Shown piece by piece: positions 1-40,551 of a stretch of DNA of 40,551 nucleotides; positions within the stretch are counted from its first letter, which is position 1; each line of letters starts with the position of its first letter. This DNA comes from Desulfobulbaceae bacterium (lineage in GTDB: Bacteria; Desulfobacterota; Desulfobulbia; Desulfobulbales; Desulfocapsaceae): contig JAIFKM010000044.1 of assembly GCA_020049575.1 (NCBI GenBank), positions 84,722-125,272 on the forward strand, written 5' to 3'. Both the position numbers and the translations under genes were made by a program. The notes beneath the pieces were generated by a model. It saw nothing but the letters and a program-made list of their open reading frames with translations. It did not search any database and had not been told where the DNA came from.

Positions 1-438
1 CTGTCACCCGTTCTGTCGCCTTGATTGACGATGTGTTTCGTCTATTTCCCGCAGTGTGAAGAGATTCTGGAGATATGGCAAGTAAAATGCGCACTGTCGG
101 TGATATCAGGTATTTTTTGCCGGACTCTTCGGGCTGAAAGATTTCAGGGGTATCGGTTTTTTTTTGGGAAAGCTGAATAAGAAAGGAAAAATTTGCTAGG
201 CTTATAAGACAGAAGGAATGATCAATCTATCAGGCCCACTCCAGCAGGAGTCAGCTTTTTTGGCGGATATAATTGAAGCCGCTTTGCCGATGGTGGGGAT
301 GGGTTTTCGCTCAATCGGCTGTCAGCCTGGTGCTCATAGGCCGTCACTGGCCATTTGATAGATGGGATATCCAATTTCTATTTGATATTAAACCATTGCC
401 CTTCGACTGCGCTGCCATCATAGTGCATTAAGAATCTA
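1..438. other. Non-coding stretch, no gene recognised
   Basis: I find no convincing reading frame in these bases on either strand. The stretch holds several homopolymer runs and one weak terminator-like hairpin (238-261, listed separately). It may be the downstream region of a gene lying to the left of the window, and it leads into the damaged cold-shock-type remnant at 442-728. No complete promoter motif stood out. Confidence 0.5.
238..261 (+). terminator. Weak intrinsic terminator-like hairpin
   Basis: ACTCC at 238-242 can pair with GGAGT at 247-251 across a four-base loop. A run of six T follows at 256-261 after a four-base gap. The stem is only five base pairs, so it would be a weak terminator for a plus-strand gene to the left of the window. 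Chance occurrence is possible. Confidence 0.3.
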
Positions 439-441
439 TTG

Positions 442-728
442 ATTTTCAGCAGAAACGACGGATATCGATCGATTCAGCGGCAATCAATTCTTGAATACAT
501 GAAGAAGAGGCGATTCATGGACGAATTCTCTCTCTTTTCCCGGAAAACGATTGCGGCTGGATTGAAAGCAGTGACGGTCGGGAAATCTATTTTCATCGCA
601 ACAGTCTGCTTACTGGTGATTTCAACGATCTCACCAAGGGTATGGAAGTGCGGTTTATCGAACATGAAAACAGTGACGAACCCAGGGCGAGCAGCGTCCG
701 CCTTGTCAGCAAAAGCTCTGTCGCTTGA
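442..728 (+). pseudogene. Remnant of HPF/RaiA-type ribosome-associated protein with C-terminal cold-shock domain
   Basis: The frame containing 498-728 translates to a cold-shock-domain-like segment. It includes HGRILSLFPENDCGWIE, then DGREIYFHRNSLL and VRFIEHENSDEPRASSVRLV, ending at TGA 726-728. This resembles the C-terminal domain fused to HPF/RaiA-type ribosome hibernation proteins in many Desulfobacterota and Geobacter relatives (family recollection, not a search). The frame has a TGA at 492-494 and no ATG before the domain. The preceding bases look right only in another frame (RSIQRQSILEYMKKRR), so at least one frameshift separates the two parts. No N-terminal HPF domain was found upstream. 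I read it as a decaying gene end; an error-prone assembly is the alternative. Confidence 0.55.
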
Positions 729-778
729 TTTCCGGGGTTCAGGCTTGATACAGTTCCTTGCAGGCTGGAGGAGTAGCT

Positions 779-3034
779 ATGCTGCTGCACAGATGGTTCC
801 CCTGGAAACGGATACTCAGCAGGATGGCCAGATCCCGGGGGTTTGTCGATCCTGTCTCTCTGCTTTCCCGCCTCGAAGGATTCGGCCAGCCGATGGAGGT
901 GAGGGGACCTTTGGAACTGCTGCGGGCCGGCATAGTCTTTCATGCCCGGGGACTTTTAAACACTGGCGCCATCCAGCATAATCTCGACTGGATATGGCCA
1001 TACTGGGTAGAACGCCAGTATAATCCCCACGATGAGGCGTTTATCCCCAGGGCATTCTCCATAACCCACGTCAATCTCAGCAACCGCAACTGGACAGCGG
1101 TAGGAATCCCTGGGATTGATGCACTGCCGGTGGTTGATCCCCGTGGGCTGGTCATGCCGTTCTGGGACAGCTGGTCCATCGATGCCTGGATTGTCACCGA
1201 CAAGGGCGAGACAATCTATCCATCCAGACTCCATGAGGTCAGCCAGTATCTGGATATGGCTGGTTCACTGGCTGTGGTGACGGTCGCCAACGATAAAGGG
1301 ATGCAACTCATTTCCAGGGTGTCGGCCGAGCAGAAGGATGATGGGGCGCCAGTCTGTGTCATCGACCTGTCCGCGAGTTGTCCTGATTCCGGCTGGCTGG
1401 TCGTCGCCCTGCGGCCATACAATCCGGAAGGGGTCAGTTTCGTTCATGACATCTGCACGCTTTCAGACAGTGTCGGATGGCTTGTGGACAAGGAGAGAGA
1501 GGTCTGGTTTTCCCGTAACCCGGACTTAAACCGCTTTTCCTACTATCGTCAGGGTGACGTGAAAAATCGCCTTTTCACTGCTTCTGAAGGGCAGGATATC
1601 CACTGCCGTGTCGGTATGGCAACTGCTGCCGCAATGTTCAAGATATCGGCAGTGCAATCGACTGTGCAAACCGTCATTCCCTTGCAGGAGAAAAAGAGGC
1701 AGAGCCACTATAAAAGGCAGGCCGGCTGGCCCGAAGTACTCGCCGGGGCGGCAAAGCTGGAAGTGCCCGAACCCTTGTTTCAATACCTCTATGATGCGGC
1801 TCTCCGTTCGCTTGTTCTCCATTCTCCCGCTGATATCTACCCCGGTCCATTCACCTACAAACGATTCTGGTTCAGAGATGCGGTCTTTGCCCTGCATGCC
1901 ATGCTGGCGGCCGGTCTGACTTCGCGGGTTGGCAGTCTTCTTGCAAGTTTTCCCGAGCGCCAGTCGGCAAGCGGCTTTTTTCATTCACAGGAAGGAGAGT
2001 GGGATTCAAACGGCGAGGTGTTGTGGATCATGCAACGCTACTGCGAGCTCTCTGGAGAGGCCCCCATGAGCGCGTGGAGTCGAGCCATGCGCCGAGGGGC
2101 AGATTGGCTTGTGCGCAAACGACTGTCGGCAGATAACGACTCGCCGCACGCAGGTCTGTTGCCCTCCGGATTTTCAGCTGAGCATCTTGGCCCGAACGAC
2201 TATTATTACTGGGATGATTTCTGGGCAGTCGCCGGTCTGCGGGCCGCGGCCGAGTGGTTCGGGCGTGAAGGGGAAATGCGCCTGTCCAGGCGCTACGGCC
2301 ATGAGGCTGAACACTTGCTTTCATCTATTCAGCTCAGCCTAGCAAAGGCGGCCCAGAGATTAAATCTGCAAGGGATGCCGGCCTCTCCGTATCGGCGTAT
2401 GGATCCTGGGGCGATTGGTTCGCTTGTGGCCGGCTATCCGTTGCAGATTTTTGCCGGAGATGATCCACGGTTACTCGCCACTGTTGATTTTCTCATGGAG
2501 AAATGTACCTTCAAAGGCGGGTTTTTTCAGGATGTCATTCATTCCGGCATCAATGCCTATCTGTCACTTCATATGGCCCAGGTACTGCTGCGAGCAGGGG
2601 ATATCAGGGGCCTCGAGCTTTTTAGAACCGTGGCCGAACTTGCCTCGCCAACCGGTCAGTGGCCCGAAGCAATCCATCCCCGTACCCTCGGTGGCTGTAT
2701 GGGTGATGGCCAGCATGTTTGGGCTTCGGCAGAATGGCTGCTCATGCAGAGAAACTGCTTTGTCCGGGAGGAAGGCCGGCGTTTGCTGCTGGCAACCGGA
2801 ATTTTCCCTGAATGGCTTAGTCAGCCGAGGCCCCTCTCCTTTGGCCCGACGCCGACCCTGTTCGGCCCTGTAACAATCTGGATCAGGCCGGAAAAAGAGT
2901 GTGTCACTGTTGCCTGGAAGGGTGAATGGCGTACTCAATCTCCCGAAATTTCTGTCTGTCTTCCCCACTTTTCGGCAGTTGTCGCTGAATCTGGGAGTTC
3001 CTCCGTTACATTACACTGGAATGAACGAATATGA
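779..3034 (+). CDS. Six-hairpin glycosidase, amylo-alpha-1,6-glucosidase/GH15-like (751 aa)
   Basis: This predicted cytoplasmic protein has an N-terminal region rich in beta-type sequence (about 1-310) and a C-terminal alpha/alpha-barrel-type region (about 320-700). Glucoamylase, trehalase and debranching-enzyme families share this architecture. Visible motifs are FWFRDAVFALHAM near residue 360, EWDSNGEVLW near 405, and WPEAIHPRTLGGCMGDGQHV near 627, all typical of six-hairpin glycosidases acting on alpha-glucosides. A TTG codon 21 bases upstream would also open the frame. I chose ATG 779 because GGAGGAG lies five bases before it. The stop overlaps the next start (ATGA), so translation is coupled to the GT4 glycosyltransferase. 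That suggests a joint role in oligosaccharide or glycolipid metabolism. The exact substrate cannot be told, and the general acid and base residues were not assigned. Confidence 0.8.
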   Translation: MLLHRWFPWKRILSRMARSRGFVDPVSLLSRLEGFGQPMEVRGPLELLRAGIVFHARGLLNTGAIQHNLDWIWPYWVERQYNPHDEAFIPRAFSITHVNLSNRNWTAVGIPGIDALPVVDPRGLVMPFWDSWSIDAWIVTDKGETIYPSRLHEVSQYLDMAGSLAVVTVANDKGMQLISRVSAEQKDDGAPVCVIDLSASCPDSGWLVVALRPYNPEGVSFVHDICTLSDSVGWLVDKEREVWFSRNPDLNRFSYYRQGDVKNRLFTASEGQDIHCRVGMATAAAMFKISAVQSTVQTVIPLQEKKRQSHYKRQAGWPEVLAGAAKLEVPEPLFQYLYDAALRSLVLHSPADIYPGPFTYKRFWFRDAVFALHAMLAAGLTSRVGSLLASFPERQSASGFFHSQEGEWDSNGEVLWIMQRYCELSGEAPMSAWSRAMRRGADWLVRKRLSADNDSPHAGLLPSGFSAEHLGPNDYYYWDDFWAVAGLRAAAEWFGREGEMRLSRRYGHEAEHLLSSIQLSLAKAAQRLNLQGMPASPYRRMDPGAIGSLVAGYPLQIFAGDDPRLLATVDFLMEKCTFKGGFFQDVIHSGINAYLSLHMAQVLLRAGDIRGLELFRTVAELASPTGQWPEAIHPRTLGGCMGDGQHVWASAEWLLMQRNCFVREEGRRLLLATGIFPEWLSQPRPLSFGPTPTLFGPVTIWIRPEKECVTVAWKGEWRTQSPEISVCLPHFSAVVAESGSSSVTLHWNERI

Positions 3035-4338
3035 AGATCGCCATGTTCACCAATACCTTCAGCCCTCATGTCGGCGGGGTTGCCCGCAGTGTCCAGGGGC
3101 TCGCTGATGCACTGCTGCGGCTTGATCACCATGTTCTGGTCGTGGCCCCGCGATTCAGCGATACAGATGAAGACGAGAAGGGCGTGCTGCGTATGCCGGC
3201 GGTGCAGAATTTTAACGGCAGCGATTTTTCTCTGCCGGTCCCGGCACCGGTCAAAGTGGCCCATGCCCTCAGGCTCTTCAGCCCGGATATAATTCACAGT
3301 CATCATCCTTTTCTGCTCGGTGAGACGGCCCTGCGGGTCGCCGTCTCCTGTAGCGCGCCGGTTGTCTTCACCCATCATACCCGTTATGAGCAGTATACCC
3401 ACTATCTGCCCGGTGGTGATTCTGAGCCACTGAAGCATTTTGTCATTGATCTGGTAAACGGCTACTGCAATCTTTGCAATATGATTGTTGCGCCCAGCAA
3501 TTCCATTGCCGATATTTTGCGGGCGCAGAAGGTGAAAACGCCTATCGAAGTCATCCCGACCGGTATCGACCCTCTTTTTTTCGCTGGCCAGGACCGAGTA
3601 TCATCACGCCAGAGGCTGGGAATCCCTGAGGATGCTTTTGTTGTTGGTCATGTGGGCCGCCTTGCTCCTGAAAAGAATCTCTTCTTTCTAATGAACTTCG
3701 TCGTTGAATATCTGCTGCGAAATCAGGCCGCCCATTTCCTGCTCGTCGGCGAAGGTCCCGCAAAAGAGCAAATGCTTGAAATACTTCACCACCGCGATCT
3801 CATGTCGAGAACGCATCTGCAGGGCGTCCTTGATCGCTCCAGTCTGGCTGATGCCTATCGCGCTATGGATACCTTTGTCTTCGCGTCTCAGTCAGAGACC
3901 CAGGGGATGGTGCTTGCTGAAGCGATGGCAGCGGGCACACCTGTGGTCGCCCTGGATGCCCCCGGGGTCCGAGAAATTGTAAATGACGGTATTAACGGCC
4001 GTCTCCTGATGACAGAGGAGACTGGGAGTTTTGCCGCGGCCTTGGCGTGGCTTGCCGGTTTATCGCACGAGCGGGGCGTTCAACTTCGGCAGAATGCCTG
4101 CCGCAGCGCGGAGGAGTATTCGCAGGAAAACTGTGTGCGAAAAATGGTCGGGTTGTACAGCACCCTTGTCGGTCGTCTTCCGTCTCTGCAGGGGCTTGAG
4201 GAAAGTCCCTGGCAGCGGGCGAGAAAGAGAATACGTAAGGAACTCGAAATTCTCGGCAATTACGGCCATGCTCTTGAGGATACCCTGCAATGGCTGCCAA
4301 TGCGCAGGAAGTCTCGAGAATCTCATATCGACAGATGA
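3031..4338 (+). CDS. Glycosyltransferase family 4 (GT-B fold), 435 aa
   Basis: This is a retaining GT-B glycosyltransferase that uses a nucleotide-sugar donor. The N-terminus MKIAMFTNTFSPHVGGVARS carries the glycine-rich acceptor-domain loop seen in diacylglycerol glucosyltransferases and related GT4 enzymes. The C-terminal Rossmann domain has GHVGRLAPEKN near residue 209 and the donor-binding EX7E motif in SETQGMVLAEAMAAGTPVV near 289-305. After the catalytic core there is an extra tail of about 50 residues, rich in arginine and lysine, which could form a membrane-surface helix (inference). It starts inside the stop of the glycosidase with a four-base overlap, so the pair is an operon. The acceptor may be a lipid or a soluble glycan; the sequence does not decide. 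Confidence 0.88.
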   Translation: MKIAMFTNTFSPHVGGVARSVQGLADALLRLDHHVLVVAPRFSDTDEDEKGVLRMPAVQNFNGSDFSLPVPAPVKVAHALRLFSPDIIHSHHPFLLGETALRVAVSCSAPVVFTHHTRYEQYTHYLPGGDSEPLKHFVIDLVNGYCNLCNMIVAPSNSIADILRAQKVKTPIEVIPTGIDPLFFAGQDRVSSRQRLGIPEDAFVVGHVGRLAPEKNLFFLMNFVVEYLLRNQAAHFLLVGEGPAKEQMLEILHHRDLMSRTHLQGVLDRSSLADAYRAMDTFVFASQSETQGMVLAEAMAAGTPVVALDAPGVREIVNDGINGRLLMTEETGSFAAALAWLAGLSHERGVQLRQNACRSAEEYSQENCVRKMVGLYSTLVGRLPSLQGLEESPWQRARKRIRKELEILGNYGHALEDTLQWLPMRRKSRESHIDR

Positions 4339-4610
4339 TGACAGTATTGCTCGTGGTGAGTTTTTAAAACAGTTCGTTCCTGCTCATCTCCCTTCTTCTC
4401 TCTGTGGGAGTGCTGCGCCCCCAGGATATCTCCATCGCACCTTCTTTCTCATCCTCTGACCTGATCCCGCTGGGAGGAGATTGTCTTGTTGAATTGTATA
4501 CATCCCTGCGCTCGTATGACGATTTTATTTGGTTTTTCCCCATATACGCAATAAATGAGAAGGAGGCCGCCGGATAAACCAGACACGCTTTTTCACGAGG
4601 TTGGAATACC

Positions 4611-5936
4611 ATGGGCAGACTCCGTCCCGTTGCTTTACAGACCTTTGTTTATCGTACCCTCGCATTGCGGCTTGTGGCCATGGCTGTCTTTATCGGCATG
4701 ATCACTGCAGCCTCTGTCCATATCCTGGAAGGTCAGAATCTCAGTAATATAGTTGTTGAAGAGGCCCGTACCGAGGTGCAGCTGCTTGTCCTCAGGGCAG
4801 TGCAGATCATCAGGGAGGGCGCGGCAGACCAGAATGCCGCATTCCGGCAGGCGCTGGATGAACGGACGGCGGTGCAACTCCGGCGGGAAAACGGGTCGTT
4901 CGTCTATGTCAGCTTTCATGGGCAGAAAACAACGTATCTGGAAGAACGTAGAGACAACGGCTATCCTTTGATCGCTGAAGTCCTGGATTTCATCCGGCTG
5001 CATCCGATCACCGGGAGCGAGGCAGGCAAAAAAGCTGAGGCCGTAACCCTCGCGGGGAAAATGCACATCCATGTTGTTCTGCCGCTGGAATATCAGGGGC
5101 AGAATTTGGGTTCCGCCCAGGCTATATTCGCGCCTTCCAAGGCAGTCCTGACGGACATGGAGAGAAAACTCAAGCGTAGTGTCGTCCTGACAATCATGAT
5201 AGTCCTGGTAACCAGCGCTCTGCTCTATCCGGTTATCCTGCATCTGGTAAGAAAGCTGGTGGTTTTTTCCCGGGATCTGTTGGAAGCCAACCTTGATGCG
5301 CTGTCCCTCCTTGCCAGCGCTATCGCCAAACGCGACAGCGATACCGATGTGCACAACTTCCGGGTCACCCTCTATTCCGTGCGACTGGCAGAAAAACTCA
5401 AACTCTCGAATGATGAAATTCAGACCCTGATCAAAGGGGCCTTTCTGCATGATGTCGGAAAAATAGGTGTGCGGGATAATATTCTGCTCAAAGCCGGTAA
5501 ACTGGATGATGAAGAATTCAGCCAGATGAAAGATCATGTTCGGCACGGCCTGGATATTGTCGGCAGTTCGGTGTGGCTGCACGATGCCACCCAGGTGGTC
5601 GGTTCGCATCATGAGAAATACGATGGCAGCGGCTATCCGGAGGGGAAAGTCGGTGAGGAAATTCCGCTTCTTGCCCGGATTTTTGCCATTGCAGATGTCT
5701 TTGATGCCCTCACTTCCAGCAGACCTTACAAGGGTTCCCTGTCCTATGAGGAGTCAATATGCCTTCTCGAAAAAGGATGGGGCAGTCATTTCGACCCGAA
5801 AATCCTGGATGCCTTCATCGGTATTTCCAAAAAGCTCCATGCAGACTATTCTGGACGCAATGACCAGGGACTTCGGGATGAACTGAAGATCGTCATCAGC
5901 CAATACTTCAGCCGTGGGGAAATCCTGTTGTATTGA
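4611..5936 (+). CDS. Membrane-anchored HD-GYP domain protein, probable c-di-GMP phosphodiesterase (441 aa)
   Basis: The N-terminal transmembrane helix (about 17-38) is followed by a periplasmic sensor-like region of about 150 residues, a second helix (about 190-212), and a cytoplasmic HD-GYP domain (about 235-400). The metal-binding HDVGKIG motif is near residue 280, and HHEKYDGSGYP, the GYP signature with its preceding histidines, is near 333. DVFDALTSSRPYK follows. All signature residues I can check are present, so hydrolysis of cyclic di-GMP is likely. The periplasmic part has no recognised fold; it could be a divergent double-Cache-type sensor. The gene stands alone between the GT4 and efflux operons. 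The start is the ATG at 4611 after a GAGGTTGG stretch, an imperfect ribosome binding site. Confidence 0.9.
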   Translation: MGRLRPVALQTFVYRTLALRLVAMAVFIGMITAASVHILEGQNLSNIVVEEARTEVQLLVLRAVQIIREGAADQNAAFRQALDERTAVQLRRENGSFVYVSFHGQKTTYLEERRDNGYPLIAEVLDFIRLHPITGSEAGKKAEAVTLAGKMHIHVVLPLEYQGQNLGSAQAIFAPSKAVLTDMERKLKRSVVLTIMIVLVTSALLYPVILHLVRKLVVFSRDLLEANLDALSLLASAIAKRDSDTDVHNFRVTLYSVRLAEKLKLSNDEIQTLIKGAFLHDVGKIGVRDNILLKAGKLDDEEFSQMKDHVRHGLDIVGSSVWLHDATQVVGSHHEKYDGSGYPEGKVGEEIPLLARIFAIADVFDALTSSRPYKGSLSYEESICLLEKGWGSHFDPKILDAFIGISKKLHADYSGRNDQGLRDELKIVISQYFSRGEILLY

Positions 5937-6135
5937 TGGGGTCGTAGCTGGTGGTTCAGTCTTTTTTTCTGGCAGGAAAAGATGAAAAGAATACGGTTTT
6001 GATAAATATTCCTGATTGGGCTTGCCTGCTAGTTGGGCAGTATGCTAGGGTTTTTTTCTGAAACACTTTTCGTAACAGGAAATATTTCAATACTCTTGGG
6101 CGCTTGATGGTGCTGATACTTCTCTGGGGGAATTC

Positions 6136-7365
6136 ATGAGGACAATGGAAAACAGAGTGCATGTTTTGCACCCGGCAAGATGTGCTGCGAGGATGATTGC
6201 TGTTGTTGCCGTATCGCTTGCTCTGATGACAGGCGGCTGTCGCAAGGAGGAGAAGGCGATGATTCCCCATGCTCCAGTGGTCGAAGTGGTCAGTGTTGCT
6301 GAAAAGGATGTCCCCGTCTATCTCGAGTGGGTGGGTGCCTTGGATGGCTCGGTCAATGCCGTGATCCGTCCCCAGGTCACTGGCTACCTGACCCGCCAGA
6401 ATTATCGAGAGGGTGACATGGTCAGCAAGGGACAGACTCTCTTTGAAATTGATCCGCGAACCTTCCAGGCCGCGGTAGCTCAGGCCCAGGCGTCACTGGA
6501 TCAGGCCAAGGGAGCCCTGGCCCTCCAGAAAGCCAATGCAACCACTGCCAGTGCGGATCTTGCCCGGGTGAAACCGCTGGCCGAAAAGAACGCTGTCTCT
6601 AAAAAGGATCTCGACGACGCTATCGGCAGAGACCTTGGCGCCACGGCCTCGGTTGAGGCAGCTAGGGCTGGCGTTGCAGCGGCCATCGCCAATCTGGACA
6701 AGGCGCGGCTCGACCTCAGTTTTACCCAGATTACTTCTCCGGTCGACGGAATCGCCGGTATCGCTAAAACCCAGCTGGGCAATCTGGTCAGCCCGAGTAT
6801 GCAGGAAGAATTGACCTCGGTTTCCACCGTGGACCCGATCAAGGTTTTTGTAAATATCAGCGAAAGGGAATATCTGCGGCACAGAGAAGCAAAGGAATTC
6901 AATGCACAGATAGCCTTGCAGTTGATCCTGTCGGATGGCAGTATTTACCCTTATGAGGGCAAACTGGCACTGTCTGATCGCCAGATCGATCCGACAACCG
7001 GTACCTTGAAAATCGGCGCCCTCTTTCCCAACAAGGAGTATCTGCTCCGCCCTGGGCAGTATGGTCGGATCCGGGCGATGTTGAAGATGAAGAAAGGGGC
7101 CTTGCTCATTCCGCAGCGGGCTGTTGCTGAAATTCAGGGAAGATATCTGGTGGCAGTAGTTGGGCTGGATAACAAAGTGGATATCCGGCCCGTACAAGCA
7201 GGGGAAAGGATCGGTTCCGACTGGCTTATCGAGCAGGGTCTACAGCCCGGAGAGAAGGTGATCGCAGAGGGAATACAGAAGGTGCGACCCGGAATGACCG
7301 TTGTTGCCAAACCCTTCTCGCCGGAAGCGAAAACGGCATCTCCTCAACCTGCCGAGAAGAGGTAA
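6136..7365 (+). CDS. RND efflux periplasmic adaptor lipoprotein, AcrA/MexA family (409 aa)
   Basis: This is the membrane-fusion component of a tripartite RND multidrug exporter, linking the inner-membrane pump to the outer-membrane channel. An N-terminal hydrophobic segment (about 19-31) ends in LMTGGC. Cys35 is the probable lipidation site, although the lipobox is not strict. The mature protein shows the family order. A lipoyl half (RPQVTGYLTRQNYREGDMVSKGQ in the source, near 77) is followed by a coiled-coil hairpin rich in alanine (about 115-185). The second lipoyl half is DGIAGIAKTQLGNLVSP, then come the beta-barrel and membrane-proximal domains. The length matches the family. The pump gene starts six bases after the stop, so the two are co-transcribed. 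GGGGG at 6125-6129 supports the start. Confidence 0.93.
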   Translation: MRTMENRVHVLHPARCAARMIAVVAVSLALMTGGCRKEEKAMIPHAPVVEVVSVAEKDVPVYLEWVGALDGSVNAVIRPQVTGYLTRQNYREGDMVSKGQTLFEIDPRTFQAAVAQAQASLDQAKGALALQKANATTASADLARVKPLAEKNAVSKKDLDDAIGRDLGATASVEAARAGVAAAIANLDKARLDLSFTQITSPVDGIAGIAKTQLGNLVSPSMQEELTSVSTVDPIKVFVNISEREYLRHREAKEFNAQIALQLILSDGSIYPYEGKLALSDRQIDPTTGTLKIGALFPNKEYLLRPGQYGRIRAMLKMKKGALLIPQRAVAEIQGRYLVAVVGLDNKVDIRPVQAGERIGSDWLIEQGLQPGEKVIAEGIQKVRPGMTVVAKPFSPEAKTASPQPAEKR

Positions 7366-7371
7366 CCAGCC

Positions 7372-9831
7372 ATGTCCAGATTCTTCATCAATCGCCCTAT
7401 AGTGGCGATGGTCATCTCCATCCTGATGACCATCATCGGGCTGGTAGCCATGACCGGCCTGCCCATTGCCCAGTTTCCCAATATCGTCCCTCCGGAAATC
7501 AAAGTCTCGAGCACCTATACCGGAGCCGATGCCCTGACCGTCGAACAGGCGGTGGCCACCCCGATCGAACAGCAGATGTCCGGCGTCGACAACATGAACT
7601 ACATGTACTCGATCAATGCCAACAGCGGCTCATCAACGCTGACCGTGAACTTCGACATCGCCACCGACGCCAACACTGATCAGTTACTGGCCCAGATGCG
7701 CAAGGGTCAGGCCGAATCCCAATTACCTGCCGATGTGCGCAACTTCGGTATCACCGTCCAGAAATCGACGGCCTCGCCGCTCCTGCTGTTCGGGCTCTAT
7801 TCGCCGAACGGCAGCTACGATAATATTTTCCTGGCCAACTATGCCTTTATCAACATCAATGACCAGATGACCCGGGTTAAAGGGATTGCCAGCATTACCG
7901 TCTTCGGTGCCGGCCAATACGCCATGCGGTTGTGGGTCAAGCCGGATCAACTGGCCAAGCTCAATATCACCATCCCGGAGATCGTCAACGCGGTGAATGC
8001 CCAGAACACCGTTAACCCGGCAGGAACAGTGGGCGCGGAACCCGTACCCAAGGGCCAGGAATTCACCTATGCTGTGCGCGCCCAGGGGCGGCTGCAGACT
8101 GAAGAAGACTTTGGTGCGGTCGTCCTGCGGGCAAACGCCGACGGTTCTATCGTTCGGGTTGCAGATGTTGCCCGCATAGAACTCGGAGCCCAGACCTACA
8201 ACCTCCAGGGCCGGCTCAACGGCAAGCCTGCCGCCATTATCGCCCTCTACCAGATGCCGGGCACCAACGCCCTCGAAGCTGCCGGTGGCGCCAAGAAACT
8301 GATGGCGGAAATCAAGGAGAGCTTTCCGCCTGATCTGGATTACGTCATTGCCCTCGATACTACCCTGTCAGTCACCGAAGGGATTAAGGAGATCCAGAAG
8401 ACCCTGGTCGAGGCTTTGATTCTGGTTATCTTCGTTGTCTTCATCTTCCTCCAGGGGTGGCGCGCGACACTCATCCCGCTACTGGCCGTGCCGGTGTCGC
8501 TGGTCGGCACCTTCATGCTTTTCCCGGCCTTCGGTTTTTCGATCAATACCCTCTCTCTCTTTGGTCTGGTGCTGGCCATCGGACTGGTCGTCGATGATGC
8601 CATTGTCGTTGTTGAGGCGGTCGAACATCACATTGATCACGGTCTGTCGCCCAGGGATGCGACGTTCAGGGCGATGGAGGAGGTAACCGGTCCGGTTATC
8701 GCCATTGCCATCATTCTGGCCGCCGTTTTCGTGCCGACGGCCTTTATCCCCGGGATTACCGGCCAACTCTATCAACAGTTCGCCGTCACCATTGCCATTT
8801 CGGTGATTATTTCGGCCTTCAATGCCCTCACCCTCAGTCCAGCCCTGTGTGCCTTGCTCCTTAAACCCAAGAGCAAAAAAGGCGGACCGCTGCAGAAGTT
8901 CTATGACTGGTTCAACCGTGGTTTCGGCCGTGCCACCGACGGCTATGTAGGTGTCTGCCGTTTTGCCATCCGCAAGAGCTTTGTCAGTCTTCTTTTTCTG
9001 CTAGGAGTTGCTGCCATGGCTGGATTCTTCGGTAAGACGGTACCTTCCGGATTTCTGCCCGAAGAGGATCAGGGCTATGTCTATGCCGGAATCCAGCTGC
9101 CCGACGGGGCCTCTTTGCAGCGTACCGATGAGATTACCAGACAGGCCGAAAAACTCATCATGAGCACCCCGGGTGTGAAGTATACCACCTCGGTCATCGG
9201 CTACAGCATGCTCAGCCAGGTGCAGAACACCTACAGCGCCTTCTTCTTTATCACCCTGAAGGAATGGGGCGAGCGCACGGCGCCCGAGGAACAGTATGCC
9301 GCCATCAAAGCCGAGTTGACCCGCAAACTCGGAGGGATCAGCGGCGCAATCGGGTTCGCCTTCCCGCCGCCGGCCATCCCCGGTGTCGGTACCTCGGGTG
9401 GCGCCACCTTTATCCTGGAAGATCGTGCCGGCCGCGACATCGCTTTCCTGGCTGAGAATACCAGCAAGTTTGTCGAGGCGGCGAAAAAACGACCTGAACT
9501 GGCCAGCGTCTCGACGACCTTCCGACCGACGGTGCCGCAGATCTTTATCGACGTCGATCGCGACAAGGTCTTGAAGCAGGGTGTCAATATCAACGATGTA
9601 TACAAGACCCTGCAAAGCTTTCTTGGTAGTGGGTTTATAAATTATTTCAACAGATTCGGGCGCCAGTGGCAGGGCTTTATTCACGCCGCACGGGAGCAAC
9701 GGGCGAACAAAATAAACACATCACCGCTGCGCCGTGGCCTGGCACAACGGGGTGAACTCGCCTCGGAGCGCCCAGATAAATGCCTCGGGTGCCGCCGGCG
9801 TCAGCTCGGCCCAGGTCATGAAAGCCCTTGA
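7372..9831 (+). CDS. RND efflux pump, AcrB/MexB (HAE-1) family, N-terminal part of a frameshifted gene
   Basis: The inner-membrane drug/proton antiporter subunit begins with MSRFFINRPIVAMVISILM and keeps family similarity to about residue 782 (QWQGFIHAAREQRAN). It contains the first transmembrane helix, the porter domain, and the helix set with GLVVDDAIVVVEAVEHH near residue 403. The paired aspartates there belong to the proton relay. From about nucleotide 9718 to the stop at 9831 the translation is arginine-rich and unlike the family. Similarity resumes in another frame near 9766. The expected docking-domain segment is about 65 bases shorter than in AcrB. The pump is therefore probably non-functional as written, unless the break is a sequencing error. 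Only two of its functional parts, the adaptor and the outer-membrane factor, look intact. Confidence 0.9.
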   Translation: MSRFFINRPIVAMVISILMTIIGLVAMTGLPIAQFPNIVPPEIKVSSTYTGADALTVEQAVATPIEQQMSGVDNMNYMYSINANSGSSTLTVNFDIATDANTDQLLAQMRKGQAESQLPADVRNFGITVQKSTASPLLLFGLYSPNGSYDNIFLANYAFININDQMTRVKGIASITVFGAGQYAMRLWVKPDQLAKLNITIPEIVNAVNAQNTVNPAGTVGAEPVPKGQEFTYAVRAQGRLQTEEDFGAVVLRANADGSIVRVADVARIELGAQTYNLQGRLNGKPAAIIALYQMPGTNALEAAGGAKKLMAEIKESFPPDLDYVIALDTTLSVTEGIKEIQKTLVEALILVIFVVFIFLQGWRATLIPLLAVPVSLVGTFMLFPAFGFSINTLSLFGLVLAIGLVVDDAIVVVEAVEHHIDHGLSPRDATFRAMEEVTGPVIAIAIILAAVFVPTAFIPGITGQLYQQFAVTIAISVIISAFNALTLSPALCALLLKPKSKKGGPLQKFYDWFNRGFGRATDGYVGVCRFAIRKSFVSLLFLLGVAAMAGFFGKTVPSGFLPEEDQGYVYAGIQLPDGASLQRTDEITRQAEKLIMSTPGVKYTTSVIGYSMLSQVQNTYSAFFFITLKEWGERTAPEEQYAAIKAELTRKLGGISGAIGFAFPPPAIPGVGTSGGATFILEDRAGRDIAFLAENTSKFVEAAKKRPELASVSTTFRPTVPQIFIDVDRDKVLKQGVNINDVYKTLQSFLGSGFINYFNRFGRQWQGFIHAAREQRANKINTSPLRRGLAQRGELASERPDKCLGCRRRQLGPGHESP

Positions 9832-10507
9832 GGAAGTGTTCGAACAGACCATGCCTAAGGAGATGGGCTATGACTACATGGGCATGTCGTACCAGGAGAA
9901 GCGGGCCCAGGAAGGTATCTCGCCGATGGTGATTTTCGCCTTCTCACTGCTCTGCGTCTTCCTGATCCTGGCGGCCCAGTACGAGAGCTGGTCGCTGCCG
10001 TTCTCGGTTTTGCTCGGTACCCCGATAGCGGTGGCAGGAGCTTTTGCGGCACTGCTGTGGCGCGGCCAGGAGAATAACGTTTATGCCCAGATCGGTCTGG
10101 TCATGCTCATCGGTCTCGCTGCCAAAAACGCCATCCTGATCGTCGAATTCGCCAAGATGGAGTACGAGAAGGGCGAAGAATCACTGATCGAGGCAACTCT
10201 CAGGGGGGCCCGCCTTCGTCTGCGGCCGATCCTGATGACCTCGTTTGCCTTCATCCTCGGCTGTGTGCCGCTGGCCATTGCCCAGGGCGCCGGGGCGGTA
10301 TCGCGGCAGGTGATGGGCAGCACCGTCATCGGCGGCATGCTGGCTGCCTCGTTCATCGCTATTTTTATCGTGCCAGTCACCTTCTATGTGGTCGAAAAAC
10401 TCGGACATCGGCAAGGGAAGGCAGTTTCCGCCGTTTCCGGACTTGAAGGGCCCCCAGGGGAATCATCCTCGGCACCTGGCGAAAAGGAGGGTGGACATCA
10501 TGCATAA
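9734..10507 (+). CDS. RND efflux pump, C-terminal part of the same frameshifted gene
   Basis: From about residue 11 (RSAQINASGAAGVSS, nucleotide 9764 onward) this frame matches the last 245 or so residues of AcrB/MexB pumps. It includes MGYDYMGMSYQE, the helix AAQYESWSLPFSVLLGTPIA, GLAAKNAILIVEFAKM and RLRPILMTSFAFILGCVPLA. The GTG at 9734 merely opens the frame; no ribosome binding site supports independent translation. Together with the preceding part, 7372-10507 spans about 1045 codons, the normal length for this family. It ends with an eight-base overlap into the outer-membrane factor gene, which retains its own strong AGGAGG site and could still be translated. Confidence 0.85.
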   Translation: MAWHNGVNSPRSAQINASGAAGVSSAQVMKALEEVFEQTMPKEMGYDYMGMSYQEKRAQEGISPMVIFAFSLLCVFLILAAQYESWSLPFSVLLGTPIAVAGAFAALLWRGQENNVYAQIGLVMLIGLAAKNAILIVEFAKMEYEKGEESLIEATLRGARLRLRPILMTSFAFILGCVPLAIAQGAGAVSRQVMGSTVIGGMLAASFIAIFIVPVTFYVVEKLGHRQGKAVSAVSGLEGPPGESSSAPGEKEGGHHA

Positions 10508-11933
10508 GATTGCGGCAATCATTTTCCTGACCCTCCTCACCGGGGGCTGCATGCTCGGTCCCGATTATCAGCGACCAGCTATCGATACCCCGACTTCCTG
10601 GCGATTGGAGGAAAAGGAGGCGCAAGACCTCGCCCAGACCCTCTGGTGGCGGCAGTTCAATGACCCGGTGCTCGACGAGCTGATCGGTGTCGCACTCCGG
10701 GAAAACAAGGATCTGCTCATCGCGGCGGCGCGGATCGAGGAATATGCCGGCCGTTACGGCATATCCAGGGGGGATCTCTTTCCCCAGGTGGATGCTGCCG
10801 GTGGCTACAGTCGTCAGCGGGTGACCGAACTGGGCGAAAATGGAACCTCTCCCGGTTACAAGACAACCACCGACAGCTATACGGCCACCCTCAACGCCAG
10901 CTGGGAGATAGATCTCTGGGGAAAAGTCCGCCGCAATAACGAGACAGCCCAGGCCCAGCTTCTGGGAACTGAGGAGGGGCGGAGAGGCGCTGTCCTCAGC
11001 CTGGTGAGCAATGTCGCCAGCGCATATATTAATCTCCGCGGCCTGGATCGTCGGCTGGAGATCAGCAGGAGCACGGCGAAAACCCGTGAGGAGTCATACA
11101 TCCTTTTCAAAGAGCGATTTGCCGGAGGGGTCATTTCAGACCTCGAACTCAGTCAGAACAGATCCCAGTATGAAGAGGCGCTGGCGAGCATTCCGGGTCT
11201 GGAAAAGGCGGTCACGCAGCAGGAAAATGGTTTAAGTGTGCTCCTTGGCCGCAATCCCGGTCCGATAGCCAGGGGGAAAAGCATTGATGAACTGCTGGAG
11301 CCAGCCATCGTTGCCGGGATTCCTTCGGATCTGCTTGAGAGGAGGCCGGACATCTTGGCAGCGGAACAGAATCTCATTGCCGCTAACGCCCAGATCGGTG
11401 TTGCCCGGGCCGCCTATTTTCCGGCCATTTCCCTGACCGGCTATTTCGGGTCTGCGAGCGGCGACCTCGGCGATCTGTTCAAGGGACCGGCGAAAATCTG
11501 GCAGTACAGCGGACCGATAACCCTGCCGATTTTTACCGCCGGCAAGATTGAGGGCGGCATAAGGGCGGCCGAGGCAGTCCAGCAGCAGGCGCTTCTCAGC
11601 TATCAGCAGGCAGTACAGAATGCCTTCCGCGAGGTGAATGACGCACTGGTGGACCAGAGCCAGACCCGCAAACAGCTTGCCGCCCAGAAGAGGCAGGTTG
11701 ATTCCCTGCGTCAGTATGCCGATATTGCGCGGCTACGCTATGACAATGGCTATTCAGATTATCTGGAGGTGCTGGACGCCGAGAGGGGCCTGTTCAGTGC
11801 TGAACTGGCCTACACCGAAACCAAAAGCGCGTTGCATCTTGCACTGATCGGTCTCTACAAGGTCATGGGCGGTGGTTGGGTGGATGAAGCCGGAAAACTT
11901 GCCCTGCCCGGCGACCATCCTGCCCAACCGTGA
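10500..11933 (+). CDS. Outer-membrane efflux lipoprotein, NodT/OprM family (477 aa)
   Basis: This is the TolC-like channel of the tripartite efflux system. A short signal sequence ends in LTGGC, with Cys17 as probable lipidation site, followed by MLGPDYQRPAIDTP, the typical start of mature OprM/CusC proteins. Two OEP repeats follow. ASWEIDLWGKVRRN near 134 and DLLERRPDILAAEQNLIAAN near 279 are hallmark motifs, and YDNGYSDYLEVLDAERGLF near 418 is the usual C-terminal helix motif. I start the gene at ATG 10500, preceded by AGGAGG at 10485-10490. The longer frame from 10386 runs through the pump end. It is the last gene of the operon and converges with the ABC exporter genes. Confidence 0.93.
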   Translation: MHKIAAIIFLTLLTGGCMLGPDYQRPAIDTPTSWRLEEKEAQDLAQTLWWRQFNDPVLDELIGVALRENKDLLIAAARIEEYAGRYGISRGDLFPQVDAAGGYSRQRVTELGENGTSPGYKTTTDSYTATLNASWEIDLWGKVRRNNETAQAQLLGTEEGRRGAVLSLVSNVASAYINLRGLDRRLEISRSTAKTREESYILFKERFAGGVISDLELSQNRSQYEEALASIPGLEKAVTQQENGLSVLLGRNPGPIARGKSIDELLEPAIVAGIPSDLLERRPDILAAEQNLIAANAQIGVARAAYFPAISLTGYFGSASGDLGDLFKGPAKIWQYSGPITLPIFTAGKIEGGIRAAEAVQQQALLSYQQAVQNAFREVNDALVDQSQTRKQLAAQKRQVDSLRQYADIARLRYDNGYSDYLEVLDAERGLFSAELAYTETKSALHLALIGLYKVMGGGWVDEAGKLALPGDHPAQP

Positions 11934-11997
11934 TGTGTTGTCTGCTCATCTTTTGGCCCCTGCAGAAGGACCCGAAGGGGGCTGAACGAGGGAGATT

Positions 11998-13797
11998 TCA
12001 GAGAGAATCGCCATTCTGACGGTCCATGGCCACGAGTTCGGCATAATAACCGCCGAGGGCCATGAGTTCCTCGTGGCTGCCCTGCTGGACGATGCGGCCC
12101 TGCTGCAGGGCGATGATATGGTCGGCCCGGCGGATGGTTGAGAGGCGGTGGGCGATGACCAGCGAGGTTCGGCCCTGGAAGATGTCGGCGATGGCCTCTT
12201 CGAGGATGTTCTCCGACTCGGTGTCAATGGCCGCCGTCGCCTCGTCGAGCACAAGAATGGCCGGGTTGCGGCAGAGCACCCTGGCAAAAGAGAGCAGCTG
12301 TTTCTCGCCGGAGGACAATTCCTGGCCTCCTTCCCCGATCAGGGTGTCGAGTCCCTGCGGCAGCTTGTCGACAAACCGGGTCATGCCGGTCTTGCCGAGG
12401 ATTTCTTCTACATCCTGGCGGTTTCTGCCGCTGTTCATGATGATGTTGGCGAGCAGTGAATCCTGCAGGATCAGGACATCCTGCAGGATCACCCCGACTA
12501 CCGTGCGCAGATCCTCCAGGGCAAAGCGGGCGATATCGATACCGTCGATGGTGATTCCCCCGGCCTGGGGTTCGTAGAACCTGAGCAGCAGGTTGACGAG
12601 GGTGGTCTTGCCCGAACCGGTGGTGCCGACCAGGGCGACGGCCTGCCCTGGCCGCAGAGTCAGGGACAGGTCGTACAGCACCGGGTTTGCCGGGTCATAG
12701 CCGAAGCGGACGTGGTCAAACTTCAATTCTCCCCTGATCTCCGGCTTGGCCACCGGCTGCTCGGGCAGGAGGATGCGGCTCTCGGTATCAAGCAGCTGAA
12801 AGATGCGTTCGGCCGAGGCCATGGCCGACTGGACGATCGAGTACTTCTGCGAAAGCTCCCTCAGAGGTTGGAAAAACAGCCGCATATAGGAGATAAAGGC
12901 CACCAGTTCGCCGAGGGTCAGGCGGGAACGGATGATCTCGCCGCCGCCGTACCAGAGTATAATGGCGGTGGCCAGAGAGCTGAGAAACTCGGTGATAGGC
13001 ATGAAAGTCCCGAACAGCCTGATCTGGCTGAGGGTTTTGTCCAGATAACCCTGGCTGAGTTCCTCGAACTCCTCGCGGCTCCGCGCCTCCCGGCCGAAGA
13101 GCTGAATGATGCTGATGCCGGAAATGGCCTCTTGCAGAAAGCTGTTCAGGCGGACCAGCTGGCTGCGGATCAGGCGGAAGCAGGCCCGGGCCAATCGGGC
13201 GAAGAGGGTGGTGACGAGGGCCGATATTGGCACGAAAAGCGTCATGAGCAGGGCGAGCTGGACGTTCATGAAGAACAGCAGCACCAAGATGACGAAAAGT
13301 CGCAGCAATTCGTTGAAGAGGGTGACCATCACCGAGGTGAACATCTCGTGCATGTTCTGGATATCGTTGGTCAGCCGGGTGACGAGGCGGCCGGTCGGGT
13401 GGCTGTTGAAGAACTGCAGGTCGAGCTTGAGGATGTGGCCAAAGAGATCCTGACGGATCCGGTGCATGATTGACTGACCGATCCACTCCAGCACCACGGT
13501 CTGGAAAAAGGTGGCGACGAAGACCAGCAGGACCAGGAATCCATACCAGATCGCCGTTTCAGTAAGCCCAGCCAGCCTGGCTGGGTTCGGCAGGTTGGTG
13601 GCCGTGATGAAATGGTCGATGCCGCGCTGCAGCAGGGCTGGCAGGGCCAGGGTGCCGCCTGTGACAAGAAGCGAGAGGAGAATCGCGCCGATGAGGGCTG
13701 CGGCGTAGCGGGTACTGAAGCCGAGAATCCGCCGCCAGATTTGCAGATCCCCGAGAGAGGCGCGCCGGCCTTCCTCATCATAACCGAAATTCTGCAT
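11998..13797 (-). CDS. ABC exporter half-transporter, canonical NBD (MdlB-like), 599 aa
   Basis: An N-terminal six-helix transmembrane domain (about 25-325) is fused to an ATPase domain (about 350-590). Walker A is GTTGSGKTTL near 390, Walker B with catalytic glutamate is ILVLDEATAAID near 512, and the switch histidine is in VIAHRLSTI. The signature is LSSGEKQ rather than LSGGQ. In heterodimeric exporters a deviant signature on the canonical subunit faces the degenerate Walker B of its partner, which is what the upstream gene shows. The start overlaps the stop of that partner by one base (TGATG), so the two are translationally coupled. The substrate is unknown; lipid or multidrug export is typical of the MdlAB/TM287-TM288 group. 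Confidence 0.92.
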   Translation of the reverse strand: MQNFGYDEEGRRASLGDLQIWRRILGFSTRYAAALIGAILLSLLVTGGTLALPALLQRGIDHFITATNLPNPARLAGLTETAIWYGFLVLLVFVATFFQTVVLEWIGQSIMHRIRQDLFGHILKLDLQFFNSHPTGRLVTRLTNDIQNMHEMFTSVMVTLFNELLRLFVILVLLFFMNVQLALLMTLFVPISALVTTLFARLARACFRLIRSQLVRLNSFLQEAISGISIIQLFGREARSREEFEELSQGYLDKTLSQIRLFGTFMPITEFLSSLATAIILWYGGGEIIRSRLTLGELVAFISYMRLFFQPLRELSQKYSIVQSAMASAERIFQLLDTESRILLPEQPVAKPEIRGELKFDHVRFGYDPANPVLYDLSLTLRPGQAVALVGTTGSGKTTLVNLLLRFYEPQAGGITIDGIDIARFALEDLRTVVGVILQDVLILQDSLLANIIMNSGRNRQDVEEILGKTGMTRFVDKLPQGLDTLIGEGGQELSSGEKQLLSFARVLCRNPAILVLDEATAAIDTESENILEEAIADIFQGRTSLVIAHRLSTIRRADHIIALQQGRIVQQGSHEELMALGGYYAELVAMDRQNGDSL

Positions 13798-15596
13798 CAG
13801 TGTTCTCCCTCGCCTGCCTGTGTCCGCATCTGTTTGGTGAACATCGATCTGTAGAGGGAGTTCGTCTCGAGCAGTTCGGCATGCTGTCCCTGGCTGATGA
13901 TCCTGCCCTCGTCGAAGATGATGATTCGGTCGGTCAGCGACAGCATTTTTATGCGGTTGGAGACGATGATCACGGTCTTGTCGATGAACTGACGCCTGAG
14001 GCCGGCGAAGACCTCATGTTCGGTGGCCACATCAACTGCCGAAAGACCGTCGTCGATAATCAGCACCGGTCGGTCGCAGATCAGGGCCCTGGCCAGGGCC
14101 AGACGCTGTCGCTGGCCTCCCGAGAGTTTGATGCCGCGTTCGCCGATGAGGGTGGCGTAACCATCCGGCAGGCCGAGGATATCTTCATGGATGGCGGCGT
14201 TTTTCGCTGCCTCGATTATCTCGGCCTCACTGGCCCCGGGCCGGCCTAGGGCGATGTTGCTGGCAATGGATTCGGAAAAGAGGATCGGTTCCTGGCCCAC
14301 ATAAGCAATATGCGAGCGAATGAAGTCGAGTGGCAGGGTATTGACGTCAAATCCGCCGAAGAACAGCTGGCCGTTCGCTACCGGATAGAGTCGGGCCAGA
14401 ATCCGGCAGAGTGAGGACTTCCCGCTGCCGGTGCGGCCGGTGATGCCATGGATGCCGGGACCGAGCTCGAGTTCGAGATCCTTTAAGGCCGGTTGTCTTG
14501 TCGAGGAGTAGGAAAAGCTTAACTTCCTCAGGCCAAACGATGGCCGGGACAATGGTTGCAGACCGGTATCGGCGATATCGGGCAGGCTGGACTGCTGTGA
14601 AAGCAGAATATGGATGCGCCTGAGCGAGGTCAACCCCCGCTGCACCAGGTTGGCTACCCAGCCGATGGCCATCATCGGCCAGATGAGCATCGACAGGTAG
14701 GACACGAAGGCAACGAAATCACCCATGGTCAGGCTACCGAGGATCACCAGGCGGCCGCCGATAAGCAGAATCATCAACATGCCGAGATTGCCGGTCAAGG
14801 TGGCGATTGGGGTCATCAGTCCCTGGATGTACGCCACCCCGAGGTTGTTCTTGACATACTTCCGGCCGAGTTGATCAAACTCGGCGGTCTGAAATTTTTC
14901 CATGGTATAGGCCTTGATCAGGCGGACCGAGACGACGGTGGAGCGGGAAAACTCGGTGAGCTGCGAAAACTGTTCCTGCACGGTATTGAAGCGGTGATGC
15001 AGTCTGCCGGCGAGAATCCGAGTGGAGTAGGCGAGAAAGGGCATCGGCAGCATGGCCATGAGGGTGAGCTCAACATGGATGTGGAGCATGAAGCCAATGG
15101 TCGCAAGCGACATCACCAGGGCGTCGATGGCCGCCACCAGGCCCATGCCGCAGGCCATCTGGACGGCGGAGAGGTCGTTGCTAGAATGGGCCATGAGGTC
15201 GCCTGGAGTGTGCTGTTCAAAGAACGGGGTGTCCATTTTGAGGATATGCGAGAATATCCGGTTGCGGATAGCCATCTCCAGGAGGCGGGAAAAACCGATG
15301 ATCAGGTAGCGCCAGACAAAGCGCAGTACGGCGACGAGGAGGGCGATCAGGATGATCAAACCGGCCAGGACCAGAAGATCGTGCTGGCTGGCCGTTGCCA
15401 GGGCCAGGCTGTCTACGCCGCGCTTGAGGATGCGGGGGATTATGAGCTGGAGAATATCGACGGCCAGCAGGGCGGCAAGGCCTATGAGCAGACGCATCCA
15501 ATAGCGCTGGAAGGACGGCCGGAGAAGAGCCAGCAGCGATCCGAGTCCCACCTCGTGCGGGTGGTCAGCAGGGGTATCTGGCGGAGATTTTTTCAC
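13797..15596 (-). CDS. ABC exporter half-transporter, degenerate NBD (MdlA-like), 599 aa
   Basis: This is the first gene of the minus-strand exporter operon. A transmembrane domain (about 35-320) precedes an ATPase domain with Walker A GRTGSGKSSL near 385 and a perfect LSGGQRQ signature near 490. Two catalytic positions are altered. Walker B reads VLIIDDGLSAVD, with aspartate where the catalytic glutamate should be. The H-loop reads IIVSNRIKM, with asparagine in place of the switch histidine. This subunit should bind ATP at a non-hydrolytic or slow site and rely on its partner for turnover, as known for TM287/TM288-type heterodimers. It starts at 15596, divergent from the YbbA-like operon across about 260 bases. 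Confidence 0.92.
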   Translation of the reverse strand: MKKSPPDTPADHPHEVGLGSLLALLRPSFQRYWMRLLIGLAALLAVDILQLIIPRILKRGVDSLALATASQHDLLVLAGLIILIALLVAVLRFVWRYLIIGFSRLLEMAIRNRIFSHILKMDTPFFEQHTPGDLMAHSSNDLSAVQMACGMGLVAAIDALVMSLATIGFMLHIHVELTLMAMLPMPFLAYSTRILAGRLHHRFNTVQEQFSQLTEFSRSTVVSVRLIKAYTMEKFQTAEFDQLGRKYVKNNLGVAYIQGLMTPIATLTGNLGMLMILLIGGRLVILGSLTMGDFVAFVSYLSMLIWPMMAIGWVANLVQRGLTSLRRIHILLSQQSSLPDIADTGLQPLSRPSFGLRKLSFSYSSTRQPALKDLELELGPGIHGITGRTGSGKSSLCRILARLYPVANGQLFFGGFDVNTLPLDFIRSHIAYVGQEPILFSESIASNIALGRPGASEAEIIEAAKNAAIHEDILGLPDGYATLIGERGIKLSGGQRQRLALARALICDRPVLIIDDGLSAVDVATEHEVFAGLRRQFIDKTVIIVSNRIKMLSLTDRIIIFDEGRIISQGQHAELLETNSLYRSMFTKQMRTQAGEGEH

Positions 15597-15857
15597 GAGG
15601 GGTGTTTAGGGGGATGCGGTTGCCGTCTGGAGAATCGGGGAGCCCGTCTCAATGATTCTGAAGGTCTTTTGCCTTGTATAACAGACAATGGCTTGAAACC
15701 CAAGGAGAAACACCGGCTGCCGGACAGAAGGATGACAGGCCGCCTTATTCCAGTGGAGGGGCCTGGCCGGGGCTCGTTTTTCGGGAATTGATGATTATGA
15801 TCTTCTGAAAATCGACGAAGGACATCAGTAATTCACCAGAACTGTACAGGAAGAGTA

Positions 15858-16544
15858 ATGACGGAAGCAATCCTTGAGGCCCGCGGGCTGACGAAAATCT
15901 ACACAATCGGTGAACACCGGGAGCATATCCTCAGCGATATTTCTCTGCAGATAGCAGCGGGTGAATTTGTTGTCGTTTCCGGCAGCAGCGGCAGCGGCAA
16001 GACCACCCTCCTCAGCCTGCTTTCGGGCCTCGACAGGCCGACCTCCGGCCGAATCATCCTGGCCGGCCGTGATATCACCGAGCTGAGCGAGGACCAGCTT
16101 GCCCCGGTGCGCAATGTCGATACCGGCTTTGTCTTCCAGGCCTTTCATCTTATCCCGTCCTTGAACGCCCTGGAAAATGTCATGTTTCCGGCCGAATTGC
16201 GGCATGACAGGGCAGCCGCCGCCAAGGCCGAGAACCTGCTCAGACGGGTCGGGTTGTGGGAGCGGCGGACCAGCTTCCCGCCGCAGCTTTCCGGTGGCGA
16301 GAAACAGCGGGTGGCTATCTGCCGGGCCCTGATCAACGATCCGAAGATCGTTTTTGCCGATGAACCGACGGGTAATCTCGATTCGGAGAACAGTCGCGGT
16401 ATAGTCGAGTTGCTGGCCGGCCTGCACCGGGAGAGGGGAACGACCCTGGTCCTGGCAACCCATAGCCCCGAAATTGCGGCCAGGGCCGAAAGGATCATTG
16501 TCCTGCACGATGGCCGGTTGGCAGAGGGAACGGAGGGGAACTGA
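15858..16544 (+). CDS. ABC transporter ATPase, LolD/YbbA/MacB-type (228 aa)
   Basis: This cytoplasmic ATPase of an FtsX-type (type VII) ABC system has Walker A GSSGSGKTT near residue 41, the Q-loop in GFVFQAFHLIP, signature LSGGEKQR near 144, Walker B IVFADEPTGNLDS near 164 and the switch histidine in LATHSPE. The EPTGNLDS sequence is characteristic of the LolD/MacB/YbbA group. The stop overlaps the permease start by one base (TGATG), so the two form one transporter. Since TesA lies downstream, YbbA is the closest functional analogue by context. No periplasmic adaptor gene accompanies it, which argues against a MacAB-type efflux pump. GGAAGAG precedes the start. Confidence 0.92.
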   Translation: MTEAILEARGLTKIYTIGEHREHILSDISLQIAAGEFVVVSGSSGSGKTTLLSLLSGLDRPTSGRIILAGRDITELSEDQLAPVRNVDTGFVFQAFHLIPSLNALENVMFPAELRHDRAAAAKAENLLRRVGLWERRTSFPPQLSGGEKQRVAICRALINDPKIVFADEPTGNLDSENSRGIVELLAGLHRERGTTLVLATHSPEIAARAERIIVLHDGRLAEGTEGN

Positions 16545-19051
16545 TGCTCCATTGGCGATTTCTCCTGCGTGAGCTGCTGCAGAGCCGCAAGCAGGGGCTG
16601 ATTTTTATCTTCTGCGTGGCTCTGTCGCTGGCCACGATTGTGGCCCTCAATGGATTCAGGCGGGATGTCTCACGCTCCATCACCGGCGACGCCCAGGCCT
16701 TGCATGGCGGCGATATCATCGTGCATTCGCATTATGAGCTGAACCCACGCCTCAGGGAAGATGTCAAGCGGTTGCAGAAAGACGGGCTTGTCGCGGAAGC
16801 GGCGGAGACCTGGGAGTTCTACACGGTCCTGCGCAGTCCCGAAAAGGAAAAGACCCTATTTGCCAACCTCAAGGTCGTCGAGGCAGGCTACCCGCTCTAC
16901 GGCCGGGTTGAACTGGCGTCGGGCCGGGATTTCGGCAAAGTCCTCAGGCCGGGAGAGGTGGCAGTTGCCGCCGAAGTCCTGCAGCGGCTGGAACTCGAGG
17001 TCGGGGACAGTGTCCATATCGGCAGCCTCACCCTGCGTATTGCCGATATCGTCAGCCATGAGGCGGCGAGACCGGTGGATCTCTTCAATCTGGGCCCCCG
17101 TGTTTTTGTTTCCGCCGCTGATCTTAAGGCCATGGACCTGGTGAAAAAGGGCAGCCGGGTCAATTATGAGATGCTCATCAAGGTTATCGATCCGGCCGAG
17201 GTAGACCGTCTGGCGGCTGGATTGAAGGCCAGCCTCACGGGCGGCCAGGAACGGCTGGAGACCTACCGGACTGCGGGCTCACGGATCAAGAGGTTTTTCG
17301 ACAACCTGCTGTTTTTCCTCTCACTTATCTCGCTCTTTACCCTGCTGCTGGCCGGTATAGGCATGCAGAGCTCACTCACCGCCCTGATGCGGGAAAGGGA
17401 GCAGACCCTGGCAGTTGTCAAGGCCCTCGGGGCGACCAGGGCTTTTCTCTACCGGCAATATCTGCTTTTGGTTCTGGTACTTGGATTTCTCGGCAGCCTG
17501 TTCGGTAGTCTCTGCGGCCTCCTGCTTGAGCGCTTTTTTCCGGTACTCTTTGCCGGGCTGCTGCCGGCCGGCAGTGAACTGCGTATTTCCCCCATCGATC
17601 TGGTTGAAGGGATGGGCCTTGGCCTCGTCGTCGTGGTCTTTTTCACCTTCCTGCCGCTCTCCCGGTTGAACCGGATCAAACCGAATGCAATTTTCCGCAA
17701 CGATAACGACAGCAACCGCAAAGACCTCGCCTATTATCTGACGCGCCTCGTCGGGATTCTCTTTCTCACCCTGTTGGTTGTCCTGCAACTCAAGGATATT
17801 GAGATAGGAATCTGGTTTGTCGGCGGCAGTCTGGCCCTTATCCTGGTCATCTCCCTGTTGGCAGGGCTGGCCCTTGCGGCCTGCCGGCGCTTGTCGCCAA
17901 AGCTGCTCAGTCTGCGTCTGGCCCTGCGCAGTCTCGTCAGGCCCGGCAATGCCACCCGCTCGATCGTGGTCACCATGGCCTCGGCCCTGTCGGTACTGCT
18001 GGCCATCTTCTTGCTGCAGGACAACCTGCGCAAGACTTATATCGAGGCCTATCCGGCTGATGCCCCCAATCTCTTCTGCCTCGATATCCAGAAAGACCAG
18101 CGCCAGGGTTTTGTCTCCCTGGTCGGCGGCAATCCCGAACTTTTTCCGATCATCAGGGCCCGTCTGCAGGCGATCAACGGCAGGCCTGTGGATCAAAAGG
18201 CCGAGCGGGAACGCCGTGGTGACAGTCTGACCCGGGAATTCAACCTGACCTATCGGCACACGCTGCTGCCGGACGAGGAACTGCTCGAAGGCCGCAGTCT
18301 TTTCCGCGCTGATGATCGGGGGCGGATCGGCCTGCAGGTTTCGATCCTCGATACGGTGGCCGAGATGGGCGACATGAAACTTGGGGATGTGTTGCGTTTC
18401 AATATCCAGGGGGTGCCGCTCGAGGCCGAGATTACCAGTGTGCGGACCCGGACCAAATCAAAGCTCTATCCCTTTTTCTATTTCGTCTTTCCGCCGGAAT
18501 TTCTCGAGCAGGCCCCGCAGACCTATTTTGCCGCCCTGCATCTCGAGAAATCGGCGATTCCGCAGATGGAAAACCGTATTGTCTCGAATTTCGCCAATAT
18601 CAGCGTGATCAATATGGCTCAGACGGCCGCAGAGCTCGGCGGCCTGATGCGGCGGCTGTCGGGGATTATTACCTTCTTTGCCGCATTTTCCCTGCTGGCG
18701 GGGGCCCTGATCCTCGTTAGCTCGATCCTTGCCACCCGCATGGCTAGAGTGCGTGAGGCAGTGTATTACAAGATTCTCGGCGGCCGCTCACAGTTCGTCT
18801 TCTCAGTTTTTTTATACGAGAATATGCTGATCGGACTCAGCAGCGCTTTGCTCGCTGTGTTTCTCGCTCAGGTCATGAATTGGGCTGTCTGCCGCTTTGC
18901 CCTGGAGATCGCGGTGCGGCCCAATTGGTCTGCCAGCCTGCTCCTGACTGTATTGACAGTGACCCTCGTCGTCTCTTTGGGAATGCTCAGCTCCCTGTTT
19001 ATCCTGCGCCGCAGACCGGCAGATTTCCTCAGGGAGCGGGGGGGCGAGTAG
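16544..19051 (+). CDS. FtsX-type ABC transporter permease, YbbP-like (835 aa)
   Basis: This large membrane protein has an N-terminal helix (about 17-37), then a periplasmic MacB-core-like domain. A group of helices near 250-375 follows, with GMQSSLTALMREREQTLAVVKALGA, the FtsX cytoplasmic-loop motif. Further helices lie in the middle (about 400-450 and 475-495), then a second periplasmic region and a last FtsX domain (about 700-825). The duplicated FtsX layout and length near 800 residues fit YbbP rather than the shorter LolC or MacB proteins. E. coli YbbAP substrates are poorly defined, so I do not name one. It is coupled to the upstream ATPase. Confidence 0.88.
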   Translation: MLHWRFLLRELLQSRKQGLIFIFCVALSLATIVALNGFRRDVSRSITGDAQALHGGDIIVHSHYELNPRLREDVKRLQKDGLVAEAAETWEFYTVLRSPEKEKTLFANLKVVEAGYPLYGRVELASGRDFGKVLRPGEVAVAAEVLQRLELEVGDSVHIGSLTLRIADIVSHEAARPVDLFNLGPRVFVSAADLKAMDLVKKGSRVNYEMLIKVIDPAEVDRLAAGLKASLTGGQERLETYRTAGSRIKRFFDNLLFFLSLISLFTLLLAGIGMQSSLTALMREREQTLAVVKALGATRAFLYRQYLLLVLVLGFLGSLFGSLCGLLLERFFPVLFAGLLPAGSELRISPIDLVEGMGLGLVVVVFFTFLPLSRLNRIKPNAIFRNDNDSNRKDLAYYLTRLVGILFLTLLVVLQLKDIEIGIWFVGGSLALILVISLLAGLALAACRRLSPKLLSLRLALRSLVRPGNATRSIVVTMASALSVLLAIFLLQDNLRKTYIEAYPADAPNLFCLDIQKDQRQGFVSLVGGNPELFPIIRARLQAINGRPVDQKAERERRGDSLTREFNLTYRHTLLPDEELLEGRSLFRADDRGRIGLQVSILDTVAEMGDMKLGDVLRFNIQGVPLEAEITSVRTRTKSKLYPFFYFVFPPEFLEQAPQTYFAALHLEKSAIPQMENRIVSNFANISVINMAQTAAELGGLMRRLSGIITFFAAFSLLAGALILVSSILATRMARVREAVYYKILGGRSQFVFSVFLYENMLIGLSSALLAVFLAQVMNWAVCRFALEIAVRPNWSASLLLTVLTVTLVVSLGMLSSLFILRRRPADFLRERGGE

Positions 19052-19190
19052 AAAAGGGCAAGGGCGATCGTCTGGGAATCGGGCGCTCCGAGGGCCTGCT
19101 TGCTTTTGGCCACCGCTATTGCTAAAGTTGGGTCCGACGACAGAGATCATCAGCGAACTGAGCATTCGTCGTGCGCGGTGACTCTCAATC

Positions 19191-19448
19191 TTGAATCCGG
19201 TTCTATACGACAGGACCCATCCGGCAGGCTTAAACTGGATGAAACGAACAGTAAGGACAGGCATATGCTGCATTCCATCCTGGCAGTCAGCGCGCGAAGA
19301 CTCGGTCGATCAACCCCTGGCGGTGACGATGGCGGTCAACGAGGCTGAGCCTGAGCGAATGTTTGCCCGTCTGCAGAAGGAATGGGGCAATACCTTCTGT
19401 CTCCAGCCTCCCATTGAATATGACATGAGTGGGGACTGTCCGTGCTGA
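19191..19448 (+). CDS. Possible small ORF overlapping the MFS gene start (85 aa or shorter)
   Basis: The 390 bases between the YbbP-like permease and the MFS gene hold no recognised gene. One frame runs to a TGA that overlaps the MFS GTG start by seven bases, an arrangement typical of coupled genes. Its last 40 codons, from ATG 19329, use mostly C- or G-ending codons like neighbouring genes and read MAVNEAEPERMFARLQKEWG onward, ending in a cysteine pair (CPC). Its first half looks less gene-like. I recognise no family. It could be a small protein, the remnant of a larger gene, or chance. Either start lacks a clear ribosome binding site. Confidence 0.3.
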   Translation: MNPVLYDRTHPAGLNWMKRTVRTGICCIPSWQSAREDSVDQPLAVTMAVNEAEPERMFARLQKEWGNTFCLQPPIEYDMSGDCPC

Positions 19449-20635
19449 GCGCTCTGCGAAGTCTTCCGCGGACCGTATGGCTGGTCGGTCTGATCAGCTT
19501 GGTCAATGATTCGGCCTCCGAGATGCTCTATCCGCTGATTCCGCTCTATCTCTCTTCGGTGCTGGTGGCCGGACCGAGGGCGCTTGGCATCATCGAGGGC
19601 ATTGCCGAGGCCACCGCCAGTCTGCTGAAATTATTTTCCGGGGTAGTCGTGGATCGCACCCGGCGGGTTAGACCCTGGTTGATTTTCGGCTACGGTCTGG
19701 CAGGGTTTGGACGGCCGCTGATAGCCTTTGTGTCCAGTTGGCCAATGCTGCTCGTCATTCGCTTTACTGACCGGATTGGCAAGGGGTTGCGCACATCACC
19801 CCGCGATGCCCTGCTTGCCGCCAGTGCCGGGCCGAATATGCGAGGTTTGGCTTTTGGTTTGCACAGGGCTATGGACAATGCCGGGGCTGTGGCCGGACCA
19901 CTGCTCGCGGCTTTTCTCCTGAGTGCGGGTCTGGGGTTACGGGAAATTTTCCTGTGGTCGTTTGTCCCCGCCCTCATCTGCTTCGCACTTGCCCTGACCA
20001 TCCCGGAACCGAAGGATTCACCCGCTATCGCTGCAAAACCCTTTGACTGGCGACTGGCTGACATGCCATCGGAGTTCAAACGTTATCTCATTATAGTGGC
20101 AATCTTTACTCTGGGTAATTCCTCGAACATGTTCCTCCTGCTCCGGGCCAAAGAACTCGGAGTATCTCAGGCTCAGATTCCTCTGTTATGGGCGGCGGTA
20201 TCCGCTGTGGCGATGCTGTTTTCGACACCGCTCTCGGCTCTGTCGGATCGCTGGGGGCGCACCCGGTTGCTGGCGGCCGGTTATCTGGCCTATGGTGGTT
20301 TTTATTTCGCTTTAGGTATGATTGATCAGGGTGGAGTGGCTCTTTTCCTCCTGTTTGGTTTCTACGGCCTCTTTATGGCCGCCACAGAAGGGGTGGAAAA
20401 AGCCCTGGTAGCAGATCTGTCTCCGGAAGGGTTACGGGGAACGGCCTTTGGCTGGTTTAATCTGACAGTCGGCATACTGCTTCTTCCTTCATCTGTGTTT
20501 TTTGGCTGGCTGTATCAGGGAGTATCACCTCTTGCGGCATTCTCCTTTTCCGGATGTTGTGCTGTGCTGGCCGCTGCTCTGCTGTTCGGTCATTTGCGAC
20601 CGGTGTGCTCATCGAATACAAATCAAAGGAATTGA
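19442..20635 (+). CDS. Major facilitator superfamily transporter (397 aa)
   Basis: This inner-membrane transporter has about twelve predicted helices. The segment DRIGKGLRTSPRDALLAAS near residue 113 is the loop motif of a bacterial MFS group often annotated as a multidrug or sugar-phosphate-like permease. LSDRWGRTRLLAAGYLAYGG near 263 is the matching loop of the second half. Substrate cannot be inferred. The start is GTG at 19442 with a weak GGGGA site. The stop is one base from an ATG reading into the TesA-like gene, so these genes probably share a transcript with YbbAP. Confidence 0.87.
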   Translation: MLSALRSLPRTVWLVGLISLVNDSASEMLYPLIPLYLSSVLVAGPRALGIIEGIAEATASLLKLFSGVVVDRTRRVRPWLIFGYGLAGFGRPLIAFVSSWPMLLVIRFTDRIGKGLRTSPRDALLAASAGPNMRGLAFGLHRAMDNAGAVAGPLLAAFLLSAGLGLREIFLWSFVPALICFALALTIPEPKDSPAIAAKPFDWRLADMPSEFKRYLIIVAIFTLGNSSNMFLLLRAKELGVSQAQIPLLWAAVSAVAMLFSTPLSALSDRWGRTRLLAAGYLAYGGFYFALGMIDQGGVALFLLFGFYGLFMAATEGVEKALVADLSPEGLRGTAFGWFNLTVGILLLPSSVFFGWLYQGVSPLAAFSFSGCCAVLAAALLFGHLRPVCSSNTNQRN

Positions 20636-20675
20636 TATGGGTGTTGAACTGGCAGAAATTTTAAGAGGGAAAACG

Positions 20676-21371
20676 ATGAAAATGACAAAGAGAGTGGCGC
20701 TGTATCTCATGGCATTCTTTATCCTGTCGCTTTCGTGGGCATGCAGGCAGGAGCAGGAACAGCCGAAAAACAGTGTGCCTGATAATGCCTCTGCTGCCCT
20801 GATTATCGCTGCAGTCGGAGATAGCCTTACGGCTGGATTGGGTGTTGAAGAAAGTGAAAGCTATCCGGCTTTGCTGGAGAAGCGTTTGAAAACCGAAGGG
20901 TATGATGTGCGGGTGATCAATGCCGGGGTGAGCGGTGAGACGTCAAGCGGTACCCTCGCCCGCATAGATTGGCTGCTTACCTTGAAACCCGCTGTCGTCA
21001 TCCTCGAGACCGGAGCCAATGATGGTCTGCGCGGGATTGATCCAGGTCTCGTTCGCAGCAATCTTGTGAAAATTATTGCTATGCTCCAGGAGAATGGCAT
21101 TATTGTCGTTTTCGCCGGCATGCGCATGGCCTGGAATCTCGGGCCAGGCTACACCTCAGGCTTTAATCAGGTCTATCCCGAGATAGCAGCGGAGAAAAAA
21201 TTGATCTTCATGCCGTTCTTTCTCGAAGGAGTGGCGACAAACCCCTCGCTGAATAACGATGACGGACTTCATCCCAACCCGCAGGGCTACGCCATCATCG
21301 TCAACAATCTCCTGCCCTTTGTGAAACAGGCGTTGGCCGAGGTCGCAAAGGGGCAAGGCGTTGAGCCCTAA
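20676..21371 (+). CDS. tesA: TesA-like SGNH arylesterase/lysophospholipase, exported lipoprotein candidate (231 aa)
   Basis: This is an SGNH-fold hydrolase acting on acyl esters or thioesters in the periplasm. Block I is AAVGDSLTAGLG with the catalytic serine, block II has the glycine in NAGVSGETSSG, block III is ETGANDGLRG, and block V is DGLHPNPQGY with the catalytic Asp-x-x-His. The N-terminus has a basic start, a hydrophobic stretch and LSWAC, so lipid attachment at that cysteine is possible though the lipobox is weak. I chose ATG 20676 because AGAGGGA precedes it and it gives a normal signal peptide. ATG 20637 with AAAGGA is an alternative adding 13 residues. The nearby YbbA/YbbP-like genes mirror the E. 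coli tesA-ybbAP locus, here in the same direction with an MFS gene between. Confidence 0.88.
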   Translation: MKMTKRVALYLMAFFILSLSWACRQEQEQPKNSVPDNASAALIIAAVGDSLTAGLGVEESESYPALLEKRLKTEGYDVRVINAGVSGETSSGTLARIDWLLTLKPAVVILETGANDGLRGIDPGLVRSNLVKIIAMLQENGIIVVFAGMRMAWNLGPGYTSGFNQVYPEIAAEKKLIFMPFFLEGVATNPSLNNDDGLHPNPQGYAIIVNNLLPFVKQALAEVAKGQGVEP

Positions 21372-21386
21372 TATCCGAATGGATAT
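21371..21386 (+). other. Short hairpin at the end of the TesA-like gene
   Basis: ATATCC at 21371-21376 is inverted as GGATAT at 21381-21386 with a GAAT loop. There is no T tract directly after it, so it is not a standard intrinsic terminator. It could stabilise the 3' end of the tesA transcript. Confidence 0.3.
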
Positions 21387-21580
21387 CGGTGCCTTGTCTG
21401 ACGATACCTTTGCTTTTGACTCAGTAATGCCAGACTAACCCCCGCTCTTTTTACTTTGCCAAATATTTCTTGTCTCTCATTCAAAATCTTCTAGAAAAAT
21501 CTGGGACAAGGTCCGATCGGCTGGTATTATCCGCTTTTTTGCATTTCGGGCGGTGATTGTTTCAATGGAAGGGGTTTGGG

Positions 21581-23005
21581 ATGGATGAAAAGAGTGTCCT
21601 CAGTCGGCTTTGGCCGATTGTCGAGGAGTATTATATTGGCCGGAGGGCAGGGAAATATCTTGAATATCATGATCCAGAAGAACTAGCCGTTCTGCTGCAA
21701 CTGGATTTTCAGGGAGACCCGGGAGATTGGCAGGAGGTCTTCAATTGGGTGGAAAAATATCTCCGGTATGCAGTGAAAACCGATCACCCTTCTTTCGTCA
21801 ACCGGATGTGGAGCGGCGCCAGTCTGCCTGCCATGATCGGGGAGGTCGTTACCGCTTTTTCCAATACCTCGGCGTGCACCTTTGAGAGTGCCCCGGTGTC
21901 GACCCTGCTTGAAAAATTCATGTTTGCCCAGCTGCTGGAGATCGTGGGTTTTCACGGAGGCCAGGGGCAGATGACTACCGGTTCGAGCAATGCCAATATG
22001 ATTGCCATGCTGTGTGCCAGGAATCTGCATGATCAGGCAGTAAAAGAGAAGGGTCTGTTTGCAGGCCGTCGACTCTTTGCCTTTGTCAGTGCAGATGCCC
22101 ATTATTCAATGGACCGGGCCGCCAATATCCTGGGGATAGGTCTGGAACAGCTCGTCAAGATTCCTGTTAATGCACGGGGTCAGATGGATGCCTGGGAGTT
22201 GGAGAAAAAACTGGAAGCCGTCTGCCAAGTTGGCGGCCTGCCCTTTTTTGTCGCGGCCACGGCCGGAACCACGGTGCGGGGAGCTTATGACGCCATTGAG
22301 CCGCTGCTCACCCTGCGGGGGAAACACGGCTTCTGGCTCCACGTTGATGGGGCCTGGGGCGGGGCGGCCGTACTGAGCGAGCGTCTGCGGCATAAATTCC
22401 TGCCGGGACTTTCGGAAGCGGACTCATTCACCATGGATTTTCACAAGATGCTCGGTTCGACACTTGTCTGCAACGTCCTTTTATTGAACAAGACGGGGGG
22501 CGTTTTGCAAAACGCCCTGGCCGCTGGTGATGGCAGCTACCTGTTTCGGGAGGCCGAGGATGATGTCTCCGTTGATCTCGGTACTGCCTCTCTGCAGTGC
22601 GGCCGTAGGGTTGACAGCCTGAAATGGTTTCTCGACTGGAAATTCCATGGCAGGCAGGGGCTTGCAGGCCGAGTGGAGTCTTTTCTCGATCTCTGCCGCT
22701 ATGCAGAGGACTGTGTCGAGCGTTATCCGGAACTGGAGATGGTGGTCTCGCGGGAATCCTTCAATATCTGTTTCCGCTTTGTGCGTGATGAGGCTACGGC
22801 CAATGATTTCAACCTCGCTCTGCGTAATCGTCTTTACAAAGGGGGGATAAGTCTGGTCGGCTGTGCCTATATCAGCGGGAAGCTGGTCTTGCGTCTTCTG
22901 ATTACCAATGTTTCCAGCGGTCGGGGTGATATCGACAGATACTTTGCCGGGCTTGTGGCTGCAGGCCGGGAACTGGACCTTGAATGGCAGGGTGAAGGAA
23001 GATGA
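21581..23005 (+). CDS. Group II PLP-dependent amino-acid decarboxylase (474 aa)
   Basis: This is a pyridoxal-phosphate enzyme of the glutamate/aspartate/diaminobutyrate decarboxylase family (fold type I). Seen features are MTTGSSNANMIAM, the cofactor-phosphate region; SADAHYSMDRAANILG near residue 168, with the histidine that stacks on PLP; HVDGAWGGAAV near 253, with the aspartate that pairs with the pyridine nitrogen; and TMDFHKMLGSTLVCN near 284, with the Schiff-base lysine. The motif is FHK rather than the usual PHK. PanP-type aspartate, glutamate, cysteine-sulfinate and diaminobutyrate activities all remain possible. I start at ATG 21581, preceded by AAGGGG. A TTG 24 bases upstream is less likely. 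It converges with the sigma-54 activator gene 45 bases away. Confidence 0.88.
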   Translation: MDEKSVLSRLWPIVEEYYIGRRAGKYLEYHDPEELAVLLQLDFQGDPGDWQEVFNWVEKYLRYAVKTDHPSFVNRMWSGASLPAMIGEVVTAFSNTSACTFESAPVSTLLEKFMFAQLLEIVGFHGGQGQMTTGSSNANMIAMLCARNLHDQAVKEKGLFAGRRLFAFVSADAHYSMDRAANILGIGLEQLVKIPVNARGQMDAWELEKKLEAVCQVGGLPFFVAATAGTTVRGAYDAIEPLLTLRGKHGFWLHVDGAWGGAAVLSERLRHKFLPGLSEADSFTMDFHKMLGSTLVCNVLLLNKTGGVLQNALAAGDGSYLFREAEDDVSVDLGTASLQCGRRVDSLKWFLDWKFHGRQGLAGRVESFLDLCRYAEDCVERYPELEMVVSRESFNICFRFVRDEATANDFNLALRNRLYKGGISLVGCAYISGKLVLRLLITNVSSGRGDIDRYFAGLVAAGRELDLEWQGEGR

Positions 23006-23050
23006 GGAAAGATGCTCTCGCAAAAGACGAGCTGGGAGCACCCTGTTGGC

Positions 23051-24475
23051 TCAATCCCCTTTCTTCTTGAAATCATCCTTGTTCAGGCCGAGGCGTTTCA
23101 TCTTGTTGTAGAGTCCCCGAGGGTTGAGGCCGGCAAGCTGGGCGGCCTTGTTGATCCGGCCCTGGCTTTTGCTCAGGACCATTCCGAGGTAGAGATTCTC
23201 TACCTCGTCCATGATTTCCTGCTGGACCTCCGCCAGTTTCTTGCCCTTCCATGAACTGGGGGCGATTTTCTCGCCGTTCGGGTGGGTCAGGGAAAAGATG
23301 TCCTCGGCATGGAAAACACTGGGCAGATCCTGTAGGGAAATTTCATCGGATTTGCACAAGAGCATGGAGCGTTCGATGACGTTCATCAATTCCCGAATGT
23401 TGCCCGGCCAGTCATAGCGGCACAGGGCCTTCATCGTGGGTTCCGAGATATGCCGGACATCCCGTCCGATCTTGTGCTTGAAATTCATGATGAAACGGCG
23501 GGCCAGGGAGGGGATGTCTTCTCGGCGATATCTCAGTGAGGGAATACGAAGAGTTACGACGCTGAGCCGGTAGAACAGGTCCTTACGGAAGGCTCCGCTG
23601 GCCACCTCGTCTTCCAGGTCCCGGTTGGTGGCGGCAATGACTCGTACATCGACCCAGGTGGATTTCTCGGCCCCGACGGGTCGTATCTCATAATCCTGCA
23701 GGACCCTGAGGAGTTTGGCTTGCAGATGCAGGGGCATCTCGCCGATCTCGTCGAGGAAGATCGTGCCGCCGTGCGCCTGTTCGAAAGCCCCTCGCCGTGA
23801 ACGGGTGGCGCCGGTAAAGGCTCCCTGCTTGTGGCCGAACAGTTCACTTTCGAGGAGTTGCTCGGGCAGCGCGGCGGTGTTGACCGCGACGAAGGGACCG
23901 GCTGCCCGCGGACTCTCAGCGTGGATGACCTTGGCCAGATGCTCTTTGCCGACCCCTGTTTCGCCGGTGATGAGGAGCAGGGAATCGCTGGGGGCGACCT
24001 GCTGCACCTCGTTCATGAAGATCTGCATAACCTCGCTATGGGAGATGAGATCGGTGAGCTTTGGTTTGGCCAGGCCACGATGGTCAAAGCGTTCGAGTTG
24101 GAAATACAGGCGTCGAGATTCAAGGGTTGCCTCGATGGCCTCGGTCAGGCTTTTGAGTGAGACACCGGAGTAGAGTACGGCATCGGCGCCTGCGGCGATA
24201 AGCTGGGCCTGTTTCTCGGCAGACTCGATGTCATGGAGGATGACAGTGGTTGGATTCTCGGGGAGGTTGTTGAGCAGGTAGATACTCGACTCCACGGGCT
24301 TAGGGATGAGGGCGTGGCTGATAACGATTACATCCGCACAACTCTGTACGACCTTCTGCCAGGGATGTTTTTTATGGCCAAACGACTCAACCTGCACATC
24401 GGTCATGGAGATTTTGTCTTCAAGCAGTTTTTGCAGCTCGACGTCTTTAAGAGCAAATATCAATCTGGTCAGCAT
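23051..24475 (-). CDS. Sigma-54-dependent transcriptional activator with degenerate receiver-like domain (474 aa)
   Basis: This NtrC-family enhancer-binding protein has three regions. The first 125 or so residues resemble a response-regulator receiver, but the expected phospho-acceptor aspartate is serine (DVIVISHALIPKP) and the conserved lysine-proline is missing. Phosphorelay control is therefore doubtful. The AAA+ domain (about 145-375) keeps Walker A GETGVGKE near 169, the sigma-54 contact loop GAFTGA near 216, Walker B GTIFLDEIGEM and the R-finger region FRKDLFYRLSVV. A Fis-type helix-turn-helix lies near the C-terminus (INKAAQLAGLNPRGLYNKMK). No sensor kinase is adjacent. Its start faces the citrate synthase gene, where I see a sigma-54 promoter match, so it is a candidate regulator of that gene. 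Confidence 0.92.
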   Translation of the reverse strand: MLTRLIFALKDVELQKLLEDKISMTDVQVESFGHKKHPWQKVVQSCADVIVISHALIPKPVESSIYLLNNLPENPTTVILHDIESAEKQAQLIAAGADAVLYSGVSLKSLTEAIEATLESRRLYFQLERFDHRGLAKPKLTDLISHSEVMQIFMNEVQQVAPSDSLLLITGETGVGKEHLAKVIHAESPRAAGPFVAVNTAALPEQLLESELFGHKQGAFTGATRSRRGAFEQAHGGTIFLDEIGEMPLHLQAKLLRVLQDYEIRPVGAEKSTWVDVRVIAATNRDLEDEVASGAFRKDLFYRLSVVTLRIPSLRYRREDIPSLARRFIMNFKHKIGRDVRHISEPTMKALCRYDWPGNIRELMNVIERSMLLCKSDEISLQDLPSVFHAEDIFSLTHPNGEKIAPSSWKGKKLAEVQQEIMDEVENLYLGMVLSKSQGRINKAAQLAGLNPRGLYNKMKRLGLNKDDFKKKGD

Positions 24476-24483
24476 ACTCCGTC

Positions 24484-24548
24484 CTTTAAAAAAATCGGTA
24501 GATCAGTTCCTGTTTTGCCTGTAAAAAAGATCACTTTAAAAAAATCGG
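24484..24548. repeat. Pair of 15-base direct repeats upstream of the sigma-54 activator
   Basis: CTTTAAAAAAATCGG occurs at 24484-24498 and again at 24534-24548, exactly 50 bases apart, or about five helical turns. The first copy lies nine bases before the activator's start codon and the second within its probable 5' leader. Identical spacing on one DNA face would suit a binding site, perhaps for autoregulation. The A tract lowers the information content, so a duplication without function is possible. Confidence 0.6.
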
Positions 24549-24831
24549 CAATTACCTTCCGAATGAAAAAGGAAGGGAAATAAGCAGGTCAGCGCTGTTT
24601 GTTGCCTCTGTGCAACTTACTGCTTAAATATAAAGGGAAAGTATTTATTTGCCAGAAGAAAAAAACGCGCCTCCCAGTTTTTTGTGATATCGTATTAAAT
24701 CCAATAATACCTATTATATAGAATAATAAAGGAAATCATGTTCCGAAAATAAAAGAGAGGGGGGTGGCGAGATGATCGGGAGGAATTATTAAAATGATTT
24801 AAAACAATAATTTATGTGTATAGAGTGGATC
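24549..24831. other. AT-rich intergenic region between activator and citrate synthase
   Basis: About 280 bases, markedly richer in A and T than the flanking genes, hold no supported ORF. Several TATA-like stretches (for example TATTATATAGAATAAT near 24711-24726) may serve as sigma-70 promoters for the minus-strand activator or the plus-strand citrate synthase gene. An enhancer site for a sigma-54 activator would be expected here. None can be named by eye. Confidence 0.4.
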
Positions 24832-24847
24832 TGGCATTATAAATGCT
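24832..24847 (+). promoter_or_regulatory. Predicted sigma-54 (-24/-12) promoter of citrate synthase
   Basis: TGGCATTATAAATGCT matches the consensus TGGCAC-N5-TTGCT at nine of eleven defined positions and has the required GG-N10-GC spacing. The C before the motif fits the consensus pyrimidine. Transcription would start near 24859, about 107 bases before the citrate synthase ATG. An NtrC-type activator gene lies divergently just upstream. This is a pattern match only. Confidence 0.55.
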
Positions 24848-24965
24848 ATAAGCGATCCGGTATGCAGATATCGGGTTACATTGAAAAGCGAGATGCTTCA
24901 AAACCTCAACGGAGCTTTGTCCGGGAAGAGAGGGGAAGCATCGAGGTGTCACAGGGAAAAATGTC

Positions 24966-26123
24966 ATGTCAAAAAAGTGTTATGAAGAGCAGGAATTGAA
25001 ACAGTCGGAAGCTGGTCTTGCAGACATTGTCGCCTGTCAGTCGGATATTTGTTTTATTGACGGCAAGAATTGCAGGCTGGTCTATCGAGGTTATGACGCT
25101 CTGGATCTGGCCATGAACAGTAATTTCGAGGAGGTCGCATATCTTCTCTGGTATGGCTGTTTGCCACGCATCACAGAGTTCAAGGCGTTTCTTTCCGGTT
25201 TTACCGGGTCGATGGCCCTACCGGGTGAAACCGTCATGATTCTCCGGATGTTCCCCAAGTCGGTGACCCCCATGGAAGTTCTCCGGACTGCGGTTTCTTC
25301 GCTCGGGCACTGGGATCCAGACAGTGGCAACACTGCCCTCGATGCCTGTCTGCGCAAGGCCCAGCGTCTGACACTGCGTATGCCCCTGCTGATTGCCGCC
25401 CACCAGCGCCTGCGGGAAGGAAACGAGCCGATCAAGCCAGTCCCTGGTCAGGGCATCGCCTATAATTTTCTCTATACCCTGCTAGGTAAAACGCCTGATC
25501 CGAAGATCGTCGAAGCCTTTGATATCGCGCTTATTCTCCATGCCGATCATGAATTGAATGCCTCGACATTTGCCGCCCGGGTGACTGCTGCAACTATGGC
25601 TGATATCTATTCGTGCGTTACCAGCGCCATTGGGGCCCTGAAGGGGCCGTTGCACGGCGGGGCCAATATGGAGGTCATGCAGATGATCGAGGAGATCGGC
25701 ACCCCGGAAAATGCTGAGGCCTATATTCTTGAGAAGCTGGAAAACAAGGTGAAGATTCCTGGTTTCGGTCATCGGGTCTACCGCTGTGAGGATCCGCGGG
25801 TCGGTATCCTGCGGGGATGTGCTGAATCCATCTCCGAGTTGGTCGGAGAGGGCAAGAATTATGAGATAACCCGGGAGATTGAACGGGTCGTCCTGGAGAA
25901 GACCAAAGTGTATCCCAATGTCGATCTCTATACGGCCTCGCTGTATCATGCCATGGGAATCCCCACTGAACTCTTTACCCCGATATTTGCCATAAGCAGA
26001 ATTGTTGGCTGGACATCCCACATTCTCGAGCAGTGGTCGAATAATCGTTTAATTCGACCCCGCGCCGAGTATACAGGGCCGCAATCGCTGAGTTATACCC
26101 CGATTGATCAGCGATTGAGATAA
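24966..26123 (+). CDS. gltA: Citrate synthase (short bacterial/archaeal type), 385 aa
   Basis: This cytoplasmic enzyme condenses acetyl-CoA with oxaloacetate. A 2-methylcitrate synthase role is the main alternative, since the two families overlap in sequence. The catalytic triad is visible: histidine in GPLHGGANMEVM near residue 229, histidine in GFGHRVYRCEDPR near 268, and aspartate in YPNVDLYTASLYHAMGIP near 319. The length of 385 residues fits the short dimeric type, without the N-terminal extension of the E. coli hexameric enzyme. AGGGAAAA lies before the ATG at 24966. A second ATG five bases upstream is in another frame with an early stop. The gene stands alone with the probable sigma-54 promoter upstream, an uncommon control for a central enzyme. 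Confidence 0.93.
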   Translation: MSKKCYEEQELKQSEAGLADIVACQSDICFIDGKNCRLVYRGYDALDLAMNSNFEEVAYLLWYGCLPRITEFKAFLSGFTGSMALPGETVMILRMFPKSVTPMEVLRTAVSSLGHWDPDSGNTALDACLRKAQRLTLRMPLLIAAHQRLREGNEPIKPVPGQGIAYNFLYTLLGKTPDPKIVEAFDIALILHADHELNASTFAARVTAATMADIYSCVTSAIGALKGPLHGGANMEVMQMIEEIGTPENAEAYILEKLENKVKIPGFGHRVYRCEDPRVGILRGCAESISELVGEGKNYEITREIERVVLEKTKVYPNVDLYTASLYHAMGIPTELFTPIFAISRIVGWTSHILEQWSNNRLIRPRAEYTGPQSLSYTPIDQRLR

Positions 26124-26298
26124 CAGGGATGAGATATTTTTGATGTGACCGGTCTTTCCTCGTCCGGGAGGTTGTAAACAATTTCAGGCTGGAAATAAAT
26201 TAATGTCGATCCGTCCAGAACAACGGATGGGTTGGTAGCGCTGCTTGGTTCTTCGAGGCCAGGTTTCTTTCAACATGTGGAGTTGCAGATAAAAAACT

Positions 26299-26775
26299 AT
26301 GTATCCATCGCATTTTGGAAACAATCCATTGTTTCCCCGCAAACAGGACTTTGAGGTGGTTGTCAAGGATGAGGTTGTGGGTTTGGGTGTGATCTCACGT
26401 CGGGCTTTCGCTAAAGGTGAGTTGGTAGCAGCCCTTTCGGGAGAAATCATTCATGACCTGCGTCAGCACAGTTTGCAGATAGAGCCGGACGTTCATCTCT
26501 ATGATGTGTATTTTTCAGGATATTTTCTCCACTCCTGCTCGCCGAACGTGGAGCTGGATATGAAGAATCTGCTGGTCTATGCTGTCAGGGATATCCAGCC
26601 TGACGACTATCTTTTTATGGATTATGCCCAGACGGAGGATATTCTTTTTAAACAATTTCCCTGCAGTTGCGGATCAGAGAACTGTCGTGGATGGATTACC
26701 GGCAGAAAAGAGCAGGTAGCAGGCGGTGCCTCTGGCCTTATGGAAGATATTCATAAGGAAGAAATTCACGGGTGA
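26299..26775 (+). CDS. SET-domain protein with post-SET-like cysteine motif (158 aa)
   Basis: This is a predicted S-adenosylmethionine-dependent protein lysine methyltransferase. GLGVISRRAFAKGELV (near residue 33) is the SET-N SAM-binding start. FLHSCSPNVE (near 74) corresponds to the NHSCxPN motif with the first asparagine replaced by leucine. FMDYA (near 112) carries the catalytic tyrosine. FPCSCGSENCRGW (near 123) is a CxCx4C post-SET zinc-type motif. The substrate is unknown. The stop overlaps the GTG of the following PLP decarboxylase by four bases, so the pair is translationally coupled. Ribosome binding site support for ATG 26299 is weak. Confidence 0.82.
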   Translation: MYPSHFGNNPLFPRKQDFEVVVKDEVVGLGVISRRAFAKGELVAALSGEIIHDLRQHSLQIEPDVHLYDVYFSGYFLHSCSPNVELDMKNLLVYAVRDIQPDDYLFMDYAQTEDILFKQFPCSCGSENCRGWITGRKEQVAGGASGLMEDIHKEEIHG

Positions 26776-27986
26776 GCGCTTGCATGAATGCATGGTGGGA
26801 GAGGGGCGACCTCTGTTTCAGTAACGGGCTGTTGATGTTCGCCGATCGAATCGTGGAGGATCTGGCCCGGCAGTATGGCAGTCCTTCGTTTTTTTACAGT
26901 GCCCGGAGAATATCGGAGAATATCGGCAGATTGCACACCGCTTTGGGGGGTGCCGGTTTCGGCGGAAACCTTCACAGGGTCAACTATGCCATGAAGGCGA
27001 ATCGCTTCGCCCCTCTGCTGACCTTTCTGAAAACCACGGGCCTCTGCATGATTGATGCATGCTCTCCACAGGAGGTGGAGCATGCCATAAGTTGCGGGTT
27101 CCGTCCCGATGAGATCAGCTTTACCGCTACGAGTCTGTCGGACAGGGATTTTGATCGGTTGTCGAGGCTTGATGGCTTGATAATGAACTGCGACTCGCTC
27201 TATGCTATTCAACAGTGGGGTGAGCGTGGGGCAGGGCGGAGTATCGGTATCCGTATCAATCCCGCAGTGGGAGTCGGCAGGGCCCAGAACGAGTTGCTGC
27301 AATACAGTGGCGGCAGAACTACCAAGTTCGGTATCTACCGGGAGCAGTTCGAAGAGGCGAGGGGGTTGGCCGCAAGATATGGCCTTACCATCGAGAGGGT
27401 GCATTTTCATACCGGCTGCGGCTATTTGACTCCTCAGCTGCCGGCATGGGAAAAGGTCATTGAGGAATGTCTCTGGTTTATTGACCAGTTGGAGACGGTC
27501 AAGACCGTCAATGTCGGCGGCGGGTTGGGAGTGCCTCATGTTGACCGGGATGAACCTCTTGATTTGGGACTCTGGGCCGGCATTCTGAAAAATCATTTTC
27601 TCTCAAGAAAACTCAAGATTGAAGTGGAACCGGGAGACTATCTGGTCAAGGACGCTGGACTTCTCGTCCTGACGGTCAACCAGGTGGAGAAGAAAAAGGA
27701 CACTCTTTTTGTTGGTGTTGATGCCGGCTTTAATCTGGCAGTGGAACCGGCTGTCTATGGCCTGCCTTTTCAACCTGTTCCGGCGAGGCGCAGGGAAGGT
27801 GATGAGATCAGGACGACCGTTGTTGGCAATATCAACGAGGCTCTTGACATCTGGTACTCAGATATCCCGCTGCCGCCAATGCGTTCGAGAGATTGTCTGA
27901 GCTTGATTAACGCCGGAGCCTACTCATCCTCGATGTCCTCGAATCACTGTATGCGCGGAGAATTCAAAGAATACCTGCTGTTGTAG
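26772..27986 (+). CDS. Fold-type III PLP decarboxylase, diaminopimelate/ornithine decarboxylase superfamily (404 aa)
   Basis: A two-domain alanine-racemase-like barrel and beta domain. The PLP Schiff-base lysine is in NYAMKANRF near residue 74. HTGCGYLTPQ near 217 and VNVGGGLGVP near 248 match the barrel motifs, and EVEPGDYLVKDAG near 284 is the variant of the phosphate-binding EPGR segment. The C-terminal GAYSSSMSSNH contains the tyrosine near the active site. It is clearly in the lysA/speC-like superfamily but not an ordinary LysA, because the usual EPGR arginine and CES motif are changed; NINEALDIW stands near the expected CES position. The substrate is therefore open. GTG 26772 overlaps the SET gene; ATG 26784 is an alternative start. 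Confidence 0.8.
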   Translation: MSACMNAWWERGDLCFSNGLLMFADRIVEDLARQYGSPSFFYSARRISENIGRLHTALGGAGFGGNLHRVNYAMKANRFAPLLTFLKTTGLCMIDACSPQEVEHAISCGFRPDEISFTATSLSDRDFDRLSRLDGLIMNCDSLYAIQQWGERGAGRSIGIRINPAVGVGRAQNELLQYSGGRTTKFGIYREQFEEARGLAARYGLTIERVHFHTGCGYLTPQLPAWEKVIEECLWFIDQLETVKTVNVGGGLGVPHVDRDEPLDLGLWAGILKNHFLSRKLKIEVEPGDYLVKDAGLLVLTVNQVEKKKDTLFVGVDAGFNLAVEPAVYGLPFQPVPARRREGDEIRTTVVGNINEALDIWYSDIPLPPMRSRDCLSLINAGAYSSSMSSNHCMRGEFKEYLLL

Positions 27987-28057
27987 AGGGGCATCGGCGA
28001 AGTGTCAGAGAGGTGCGGCCTGAAGGCTGTGTTGTACGGCGAATGAGTATGCTTTTT

Positions 28058-28098
28058 AAAACGGGAACAGCCATGTGTTGCAGTTCCCGTTTTTGTAT
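28058..28098 (+). terminator. Strong intrinsic terminator after the PLP decarboxylase
   Basis: AAAACGGGAAC at 28058-28068 pairs perfectly with GTTCCCGTTTT at 28083-28093 across a 14-base loop. The 3' arm ends in a T tract that continues with TTGTATTT. It should end the SET-decarboxylase transcript. Confidence 0.85.
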
Positions 28099-28210
28099 TT
28101 ATGCGGTAGGATAGAGTGTAATTTTCGAGACGGCTGCTTGTTCAGGTTGACAGGGGATCTCTCTTGGTATAGCCCGGGAGAGGGTGGGTGAACAACGAGG
28201 TGAGGAGCAT

Positions 28211-28756
28211 ATGGGGAAGACGTTTCAGGAACAATTACTGAAGCTTGGTCTGGTCGACAAGAAACAGGTCAATCAGGCAAAAAAGACGGAGCATCAGAAA
28301 AAAACACTCAAGGTAAGCAAAGCACAAGAGATTGTAGATGAAAACAAGATCATTGCCCAACAGGCTGTTGCCGAGAAAAAAGAGCGGGAACGTCTACGAA
28401 ATCTCGAACGTCAGGCAGAGCTGAAGAAGAAGGAAGAGGCGGAGCAGATTCGGCAGATTATTGATAGCAATCGCCTGATCAAGGATCCGAACGGAGTGGC
28501 ATTTCGTTTTCCTGACAGAGGTAAAATCCAGAGAATCTTTGTTCCAAAGGATACCCTGGAGGATCTCAGCCGGGGGCGATCGGCCATTGTCCGATCCGGA
28601 CCGTTCTATGAGATTATCCCCGCTGTAGCCGCTGAAAGAATTCGTCTCATTGATCAGCGGGTTATTGTTCTGCAGAACGGCCAGGAGAAAAAGGTTGAGA
28701 TGGACGCCGAAGATCCTTATGCCGGATATGAAGTGCCCGATGATCTGATGTGGTGA
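28211..28756 (+). CDS. DUF2058 family protein, YaiL-like (181 aa)
   Basis: This small cytoplasmic protein matches the DUF2058 (E. coli YaiL) family. It starts MGKTFQEQLLKLGLVDKKQ and has a highly charged coiled-coil stretch (about 20-95) of lysine, glutamate and glutamine. A compact domain follows with IQRIFVPKDTLEDLSRGRSAIVRSG and ends in YAGYEVPDDLMW. The family's role is not established; a nucleoprotein or ribosome-associated function has been suggested by its charge pattern, which I treat as speculation. I start at ATG 28211, since GAGGAG lies just before it and the family begins there; a longer frame reaches 28184. It ends nine bases from a convergent gene. Confidence 0.85.
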   Translation: MGKTFQEQLLKLGLVDKKQVNQAKKTEHQKKTLKVSKAQEIVDENKIIAQQAVAEKKERERLRNLERQAELKKKEEAEQIRQIIDSNRLIKDPNGVAFRFPDRGKIQRIFVPKDTLEDLSRGRSAIVRSGPFYEIIPAVAAERIRLIDQRVIVLQNGQEKKVEMDAEDPYAGYEVPDDLMW

Positions 28757-28765
28757 GCAGAAGGA

Positions 28766-29374
28766 TTATTTTGAGCTGACCTTTGGCAGCAAGCTGAACT
28801 GGAGCACGTTTTTTCTGGCCTGAATATTGACGAACTTCATGCTGATAGTCAGGGTTTTGCTGCCGGTCTTTGCTACCAGGGGCTCCATGTCCTGCATGGA
28901 AATCGGGAATTCCCGGCCGTTCAGGAGCGAAACAAGCGCCTGTCCGAGTTCTCCCTGGGCGGCATCGCCGCTGGTCTGCATCTTATCAACCACCGGTCTG
29001 ATGTAGAGAATCTGTTTGGCGGCATCGAAACGCACGTTGGCATTACAGTCAAAATCCAGTTCAATCTCTCCAACCTTGAGATTGATCTGATGTCCGGCGA
29101 GTTCGGAGACAATCTGCAGATTGTTGCCGGCGACATGCAGGCGACAGGATATGAGCTTGTCACTGAGCTTCAGATTTTCAATGCTGATAATCCTGATTGT
29201 GCCTCTCAGGCTTTTGGATTGTGCGTCGATATCCAGTGGCAAAGCCAGCTTAACCGTGTCAGCCAGAACTTTCTCCGGGAGATTTAAGGTTATGGTTTCT
29301 GTTGTCGCAGCTGGTGACTGGCCAGGCAGGAGCAGGGATAAAAGTATGAGTACAATCTTGATGAGCATGTTCAT
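28766..29374 (-). CDS. Exported hypothetical protein with signal peptide (202 aa)
   Basis: An N-terminal signal sequence (MNMLIKIVLILLSLLLPGQS) ends at AA near residue 22. The rest is a soluble, mostly beta-type domain with repeated hydrophobic alternation, for example VGEIELDFDCNANVRFD and TLTISMKFVNIQARKNVLQF. This recalls the lipid-binding-like DUF1439/YceB fold, but I am not confident of homology. I chose ATG 29374 because it makes a clean signal peptide and AGAGGA lies eight bases upstream. The start overlaps the end of the next upstream membrane gene by four bases, so the two are an operon. Confidence 0.65.
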   Translation of the reverse strand: MNMLIKIVLILLSLLLPGQSPAATTETITLNLPEKVLADTVKLALPLDIDAQSKSLRGTIRIISIENLKLSDKLISCRLHVAGNNLQIVSELAGHQINLKVGEIELDFDCNANVRFDAAKQILYIRPVVDKMQTSGDAAQGELGQALVSLLNGREFPISMQDMEPLVAKTGSKTLTISMKFVNIQARKNVLQFSLLPKVSSK

Positions 29375-30285
29375 GATGTCTGTCCTCTGAAAGATCGGGT
29401 GAAGGGAAAGCGTGATAGTATTAACGTCTGGATAGTTAAAGTGCAAGCCATAAAGAGGCCGAGAATTGAGGCCCAGTCGCGCATCCTACTGTGTTCGTGC
29501 CAGCGGTTCACCTGCACGGTCGAGGCGGAGATAAAACTGCCCTGCAATGAAAAAATTCCTGATTGTTCGGGGAAATTTCCCGTAAGACGAATTTTTTCGC
29601 CACTGAACGTTGTGATTGTTCGTTTACTGTGGGAAAAGGGAATACGGTCAAATTCAATAGGCTTTCCCGGGCGATGCTCTTTTTCGCGTAATGTCTTGAT
29701 GTAAAAATAGTTGCTCTTCTCGAGATCTTGCAGAAGCAGATACGGGCCGGCGATATAGAGTGATAGACAGCAGAGCGGGACTAGTGTTTTGAAAGCCGTC
29801 GGAACAAACGGCGCCGAAGGCTTTTGTGTCAGGATGAGATGCCAGATTCGGAGAAAGGAGACGAAGCCGAATATCGTGATGGCGATCCCGAACGGATGCT
29901 CCGGCCAAAAAATATGCCACTGCAAGGTTGACCAGTTGATCGGCAGAAAGAGGTGTACGCCATTACCCCATTTAATCTGAGTGGCGTCCAGGAGAAGGTG
30001 GCACAGGCAGTTGAGGCTGAGGATTATAAATGTCCTGGCCGGCAGTCTGCTTATTGCTGCCAGGGCTGCGCTGAGGAGAAGGCAGAAGAAGAGACTTGCC
30101 TGGGTCGATGTGTAGAGCCTGGCAATAAAAGGATCAGTGATCTGGAAAAAGAGCAGAATTCTGAGTATGACCCAAGGGAGGTCGGGGAGTATGCAGGCAA
30201 TGATAACCCAGTAAAATTCCCGGTCATGGCAGAAAAGACGGCTGGCGGGAGCCTGCAGGGCTATATGGCAGAGTGTATTCGGCAA
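29371..30285 (-). CDS. Membrane-bound metal-dependent hydrolase-like protein, YdjM/DUF457-type (304 aa)
   Basis: The reading frame holds PNTLCHIALQAPASR near its start, PDLPWV, and CHLLLDATQIKWGNGVHL with further helices. These recall the YdjM/DUF457 family of inner-membrane proteins. Several transmembrane segments alternate with short loops, followed by a C-terminal soluble region of about 100 residues and a last helix. The family's enzymatic activity is unproven. The frame has no ATG near the conserved beginning. I place the start at TTG 30285, where the family motif begins (PNTLCH); TTG 30384 is the longer alternative, leaving only 48 bases to the divergent helicase gene. It is coupled to the exported protein downstream. 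Confidence 0.6.
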   Translation of the reverse strand: MPNTLCHIALQAPASRLFCHDREFYWVIIACILPDLPWVILRILLFFQITDPFIARLYTSTQASLFFCLLLSAALAAISRLPARTFIILSLNCLCHLLLDATQIKWGNGVHLFLPINWSTLQWHIFWPEHPFGIAITIFGFVSFLRIWHLILTQKPSAPFVPTAFKTLVPLCCLSLYIAGPYLLLQDLEKSNYFYIKTLREKEHRPGKPIEFDRIPFSHSKRTITTFSGEKIRLTGNFPEQSGIFSLQGSFISASTVQVNRWHEHSRMRDWASILGLFMACTLTIQTLILSRFPFTRSFRGQTS

Positions 30286-30432
30286 GGGTGCGCTGGGCAG
30301 GATGAAAGTTTTCGGGCGTGCAGCCGTGTGTCGAGCGGTTGCGGGTGAAGAAAGAATGATAGTCAATGAAAGATAATTCTTCAAGCAGACAATGAAACAG
30401 TTCGTTACGTTGTTTTCTGATATCTTGCGTTC

Positions 30433-31782
30433 ATGCTGACCCTTACCGTGTCTTCCGACTGTCTTCTCCAGGGCCTTGATTTGAGCCTCGAAGAGGAGCT
30501 GAAATCCTTGCTTACCATTGATAATCCCCAGTATCTCTCAGCTAAGCGTTATGGCCGCTGGATCGGCAAAAAACTCAAACCGACCCTGAAATACTACGAA
30601 CCCGTTGCAGGTGGACTGCGTTTCCCCCGCGGTTTTTCGAACCAGGCCATCCGTATCTGTCGGGAACTATCGGGGCAATCACCTGAAATAATCGATCAGA
30701 GGCGTCTTCTTGCCGAGATCAATTTCACCTTTGCTGGAAGGCTTCGGCCTTACCAGCAAGAAGCAGTTGAAGCTGCTCTGAAGAGATCTTTCGGGGTTGT
30801 CGAGGCCGGCACTGGCAGCGGCAAAACGATTATGGCCCTGGCTCTCGTCGCCGCACGTAGACAGCCCACTCTTATTGTCGTACATACCAAAGAACTTCTC
30901 TATCAGTGGCAGGAGAGAGTCCATGAATTTCTTGGCTGTCCAGTCGGTCTTATCGGTGATGGGCACTTTTCGCTGGAACCACTCACTGTAGCCATTGTCA
31001 ACACTGCGCGAAAACACGTGCAGGAGCTTGTTCCCTGTTTTGGCCACCTCATCGTTGATGAGTGTCACCGGGTGCCGGCCGCACTCTTTACGGATGTCGT
31101 GTCGAATTTTGACTGTCATTATCTCCTTGGTCTGTCCGCGACCGCCTTTCGCAGTGACGATGGTATGACCCGGTTGATCTATTATTTTATGGGGGAGAGA
31201 ATCCACAAGGTCGACCAGGAAGAACTGAAGGCGACCGGGGCAATTCTCAAACCAAAACTGATCAGGCGTCTGACAGAGTTTTCTTTTCAATACCGAGGTG
31301 ATTATCAGGCCCTCGTCAGGGCGCTCACCTGTCATGAAGGGCGTAATATGCAGATTGTCCGGGATGTCTGCGCAGTCTTGGAGGCCGCCGACGCCGGGAC
31401 TGCTCTGGTCGTGTCTGACCGTGTCGGCCATTGTGAGGTGTTTGCCAATCTACTCAAAGATCGCGGGTTGAGGGTGGAACTGCTTACCGGTCAGATTTCC
31501 CAGGAGCGTCGCAGTGCTATTGTTCAGGCTGTGCAGGCTGGTGAAACTCAGGTCTTGGTTGCGACTCTGCAACTCATCGGGGAGGGCTTCGACTGTCCCG
31601 GTCTGAGCAGTCTGTTTATTACCACGCCAATAACCTTCGAGGGCAGACTGCTGCAGATTATCGGCCGGATCATGCGGCCTGCTGTCAATAAACAGGCCCG
31701 TGTCTATGATTATATCGACGAGGCTGTGCCGTCCTTGCGACGCTCGGCAAACATCAGGCGCAAGGTTTTCGAAAGCATGTGA
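30433..31782 (+). CDS. Superfamily 2 DNA/RNA helicase, XPB/Rad25-like (449 aa)
   Basis: This cytoplasmic ATP-dependent helicase has the SF2 motif series: LRPYQQEAVE near residue 104, motif I VEAGTGSGKTIMAL near 122, motif II HLIVDECHRVPAALF near 204, motif III GLSATAFRSDDG near 236, and motif VI QIIGRIMRPA near 416. The DECH box followed by HRVPA is characteristic of the XPB/Ski2-neighbour group of bacterial DEAD-like restriction/repair helicases. An N-terminal domain of about 90 residues recalls the damage-recognition-like domain of XPB (tentative). No nuclease is adjacent, so a repair role is an inference from family only. Confidence 0.85.
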   Translation: MLTLTVSSDCLLQGLDLSLEEELKSLLTIDNPQYLSAKRYGRWIGKKLKPTLKYYEPVAGGLRFPRGFSNQAIRICRELSGQSPEIIDQRRLLAEINFTFAGRLRPYQQEAVEAALKRSFGVVEAGTGSGKTIMALALVAARRQPTLIVVHTKELLYQWQERVHEFLGCPVGLIGDGHFSLEPLTVAIVNTARKHVQELVPCFGHLIVDECHRVPAALFTDVVSNFDCHYLLGLSATAFRSDDGMTRLIYYFMGERIHKVDQEELKATGAILKPKLIRRLTEFSFQYRGDYQALVRALTCHEGRNMQIVRDVCAVLEAADAGTALVVSDRVGHCEVFANLLKDRGLRVELLTGQISQERRSAIVQAVQAGETQVLVATLQLIGEGFDCPGLSSLFITTPITFEGRLLQIIGRIMRPAVNKQARVYDYIDEAVPSLRRSANIRRKVFESM

Positions 31783-31832
31783 ACAAATGATGCCGCACAT
31801 GTCGGTGGAGTCCTTGCTTGTGTGGTATTTGT

Positions 31833-31861
31833 TTGCCTTATGTGGGCGAATGGGGTATAAA
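31833..31861 (+). promoter_or_regulatory. Predicted sigma-70 promoter upstream of typA
   Basis: TTGCCT at 31833-31838 and TATAAA at 31856-31861 are separated by exactly 17 bases. The -35 box matches TTGACA at four of six positions and the -10 box matches TATAAT at five. Transcription would begin near 31868, upstream of an intrinsic terminator, so the first product may be a short RNA. Confidence 0.55.
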
Positions 31862-31867
31862 ATAAGG

Positions 31868-31943
31868 TTCGCAATAGTAAATAGAGCAAGGTGAGAGACG
31901 TATTCGTAAGCACTCCTGTACCAGCGAGTGCTTTTTTTTATTA
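31868..31943 (+). ncRNA. Candidate typA leader RNA or small RNA ending at a terminator
   Basis: The predicted promoter and the terminator at 31908-31943 bracket a transcript of roughly 75 bases lying before typA, with no ORF of its own. It could be an attenuator leader that controls read-through into typA, or a free-standing small RNA. I do not recognise a known riboswitch class, and no clear antiterminator pairing was found by eye. The ends are estimates. Confidence 0.35.
31908..31943 (+). terminator. Intrinsic terminator between helicase and typA
   Basis: AAGCACTC at 31908-31915 pairs perfectly with GAGTGCTT at 31926-31933 over a ten-base loop, and the T run continues to 31939. It could end helicase transcripts or stop transcripts begun at the promoter 31833-31861. 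Confidence 0.8.
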
Positions 31944-32036
31944 CGAATCATCTTCAAAATCGGAACAGGGACAGGACAATTCTACACCGTCCAGTTGACG
32001 GAACGAAGGACTGTAGAGTCTTTCAGGGAACAGGGT

Positions 32037-33836
32037 ATGGATCAGGAAAAAATTCGTAATGTGGCAATTATCGCTCATGTCGATCATGGGAAAACTACGC
32101 TTGTCGACCAGCTTTTCAAGCACTCGGGAATGTTTCGCGACAATCAGCAGGTTACCGAACGGCTGATGGATTCGATGGATCTCGAGAAGGAGCGGGGTAT
32201 TACGATTACCGCCAAGAACGGTTCTTACAAATATAAAGATTACTGGATAAATATCATCGACACCCCCGGACATGCCGATTTTGGCGGTCAGGTCGAACGC
32301 GTCCTGCGGATGGCCGATGGAGCACTGCTGCTTGTCGATGCCCAGGAGGGGCCGATGCCTCAGACCTATTTTGTTCTCAAAAAGGCCCTGGAAAATCATC
32401 TTCCCGTTGTCGTGGTGATCAATAAAATAGATAAACCGGCGGCACGTTGCGAATGGGTTGTAGATCAGGTTTTTGACCTTTTCGTCAAGCTTAATGCTCC
32501 CGATGACACCCTTGATTTTCCGGTGGTCTACACCTCCGCCAAAGACGGCTATTCGATGCTCGAACTCGGCGAACCTCTTGAAAACTGTCGGAATATGGAT
32601 AGTGTGTCAGAGGTCATCGTTAATCATATTCCAGCACCCAAAGGGGCAGCTACTGAGCCTCTGCAGATGCAGGTTGGTACTATTGATTATTCACCCTATC
32701 TTGGACGCCTTGGAATCGGCAAGGTGGTTAATGGCACGATGTCGATTAATCAGCCTATCGTCGTGGCCAGACGGGATGGATCCATCAAGCCGGTCCGTAT
32801 CTCAAAAATCTTTCGTTTCGAGTGCTCTGAGAAAATTGCCATTGAAACAGCCGGTGTTGGTGAAATCGTTGCAATAGCCGGTATGGAGGACGTGACTGTG
32901 GGAGTTACTTTTACCGATCCAGAAAACCCGCGGCCGCTGCCGCTGATTTCGATCGATCCGCCCACCATCTCGATGAATTTTATCCCCAATGATTCGCCGT
33001 TTGCCGGCAAGGAGGGAAAGTTCGTAACTTCCCGGCATATTGAAGAGCGCCTGCAGCGGGAGACCCTGGTGGATGTGGCCCTGCGTTACGAGGTTCTGAC
33101 CGATGCCGTAGGTTTTAAGGTTTCCGGTCGTGGTGAACTGCATCTCTCCATCCTCATCGAAAAGATGCGGCGTGAAGGCTATGAGTTGCAGGTGACCAGG
33201 CCGCAGGTCATCATGAAGGAAGAAGATGGCCAGATGCTCGAACCTTATGAAAAACTCACTGTTGATGTGGATGAACTTTACCAGGGAGCAGTTATTGAAA
33301 AACTTGGCAAACTGAAAGGCCAGATGGAAGAGATGAATACCGCCCACGGCATGGTGCGCATGGTCTTCAACATCCCGACCAGAGGGCTGCTTGGTTACCG
33401 ATCACAGTTCATGACCGACACAAAGGGCATGGGCATGATGAATTATATCTTCTCCGAATACGGTCCCTATGCCGGAGATATCGGCAACCGGATCAACGGC
33501 GTGCTGGTGGTGAAGGAACCTTGCACGGCGGTGGCCTATGCCCTGTTCAACCTCCAGGACCGCGGTAAACTTTTTATCAACCCGGGTGCCCCGCTGTATC
33601 CGGGCCAGATAATCGGCGAACATTGCCGGGCCGCTGATCTGGTTGTCAACCCGGCCAAGGGAAAGAAACTGACCAATATGCGGGCCTCGGGTTCCGATGA
33701 AGCAGTCATCCTTACGCCACCGATGATGATGACCCTGGAAGACTGTATTGCCTATATCAACGATGACGAACTGGTCGAAGTGACTCCTGAGTCGATCCGC
33801 CTGAGGAAAAAGACGGGAGTGAAACTCAGAGCCTGA
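32037..33836 (+). CDS. typA: TypA/BipA ribosome-associated GTPase (599 aa)
   Basis: This translational GTPase binds the 70S ribosome and supports growth at low temperature or under stress in known bacteria. G1 is AHVDHGKTT near residue 14, the effector region is ERGITITAKNGS, G3 is DTPGHADFGG near 74, and G4 is NKID near 128. EF-G-like domains III and V follow, then the TypA-specific C-terminal domain with RGLLGYRSQFMTDTKGMG near 450. The length is normal. I start at ATG 32037, where the family begins (MDQEKIRNVAIIAHVDHGK); the frame is open further upstream to 31995. AGGGAACAGGG precedes the start. The small TGA-containing membrane ORF follows 13 bases after the stop. Confidence 0.96.
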   Translation: MDQEKIRNVAIIAHVDHGKTTLVDQLFKHSGMFRDNQQVTERLMDSMDLEKERGITITAKNGSYKYKDYWINIIDTPGHADFGGQVERVLRMADGALLLVDAQEGPMPQTYFVLKKALENHLPVVVVINKIDKPAARCEWVVDQVFDLFVKLNAPDDTLDFPVVYTSAKDGYSMLELGEPLENCRNMDSVSEVIVNHIPAPKGAATEPLQMQVGTIDYSPYLGRLGIGKVVNGTMSINQPIVVARRDGSIKPVRISKIFRFECSEKIAIETAGVGEIVAIAGMEDVTVGVTFTDPENPRPLPLISIDPPTISMNFIPNDSPFAGKEGKFVTSRHIEERLQRETLVDVALRYEVLTDAVGFKVSGRGELHLSILIEKMRREGYELQVTRPQVIMKEEDGQMLEPYEKLTVDVDELYQGAVIEKLGKLKGQMEEMNTAHGMVRMVFNIPTRGLLGYRSQFMTDTKGMGMMNYIFSEYGPYAGDIGNRINGVLVVKEPCTAVAYALFNLQDRGKLFINPGAPLYPGQIIGEHCRAADLVVNPAKGKKLTNMRASGSDEAVILTPPMMMTLEDCIAYINDDELVEVTPESIRLRKKTGVKLRA

Positions 33837-33849
33837 TGTGAGGTATGGT

Positions 33850-34011
33850 ATGAAAGGACTGCTTCTGCTGCTGTTGTCAGGAGGGATCGGCATTGCCACC
33901 TTCGCAGTCATTGCCAAAAAGTACGGCAGTGACTGTATGCCCTGACTCATGGTTTACGGATCCGTGGGCATGGGTCTTCTCACCTTCTGGCTGCTGCAGG
34001 CTATTTTTTAA
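33850..34011 (+). CDS. Small two-helix membrane protein with in-frame TGA; candidate selenoprotein
   Basis: The frame opens with ATG 33850, preceded by a GAGG element 13 bases after typA. It encodes a hydrophobic helix (MKGLLLLLLSGGIGIATFAV), a short loop KKYGSDCMP, then TGA at 33943-33945. The frame then continues with LMVYGSVGMGLLTFWLLQAI, a second helix, to TAA at 34009-34011. Reading TGA as selenocysteine gives 53 residues with a CxxU motif between two helices. Codon bias is similar on both sides. A possible bacterial SECIS hairpin follows: GTGGG 33964-33968 pairs with CTCAC 33979-33983. An extra A-U pair leaves a loop containing GGG, with its first base 25 bases past the TGA. If the TGA is a normal stop, the product is a 31-residue one-helix peptide. 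A nonsense mutation is the other explanation. I recognise no family. Confidence 0.45.
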
Positions 34012-34026
34012 AGCCGGTATAATGGT

Positions 34027-34467
34027 CTACGCCGAGCATTTGCCGGCTGCAAAATAGTCTGCCAGGATCTTGGCATGATCAAAGACCAGGCGAGGCATGG
34101 TTTCTTCGCTGAAGAGTCCGGCTCGACCGGCGTCATCGCCGGCTACCGGGCTGCCCTCTGCCTTGCCGATAAACACCGTAGACGCCGTGTGTTGTCTGGC
34201 ATCTCGGCTCGGATCCGAATAGGTATGAAACTGCCTGAGATCCTTAACCTCCAATCCTGTTTCCTCAAAGGCCTCCCGCAGGGCAGCCATCTCGTACGAT
34301 TCCCCGTAATCCACAAAACCTCCAGGCAGAGCCCAGCCGTATGGTGGATTCTTTCTCTCGATTAAAACAATCCTTCCGCCGATTTCAATGATGATATCAA
34401 CAGTTGCCGAAGGTCCTCTGGGGAGCGTGAGAGGTTTCTGGCAGTGGGGGCATTTTACGATGGCCAT
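34027..34467 (-). CDS. Nudix hydrolase with N-terminal zinc ribbon (146 aa)
   Basis: This nucleoside-diphosphate-linked pyrophosphatase has a complete Nudix box, GX5EX7REUXEEXGU, visible as [20 protein letters not shown] followed by TGL, about residues 50-72. An N-terminal CPHC pair (residues 6-9) could form half of a small zinc site. [14 protein letters not shown] with the preceding ERKNPPYGW suits ADP-ribose or NADH-type pyrophosphatases, but the substrate cannot be fixed. It starts one base after the stop of the HAD gene, so it belongs to that minus-strand operon. Confidence 0.88.
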
Positions 34468-34468
34468 T

Positions 34469-35041
34469 CTAAAGGTCGATCAACCCGCGGATTTCCTGCC
34501 AATTGACAACCGTCAGAAAATTATGGCTGCTCCGATTCCAGGGTTGGCTAAATACCAGCGGTGTTATGTTGTCGGCCTTGAGTTGTCGGCAGGTCTCAGC
34601 CCGATCATCGACAAAGTATTTCAGACCGTGTTCGTGGATATATCGGGCCTTGTCGTTATGGTCGCCCATGGCAATCAAGGTAATCCCAGAGCGGTTATTA
34701 CCTGGGAAGAATGAGTCGAACCAATCCCGAACTGGCTGCAGCAGAGGCCGGGCGGTTATGACAGTTACTGGGGCCACGCCGGCGAGTTCTCCGATAACCT
34801 CTATTGCTCCGGGCATGGGTTCGAGGCCTGTTGCCAGTGAGTCTTTCAGGATATCAGTGAATATCCGGTCGACCAGGGATGTGGGGATATCAAGACAGTC
34901 CTCTACTTGAAAACTGGTGATGTCCTCAAGACTGAAGGAGCAATAGTTGTGTTCCTCGCAGGCCAGTCTGATAAAAGTGGCCGCGGTATCCGCAATAACT
35001 CCATCAAGATCGAAACCGATTTCGTGGGGAGAAATCTTCAT
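34469..35041 (-). CDS. HAD-superfamily phosphatase, 5'-nucleotidase-like (190 aa)
   Basis: Motif I is [10 protein letters not shown] near residue 10, with the nucleophile and acid aspartates. Motif II is VITARP near 95, and motif IV is [10 protein letters not shown] near 142, with the metal-binding acidic residues. The small helical cap between motifs I and II and the FDLDGV sequence resemble deoxyribonucleotidase (NT5C-like) HAD proteins. The substrate is not assigned. It overlaps the PanE-like gene's stop by four bases and is directly followed by the Nudix gene; both may act on nucleotides. Confidence 0.82.
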
Positions 35042-35997
35042 ATATCCTGCCTTGTTGCCTGTCTGCTCGAGAAATTATCTTCAATTTCCTTGACTTGCTT
35101 GACCAGCAGAAGATTTTCAGGCGTGGCAATGTTCAACTCCAGGCCGTGTTGCACGACAGCGCCATTGATGGCGTCGATCTCGGTACGCCGCTTGTTCCTG
35201 ATATCCTGAAGCATTGAGGAAAAATTGTTTGCTGTTTTTCTGCAGACATCGATCGTAGCCGCATAAGGGTCGGCAGCGATCTCGATGCCAAGCTTTCTGG
35301 CAATAGTTTCGGCCTCCGCGACGGCTTCTTCCATTCTTAAAGTGATTCCGGGGATATTCAGAAGATCACCGTTTGAGCATCCTAGAATTGCCGTCAGGGC
35401 GTTGATCCCGACGTTGACGAAGAGTTTGGCCCAAAGGCGGTTGAGGATATCATTGGTGATTGAGATTGTGAGGCCGCCGTTGGCAAACAACTCCGTCGTC
35501 TTTTCCAAAAGTTTTTCGGCCTGAACGCTCGGGCTTGTCAGAAAACCCAGATGAGTACTTCCCTTTCCGGCATGACGCACATGACCCCTGCTGACGAGGG
35601 TTGCACCCTCCGTGGTCGTACCGAATGCGCAGAACGCCTTGCCGGCGAGATGCTGACAATCAAGGTGGCTGATGCCATTCTGCATGAATACCAGCAGCGT
35701 ACCTTCGAGCAGAAGCGGCTGACAGAAGTGCAGACAGGCTGGGATATCATAGGACTTGACGCAAAGGATAATTACATCTACTGGGCTGATGTGCTTGGGG
35801 CTGGCAACTGCTGTAATGGCGACTTTGTGCTGTCTGTCCTGCTGATCGCAGAGGATACCCTGCCGATTGATGGAATCGGCTCTTTCGGGATTGTGGTCGA
35901 GAAGAGAAAGGCGGATGTCAGTTCCGGCCAGCCCGCGTGAGAGGTACGCAGCGAGGAGACAGCCAAGTGCGCCGGGACCGACAAGAAGAAAATGCAT
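35038..35997 (-). CDS. panE: 2-dehydropantoate 2-reductase (ketopantoate reductase), 319 aa
   Basis: This NADPH-dependent enzyme reduces ketopantoate to pantoate in coenzyme A synthesis. The N-terminal Rossmann motif is LLVGPGALGCLLAAYL. The segment VDVIILCVKSYDI (near 80) and VFMQNGISHLD (near 107) match family motifs. NRLWAKLFVNVGINALTAIL (near 184) contains the catalytic lysine, and the C-terminal part has RRTEIDAINGAVVQHG, the conserved substrate-binding region with the catalytic glutamate. The family is broad, so a paralogue acting on another 2-oxo acid is possible. I start at ATG 35997, since the Rossmann motif follows directly; the longer frame to 36102 adds a doubtful 35-residue lead. 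The HAD gene follows with a four-base overlap. Confidence 0.87.
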   Translation of the reverse strand: MHFLLVGPGALGCLLAAYLSRGLAGTDIRLSLLDHNPERADSINRQGILCDQQDRQHKVAITAVASPKHISPVDVIILCVKSYDIPACLHFCQPLLLEGTLLVFMQNGISHLDCQHLAGKAFCAFGTTTEGATLVSRGHVRHAGKGSTHLGFLTSPSVQAEKLLEKTTELFANGGLTISITNDILNRLWAKLFVNVGINALTAILGCSNGDLLNIPGITLRMEEAVAEAETIARKLGIEIAADPYAATIDVCRKTANNFSSMLQDIRNKRRTEIDAINGAVVQHGLELNIATPENLLLVKQVKEIEDNFSSRQATRQDI

Positions 35998-36016
35998 GGA
36001 ATTCACAGCTGTTCTT

Positions 36017-36847
36017 TCATGGAATGATTTTTGCGCTCTCAATGATAGCAGCATAAGAATAGCCAGCGCCGAAATCTTTTTTGGCCGACATGGTGCCTTC
36101 AACTGTCACTACCTGATCTTGCGCGGGTGTCTCGGCAGTGGTGACTACGAGGTCGTGAGTGTTCGTCATCGGGTCGCCGGTGCCGTCCTGAAGATGCAGC
36201 CAGTTACGGCCCATGATGTTTAGGTTCATCTTGACGATCTTGCCCCGCAGTCGAACAGTTTTACCGTCGAGCTCTTTGGCTTTAGCGAAGATCTCGGCAA
36301 CAGTGTGGCTATTTTCTCCGAGGGCTTTCTCAATCTTGATTTCGGTAAAAGGGGCGATAGCTCCAGTGCTGCCGCCGGAGGCAGTCATTTCTTTGTCTGG
36401 CATGGCCTTGGCAGTGGTTTCAGCCTGTACGGCTGAGGAAAAAGATTTATCTGCAGCGGGGGCTGAGGCGTCTGGTTTTGGTTTTTCGATTTCTACTCCA
36501 GGGGTAAGTCCAGGAGAGAAGACAATTACTGGAAAAGTACGATTGAGAGTCTTGCTGTGGAAATTTTTCATAGGCATACCTTCCTGGTAGTGTACAGCCT
36601 CGCCTTTTTTGACAGGGGTTTCGGGAATGGCCACCCACGTTTTCGACTGGCCAGACTCGACCAGAATGTAGGTGTAACCCGAGGCATTCATGGTTTCCAG
36701 GATAATGCCGGATTGACCTGCAGGTTGGGTCTCGGAGGTTGCGGATGAATGTCCGGAGATAAGTCCGGATGTCAGGAAAATGGCAACTAACGTAAGAATA
36801 ACGTATTTTCGCCCTGAAAAGGGTTGCAGTAATATCGATTTCATCAT
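36017..36847 (-). CDS. Exported NrfJ-like/OB-fold domain protein (276 aa)
   Basis: A signal sequence (about residues 14-35) precedes an NrfJ-like domain with GIILETMNASGYTYILVE and KTWVAIPETPVKKGEAV, then GMPMKNFHSKTLNRTFPVIV. A low-complexity linker rich in alanine, serine and lysine follows (about 125-170). The C-terminal OB-fold-like domain has GKTVRLRGKIVKMNLNIMGR, NWLHLQDGTGDP and THDLVVTTAE. Related proteins are small periplasmic domains near nitrite-reductase or heme genes in some bacteria, but no such genes are in this window. Function is unassigned; a periplasmic metal or cofactor-related role is speculation. The start is ATG 36847 or 36844 without a clear ribosome binding site. Confidence 0.72.
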   Translation of the reverse strand: MMKSILLQPFSGRKYVILTLVAIFLTSGLISGHSSATSETQPAGQSGIILETMNASGYTYILVESGQSKTWVAIPETPVKKGEAVHYQEGMPMKNFHSKTLNRTFPVIVFSPGLTPGVEIEKPKPDASAPAADKSFSSAVQAETTAKAMPDKEMTASGGSTGAIAPFTEIKIEKALGENSHTVAEIFAKAKELDGKTVRLRGKIVKMNLNIMGRNWLHLQDGTGDPMTNTHDLVVTTAETPAQDQVVTVEGTMSAKKDFGAGYSYAAIIESAKIIP

Positions 36848-36885
36848 GGTTGATTTATTGGCAATGAGTTGGCGGGATAATTCGT

Positions 36886-37428
36886 TCAGTCGTTTTCGAT
36901 CAGTAAAGAAACGTGCTCCAGGAGAGTCCTTGTCCATATTTCGTATGCTCGAGCGGTGAGATGAACACCATCTTCCTGAAAGAGATCTATATCCTTAGAC
37001 TGAAGAAACTTTTTATGGACATCCAGATAGCAGCAGCCTGTCTGAATGGTTACAGCTTCGATGTGGTCGTTCAGCCTGGAGATGGTATCTTCGGCCAAAA
37101 AGGGCAGCTTCATCGGCAGCAGGCTGGTGATGATGACTTCAGCGGAGGGGAAGATCGTACTGACTTGGACTATTATCTTGCGGATGGTGTCGACAAAAGC
37201 ATATCTCTCGGCAAGGATGTCGTTTGTCCCGACCATTAACAGTACTGCTGCCGGCATTGGAACCCGGCCAGCGATTTCCGGCAGCGAGTCAAGCACATCC
37301 TGGGCTGTCGATCCTGATACGGCACAATTATAGACCTTGCAGAAAGGTATGCGGAGTTGCCAGTTATTGTCGGCAACGAGTGAGTCGCCCATAAAAAGAA
37401 AGCTGGTGGTACCGTTTAGGCTGGTCAT
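36886..37428 (-). CDS. GDSL/SGNH esterase (180 aa)
   Basis: This short SGNH hydrolase has block I FLFMGDSLVADNNW with the catalytic serine, block II AVSGSTAQDVLDS, block III LLMVGTNDILAE, and block V EDGVHLTARAYEIW with the catalytic Asp-x-x-His. No signal peptide is seen, so it is probably cytoplasmic, unlike the exported TesA-like protein elsewhere in the window. The substrate may be an acyl ester or a carbohydrate acetyl group. It precedes the NrfJ-like gene by 38 bases in the same direction. Confidence 0.85.
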   Translation of the reverse strand: MTSLNGTTSFLFMGDSLVADNNWQLRIPFCKVYNCAVSGSTAQDVLDSLPEIAGRVPMPAAVLLMVGTNDILAERYAFVDTIRKIIVQVSTIFPSAEVIITSLLPMKLPFLAEDTISRLNDHIEAVTIQTGCCYLDVHKKFLQSKDIDLFQEDGVHLTARAYEIWTRTLLEHVSLLIEND

Positions 37429-37477
37429 CAGATTGAGTGGGGGCTGGAGTCCGTGCTGCGAGTTGGGGTTAGTAAAG

Positions 37478-37490
37478 CCTGATCATCAGG
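37478..37490. promoter_or_regulatory. Perfect inverted repeat upstream of the GDSL gene
   Basis: CCTGATCATCAGG is a six-base arm palindrome around a central C, located 50 bases before the GDSL start. A further CCTGATT half-site lies at 37506-37512. This suits a dimeric repressor or activator of the minus-strand operon, but no regulator is assigned. Confidence 0.4.
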
Positions 37491-37582
37491 AGAAAGTGTA
37501 CCACACCTGATTAAACCCTGCCAAAGCTTTTCTCAAATCTTGGGTCGAGGAGCAAATGGCTGGCATTCAAACATAATTTTAA

Positions 37583-39703
37583 CTATTTACTCATTTTATC
37601 AGACTGCAAGACGACAACGGCCTGGGGGAGCACGGAAAGAATTCTCATAGCCTGAACAACAGGCGCATCTCTCAAACCTTTAAAGTCATGAGGAGAATCG
37701 GCGGCTGTGTCGATTATCTTCCGCCAGGTACGTGTCTCCTCTGGATACGGGACATGGGGAGGAATGAAATCAAGAGTCTTTTCCCTGTCGCCATTGAGCA
37801 TGATAAAAAAATCATCATCCTGGCGAATTCCACTGAACATGCCATGCAGAATAAAGGCGAGTCCATGGCAGTCCACGGACCAGTTCTGTTGATCAGGATG
37901 AAGGTATTGCCAGGTGATTTCCGGCTCCAGGTTGAGCCCATCGGCCGGATTGTGGTGGTGGAAAAAATCCTCACGCGTGAAAACTGAATGATCCCTGCGC
38001 AAGGCTATGCAGAGTCGGAAAAATCGTAGCAGATCTACGTTAGTTTCCGCAAGTGACCAATCAAGCCAACTGATTGTATTGTCCTGGCACCAGGCGTTGT
38101 TATTGCCTCTTTGGCTGCGGCCGAATTCATCTCCGGCAGTAAACATTGGAATACCTTGAGAAAGGAGGAGAATCGTTGCCATGCTGCGTAGTCGTCTTAA
38201 GCGCAGTCTTCGTACATCTGCAGGACTAGGCGTTCCCTCGTGCCCGCTGTTCCAGCTGATATTGTGATTCTCGCCATCCCGATTTTTTTCACCGTTGGCC
38301 AGGTTGTGCTTTTCATTGTAACTGACCAGATCATGGAGGGTAAAACCGTCATGGCTGGTGATAAAATTGATCGAACTCAAAGGGCTGCGGCTGCTCGTCT
38401 GGTAGAGATCGGAACTGCCGGCTATGCGGGTGGCAAGCCGCCTTACTGTATCATCATGCCCAGCCATAAAATCCCGGACATCATCGCGGAACCTGCCGTT
38501 CCATTCGGCCCAGCGGTCGTCGGTGGAAAAGGTTCCAACCTGATACAGTCCTGCGGCATCCCAAGCCTCGGCGATGATCTTGGTGTCTCGTAGAACGGGA
38601 TCTTCAGCGATCATTTCGATCATCGGCGGGTTGCTGAGCACATGGCCGTTCTGGTCCCGGCCGAGGATCGAGGCGAGATCAAAACGGAAACCGTCCACAT
38701 GCATTTCAACAACCCAGTAGCGTAGGGCGTCCCGAATGAGATCGCGAACCACCGGGTGGTTGCAGTTCAATGTGTTGCCACAGCCGGAGAAATTCAGGTA
38801 TTCATATCCTTCCGGTCCCAGCAGGTAGTAAATCGTATTGTCTATTCCCCTGAAACTGCTGGTGGTCCCGTCATAACCGCCTTCACCGGAATGGTTGAAA
38901 ACAATATCCAGGAAGACCTCGATGCCGGCCTGGTGGAGAGCTAGAACCATCTTCTTGAATTCATTGATGTGGTTGCGCCAGTCGGCGGCATATCCAGATT
39001 TGAGAGCGAAAAATGAAATGGGATTATAACCCCAGAAGTTTTTCAGGGGGTGACCATCTTCCGGGTTGGAAAAAGTAATGTCATTTTCGTCGAACTCTGT
39101 CACAGGCATCAGTTCGATGGCCGTGATTCCGAGCTTTTTTAGATAAGGTATCTTGTCAACGATACCAAGGAATGTCCCGGGATATCTCACATTCGCACTG
39201 CGATGGCGAGTGAAACCGCGAAGATGCAGTTCATAGATGACGGTCTCTGAAAGGGGCGTCTTGAGCGGGCGATCTCCCTGCCAGTCAAAATTCCGTGATG
39301 CAATTCTGCAGCAGGGGCGACTTCCATAGTATGCTCGGTCTCCCCAATTTCTCGCTACGAGATTGTGGCAGAATGGATCGAGAAGGATGTTCGCGGGAGT
39401 ATAGCAGTGCCCTTTTATGAGGTGGTCGGAGGGACCATCGAGCCGATAGCCATAGACGAAATCGGTGTTATCTGTTTCGAGAAGGATGTGCCAGATATCA
39501 CCGGTCCTGTTTTCTCGTGGATCAAGCGGAAATTCCAGTCGTTCCGTGTCTCGTGAGCCGGTAATGCTAAAATCGATGATCAATATGACGCGCTCGGCAT
39601 GACGGGAGAATAGCGCGAAATTGATCCCCTGGCTACGTATACTGGGGCCAAGGGGTAGTGGTGAGCCGCTTTTTGTTTTTATAGGACTGAGAGTGATGGA
39701 CAT
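37583..39703 (-). CDS. glgX: Glycogen debranching enzyme GlgX/TreX-type isoamylase (706 aa)
   Basis: This GH13 enzyme hydrolyses alpha-1,6 branches of glycogen or limit dextrins. An N-terminal CBM48-like domain (about 10-150) begins with PLPLGPSIRSQGINFALFS. The (beta/alpha)8 barrel holds VFLDIVFNHSGEGG near 262, the nucleophile aspartate in VDGFRFDLASIL near 340, the acid/base glutamate in IIAEAWDAAGLYQ near 377, and the transition-state aspartate in FITSHDGFTLHDLV near 450. GDEFGRSQRGNNNAWCQDN is a GlgX hallmark. The length is normal. No other glycogen gene adjoins it, though a six-hairpin glycosidase lies at the other end of the window. The start ATG 39703 has only weak ribosome binding site support. 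Confidence 0.94.
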   Translation of the reverse strand: MSITLSPIKTKSGSPLPLGPSIRSQGINFALFSRHAERVILIIDFSITGSRDTERLEFPLDPRENRTGDIWHILLETDNTDFVYGYRLDGPSDHLIKGHCYTPANILLDPFCHNLVARNWGDRAYYGSRPCCRIASRNFDWQGDRPLKTPLSETVIYELHLRGFTRHRSANVRYPGTFLGIVDKIPYLKKLGITAIELMPVTEFDENDITFSNPEDGHPLKNFWGYNPISFFALKSGYAADWRNHINEFKKMVLALHQAGIEVFLDIVFNHSGEGGYDGTTSSFRGIDNTIYYLLGPEGYEYLNFSGCGNTLNCNHPVVRDLIRDALRYWVVEMHVDGFRFDLASILGRDQNGHVLSNPPMIEMIAEDPVLRDTKIIAEAWDAAGLYQVGTFSTDDRWAEWNGRFRDDVRDFMAGHDDTVRRLATRIAGSSDLYQTSSRSPLSSINFITSHDGFTLHDLVSYNEKHNLANGEKNRDGENHNISWNSGHEGTPSPADVRRLRLRRLRSMATILLLSQGIPMFTAGDEFGRSQRGNNNAWCQDNTISWLDWSLAETNVDLLRFFRLCIALRRDHSVFTREDFFHHHNPADGLNLEPEITWQYLHPDQQNWSVDCHGLAFILHGMFSGIRQDDDFFIMLNGDREKTLDFIPPHVPYPEETRTWRKIIDTAADSPHDFKGLRDAPVVQAMRILSVLPQAVVVLQSDKMSK

Positions 39704-39739
39704 TTGTGGTAATAGTTCTTATAACTAGATCATGGTGAG

Positions 39740-39791
39740 CAGTATCGGATACTGTGGCGATTCACAGCAGTATACAATAGGCAAGCCTATT
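39740..39791. promoter_or_regulatory. Two perfect palindromes in the divergent glgX region
   Basis: CAGTATCGGATACTG at 39740-39754 is a 7-1-7 palindrome. AATAGGCAAGCCTATT at 39776-39791 is a 7-2-7 palindrome. Between them CAGTATAC at 39768-39775 repeats the first half-site. The positions suit operators controlling glgX (minus strand) and the gene at 39861 (plus strand). Confidence 0.5.
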
Positions 39792-39860
39792 CCGGGAGAA
39801 ATAATCGTAGCTGTGATGTTGAGGCACATTGGCTGCAATCAAACAAGAAGGAGGACGTTT

Positions 39861-40551
39861 ATGGGCATGTTTCATAAGGTTACGATCGGAGAAAGGATTA
39901 TCACCCCCATCGACTGGGAAATGAACCCTGACCTCAGTTTTGGCACCTTCGAATCCTGGGGTGGGCGGGAGAGAGTGAGAAACAACAAAGAATGCGTGTA
40001 TTATTTTTTTGTTGATAACTGGGGCGATGAGCCCAAGCTTTGTTTGATGGAAAGGGCGGTGAAGCATGCCAAAATATTGGCGGTGATTGATGCCCCTGCT
40101 GATATCGTCAAGAAATGCGTTGAGAACCAGGGAACTTCTTCACGATTTGAGAAGAGCTACGCGATTGACGAACAAATCAGGAATTGGCTCATCGATCACG
40201 TGCTCGATGATGGTGATGCTTCGCTGGTCATCCCTGTTGAAGAAAAACATGTTGCTGAGGATATGGGGCCTGAGTTGCCTTTTCATGCCGCCTCAGGATA
40301 TGTCGAAGAGGTGACCTTGTTACCTGCAGAGCCTGCGATCATTAGCGACGATCAGGTCCAGGAGATTGTCAAAAAATGGGGCTTGTTTGACGAAGAATTC
40401 AATCCGGGCGGCCACTTTAAAAATGATTTTGTTCAAGGTGACCATCCGTCTACTGTCCTGGACAGACGAACTTCACTGCTCTGGCAGAGAGGTGGCCTGG
40501 ATATATGTTCAATGAGGACGATGCAGAAAAAGATCGAGGAACTGAACCGTG
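39861..40551 (+). CDS. DUF1566-like protein, 3' end outside the window (at least 230 aa)
   Basis: The frame starts at ATG 39861 with a strong AAGGAGG site seven bases upstream and stays open to the window edge, so the gene is incomplete here. The first 180 or so residues have no family I recognise; they are acidic and contain YYFFVDNWGDEPKLCLMERA near residue 52. The visible end, STVLDRRTSLLWQRGG and following, resembles the start of a DUF1566 domain (typically T-x-D-x-x-TGLMWQ), found in proteins of unknown function. No signal peptide is seen. The gene diverges from glgX across 157 bases holding two palindromes. Confidence 0.75.
   Translation, partial: MGMFHKVTIGERIITPIDWEMNPDLSFGTFESWGGRERVRNNKECVYYFFVDNWGDEPKLCLMERAVKHAKILAVIDAPADIVKKCVENQGTSSRFEKSYAIDEQIRNWLIDHVLDDGDASLVIPVEEKHVAEDMGPELPFHAASGYVEEVTLLPAEPAIISDDQVQEIVKKWGLFDEEFNPGGHFKNDFVQGDHPSTVLDRRTSLLWQRGGLDICSMRTMQKKIEELNR

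What the first reader, a model, noticed from the sequence alone, without database searches (positions are those of the whole stretch)
26299..27986. SET-domain methyltransferase translationally coupled to an atypical PLP decarboxylase
A bacterial SET protein with a post-SET cysteine motif overlaps by four bases a lysA/speC-like decarboxylase whose EPGR and CES-type motifs are altered. A shared strong terminator closes the unit. A protein methyltransferase paired with an amino-acid decarboxylase suggests lysine-, polyamine- or D-amino-acid-related metabolism in which methylation controls the enzyme or acts on the same small-molecule pathway. The pairing is new to me.
Basis: partly seen in the sequence, partly recalled or inferred. 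Interest (0 to 1): 0.55.

Follow-up and report, generated by a model that had tools for sequence, protein, structure and literature searches.

The report
Predicted methionine-methylating and decarboxylating gene pair
Two overlapping genes in a sulfate-reducing bacterium look like the first two enzymes of a known route from methionine to the sulfur compound DMSP (an osmolyte and a source of a climate-active gas), a route whose first enzyme has been described as confined to Burkholderia.

Summary
A 158-aa SET protein (26299-26775) overlaps by four bases a 404-aa LysA-fold decarboxylase (26772-27986); a terminator-like hairpin follows. The reading changes: the SET protein's closest solved relative, by sequence (E 4e-36) and predicted fold (Z 21.1 against 13.3 for the next entry), is BurB, which methylates free methionine to S-methylmethionine (SMM). 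The decarboxylase lies in a clade apart from LysA-like rows, together with decarboxylases of bur-like clusters (BurI type, reported to turn SMM into DMSP-amine); a family member also sits beside the unrelated methionine S-methyltransferase MmtN. The pair is adjacent in 22 of 22 BurB-bearing relatives and in 70 of 80 named loci; five loci add the aminotransferase and aldehyde dehydrogenase of the pathway.

So the pairing is known (bur cluster, 2020). What appears new is where it occurs: papers I could search call BurB confined to Burkholderia, yet it is in Desulfobulbales, including cable bacteria, and in marine Gammaproteobacteria. Most Desulfobulbales copies are two-gene modules: 20 of 22 lack a BurD orthologue, so whether the end product is DMSP or DMSP-amine is open. 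No activity was tested.

The parts
26299..26775 (+). BurB-like SET-domain protein, predicted methionine S-methyltransferase (158 aa)
   Evidence: Pfam SET; PDB BurB E 4.1e-36; fold Z 21.1 to 9l4v; H57, H78, Y109 invariant in 17 and in 32 rows
26772..26775 (+). Four-base GTGA overlap of stop and start codons, probable translational coupling
   Evidence: Sequence; a 4-base overlap is possible in 27 of the 70 adjacent SET-then-decarboxylase loci examined, and a 1-base overlap in 11
26772..27986 (+). BurI-type PLP decarboxylase, predicted S-methylmethionine decarboxylase (404 aa)
   Evidence: Pfam; LysA model 209.7 bits, below the 297.9 cut-off; family signature; clade apart from LysA-like rows
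28058..28093 (+). Terminator-like hairpin after the pair
   Evidence: Fold -20.7 kcal/mol, z -4.0, followed by T run

Best explanation
The pair is a stand-alone BurB-BurI module. The SET protein transfers the methyl of SAM to the sulfur of free L-methionine, giving S-methylmethionine (SMM). The decarboxylase, a LysA-fold PLP enzyme whose substrate site has changed, removes the carboxyl group to give 3-dimethylsulfoniopropylamine (DMSP-amine). Translation is probably coupled. In relatives with a longer operon an aminotransferase and an aldehyde dehydrogenase finish the route to DMSP. In this genus and most relatives those two steps are either done by general enzymes or do not occur, so DMSP as the end product is plausible but not shown. 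Shown here: family, conservation, linkage, predicted fold, conserved residues. Inferred: both activities, substrates, coupling and end product. The confidence given is for the first two steps; for DMSP as end product I would give about 0.5.
For: BurB is the nearest solved protein by sequence (E 4.1e-36, next 1.4e-6) and by predicted fold (Z 21.1, next 13.3). BurB residues H72, H93 and Y124 map to invariant H57, H78 and Y109. Decarboxylase family separated from 12 LysA-like rows with support 100 (quick tree of 89 rows) and 48-53% identical to decarboxylases of bur-like clusters and of MmtN-linked loci. Pair adjacent in 22 of 22 BurB-like relatives and 70 of 80 named loci. Five loci carry all four pathway genes. 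The same decarboxylase family lies beside MmtN, an unrelated methionine S-methyltransferase. Published: BurB makes SMM in vitro; a burI mutant accumulates SMM; BurI and SMMDC are stated to catalyse SMM to DMSP-amine.
Against: No activity was measured. Identity to BurB is about 48% over the SET domain, and SAM-contacting R42 and H138 of BurB are V27 and S123 here. BurD orthologues are absent from 20 of 22 pair-bearing relatives and no BurE orthologue is clear in the window's genome, which is only 75.6% complete. Some BurB-like proteins (Pandoraea, Pseudomonas) have no BurI-type partner, and one relative has a BurI-type gene with no SET gene on its contig. I did not hold the sequences of BurI or SMMDC themselves; bur-like cluster copies stood in for them.
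Confidence: 0.82

Rival explanations
1. The two enzymes work as stated, but the module stops at DMSP-amine or feeds a product other than DMSP; DMSP-amine itself would be a cationic solute or a building block.
For: BurD orthologues (61-62%) in only 2 of 22 pair-bearing relatives; two of the 22 genomes (G110, G125) give no match at all to BurE. Outside the cassette and NRPS-PKS loci no neighbour other than the partner recurs in most of the 80 loci. Desulfobulbus rhabdoformis has both a lone pair (L067) and a four-gene cassette (L089).
Against: burD and burE mutants of B. thailandensis still make the downstream product, so general enzymes can do these steps. Several genomes, the window's own included, have aldehyde dehydrogenases 46-47% identical to BurE. 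The D. rhabdoformis lone-pair decarboxylase carries a frameshift in the record.
Confidence: 0.35
2. One reading: the SET protein methylates a protein, perhaps the decarboxylase, and so controls it.
For: SET domains are best known as protein lysine methyltransferases; the overlap and co-conservation would fit a modifier and its target.
Against: The closest relative is BurB, which acts on free methionine, and BurB stands well above all protein-methylating SET structures. The decarboxylase family occurs with MmtN in place of the SET protein, so it does not need a SET modifier.
Confidence: 0.03
3. The decarboxylase is a diverged lysine, ornithine, arginine or diaminopimelate decarboxylase in lysine or polyamine metabolism, and the SET gene is a chance neighbour.
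For: LysA fold and sub-cut-off LysA, NspC and DokD profile matches; four related loci (L036-L039) lie within about 8 kb of genes that look like polyamine genes (read by eye).
Against: Below the LysA cut-off; EPGR and the CES-type cysteine absent throughout the family; separate clade; another LysA-like gene, 26% identical, exists in the same genome; adjacency to the SET gene holds across several phyla.
Confidence: 0.06

Closest known systems
BurB and BurI of the bur (malleicyprol) cluster, Burkholderia thailandensis
   Same: SET-domain methionine S-methyltransferase with a LysA-fold SMM decarboxylase in one pathway (PMC7496086, PMC12542666); fold, key residues and decarboxylase signature shared with bur-like cluster copies
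   Different: Here a two-gene overlapping unit with no NRPS-PKS, aminotransferase or aldehyde dehydrogenase beside it; a sulfate reducer; about 48% identity
MmtN-linked decarboxylase loci (Rhizobium lusitanum, Rhodovulum sp. P5 plasmids)
   Same: Decarboxylase of the same family with the GN[IV]NEALD signature beside a methionine S-methyltransferase
   Different: The methyltransferase is the unrelated class I enzyme MmtN, not a SET protein
Diaminopimelate decarboxylase LysA
   Same: Fold (Z 40.5, 2.3 A over 378 residues, 23% identity to 1twi) and general domain layout
   Different: EPGR becomes EPG[DET], the CES-type Cys becomes Asn, and the score is below the LysA cut-off
Eukaryotic SET histone lysine methyltransferases (ASH1L, MLL)
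   Same: SET and post-SET fold (Z 13.3 to ASH1L)
   Different: Much weaker match than BurB by sequence and fold

Membership tests
BurB methionine S-methyltransferase | SET domain with closest match to BurB rather than to protein-methylating SETs | tested here: met
   E 4.1e-36 against 1.4e-6 for the next; Z 21.1 against 13.3
BurB methionine S-methyltransferase | Residues equivalent to H72, H93 and Y124 of BurB | tested here: met
   H57, H78, Y109 invariant in 17 and in 32 rows
BurB methionine S-methyltransferase | Other named SAM contacts R42, R133, H138 | tested here: inconclusive
   V27, K118, S123 here; these positions also vary in copies inside four-gene DMSP cassettes such as L097, so they do not define the family
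BurB methionine S-methyltransferase | Makes SMM from methionine and SAM | not testable with these tools
   Needs an enzyme assay
BurI / SMMDC S-methylmethionine decarboxylase | Clade with decarboxylases of bur-like clusters, outside LysA | tested here: met
   77-row family separated from 12 LysA-like rows, support 100, with 4 bur-cluster rows inside. BurI and SMMDC themselves were not in the tree
BurI / SMMDC S-methylmethionine decarboxylase | Genetic linkage to a methionine S-methyltransferase | tested here: met
   SET partner in 22 of 22 and 70 of 80 loci; MmtN partner in L139
BurI / SMMDC S-methylmethionine decarboxylase | Decarboxylates SMM | not testable with these tools
   Needs an enzyme assay
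LysA diaminopimelate decarboxylase | Score above the curated LysA cut-off | tested here: not met
   209.7 bits, cut-off 297.9
LysA diaminopimelate decarboxylase | EPGR and CES-type motifs | tested here: not met
   EPGD and GNINEALD
Complete BurB-I-D-E DMSP pathway | BurD-type aminotransferase and BurE-type aldehyde dehydrogenase | tested here: not met
   Best in G000: 31% to BurD, 46% to BurE, none adjacent; the genome is only 75.6% complete
Protein lysine methyltransferase (SET) | Methylates a protein lysine | not testable with these tools
   Needs an assay; the closest kin BurB acts on free methionine

The most novel reading that the evidence does not exclude
Sulfate reducers, cable bacteria and marine Gammaproteobacteria carry an overlooked, self-sufficient two-gene sulfonium module whose product is DMSP-amine rather than DMSP. 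Or its decarboxylase, which has Asn in place of the CES-type Cys throughout the family, itself makes DMSP-aldehyde by decarboxylation-dependent transamination; a PDB entry of a Cys387Ser D-ornithine/D-lysine decarboxylase with PMP and an aldehyde suggests this chemistry is possible in the fold (title of 9cpz; that Cys387 is the same position is recalled, not tested). Against the second form: the Asn is equally present in copies that have BurD beside them.
Probability: 0.3. Interest if true: 0.68.

Novelty: new member of a known kind. Interest (0 to 1): 0.5.

Why it matters
Published surveys describe BurB as confined to Burkholderia and unimportant in marine systems: PMC10989797 (no Tara Oceans homologue at E < 1e-40), PMC9135737 and the 2026 review PMC13360808. 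Here the burB-burI pair occurs in cultured Desulfobulbales, a cable bacterium, Desulfobacter and Desulfobacula, and MAGs of Gammaproteobacteria such as OM182 and Pseudohongiella. A 1e-40 cut-off would hide many: with a B. ubonensis BurB homologue as query and an assumed database of 1e10 residues, 33 of 81 pass, and the window, OM182 and Electrothrix proteins do not. If the enzymes work as predicted, anaerobic sediment bacteria that make sulfide could also make SMM, DMSP-amine or DMSP, which can be tested directly in cultured strains.

Tried and rejected
Ordinary LysA: rejected by score, motifs and tree. Protein methylation of the partner: disfavoured because the SET protein is BurB-like and the decarboxylase family also pairs with MmtN. 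Riboswitch control: Rfam gave only one sub-threshold match over 20000-30000. A link between loss of the Cys and absence of BurD: rejected, the Asn is universal in the family including BurD-linked copies. The class-III aminotransferase on contig C34 and the aldehyde dehydrogenase on C176 as dedicated late enzymes: their neighbours (glutamate-dehydrogenase-like and aldehyde-oxidoreductase-like genes; a molybdenum-hydroxylase-like gene; read by eye) suggest nothing specific. A first gene-calling pass missed decarboxylases in some loci because of long spurious frames; the adjacency counts come from tblastn instead. My notebook entry 3 calls L088 a full cassette; one search lists an aminotransferase but no BurE cluster member for it, so the count here is five four-gene loci, not six. 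For the same reason the label 'fullBIDE' in the tree includes L088, and also a second copy of L097 (L115). Some dN/dS values were saturated or undefined; only the L005 pair is quoted.

Rows dropped: short decarboxylase fragments (330 aa or less, 300 or less for added rows) from the tree; loci without both proteins at adequate length from the distance comparison (72 used). The 66 'pair' rows include copies fetched twice under different collections only where listed there; most duplicates between the two collections were left out.

Full report
What is there. The SET ORF (26299-26775) and the decarboxylase ORF (26772-27986) overlap by GTGA. Pfam recognises a SET domain and both domains of the Orn/DAP/Arg decarboxylase family. 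A hairpin with a T tail follows the second gene. Searching the window's genome found one SET match and one other relative of the decarboxylase, 26% identical and LysA-like.

The SET protein. The best PDB match is BurB (9l4t, 9l4v) at E 4.1e-36; the next, human MLL1, is at 1.4e-6. A predicted model (mean pLDDT 83.8) aligns to BurB at Z 21.1 (2.6 A over 143 residues) and to the next protein, ASH1L, at 13.3. BurB methylates free methionine to S-methylmethionine (PMC12542666, parts 1 and 2 of 4 read; PMC7496086, parts 1 and 2 of 3 read). Of the BurB residues named there, H72, H93 and Y124 correspond to H57, H78 and Y109, invariant in 17 and in 32 aligned rows. R42, R133 and H138 correspond to V27, K118 and S123. 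The correspondence uses the ungapped alignment.

The decarboxylase. It scores 209.7 bits with the LysA model, below the 297.9 cut-off. Its model (mean pLDDT 87.4) has the LysA fold (Z 40.5 to 1twi). Of 92 family members aligned, none shows EPGR; where the region is covered the motif is EPGD, EPGE or EPGT (one ESGD), and the position of the CES-type Cys is Asn. In a quick tree of 89 rows, the family (77 rows, four of them from bur-like clusters) is separated with support 100 from 12 LysA-like rows; several LysA-like rows have long branches, so the order among them is unsure.

Conservation of the pair. The SET protein is found in 24 of 144 relatives; 22 are BurB-like (E 1.5e-39 or better) and two are weak matches of another kind. 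All 22 have the decarboxylase beside the SET gene, in two of them in the reverse order; the two weak ones have none. All five genomes of the genus have the pair. Searching the other way, the decarboxylase is in 24 of 144: the same 22, one cut by a contig end (G072) and one with no SET match on its contig (G096). In an even draw of the phylum, 3 of 395 genomes have a BurB-like match better than 1e-50 and 10 have any match at 1e-10, so the module is patchy and concentrated in the window's order. Of 80 named loci kept from 146 found in the genome collection, 70 have the decarboxylase adjacent, one has it 5.2 kb away, one ends at a contig edge and eight have none within the sequence held. Of those eight, genomes of six were searched: two (L102, L107) hold a BurI-type gene elsewhere, and four (two Pandoraea, two Pseudomonas) hold only weaker relatives of about 30% identity or less. 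SET and decarboxylase distances correlate (r 0.82, 72 loci; 0 of 2000 permutations as high; shared species history contributes to this).

Pathway context. Five loci hold all four genes of the DMSP methylation pathway: L097 and L098 in the order B-I-D-E, and L085, L089 and L091 in the order I-B-D-E; L088 has I-B-D (with for L097 and L089). L102, L106, L107 and L109 have an NRPS-PKS-sized protein of about 2600 aa nearby. The Eleftheria terrae locus L142 holds a SET gene, aminotransferase, aldehyde dehydrogenase, megasynthase and decarboxylase. On a Rhizobium lusitanum plasmid the decarboxylase is followed by a 301-aa protein that matches 7vvv-7vvx at E 3.9e-105; PMC9135737 gives these accessions for its MmtN structures (passages). 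On a Rhodovulum plasmid an aminotransferase, the decarboxylase and MmtN-like stretches occur together. The same decarboxylase family thus pairs with two unrelated methionine S-methyltransferases, which is the strongest comparative argument that SMM is its substrate. BurI and SMMDC are stated to catalyse this step, and a plant diaminopimelate decarboxylase tested with SMM was inactive (PMC11464771, passages). PMC12542666 calls the S. mobaraensis and Burkholderia methyltransferases homologous, while PMC9135737 lists S. mobaraensis under MmtN; I did not resolve this.

What is missing. BurD orthologues (61-62%) occur in 2 of the 22 pair-bearing relatives, G013 and G039; the rest, with G000 at 31%, are at 36% or less. 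BurE at 60% occurs only in G039; the others are at 47% or less (G000 46%), and two (G110, G125) have no match. So the usual form in Desulfobulbales is a two-gene module. General enzymes could finish the pathway, as burD and burE mutants of B. thailandensis still make product, or the product may be DMSP-amine.

What is known and what is not. The pair of activities is known. The distribution is not in the papers I could search: seven papers hold BurB with S-methylmethionine and six hold burB with DMSP. PMC10989797 says BurB is confined to closely related Burkholderia (passages), PMC9135737 says only some Burkholderia (passages), and PMC13360808 says exclusively B. thailandensis (passages). Searches for DMSP with cable bacteria, and for DMSP biosynthesis with sulfate-reducing and Desulfobacterota, listed nothing that by title or start of abstract describes this (listings only). 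The mmtN and S. mobaraensis originals were not held.

Noticed in passing
L141 (Rhizobium bangladeshense plasmid p7) 6952-8864: A BurB-like SET gene (44% identity) lies between an asparagine-synthase-like gene and an AdoMet-decarboxylase-like gene, in a stretch with ribonucleotide reductase, RuvC and ParB genes: possibly another SET-plus-decarboxylase pairing with an unrelated decarboxylase.
   Followed up: partly
L100, L101 (Pandoraea), L108, L111, L112 (Pseudomonas): BurB-like SET genes with no BurI-type decarboxylase within the held flank; the genomes of four of these five were searched and have only weaker relatives. What SMM, if made, would serve there is unknown.
   Followed up: partly
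L067 and L089 (Desulfobulbus rhabdoformis DSM 8777): One strain has both a lone pair and a four-gene cassette; the lone-pair decarboxylase is frameshifted in this record, which may be decay or a sequencing error.
   Followed up: partly
L138 (Rhodovulum sp. P5 plasmid) 8845-11156: A decarboxylase frame runs into an MmtN-like stretch whose remainder is in another frame: a frameshift or an unusual fusion.
   Followed up: no
L036-L039: A second decarboxylase of the same superfamily lies about 3-6 kb downstream on the other strand, with genes that in L036, L037 and L039 look by eye like agmatinase and a carboxyspermidine-dehydrogenase-like protein.
   Followed up: no
window 7372-10507: An RND efflux pump gene appears split into two overlapping frames (819 and 257 aa), a frameshift or an assembly error (identified by eye).
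   Followed up: no
window 21557-26123: A group II PLP decarboxylase (closest to diaminobutyrate decarboxylases), a sigma-54-type regulator on the other strand and a citrate synthase lie upstream of the pair; clusters with the same relative positions recur in L034, L035 and L040, its near relatives.
   Followed up: partly

Follow-up and report, generated by a model that had tools for sequence, protein, structure and literature searches.

An apparently uncatalogued family of predicted two-helix membrane selenoproteins, likely decoded through an intragenic hairpin, in Desulfobulbales

Comparative evidence suggests that a 53-codon gene with an in-frame TGA belongs to a previously uncatalogued family of bacterial selenoproteins. 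The gene lies in a stretch of 40,551 nt from a Desulfobulbaceae genome (the window; features in Table 1), and we put the probability of this explanation as a whole, including an inferred redox role, at about 0.9. Its parts are not equally secure. It is nearly certain, on comparison of homologues and without protein-level proof, that selenocysteine (Sec) is inserted at the UGA at 33943 and that the protein is thus a selenoprotein, while a redox role, which is inferred, is somewhat better than an even bet. With TGA read as Sec (U), the frame yields a product of 53 residues, MKGLLLLLLSGGIGIATFAVIAKKYGSDCMPULMVYGSVGMGLLTFWLLQAIF, and ends at a TAA stop at 34009–34011; annotation under the standard code would yield only a 31-residue fragment. 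The original prediction of a 53-codon frame with an in-frame TGA (33943–33945) and a CMPU motif is confirmed as made.

Table 1. Positions of the selenoprotein gene, its elements and its neighbors in the window
Feature	Position	Strand	Basis
Selenoprotein gene, 53 codons including a single TGA read through, stop TAA	33850..34011	+	Homologues across residues 1–53 in 157/193 related genomes and 214/258 order genomes
TGA read as selenocysteine, residue 32	33943..33945	+	TGA in 116/116 distinct order sequences; TGC (Cys) there in two genomes
Cys29 codon, likely resolving cysteine of Cys-x-Pro-Sec	33934..33936	+	Cys in 116/116; absent only in divergent L182
Likely ribosome-binding site GAGGT, 5 nt ahead of ATG	33840..33844	+	Sequence
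First predicted transmembrane helix, about residues 2–24, then Lys/Arg-rich loop	33853..33921	+	Hydropathy and charge (116 sequences); AlphaFold2
Second predicted transmembrane helix, residues 33–52, directly after selenocysteine	33946..34005	+	Hydropathy and charge (116 sequences); AlphaFold2
Likely SECIS hairpin; GGATCCGT and ATGGGTCT pair as the stem, GGGC (33966–33969) is the apical loop	33958..33977	+	Covariation; synonymous-codon null
Immediate upstream neighbor typA/bipA, a translational GTPase; gap of 13 nt	31995..33836	+	Pfam GTP_EFTU, BipA_C; typA directly upstream in 65/116 loci
NUDIX hydrolase, convergent downstream neighbor	34027..34467	-	Pfam; NUDIX downstream in 49/116 loci

The read-through frame is, as judged from its homologues, conserved far beyond chance. 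A search with the read-through product matched 157/193 related genomes and, among the matches listed, each spans the TGA and has exactly one internal stop, a TGA. An order-wide profile search recovered the gene in 214/258 genomes and in 137/149 of the good genomes. Those relatives that carry names are MAGs assigned to Desulfobulbaceae, Desulfocapsaceae and Desulfocapsa sulfexigens, from which the order is inferred to be, probably, Desulfobulbales. Motif and stop counts are based on 116 distinct homologous sequences extracted from the window's order, all of which carry C-x-[PAST]-TGA-x3-Y with the TGA at an identical codon position; Cys at −3 and Tyr at +4 are invariant (116/116 each), and Pro occupies −1 in 105/116. 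The true stops of these sequences are mixed (TAA 55, TAG 31, TGA 30), and yet the internal codon is TAA or TAG in 0/116. Since a mere stop should be exchangeable, this argues that the internal TGA is not merely a stop. Purifying selection is equal on either side of it (pN/pS 0.294 before and 0.299 after, 41 pairs), which bears out the proposal that coding continues past the TGA.

These patterns bear directly on the reading of the TGA as an ordinary stop, under which the gene would encode a 31-residue single-helix peptide followed by a decayed or unrelated tail. Standard-code annotation would agree with such a peptide and no protein data exist, but purifying selection that is as strong on the tail as on the head, conservation across most genomes of the order, the absence of TAA or TAG from the internal codon of every extracted sequence, and the covariation and synonymous-codon results for a hairpin within the tail (below) leave this reading almost no room. 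A nonsense mutant or pseudogene is ruled out by read-through conservation, the TGA in all 116 sequences and equal pN/pS. Homologues that ended at the TGA, or that carried an unrelated sense codon there, would have spoken against the original prediction; none ends there, with the frame continuing beyond it, and TGC (Cys) is the sole sense codon seen.

Even-handed searches across the phylum (395 genomes) recovered the gene only in the window's order and in a second family (f54), where the TGA form is present in 17/99 genomes. A further match in the phylum, L206, is weak and belongs to a long membrane protein of the ferredoxin type, which is not a relative. Two further observations concern variation among the homologues. 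A divergent one (L182, genome G140) has kept the TGA and lost the partner cysteine, with GRPU in place of CxPU, and genome G015 has three matches (contigs C1, C41 and C42), two of which resemble one duplicated stretch, so that it may hold two distinct paralogues.

Homologues with Cys in place of Sec exist in two genomes only, both in one family of the order, in which TGC occupies the place of the Sec codon and the frame is free of internal stops (L178, CPAC, ...DDGCPACLAVNAAIAAALLAIYLLNRFF; L181, CPMC, ...EDGCPMCLALNAAIAAALLTLYILNRYLG). L181 lies directly upstream of mtnA, as do Sec forms in many other families, and because of this shared adjacency it is probably an ortholog. To go by their codons, these TGC forms and the TGA homologues are a classic Sec/Cys pair. 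Tyr36, Gly40 and Gly42 are missing from the Cys forms, and the codons of the two glycines build the loop and stem of a hairpin in the Sec forms. Because the Cys forms do without Gly40 and Gly42, these glycines are probably kept for the RNA and not for the protein; at least these two thus appear to be held by an RNA element. The gene offers a clean case in which glycine conservation is best explained by an RNA element inside the gene.

The hairpin at 33958–33977 begins 12 nt after the TGA (positions +13 to +32), with its apical loop 20 nt after the TGA. Covariation in its stem is 0.336, against 0.192 in shuffles and 0.05–0.13 when the partners are slid, and changes on both sides affect 104 cells, compared with 42 ± 4 under shuffling. 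Because shuffle counts exaggerate significance among related sequences, we added a second null in which synonymous codons were resampled with the amino acids fixed. Stem pairing again exceeds expectation (87% vs. 69 ± 1.3%), as does folding stability (mean MFE −9.7 vs. −6.6 ± 0.17 kcal/mol), and the second family shows a matching MFE excess (n = 12; −13.3 vs. −10.2, 0/300 nulls). Positions +15/+30 are both Gly third positions, and the 92 sequences that encode Gly at each include 32 with A-T and 31 with C-G, an exchange that, in the alignment, is compensatory and leaves the protein unchanged. This apparent conservation as RNA as well as code makes the hairpin a likely SECIS element. The published bacterial SECIS model (PMC13188914) places the loop 16–37 nt after the UGA and has G in the first two positions of the loop, and the hairpin fits it, with a loop that opens with G at a distance of 20 nt. 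In the window sequence alone an alternative fold competes with the hairpin, so the assignment rests on the family comparison.

The original prediction had placed its candidate hairpin at 33964–33983, slightly off the conserved one; that element has no covariation above shuffles (0.201 vs. 0.207) and is ruled out as the SECIS. A scan of the window against Rfam gave no match. Hairpin form also varies among genomes, some of which seem to make a shorter stem with a longer loop. Separately, 18 loci (L059, L065, L066, L068, L070, L074, L076, L078, L079, L082, L084, L086, L088, L091, L096, L100, L107 and L114) can instead fold a hairpin farther downstream, in the register GGTATG GGTCT CATATC, at about +22 to +38 after the TGA, and this hairpin is almost invariant in nucleotides over several families.

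Decoding would proceed by binding of SelB to the hairpin at 33958–33977, with its G-rich apical loop, and insertion of Sec at the UGA at 33943. A check for the host's selenocysteine genes, proposed with the original prediction, found some of them. The host genome (G000) has a tRNA-Sec with anticodon TCA and a selD (L048, G000:C12:6081-7028) that carries an in-frame TGA in its own active-site motif (VKAAGUAAKLG); the selenophosphate synthetase of this host is likely a selenoprotein in its own right. In the host assembly, which is 75.6% complete, selA has no match and selB nothing over the cut-off, with one of seven candidates unscored. Among relatives, selB scores above the cut-off in 165/193 genomes, all four congeners included.

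The product is most likely a two-helix membrane hairpin in which a redox-active Cys-x-Pro-Sec starts the second helix. AlphaFold2 predicts helices at residues 2–28 and 30–52 with moderate confidence (mean pLDDT 69). Sec32 follows a proline where helix 2 begins, with Cys29 nearby. The loop between the helices is basic (mean Lys+Arg 2.3, against 0.7 at each end; 116 sequences), which by the positive-inside rule favors a cytoplasmic loop, not decisively; its predicted site is probably the cytoplasmic side of the inner membrane. In the mechanism that we propose, Cys29-x-Pro-Sec32 would sit at the boundary of this loop and helix 2, between two membrane-spanning helices, and Cys29 and Sec32 would cycle through a reversible selenenylsulfide. 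The arrangement suits such a bond; this is inferred from the motif. The protein would then act as a minimal membrane thiol/selenol oxidoreductase that shuttles electrons between donors in solution and an acceptor in the membrane (quinone, lipid peroxide or reactive sulfur species), a role that is likewise inferred.

Neighboring genes differ among lineages and give only a weak hint of function. Co-transcription with typA, part of the original prediction, fits the window's own family, given the short gap and the frequency of typA upstream (Table 1), but other families have mtnA or rubredoxin as the neighbor, and typA is therefore unlikely to be a functional partner. The gene mtnA lies directly downstream of the selenoprotein gene in 34 loci (within L061–L116) from many families besides the window's own, and mtnA-linked loci often have a comF-like gene on the opposite side. 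Adjacency to typA and to mtnA may be plain synteny. In the second family, a rubredoxin gene directly precedes the selenoprotein gene in four loci (L204, L213, L215 and L217), and L209 has both rubredoxin and a rubrerythrin upstream, the latter recognized by eye; L063 has rubredoxin and a desulfoferrodoxin-like ORF, also recognized by eye, near the gene. These rubredoxin neighbors occur in more than one lineage and point, weakly, to oxygen or peroxide defense; the hint is weak because the neighbors vary by lineage (typA, mtnA, rubredoxin). Defense against oxidative stress is the best-supported guess at the role, though a tentative one, and the substrate is not established. Still more speculative is a membrane selenol relay, specific to the lineage and almost exclusively Sec-based, that would pass electrons carried by rubredoxin or thiols on to quinone or to peroxides in the membrane. 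Nearly all Desulfobulbales genomes would have kept it, its SECIS would lie on conserved Gly codons, and the helix register of this SECIS would have shifted at least once with the protein unchanged.

Elsewhere in the window an AcrB-type RND efflux pump is split between two overlapping ORFs in different frames, 7372–9831 (+) and 9734–10507 (+), which cover profile positions 1–770 and 809–1020 of 1021; by its sequence this gene carries a frameshift, either real or an assembly error.

Two other roles would leave the protein a selenoprotein. In one, which would replace thiol redox, Cys-x-Pro-Sec handles metals or selenium/sulfur species, and the protein serves as a chaperone or as a small accessory of a transporter. 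The tiny size and membrane setting of the product count in its favor, as do a weak score of the metal permease model NF033936 on one member (L005, E = 0.028) and a catalogued MerT-type selenoprotein with C/SxxU (PMC13188914); against this, no significant MerT or FeoB-associated match was found in 48 or in 36 members, and no metal-transport gene was recognized as a conserved neighbor, and we consider such a function unlikely. The other would place the protein in a larger membrane complex as a small accessory subunit, with Sec ligating a metal or stabilizing the complex. Proteins with two helices and some 50 residues often belong to complexes, and small residues recur on both helices, but no complex gene was recognized as a conserved neighbor in the families examined, and we hold this possibility in equally low regard. 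The membrane thiol/selenol oxidoreductase remains our preferred reading of the function.

A third alternative would make the protein a half-size relative of DsbB, that is, a quinone-linked CxxU module. The order of elements (transmembrane helix, CxxC, transmembrane helix) is that of DsbB, the Cys form L181 matches the NCBIfam DsbB model over residues 2–34 (E = 4.7e-4), roughly in register with the first helix and CxxC of DsbB, and Pfam DsbB reaches E = 0.068 in one member. The L181 match, however, is weak (19.9 bits, against a cut-off of 138) and confined to one member of 36, profile comparison (hhalign) with E. coli DsbB gives a probability of 0.7%, and the charge of the loop points to the other side of the membrane. 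DsbB comprises four helices with two periplasmic Cys pairs, whereas the new protein has two helices and one pair and so lacks TM3–4 and the second Cys pair. Membership in the DsbB family is rejected on the score, the profile comparison and this architecture, and even a more distant kinship appears quite improbable.

Comparison with other known systems likewise sets the selenoprotein family apart. Pfam gave no family match for the window protein or the searched members, NCBIfam 20.0 no relative, and the PDB no relative by sequence and, by fold, a best E of 3.7; a literature search found no paper joining Desulfobulbales with selenoproteins. A 2026 catalogue lists 119 selenoprotein families (PMC13188914), and the portion accessible to us, compared by description, contains none that is a two-helix membrane protein of about 53 residues. 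The family is apparently uncatalogued, being outside Pfam, NCBIfam, the PDB and, by description and to the extent that this catalogue was accessible, its 119 families. Bacterial UGA/SelB selenoproteins with CxxU (GrdA, DUF1858, AhpD-like and others; PMC13188914) resemble it in the in-frame UGA, a SECIS-like hairpin within the known range of distances, the CxxU redox motif and the existence of Cys homologues, but none is catalogued there with this size and topology, and the new family has no match to a Pfam or NCBIfam model. The MerT-type mercuric transport selenoprotein (PF02411) is also a small membrane protein with C/SxxU; PF02411 is absent among the best 25 of 27 Pfam families for 48 members at E ≤ 1, and the new protein has two helices in 53 residues. 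Thioredoxin-like CxxU proteins have an alpha/beta fold, whereas the new protein is predicted to be all-helical without strands (AlphaFold2, moderate confidence), and no thioredoxin family is among the Pfam matches listed.

Previous screening has touched this order. Deep-Sep (PMC12013277) screened two genomes of Desulfosediminicola, a genus of Desulfobulbales, and reported no such protein. Of its hypothetical selenoproteins DG, DW and DF (WP_419249779.1, SMF39960.1 and WP_419720682.1 in PMC13188914), DG and DF come from Desulfosediminicola; the motifs listed for them are GUxG and GxU, with none for DF, and not CxPU, a comparison by motif and not by full sequence. The new family has no NCBIfam hit. 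To pass the deep-Sep filter, a candidate needs either a Sec homologue that is already known or two or more Cys homologues within its top ten hits, and the authors state that selenoproteins without Cys homologues may be missed (PMC12013277); the filter would probably discard a family with Sec in nearly every homologue. A very small, membrane-embedded selenoprotein that is apparently near-universal in its order suggests that short, Sec-dominated selenoproteins go undetected.
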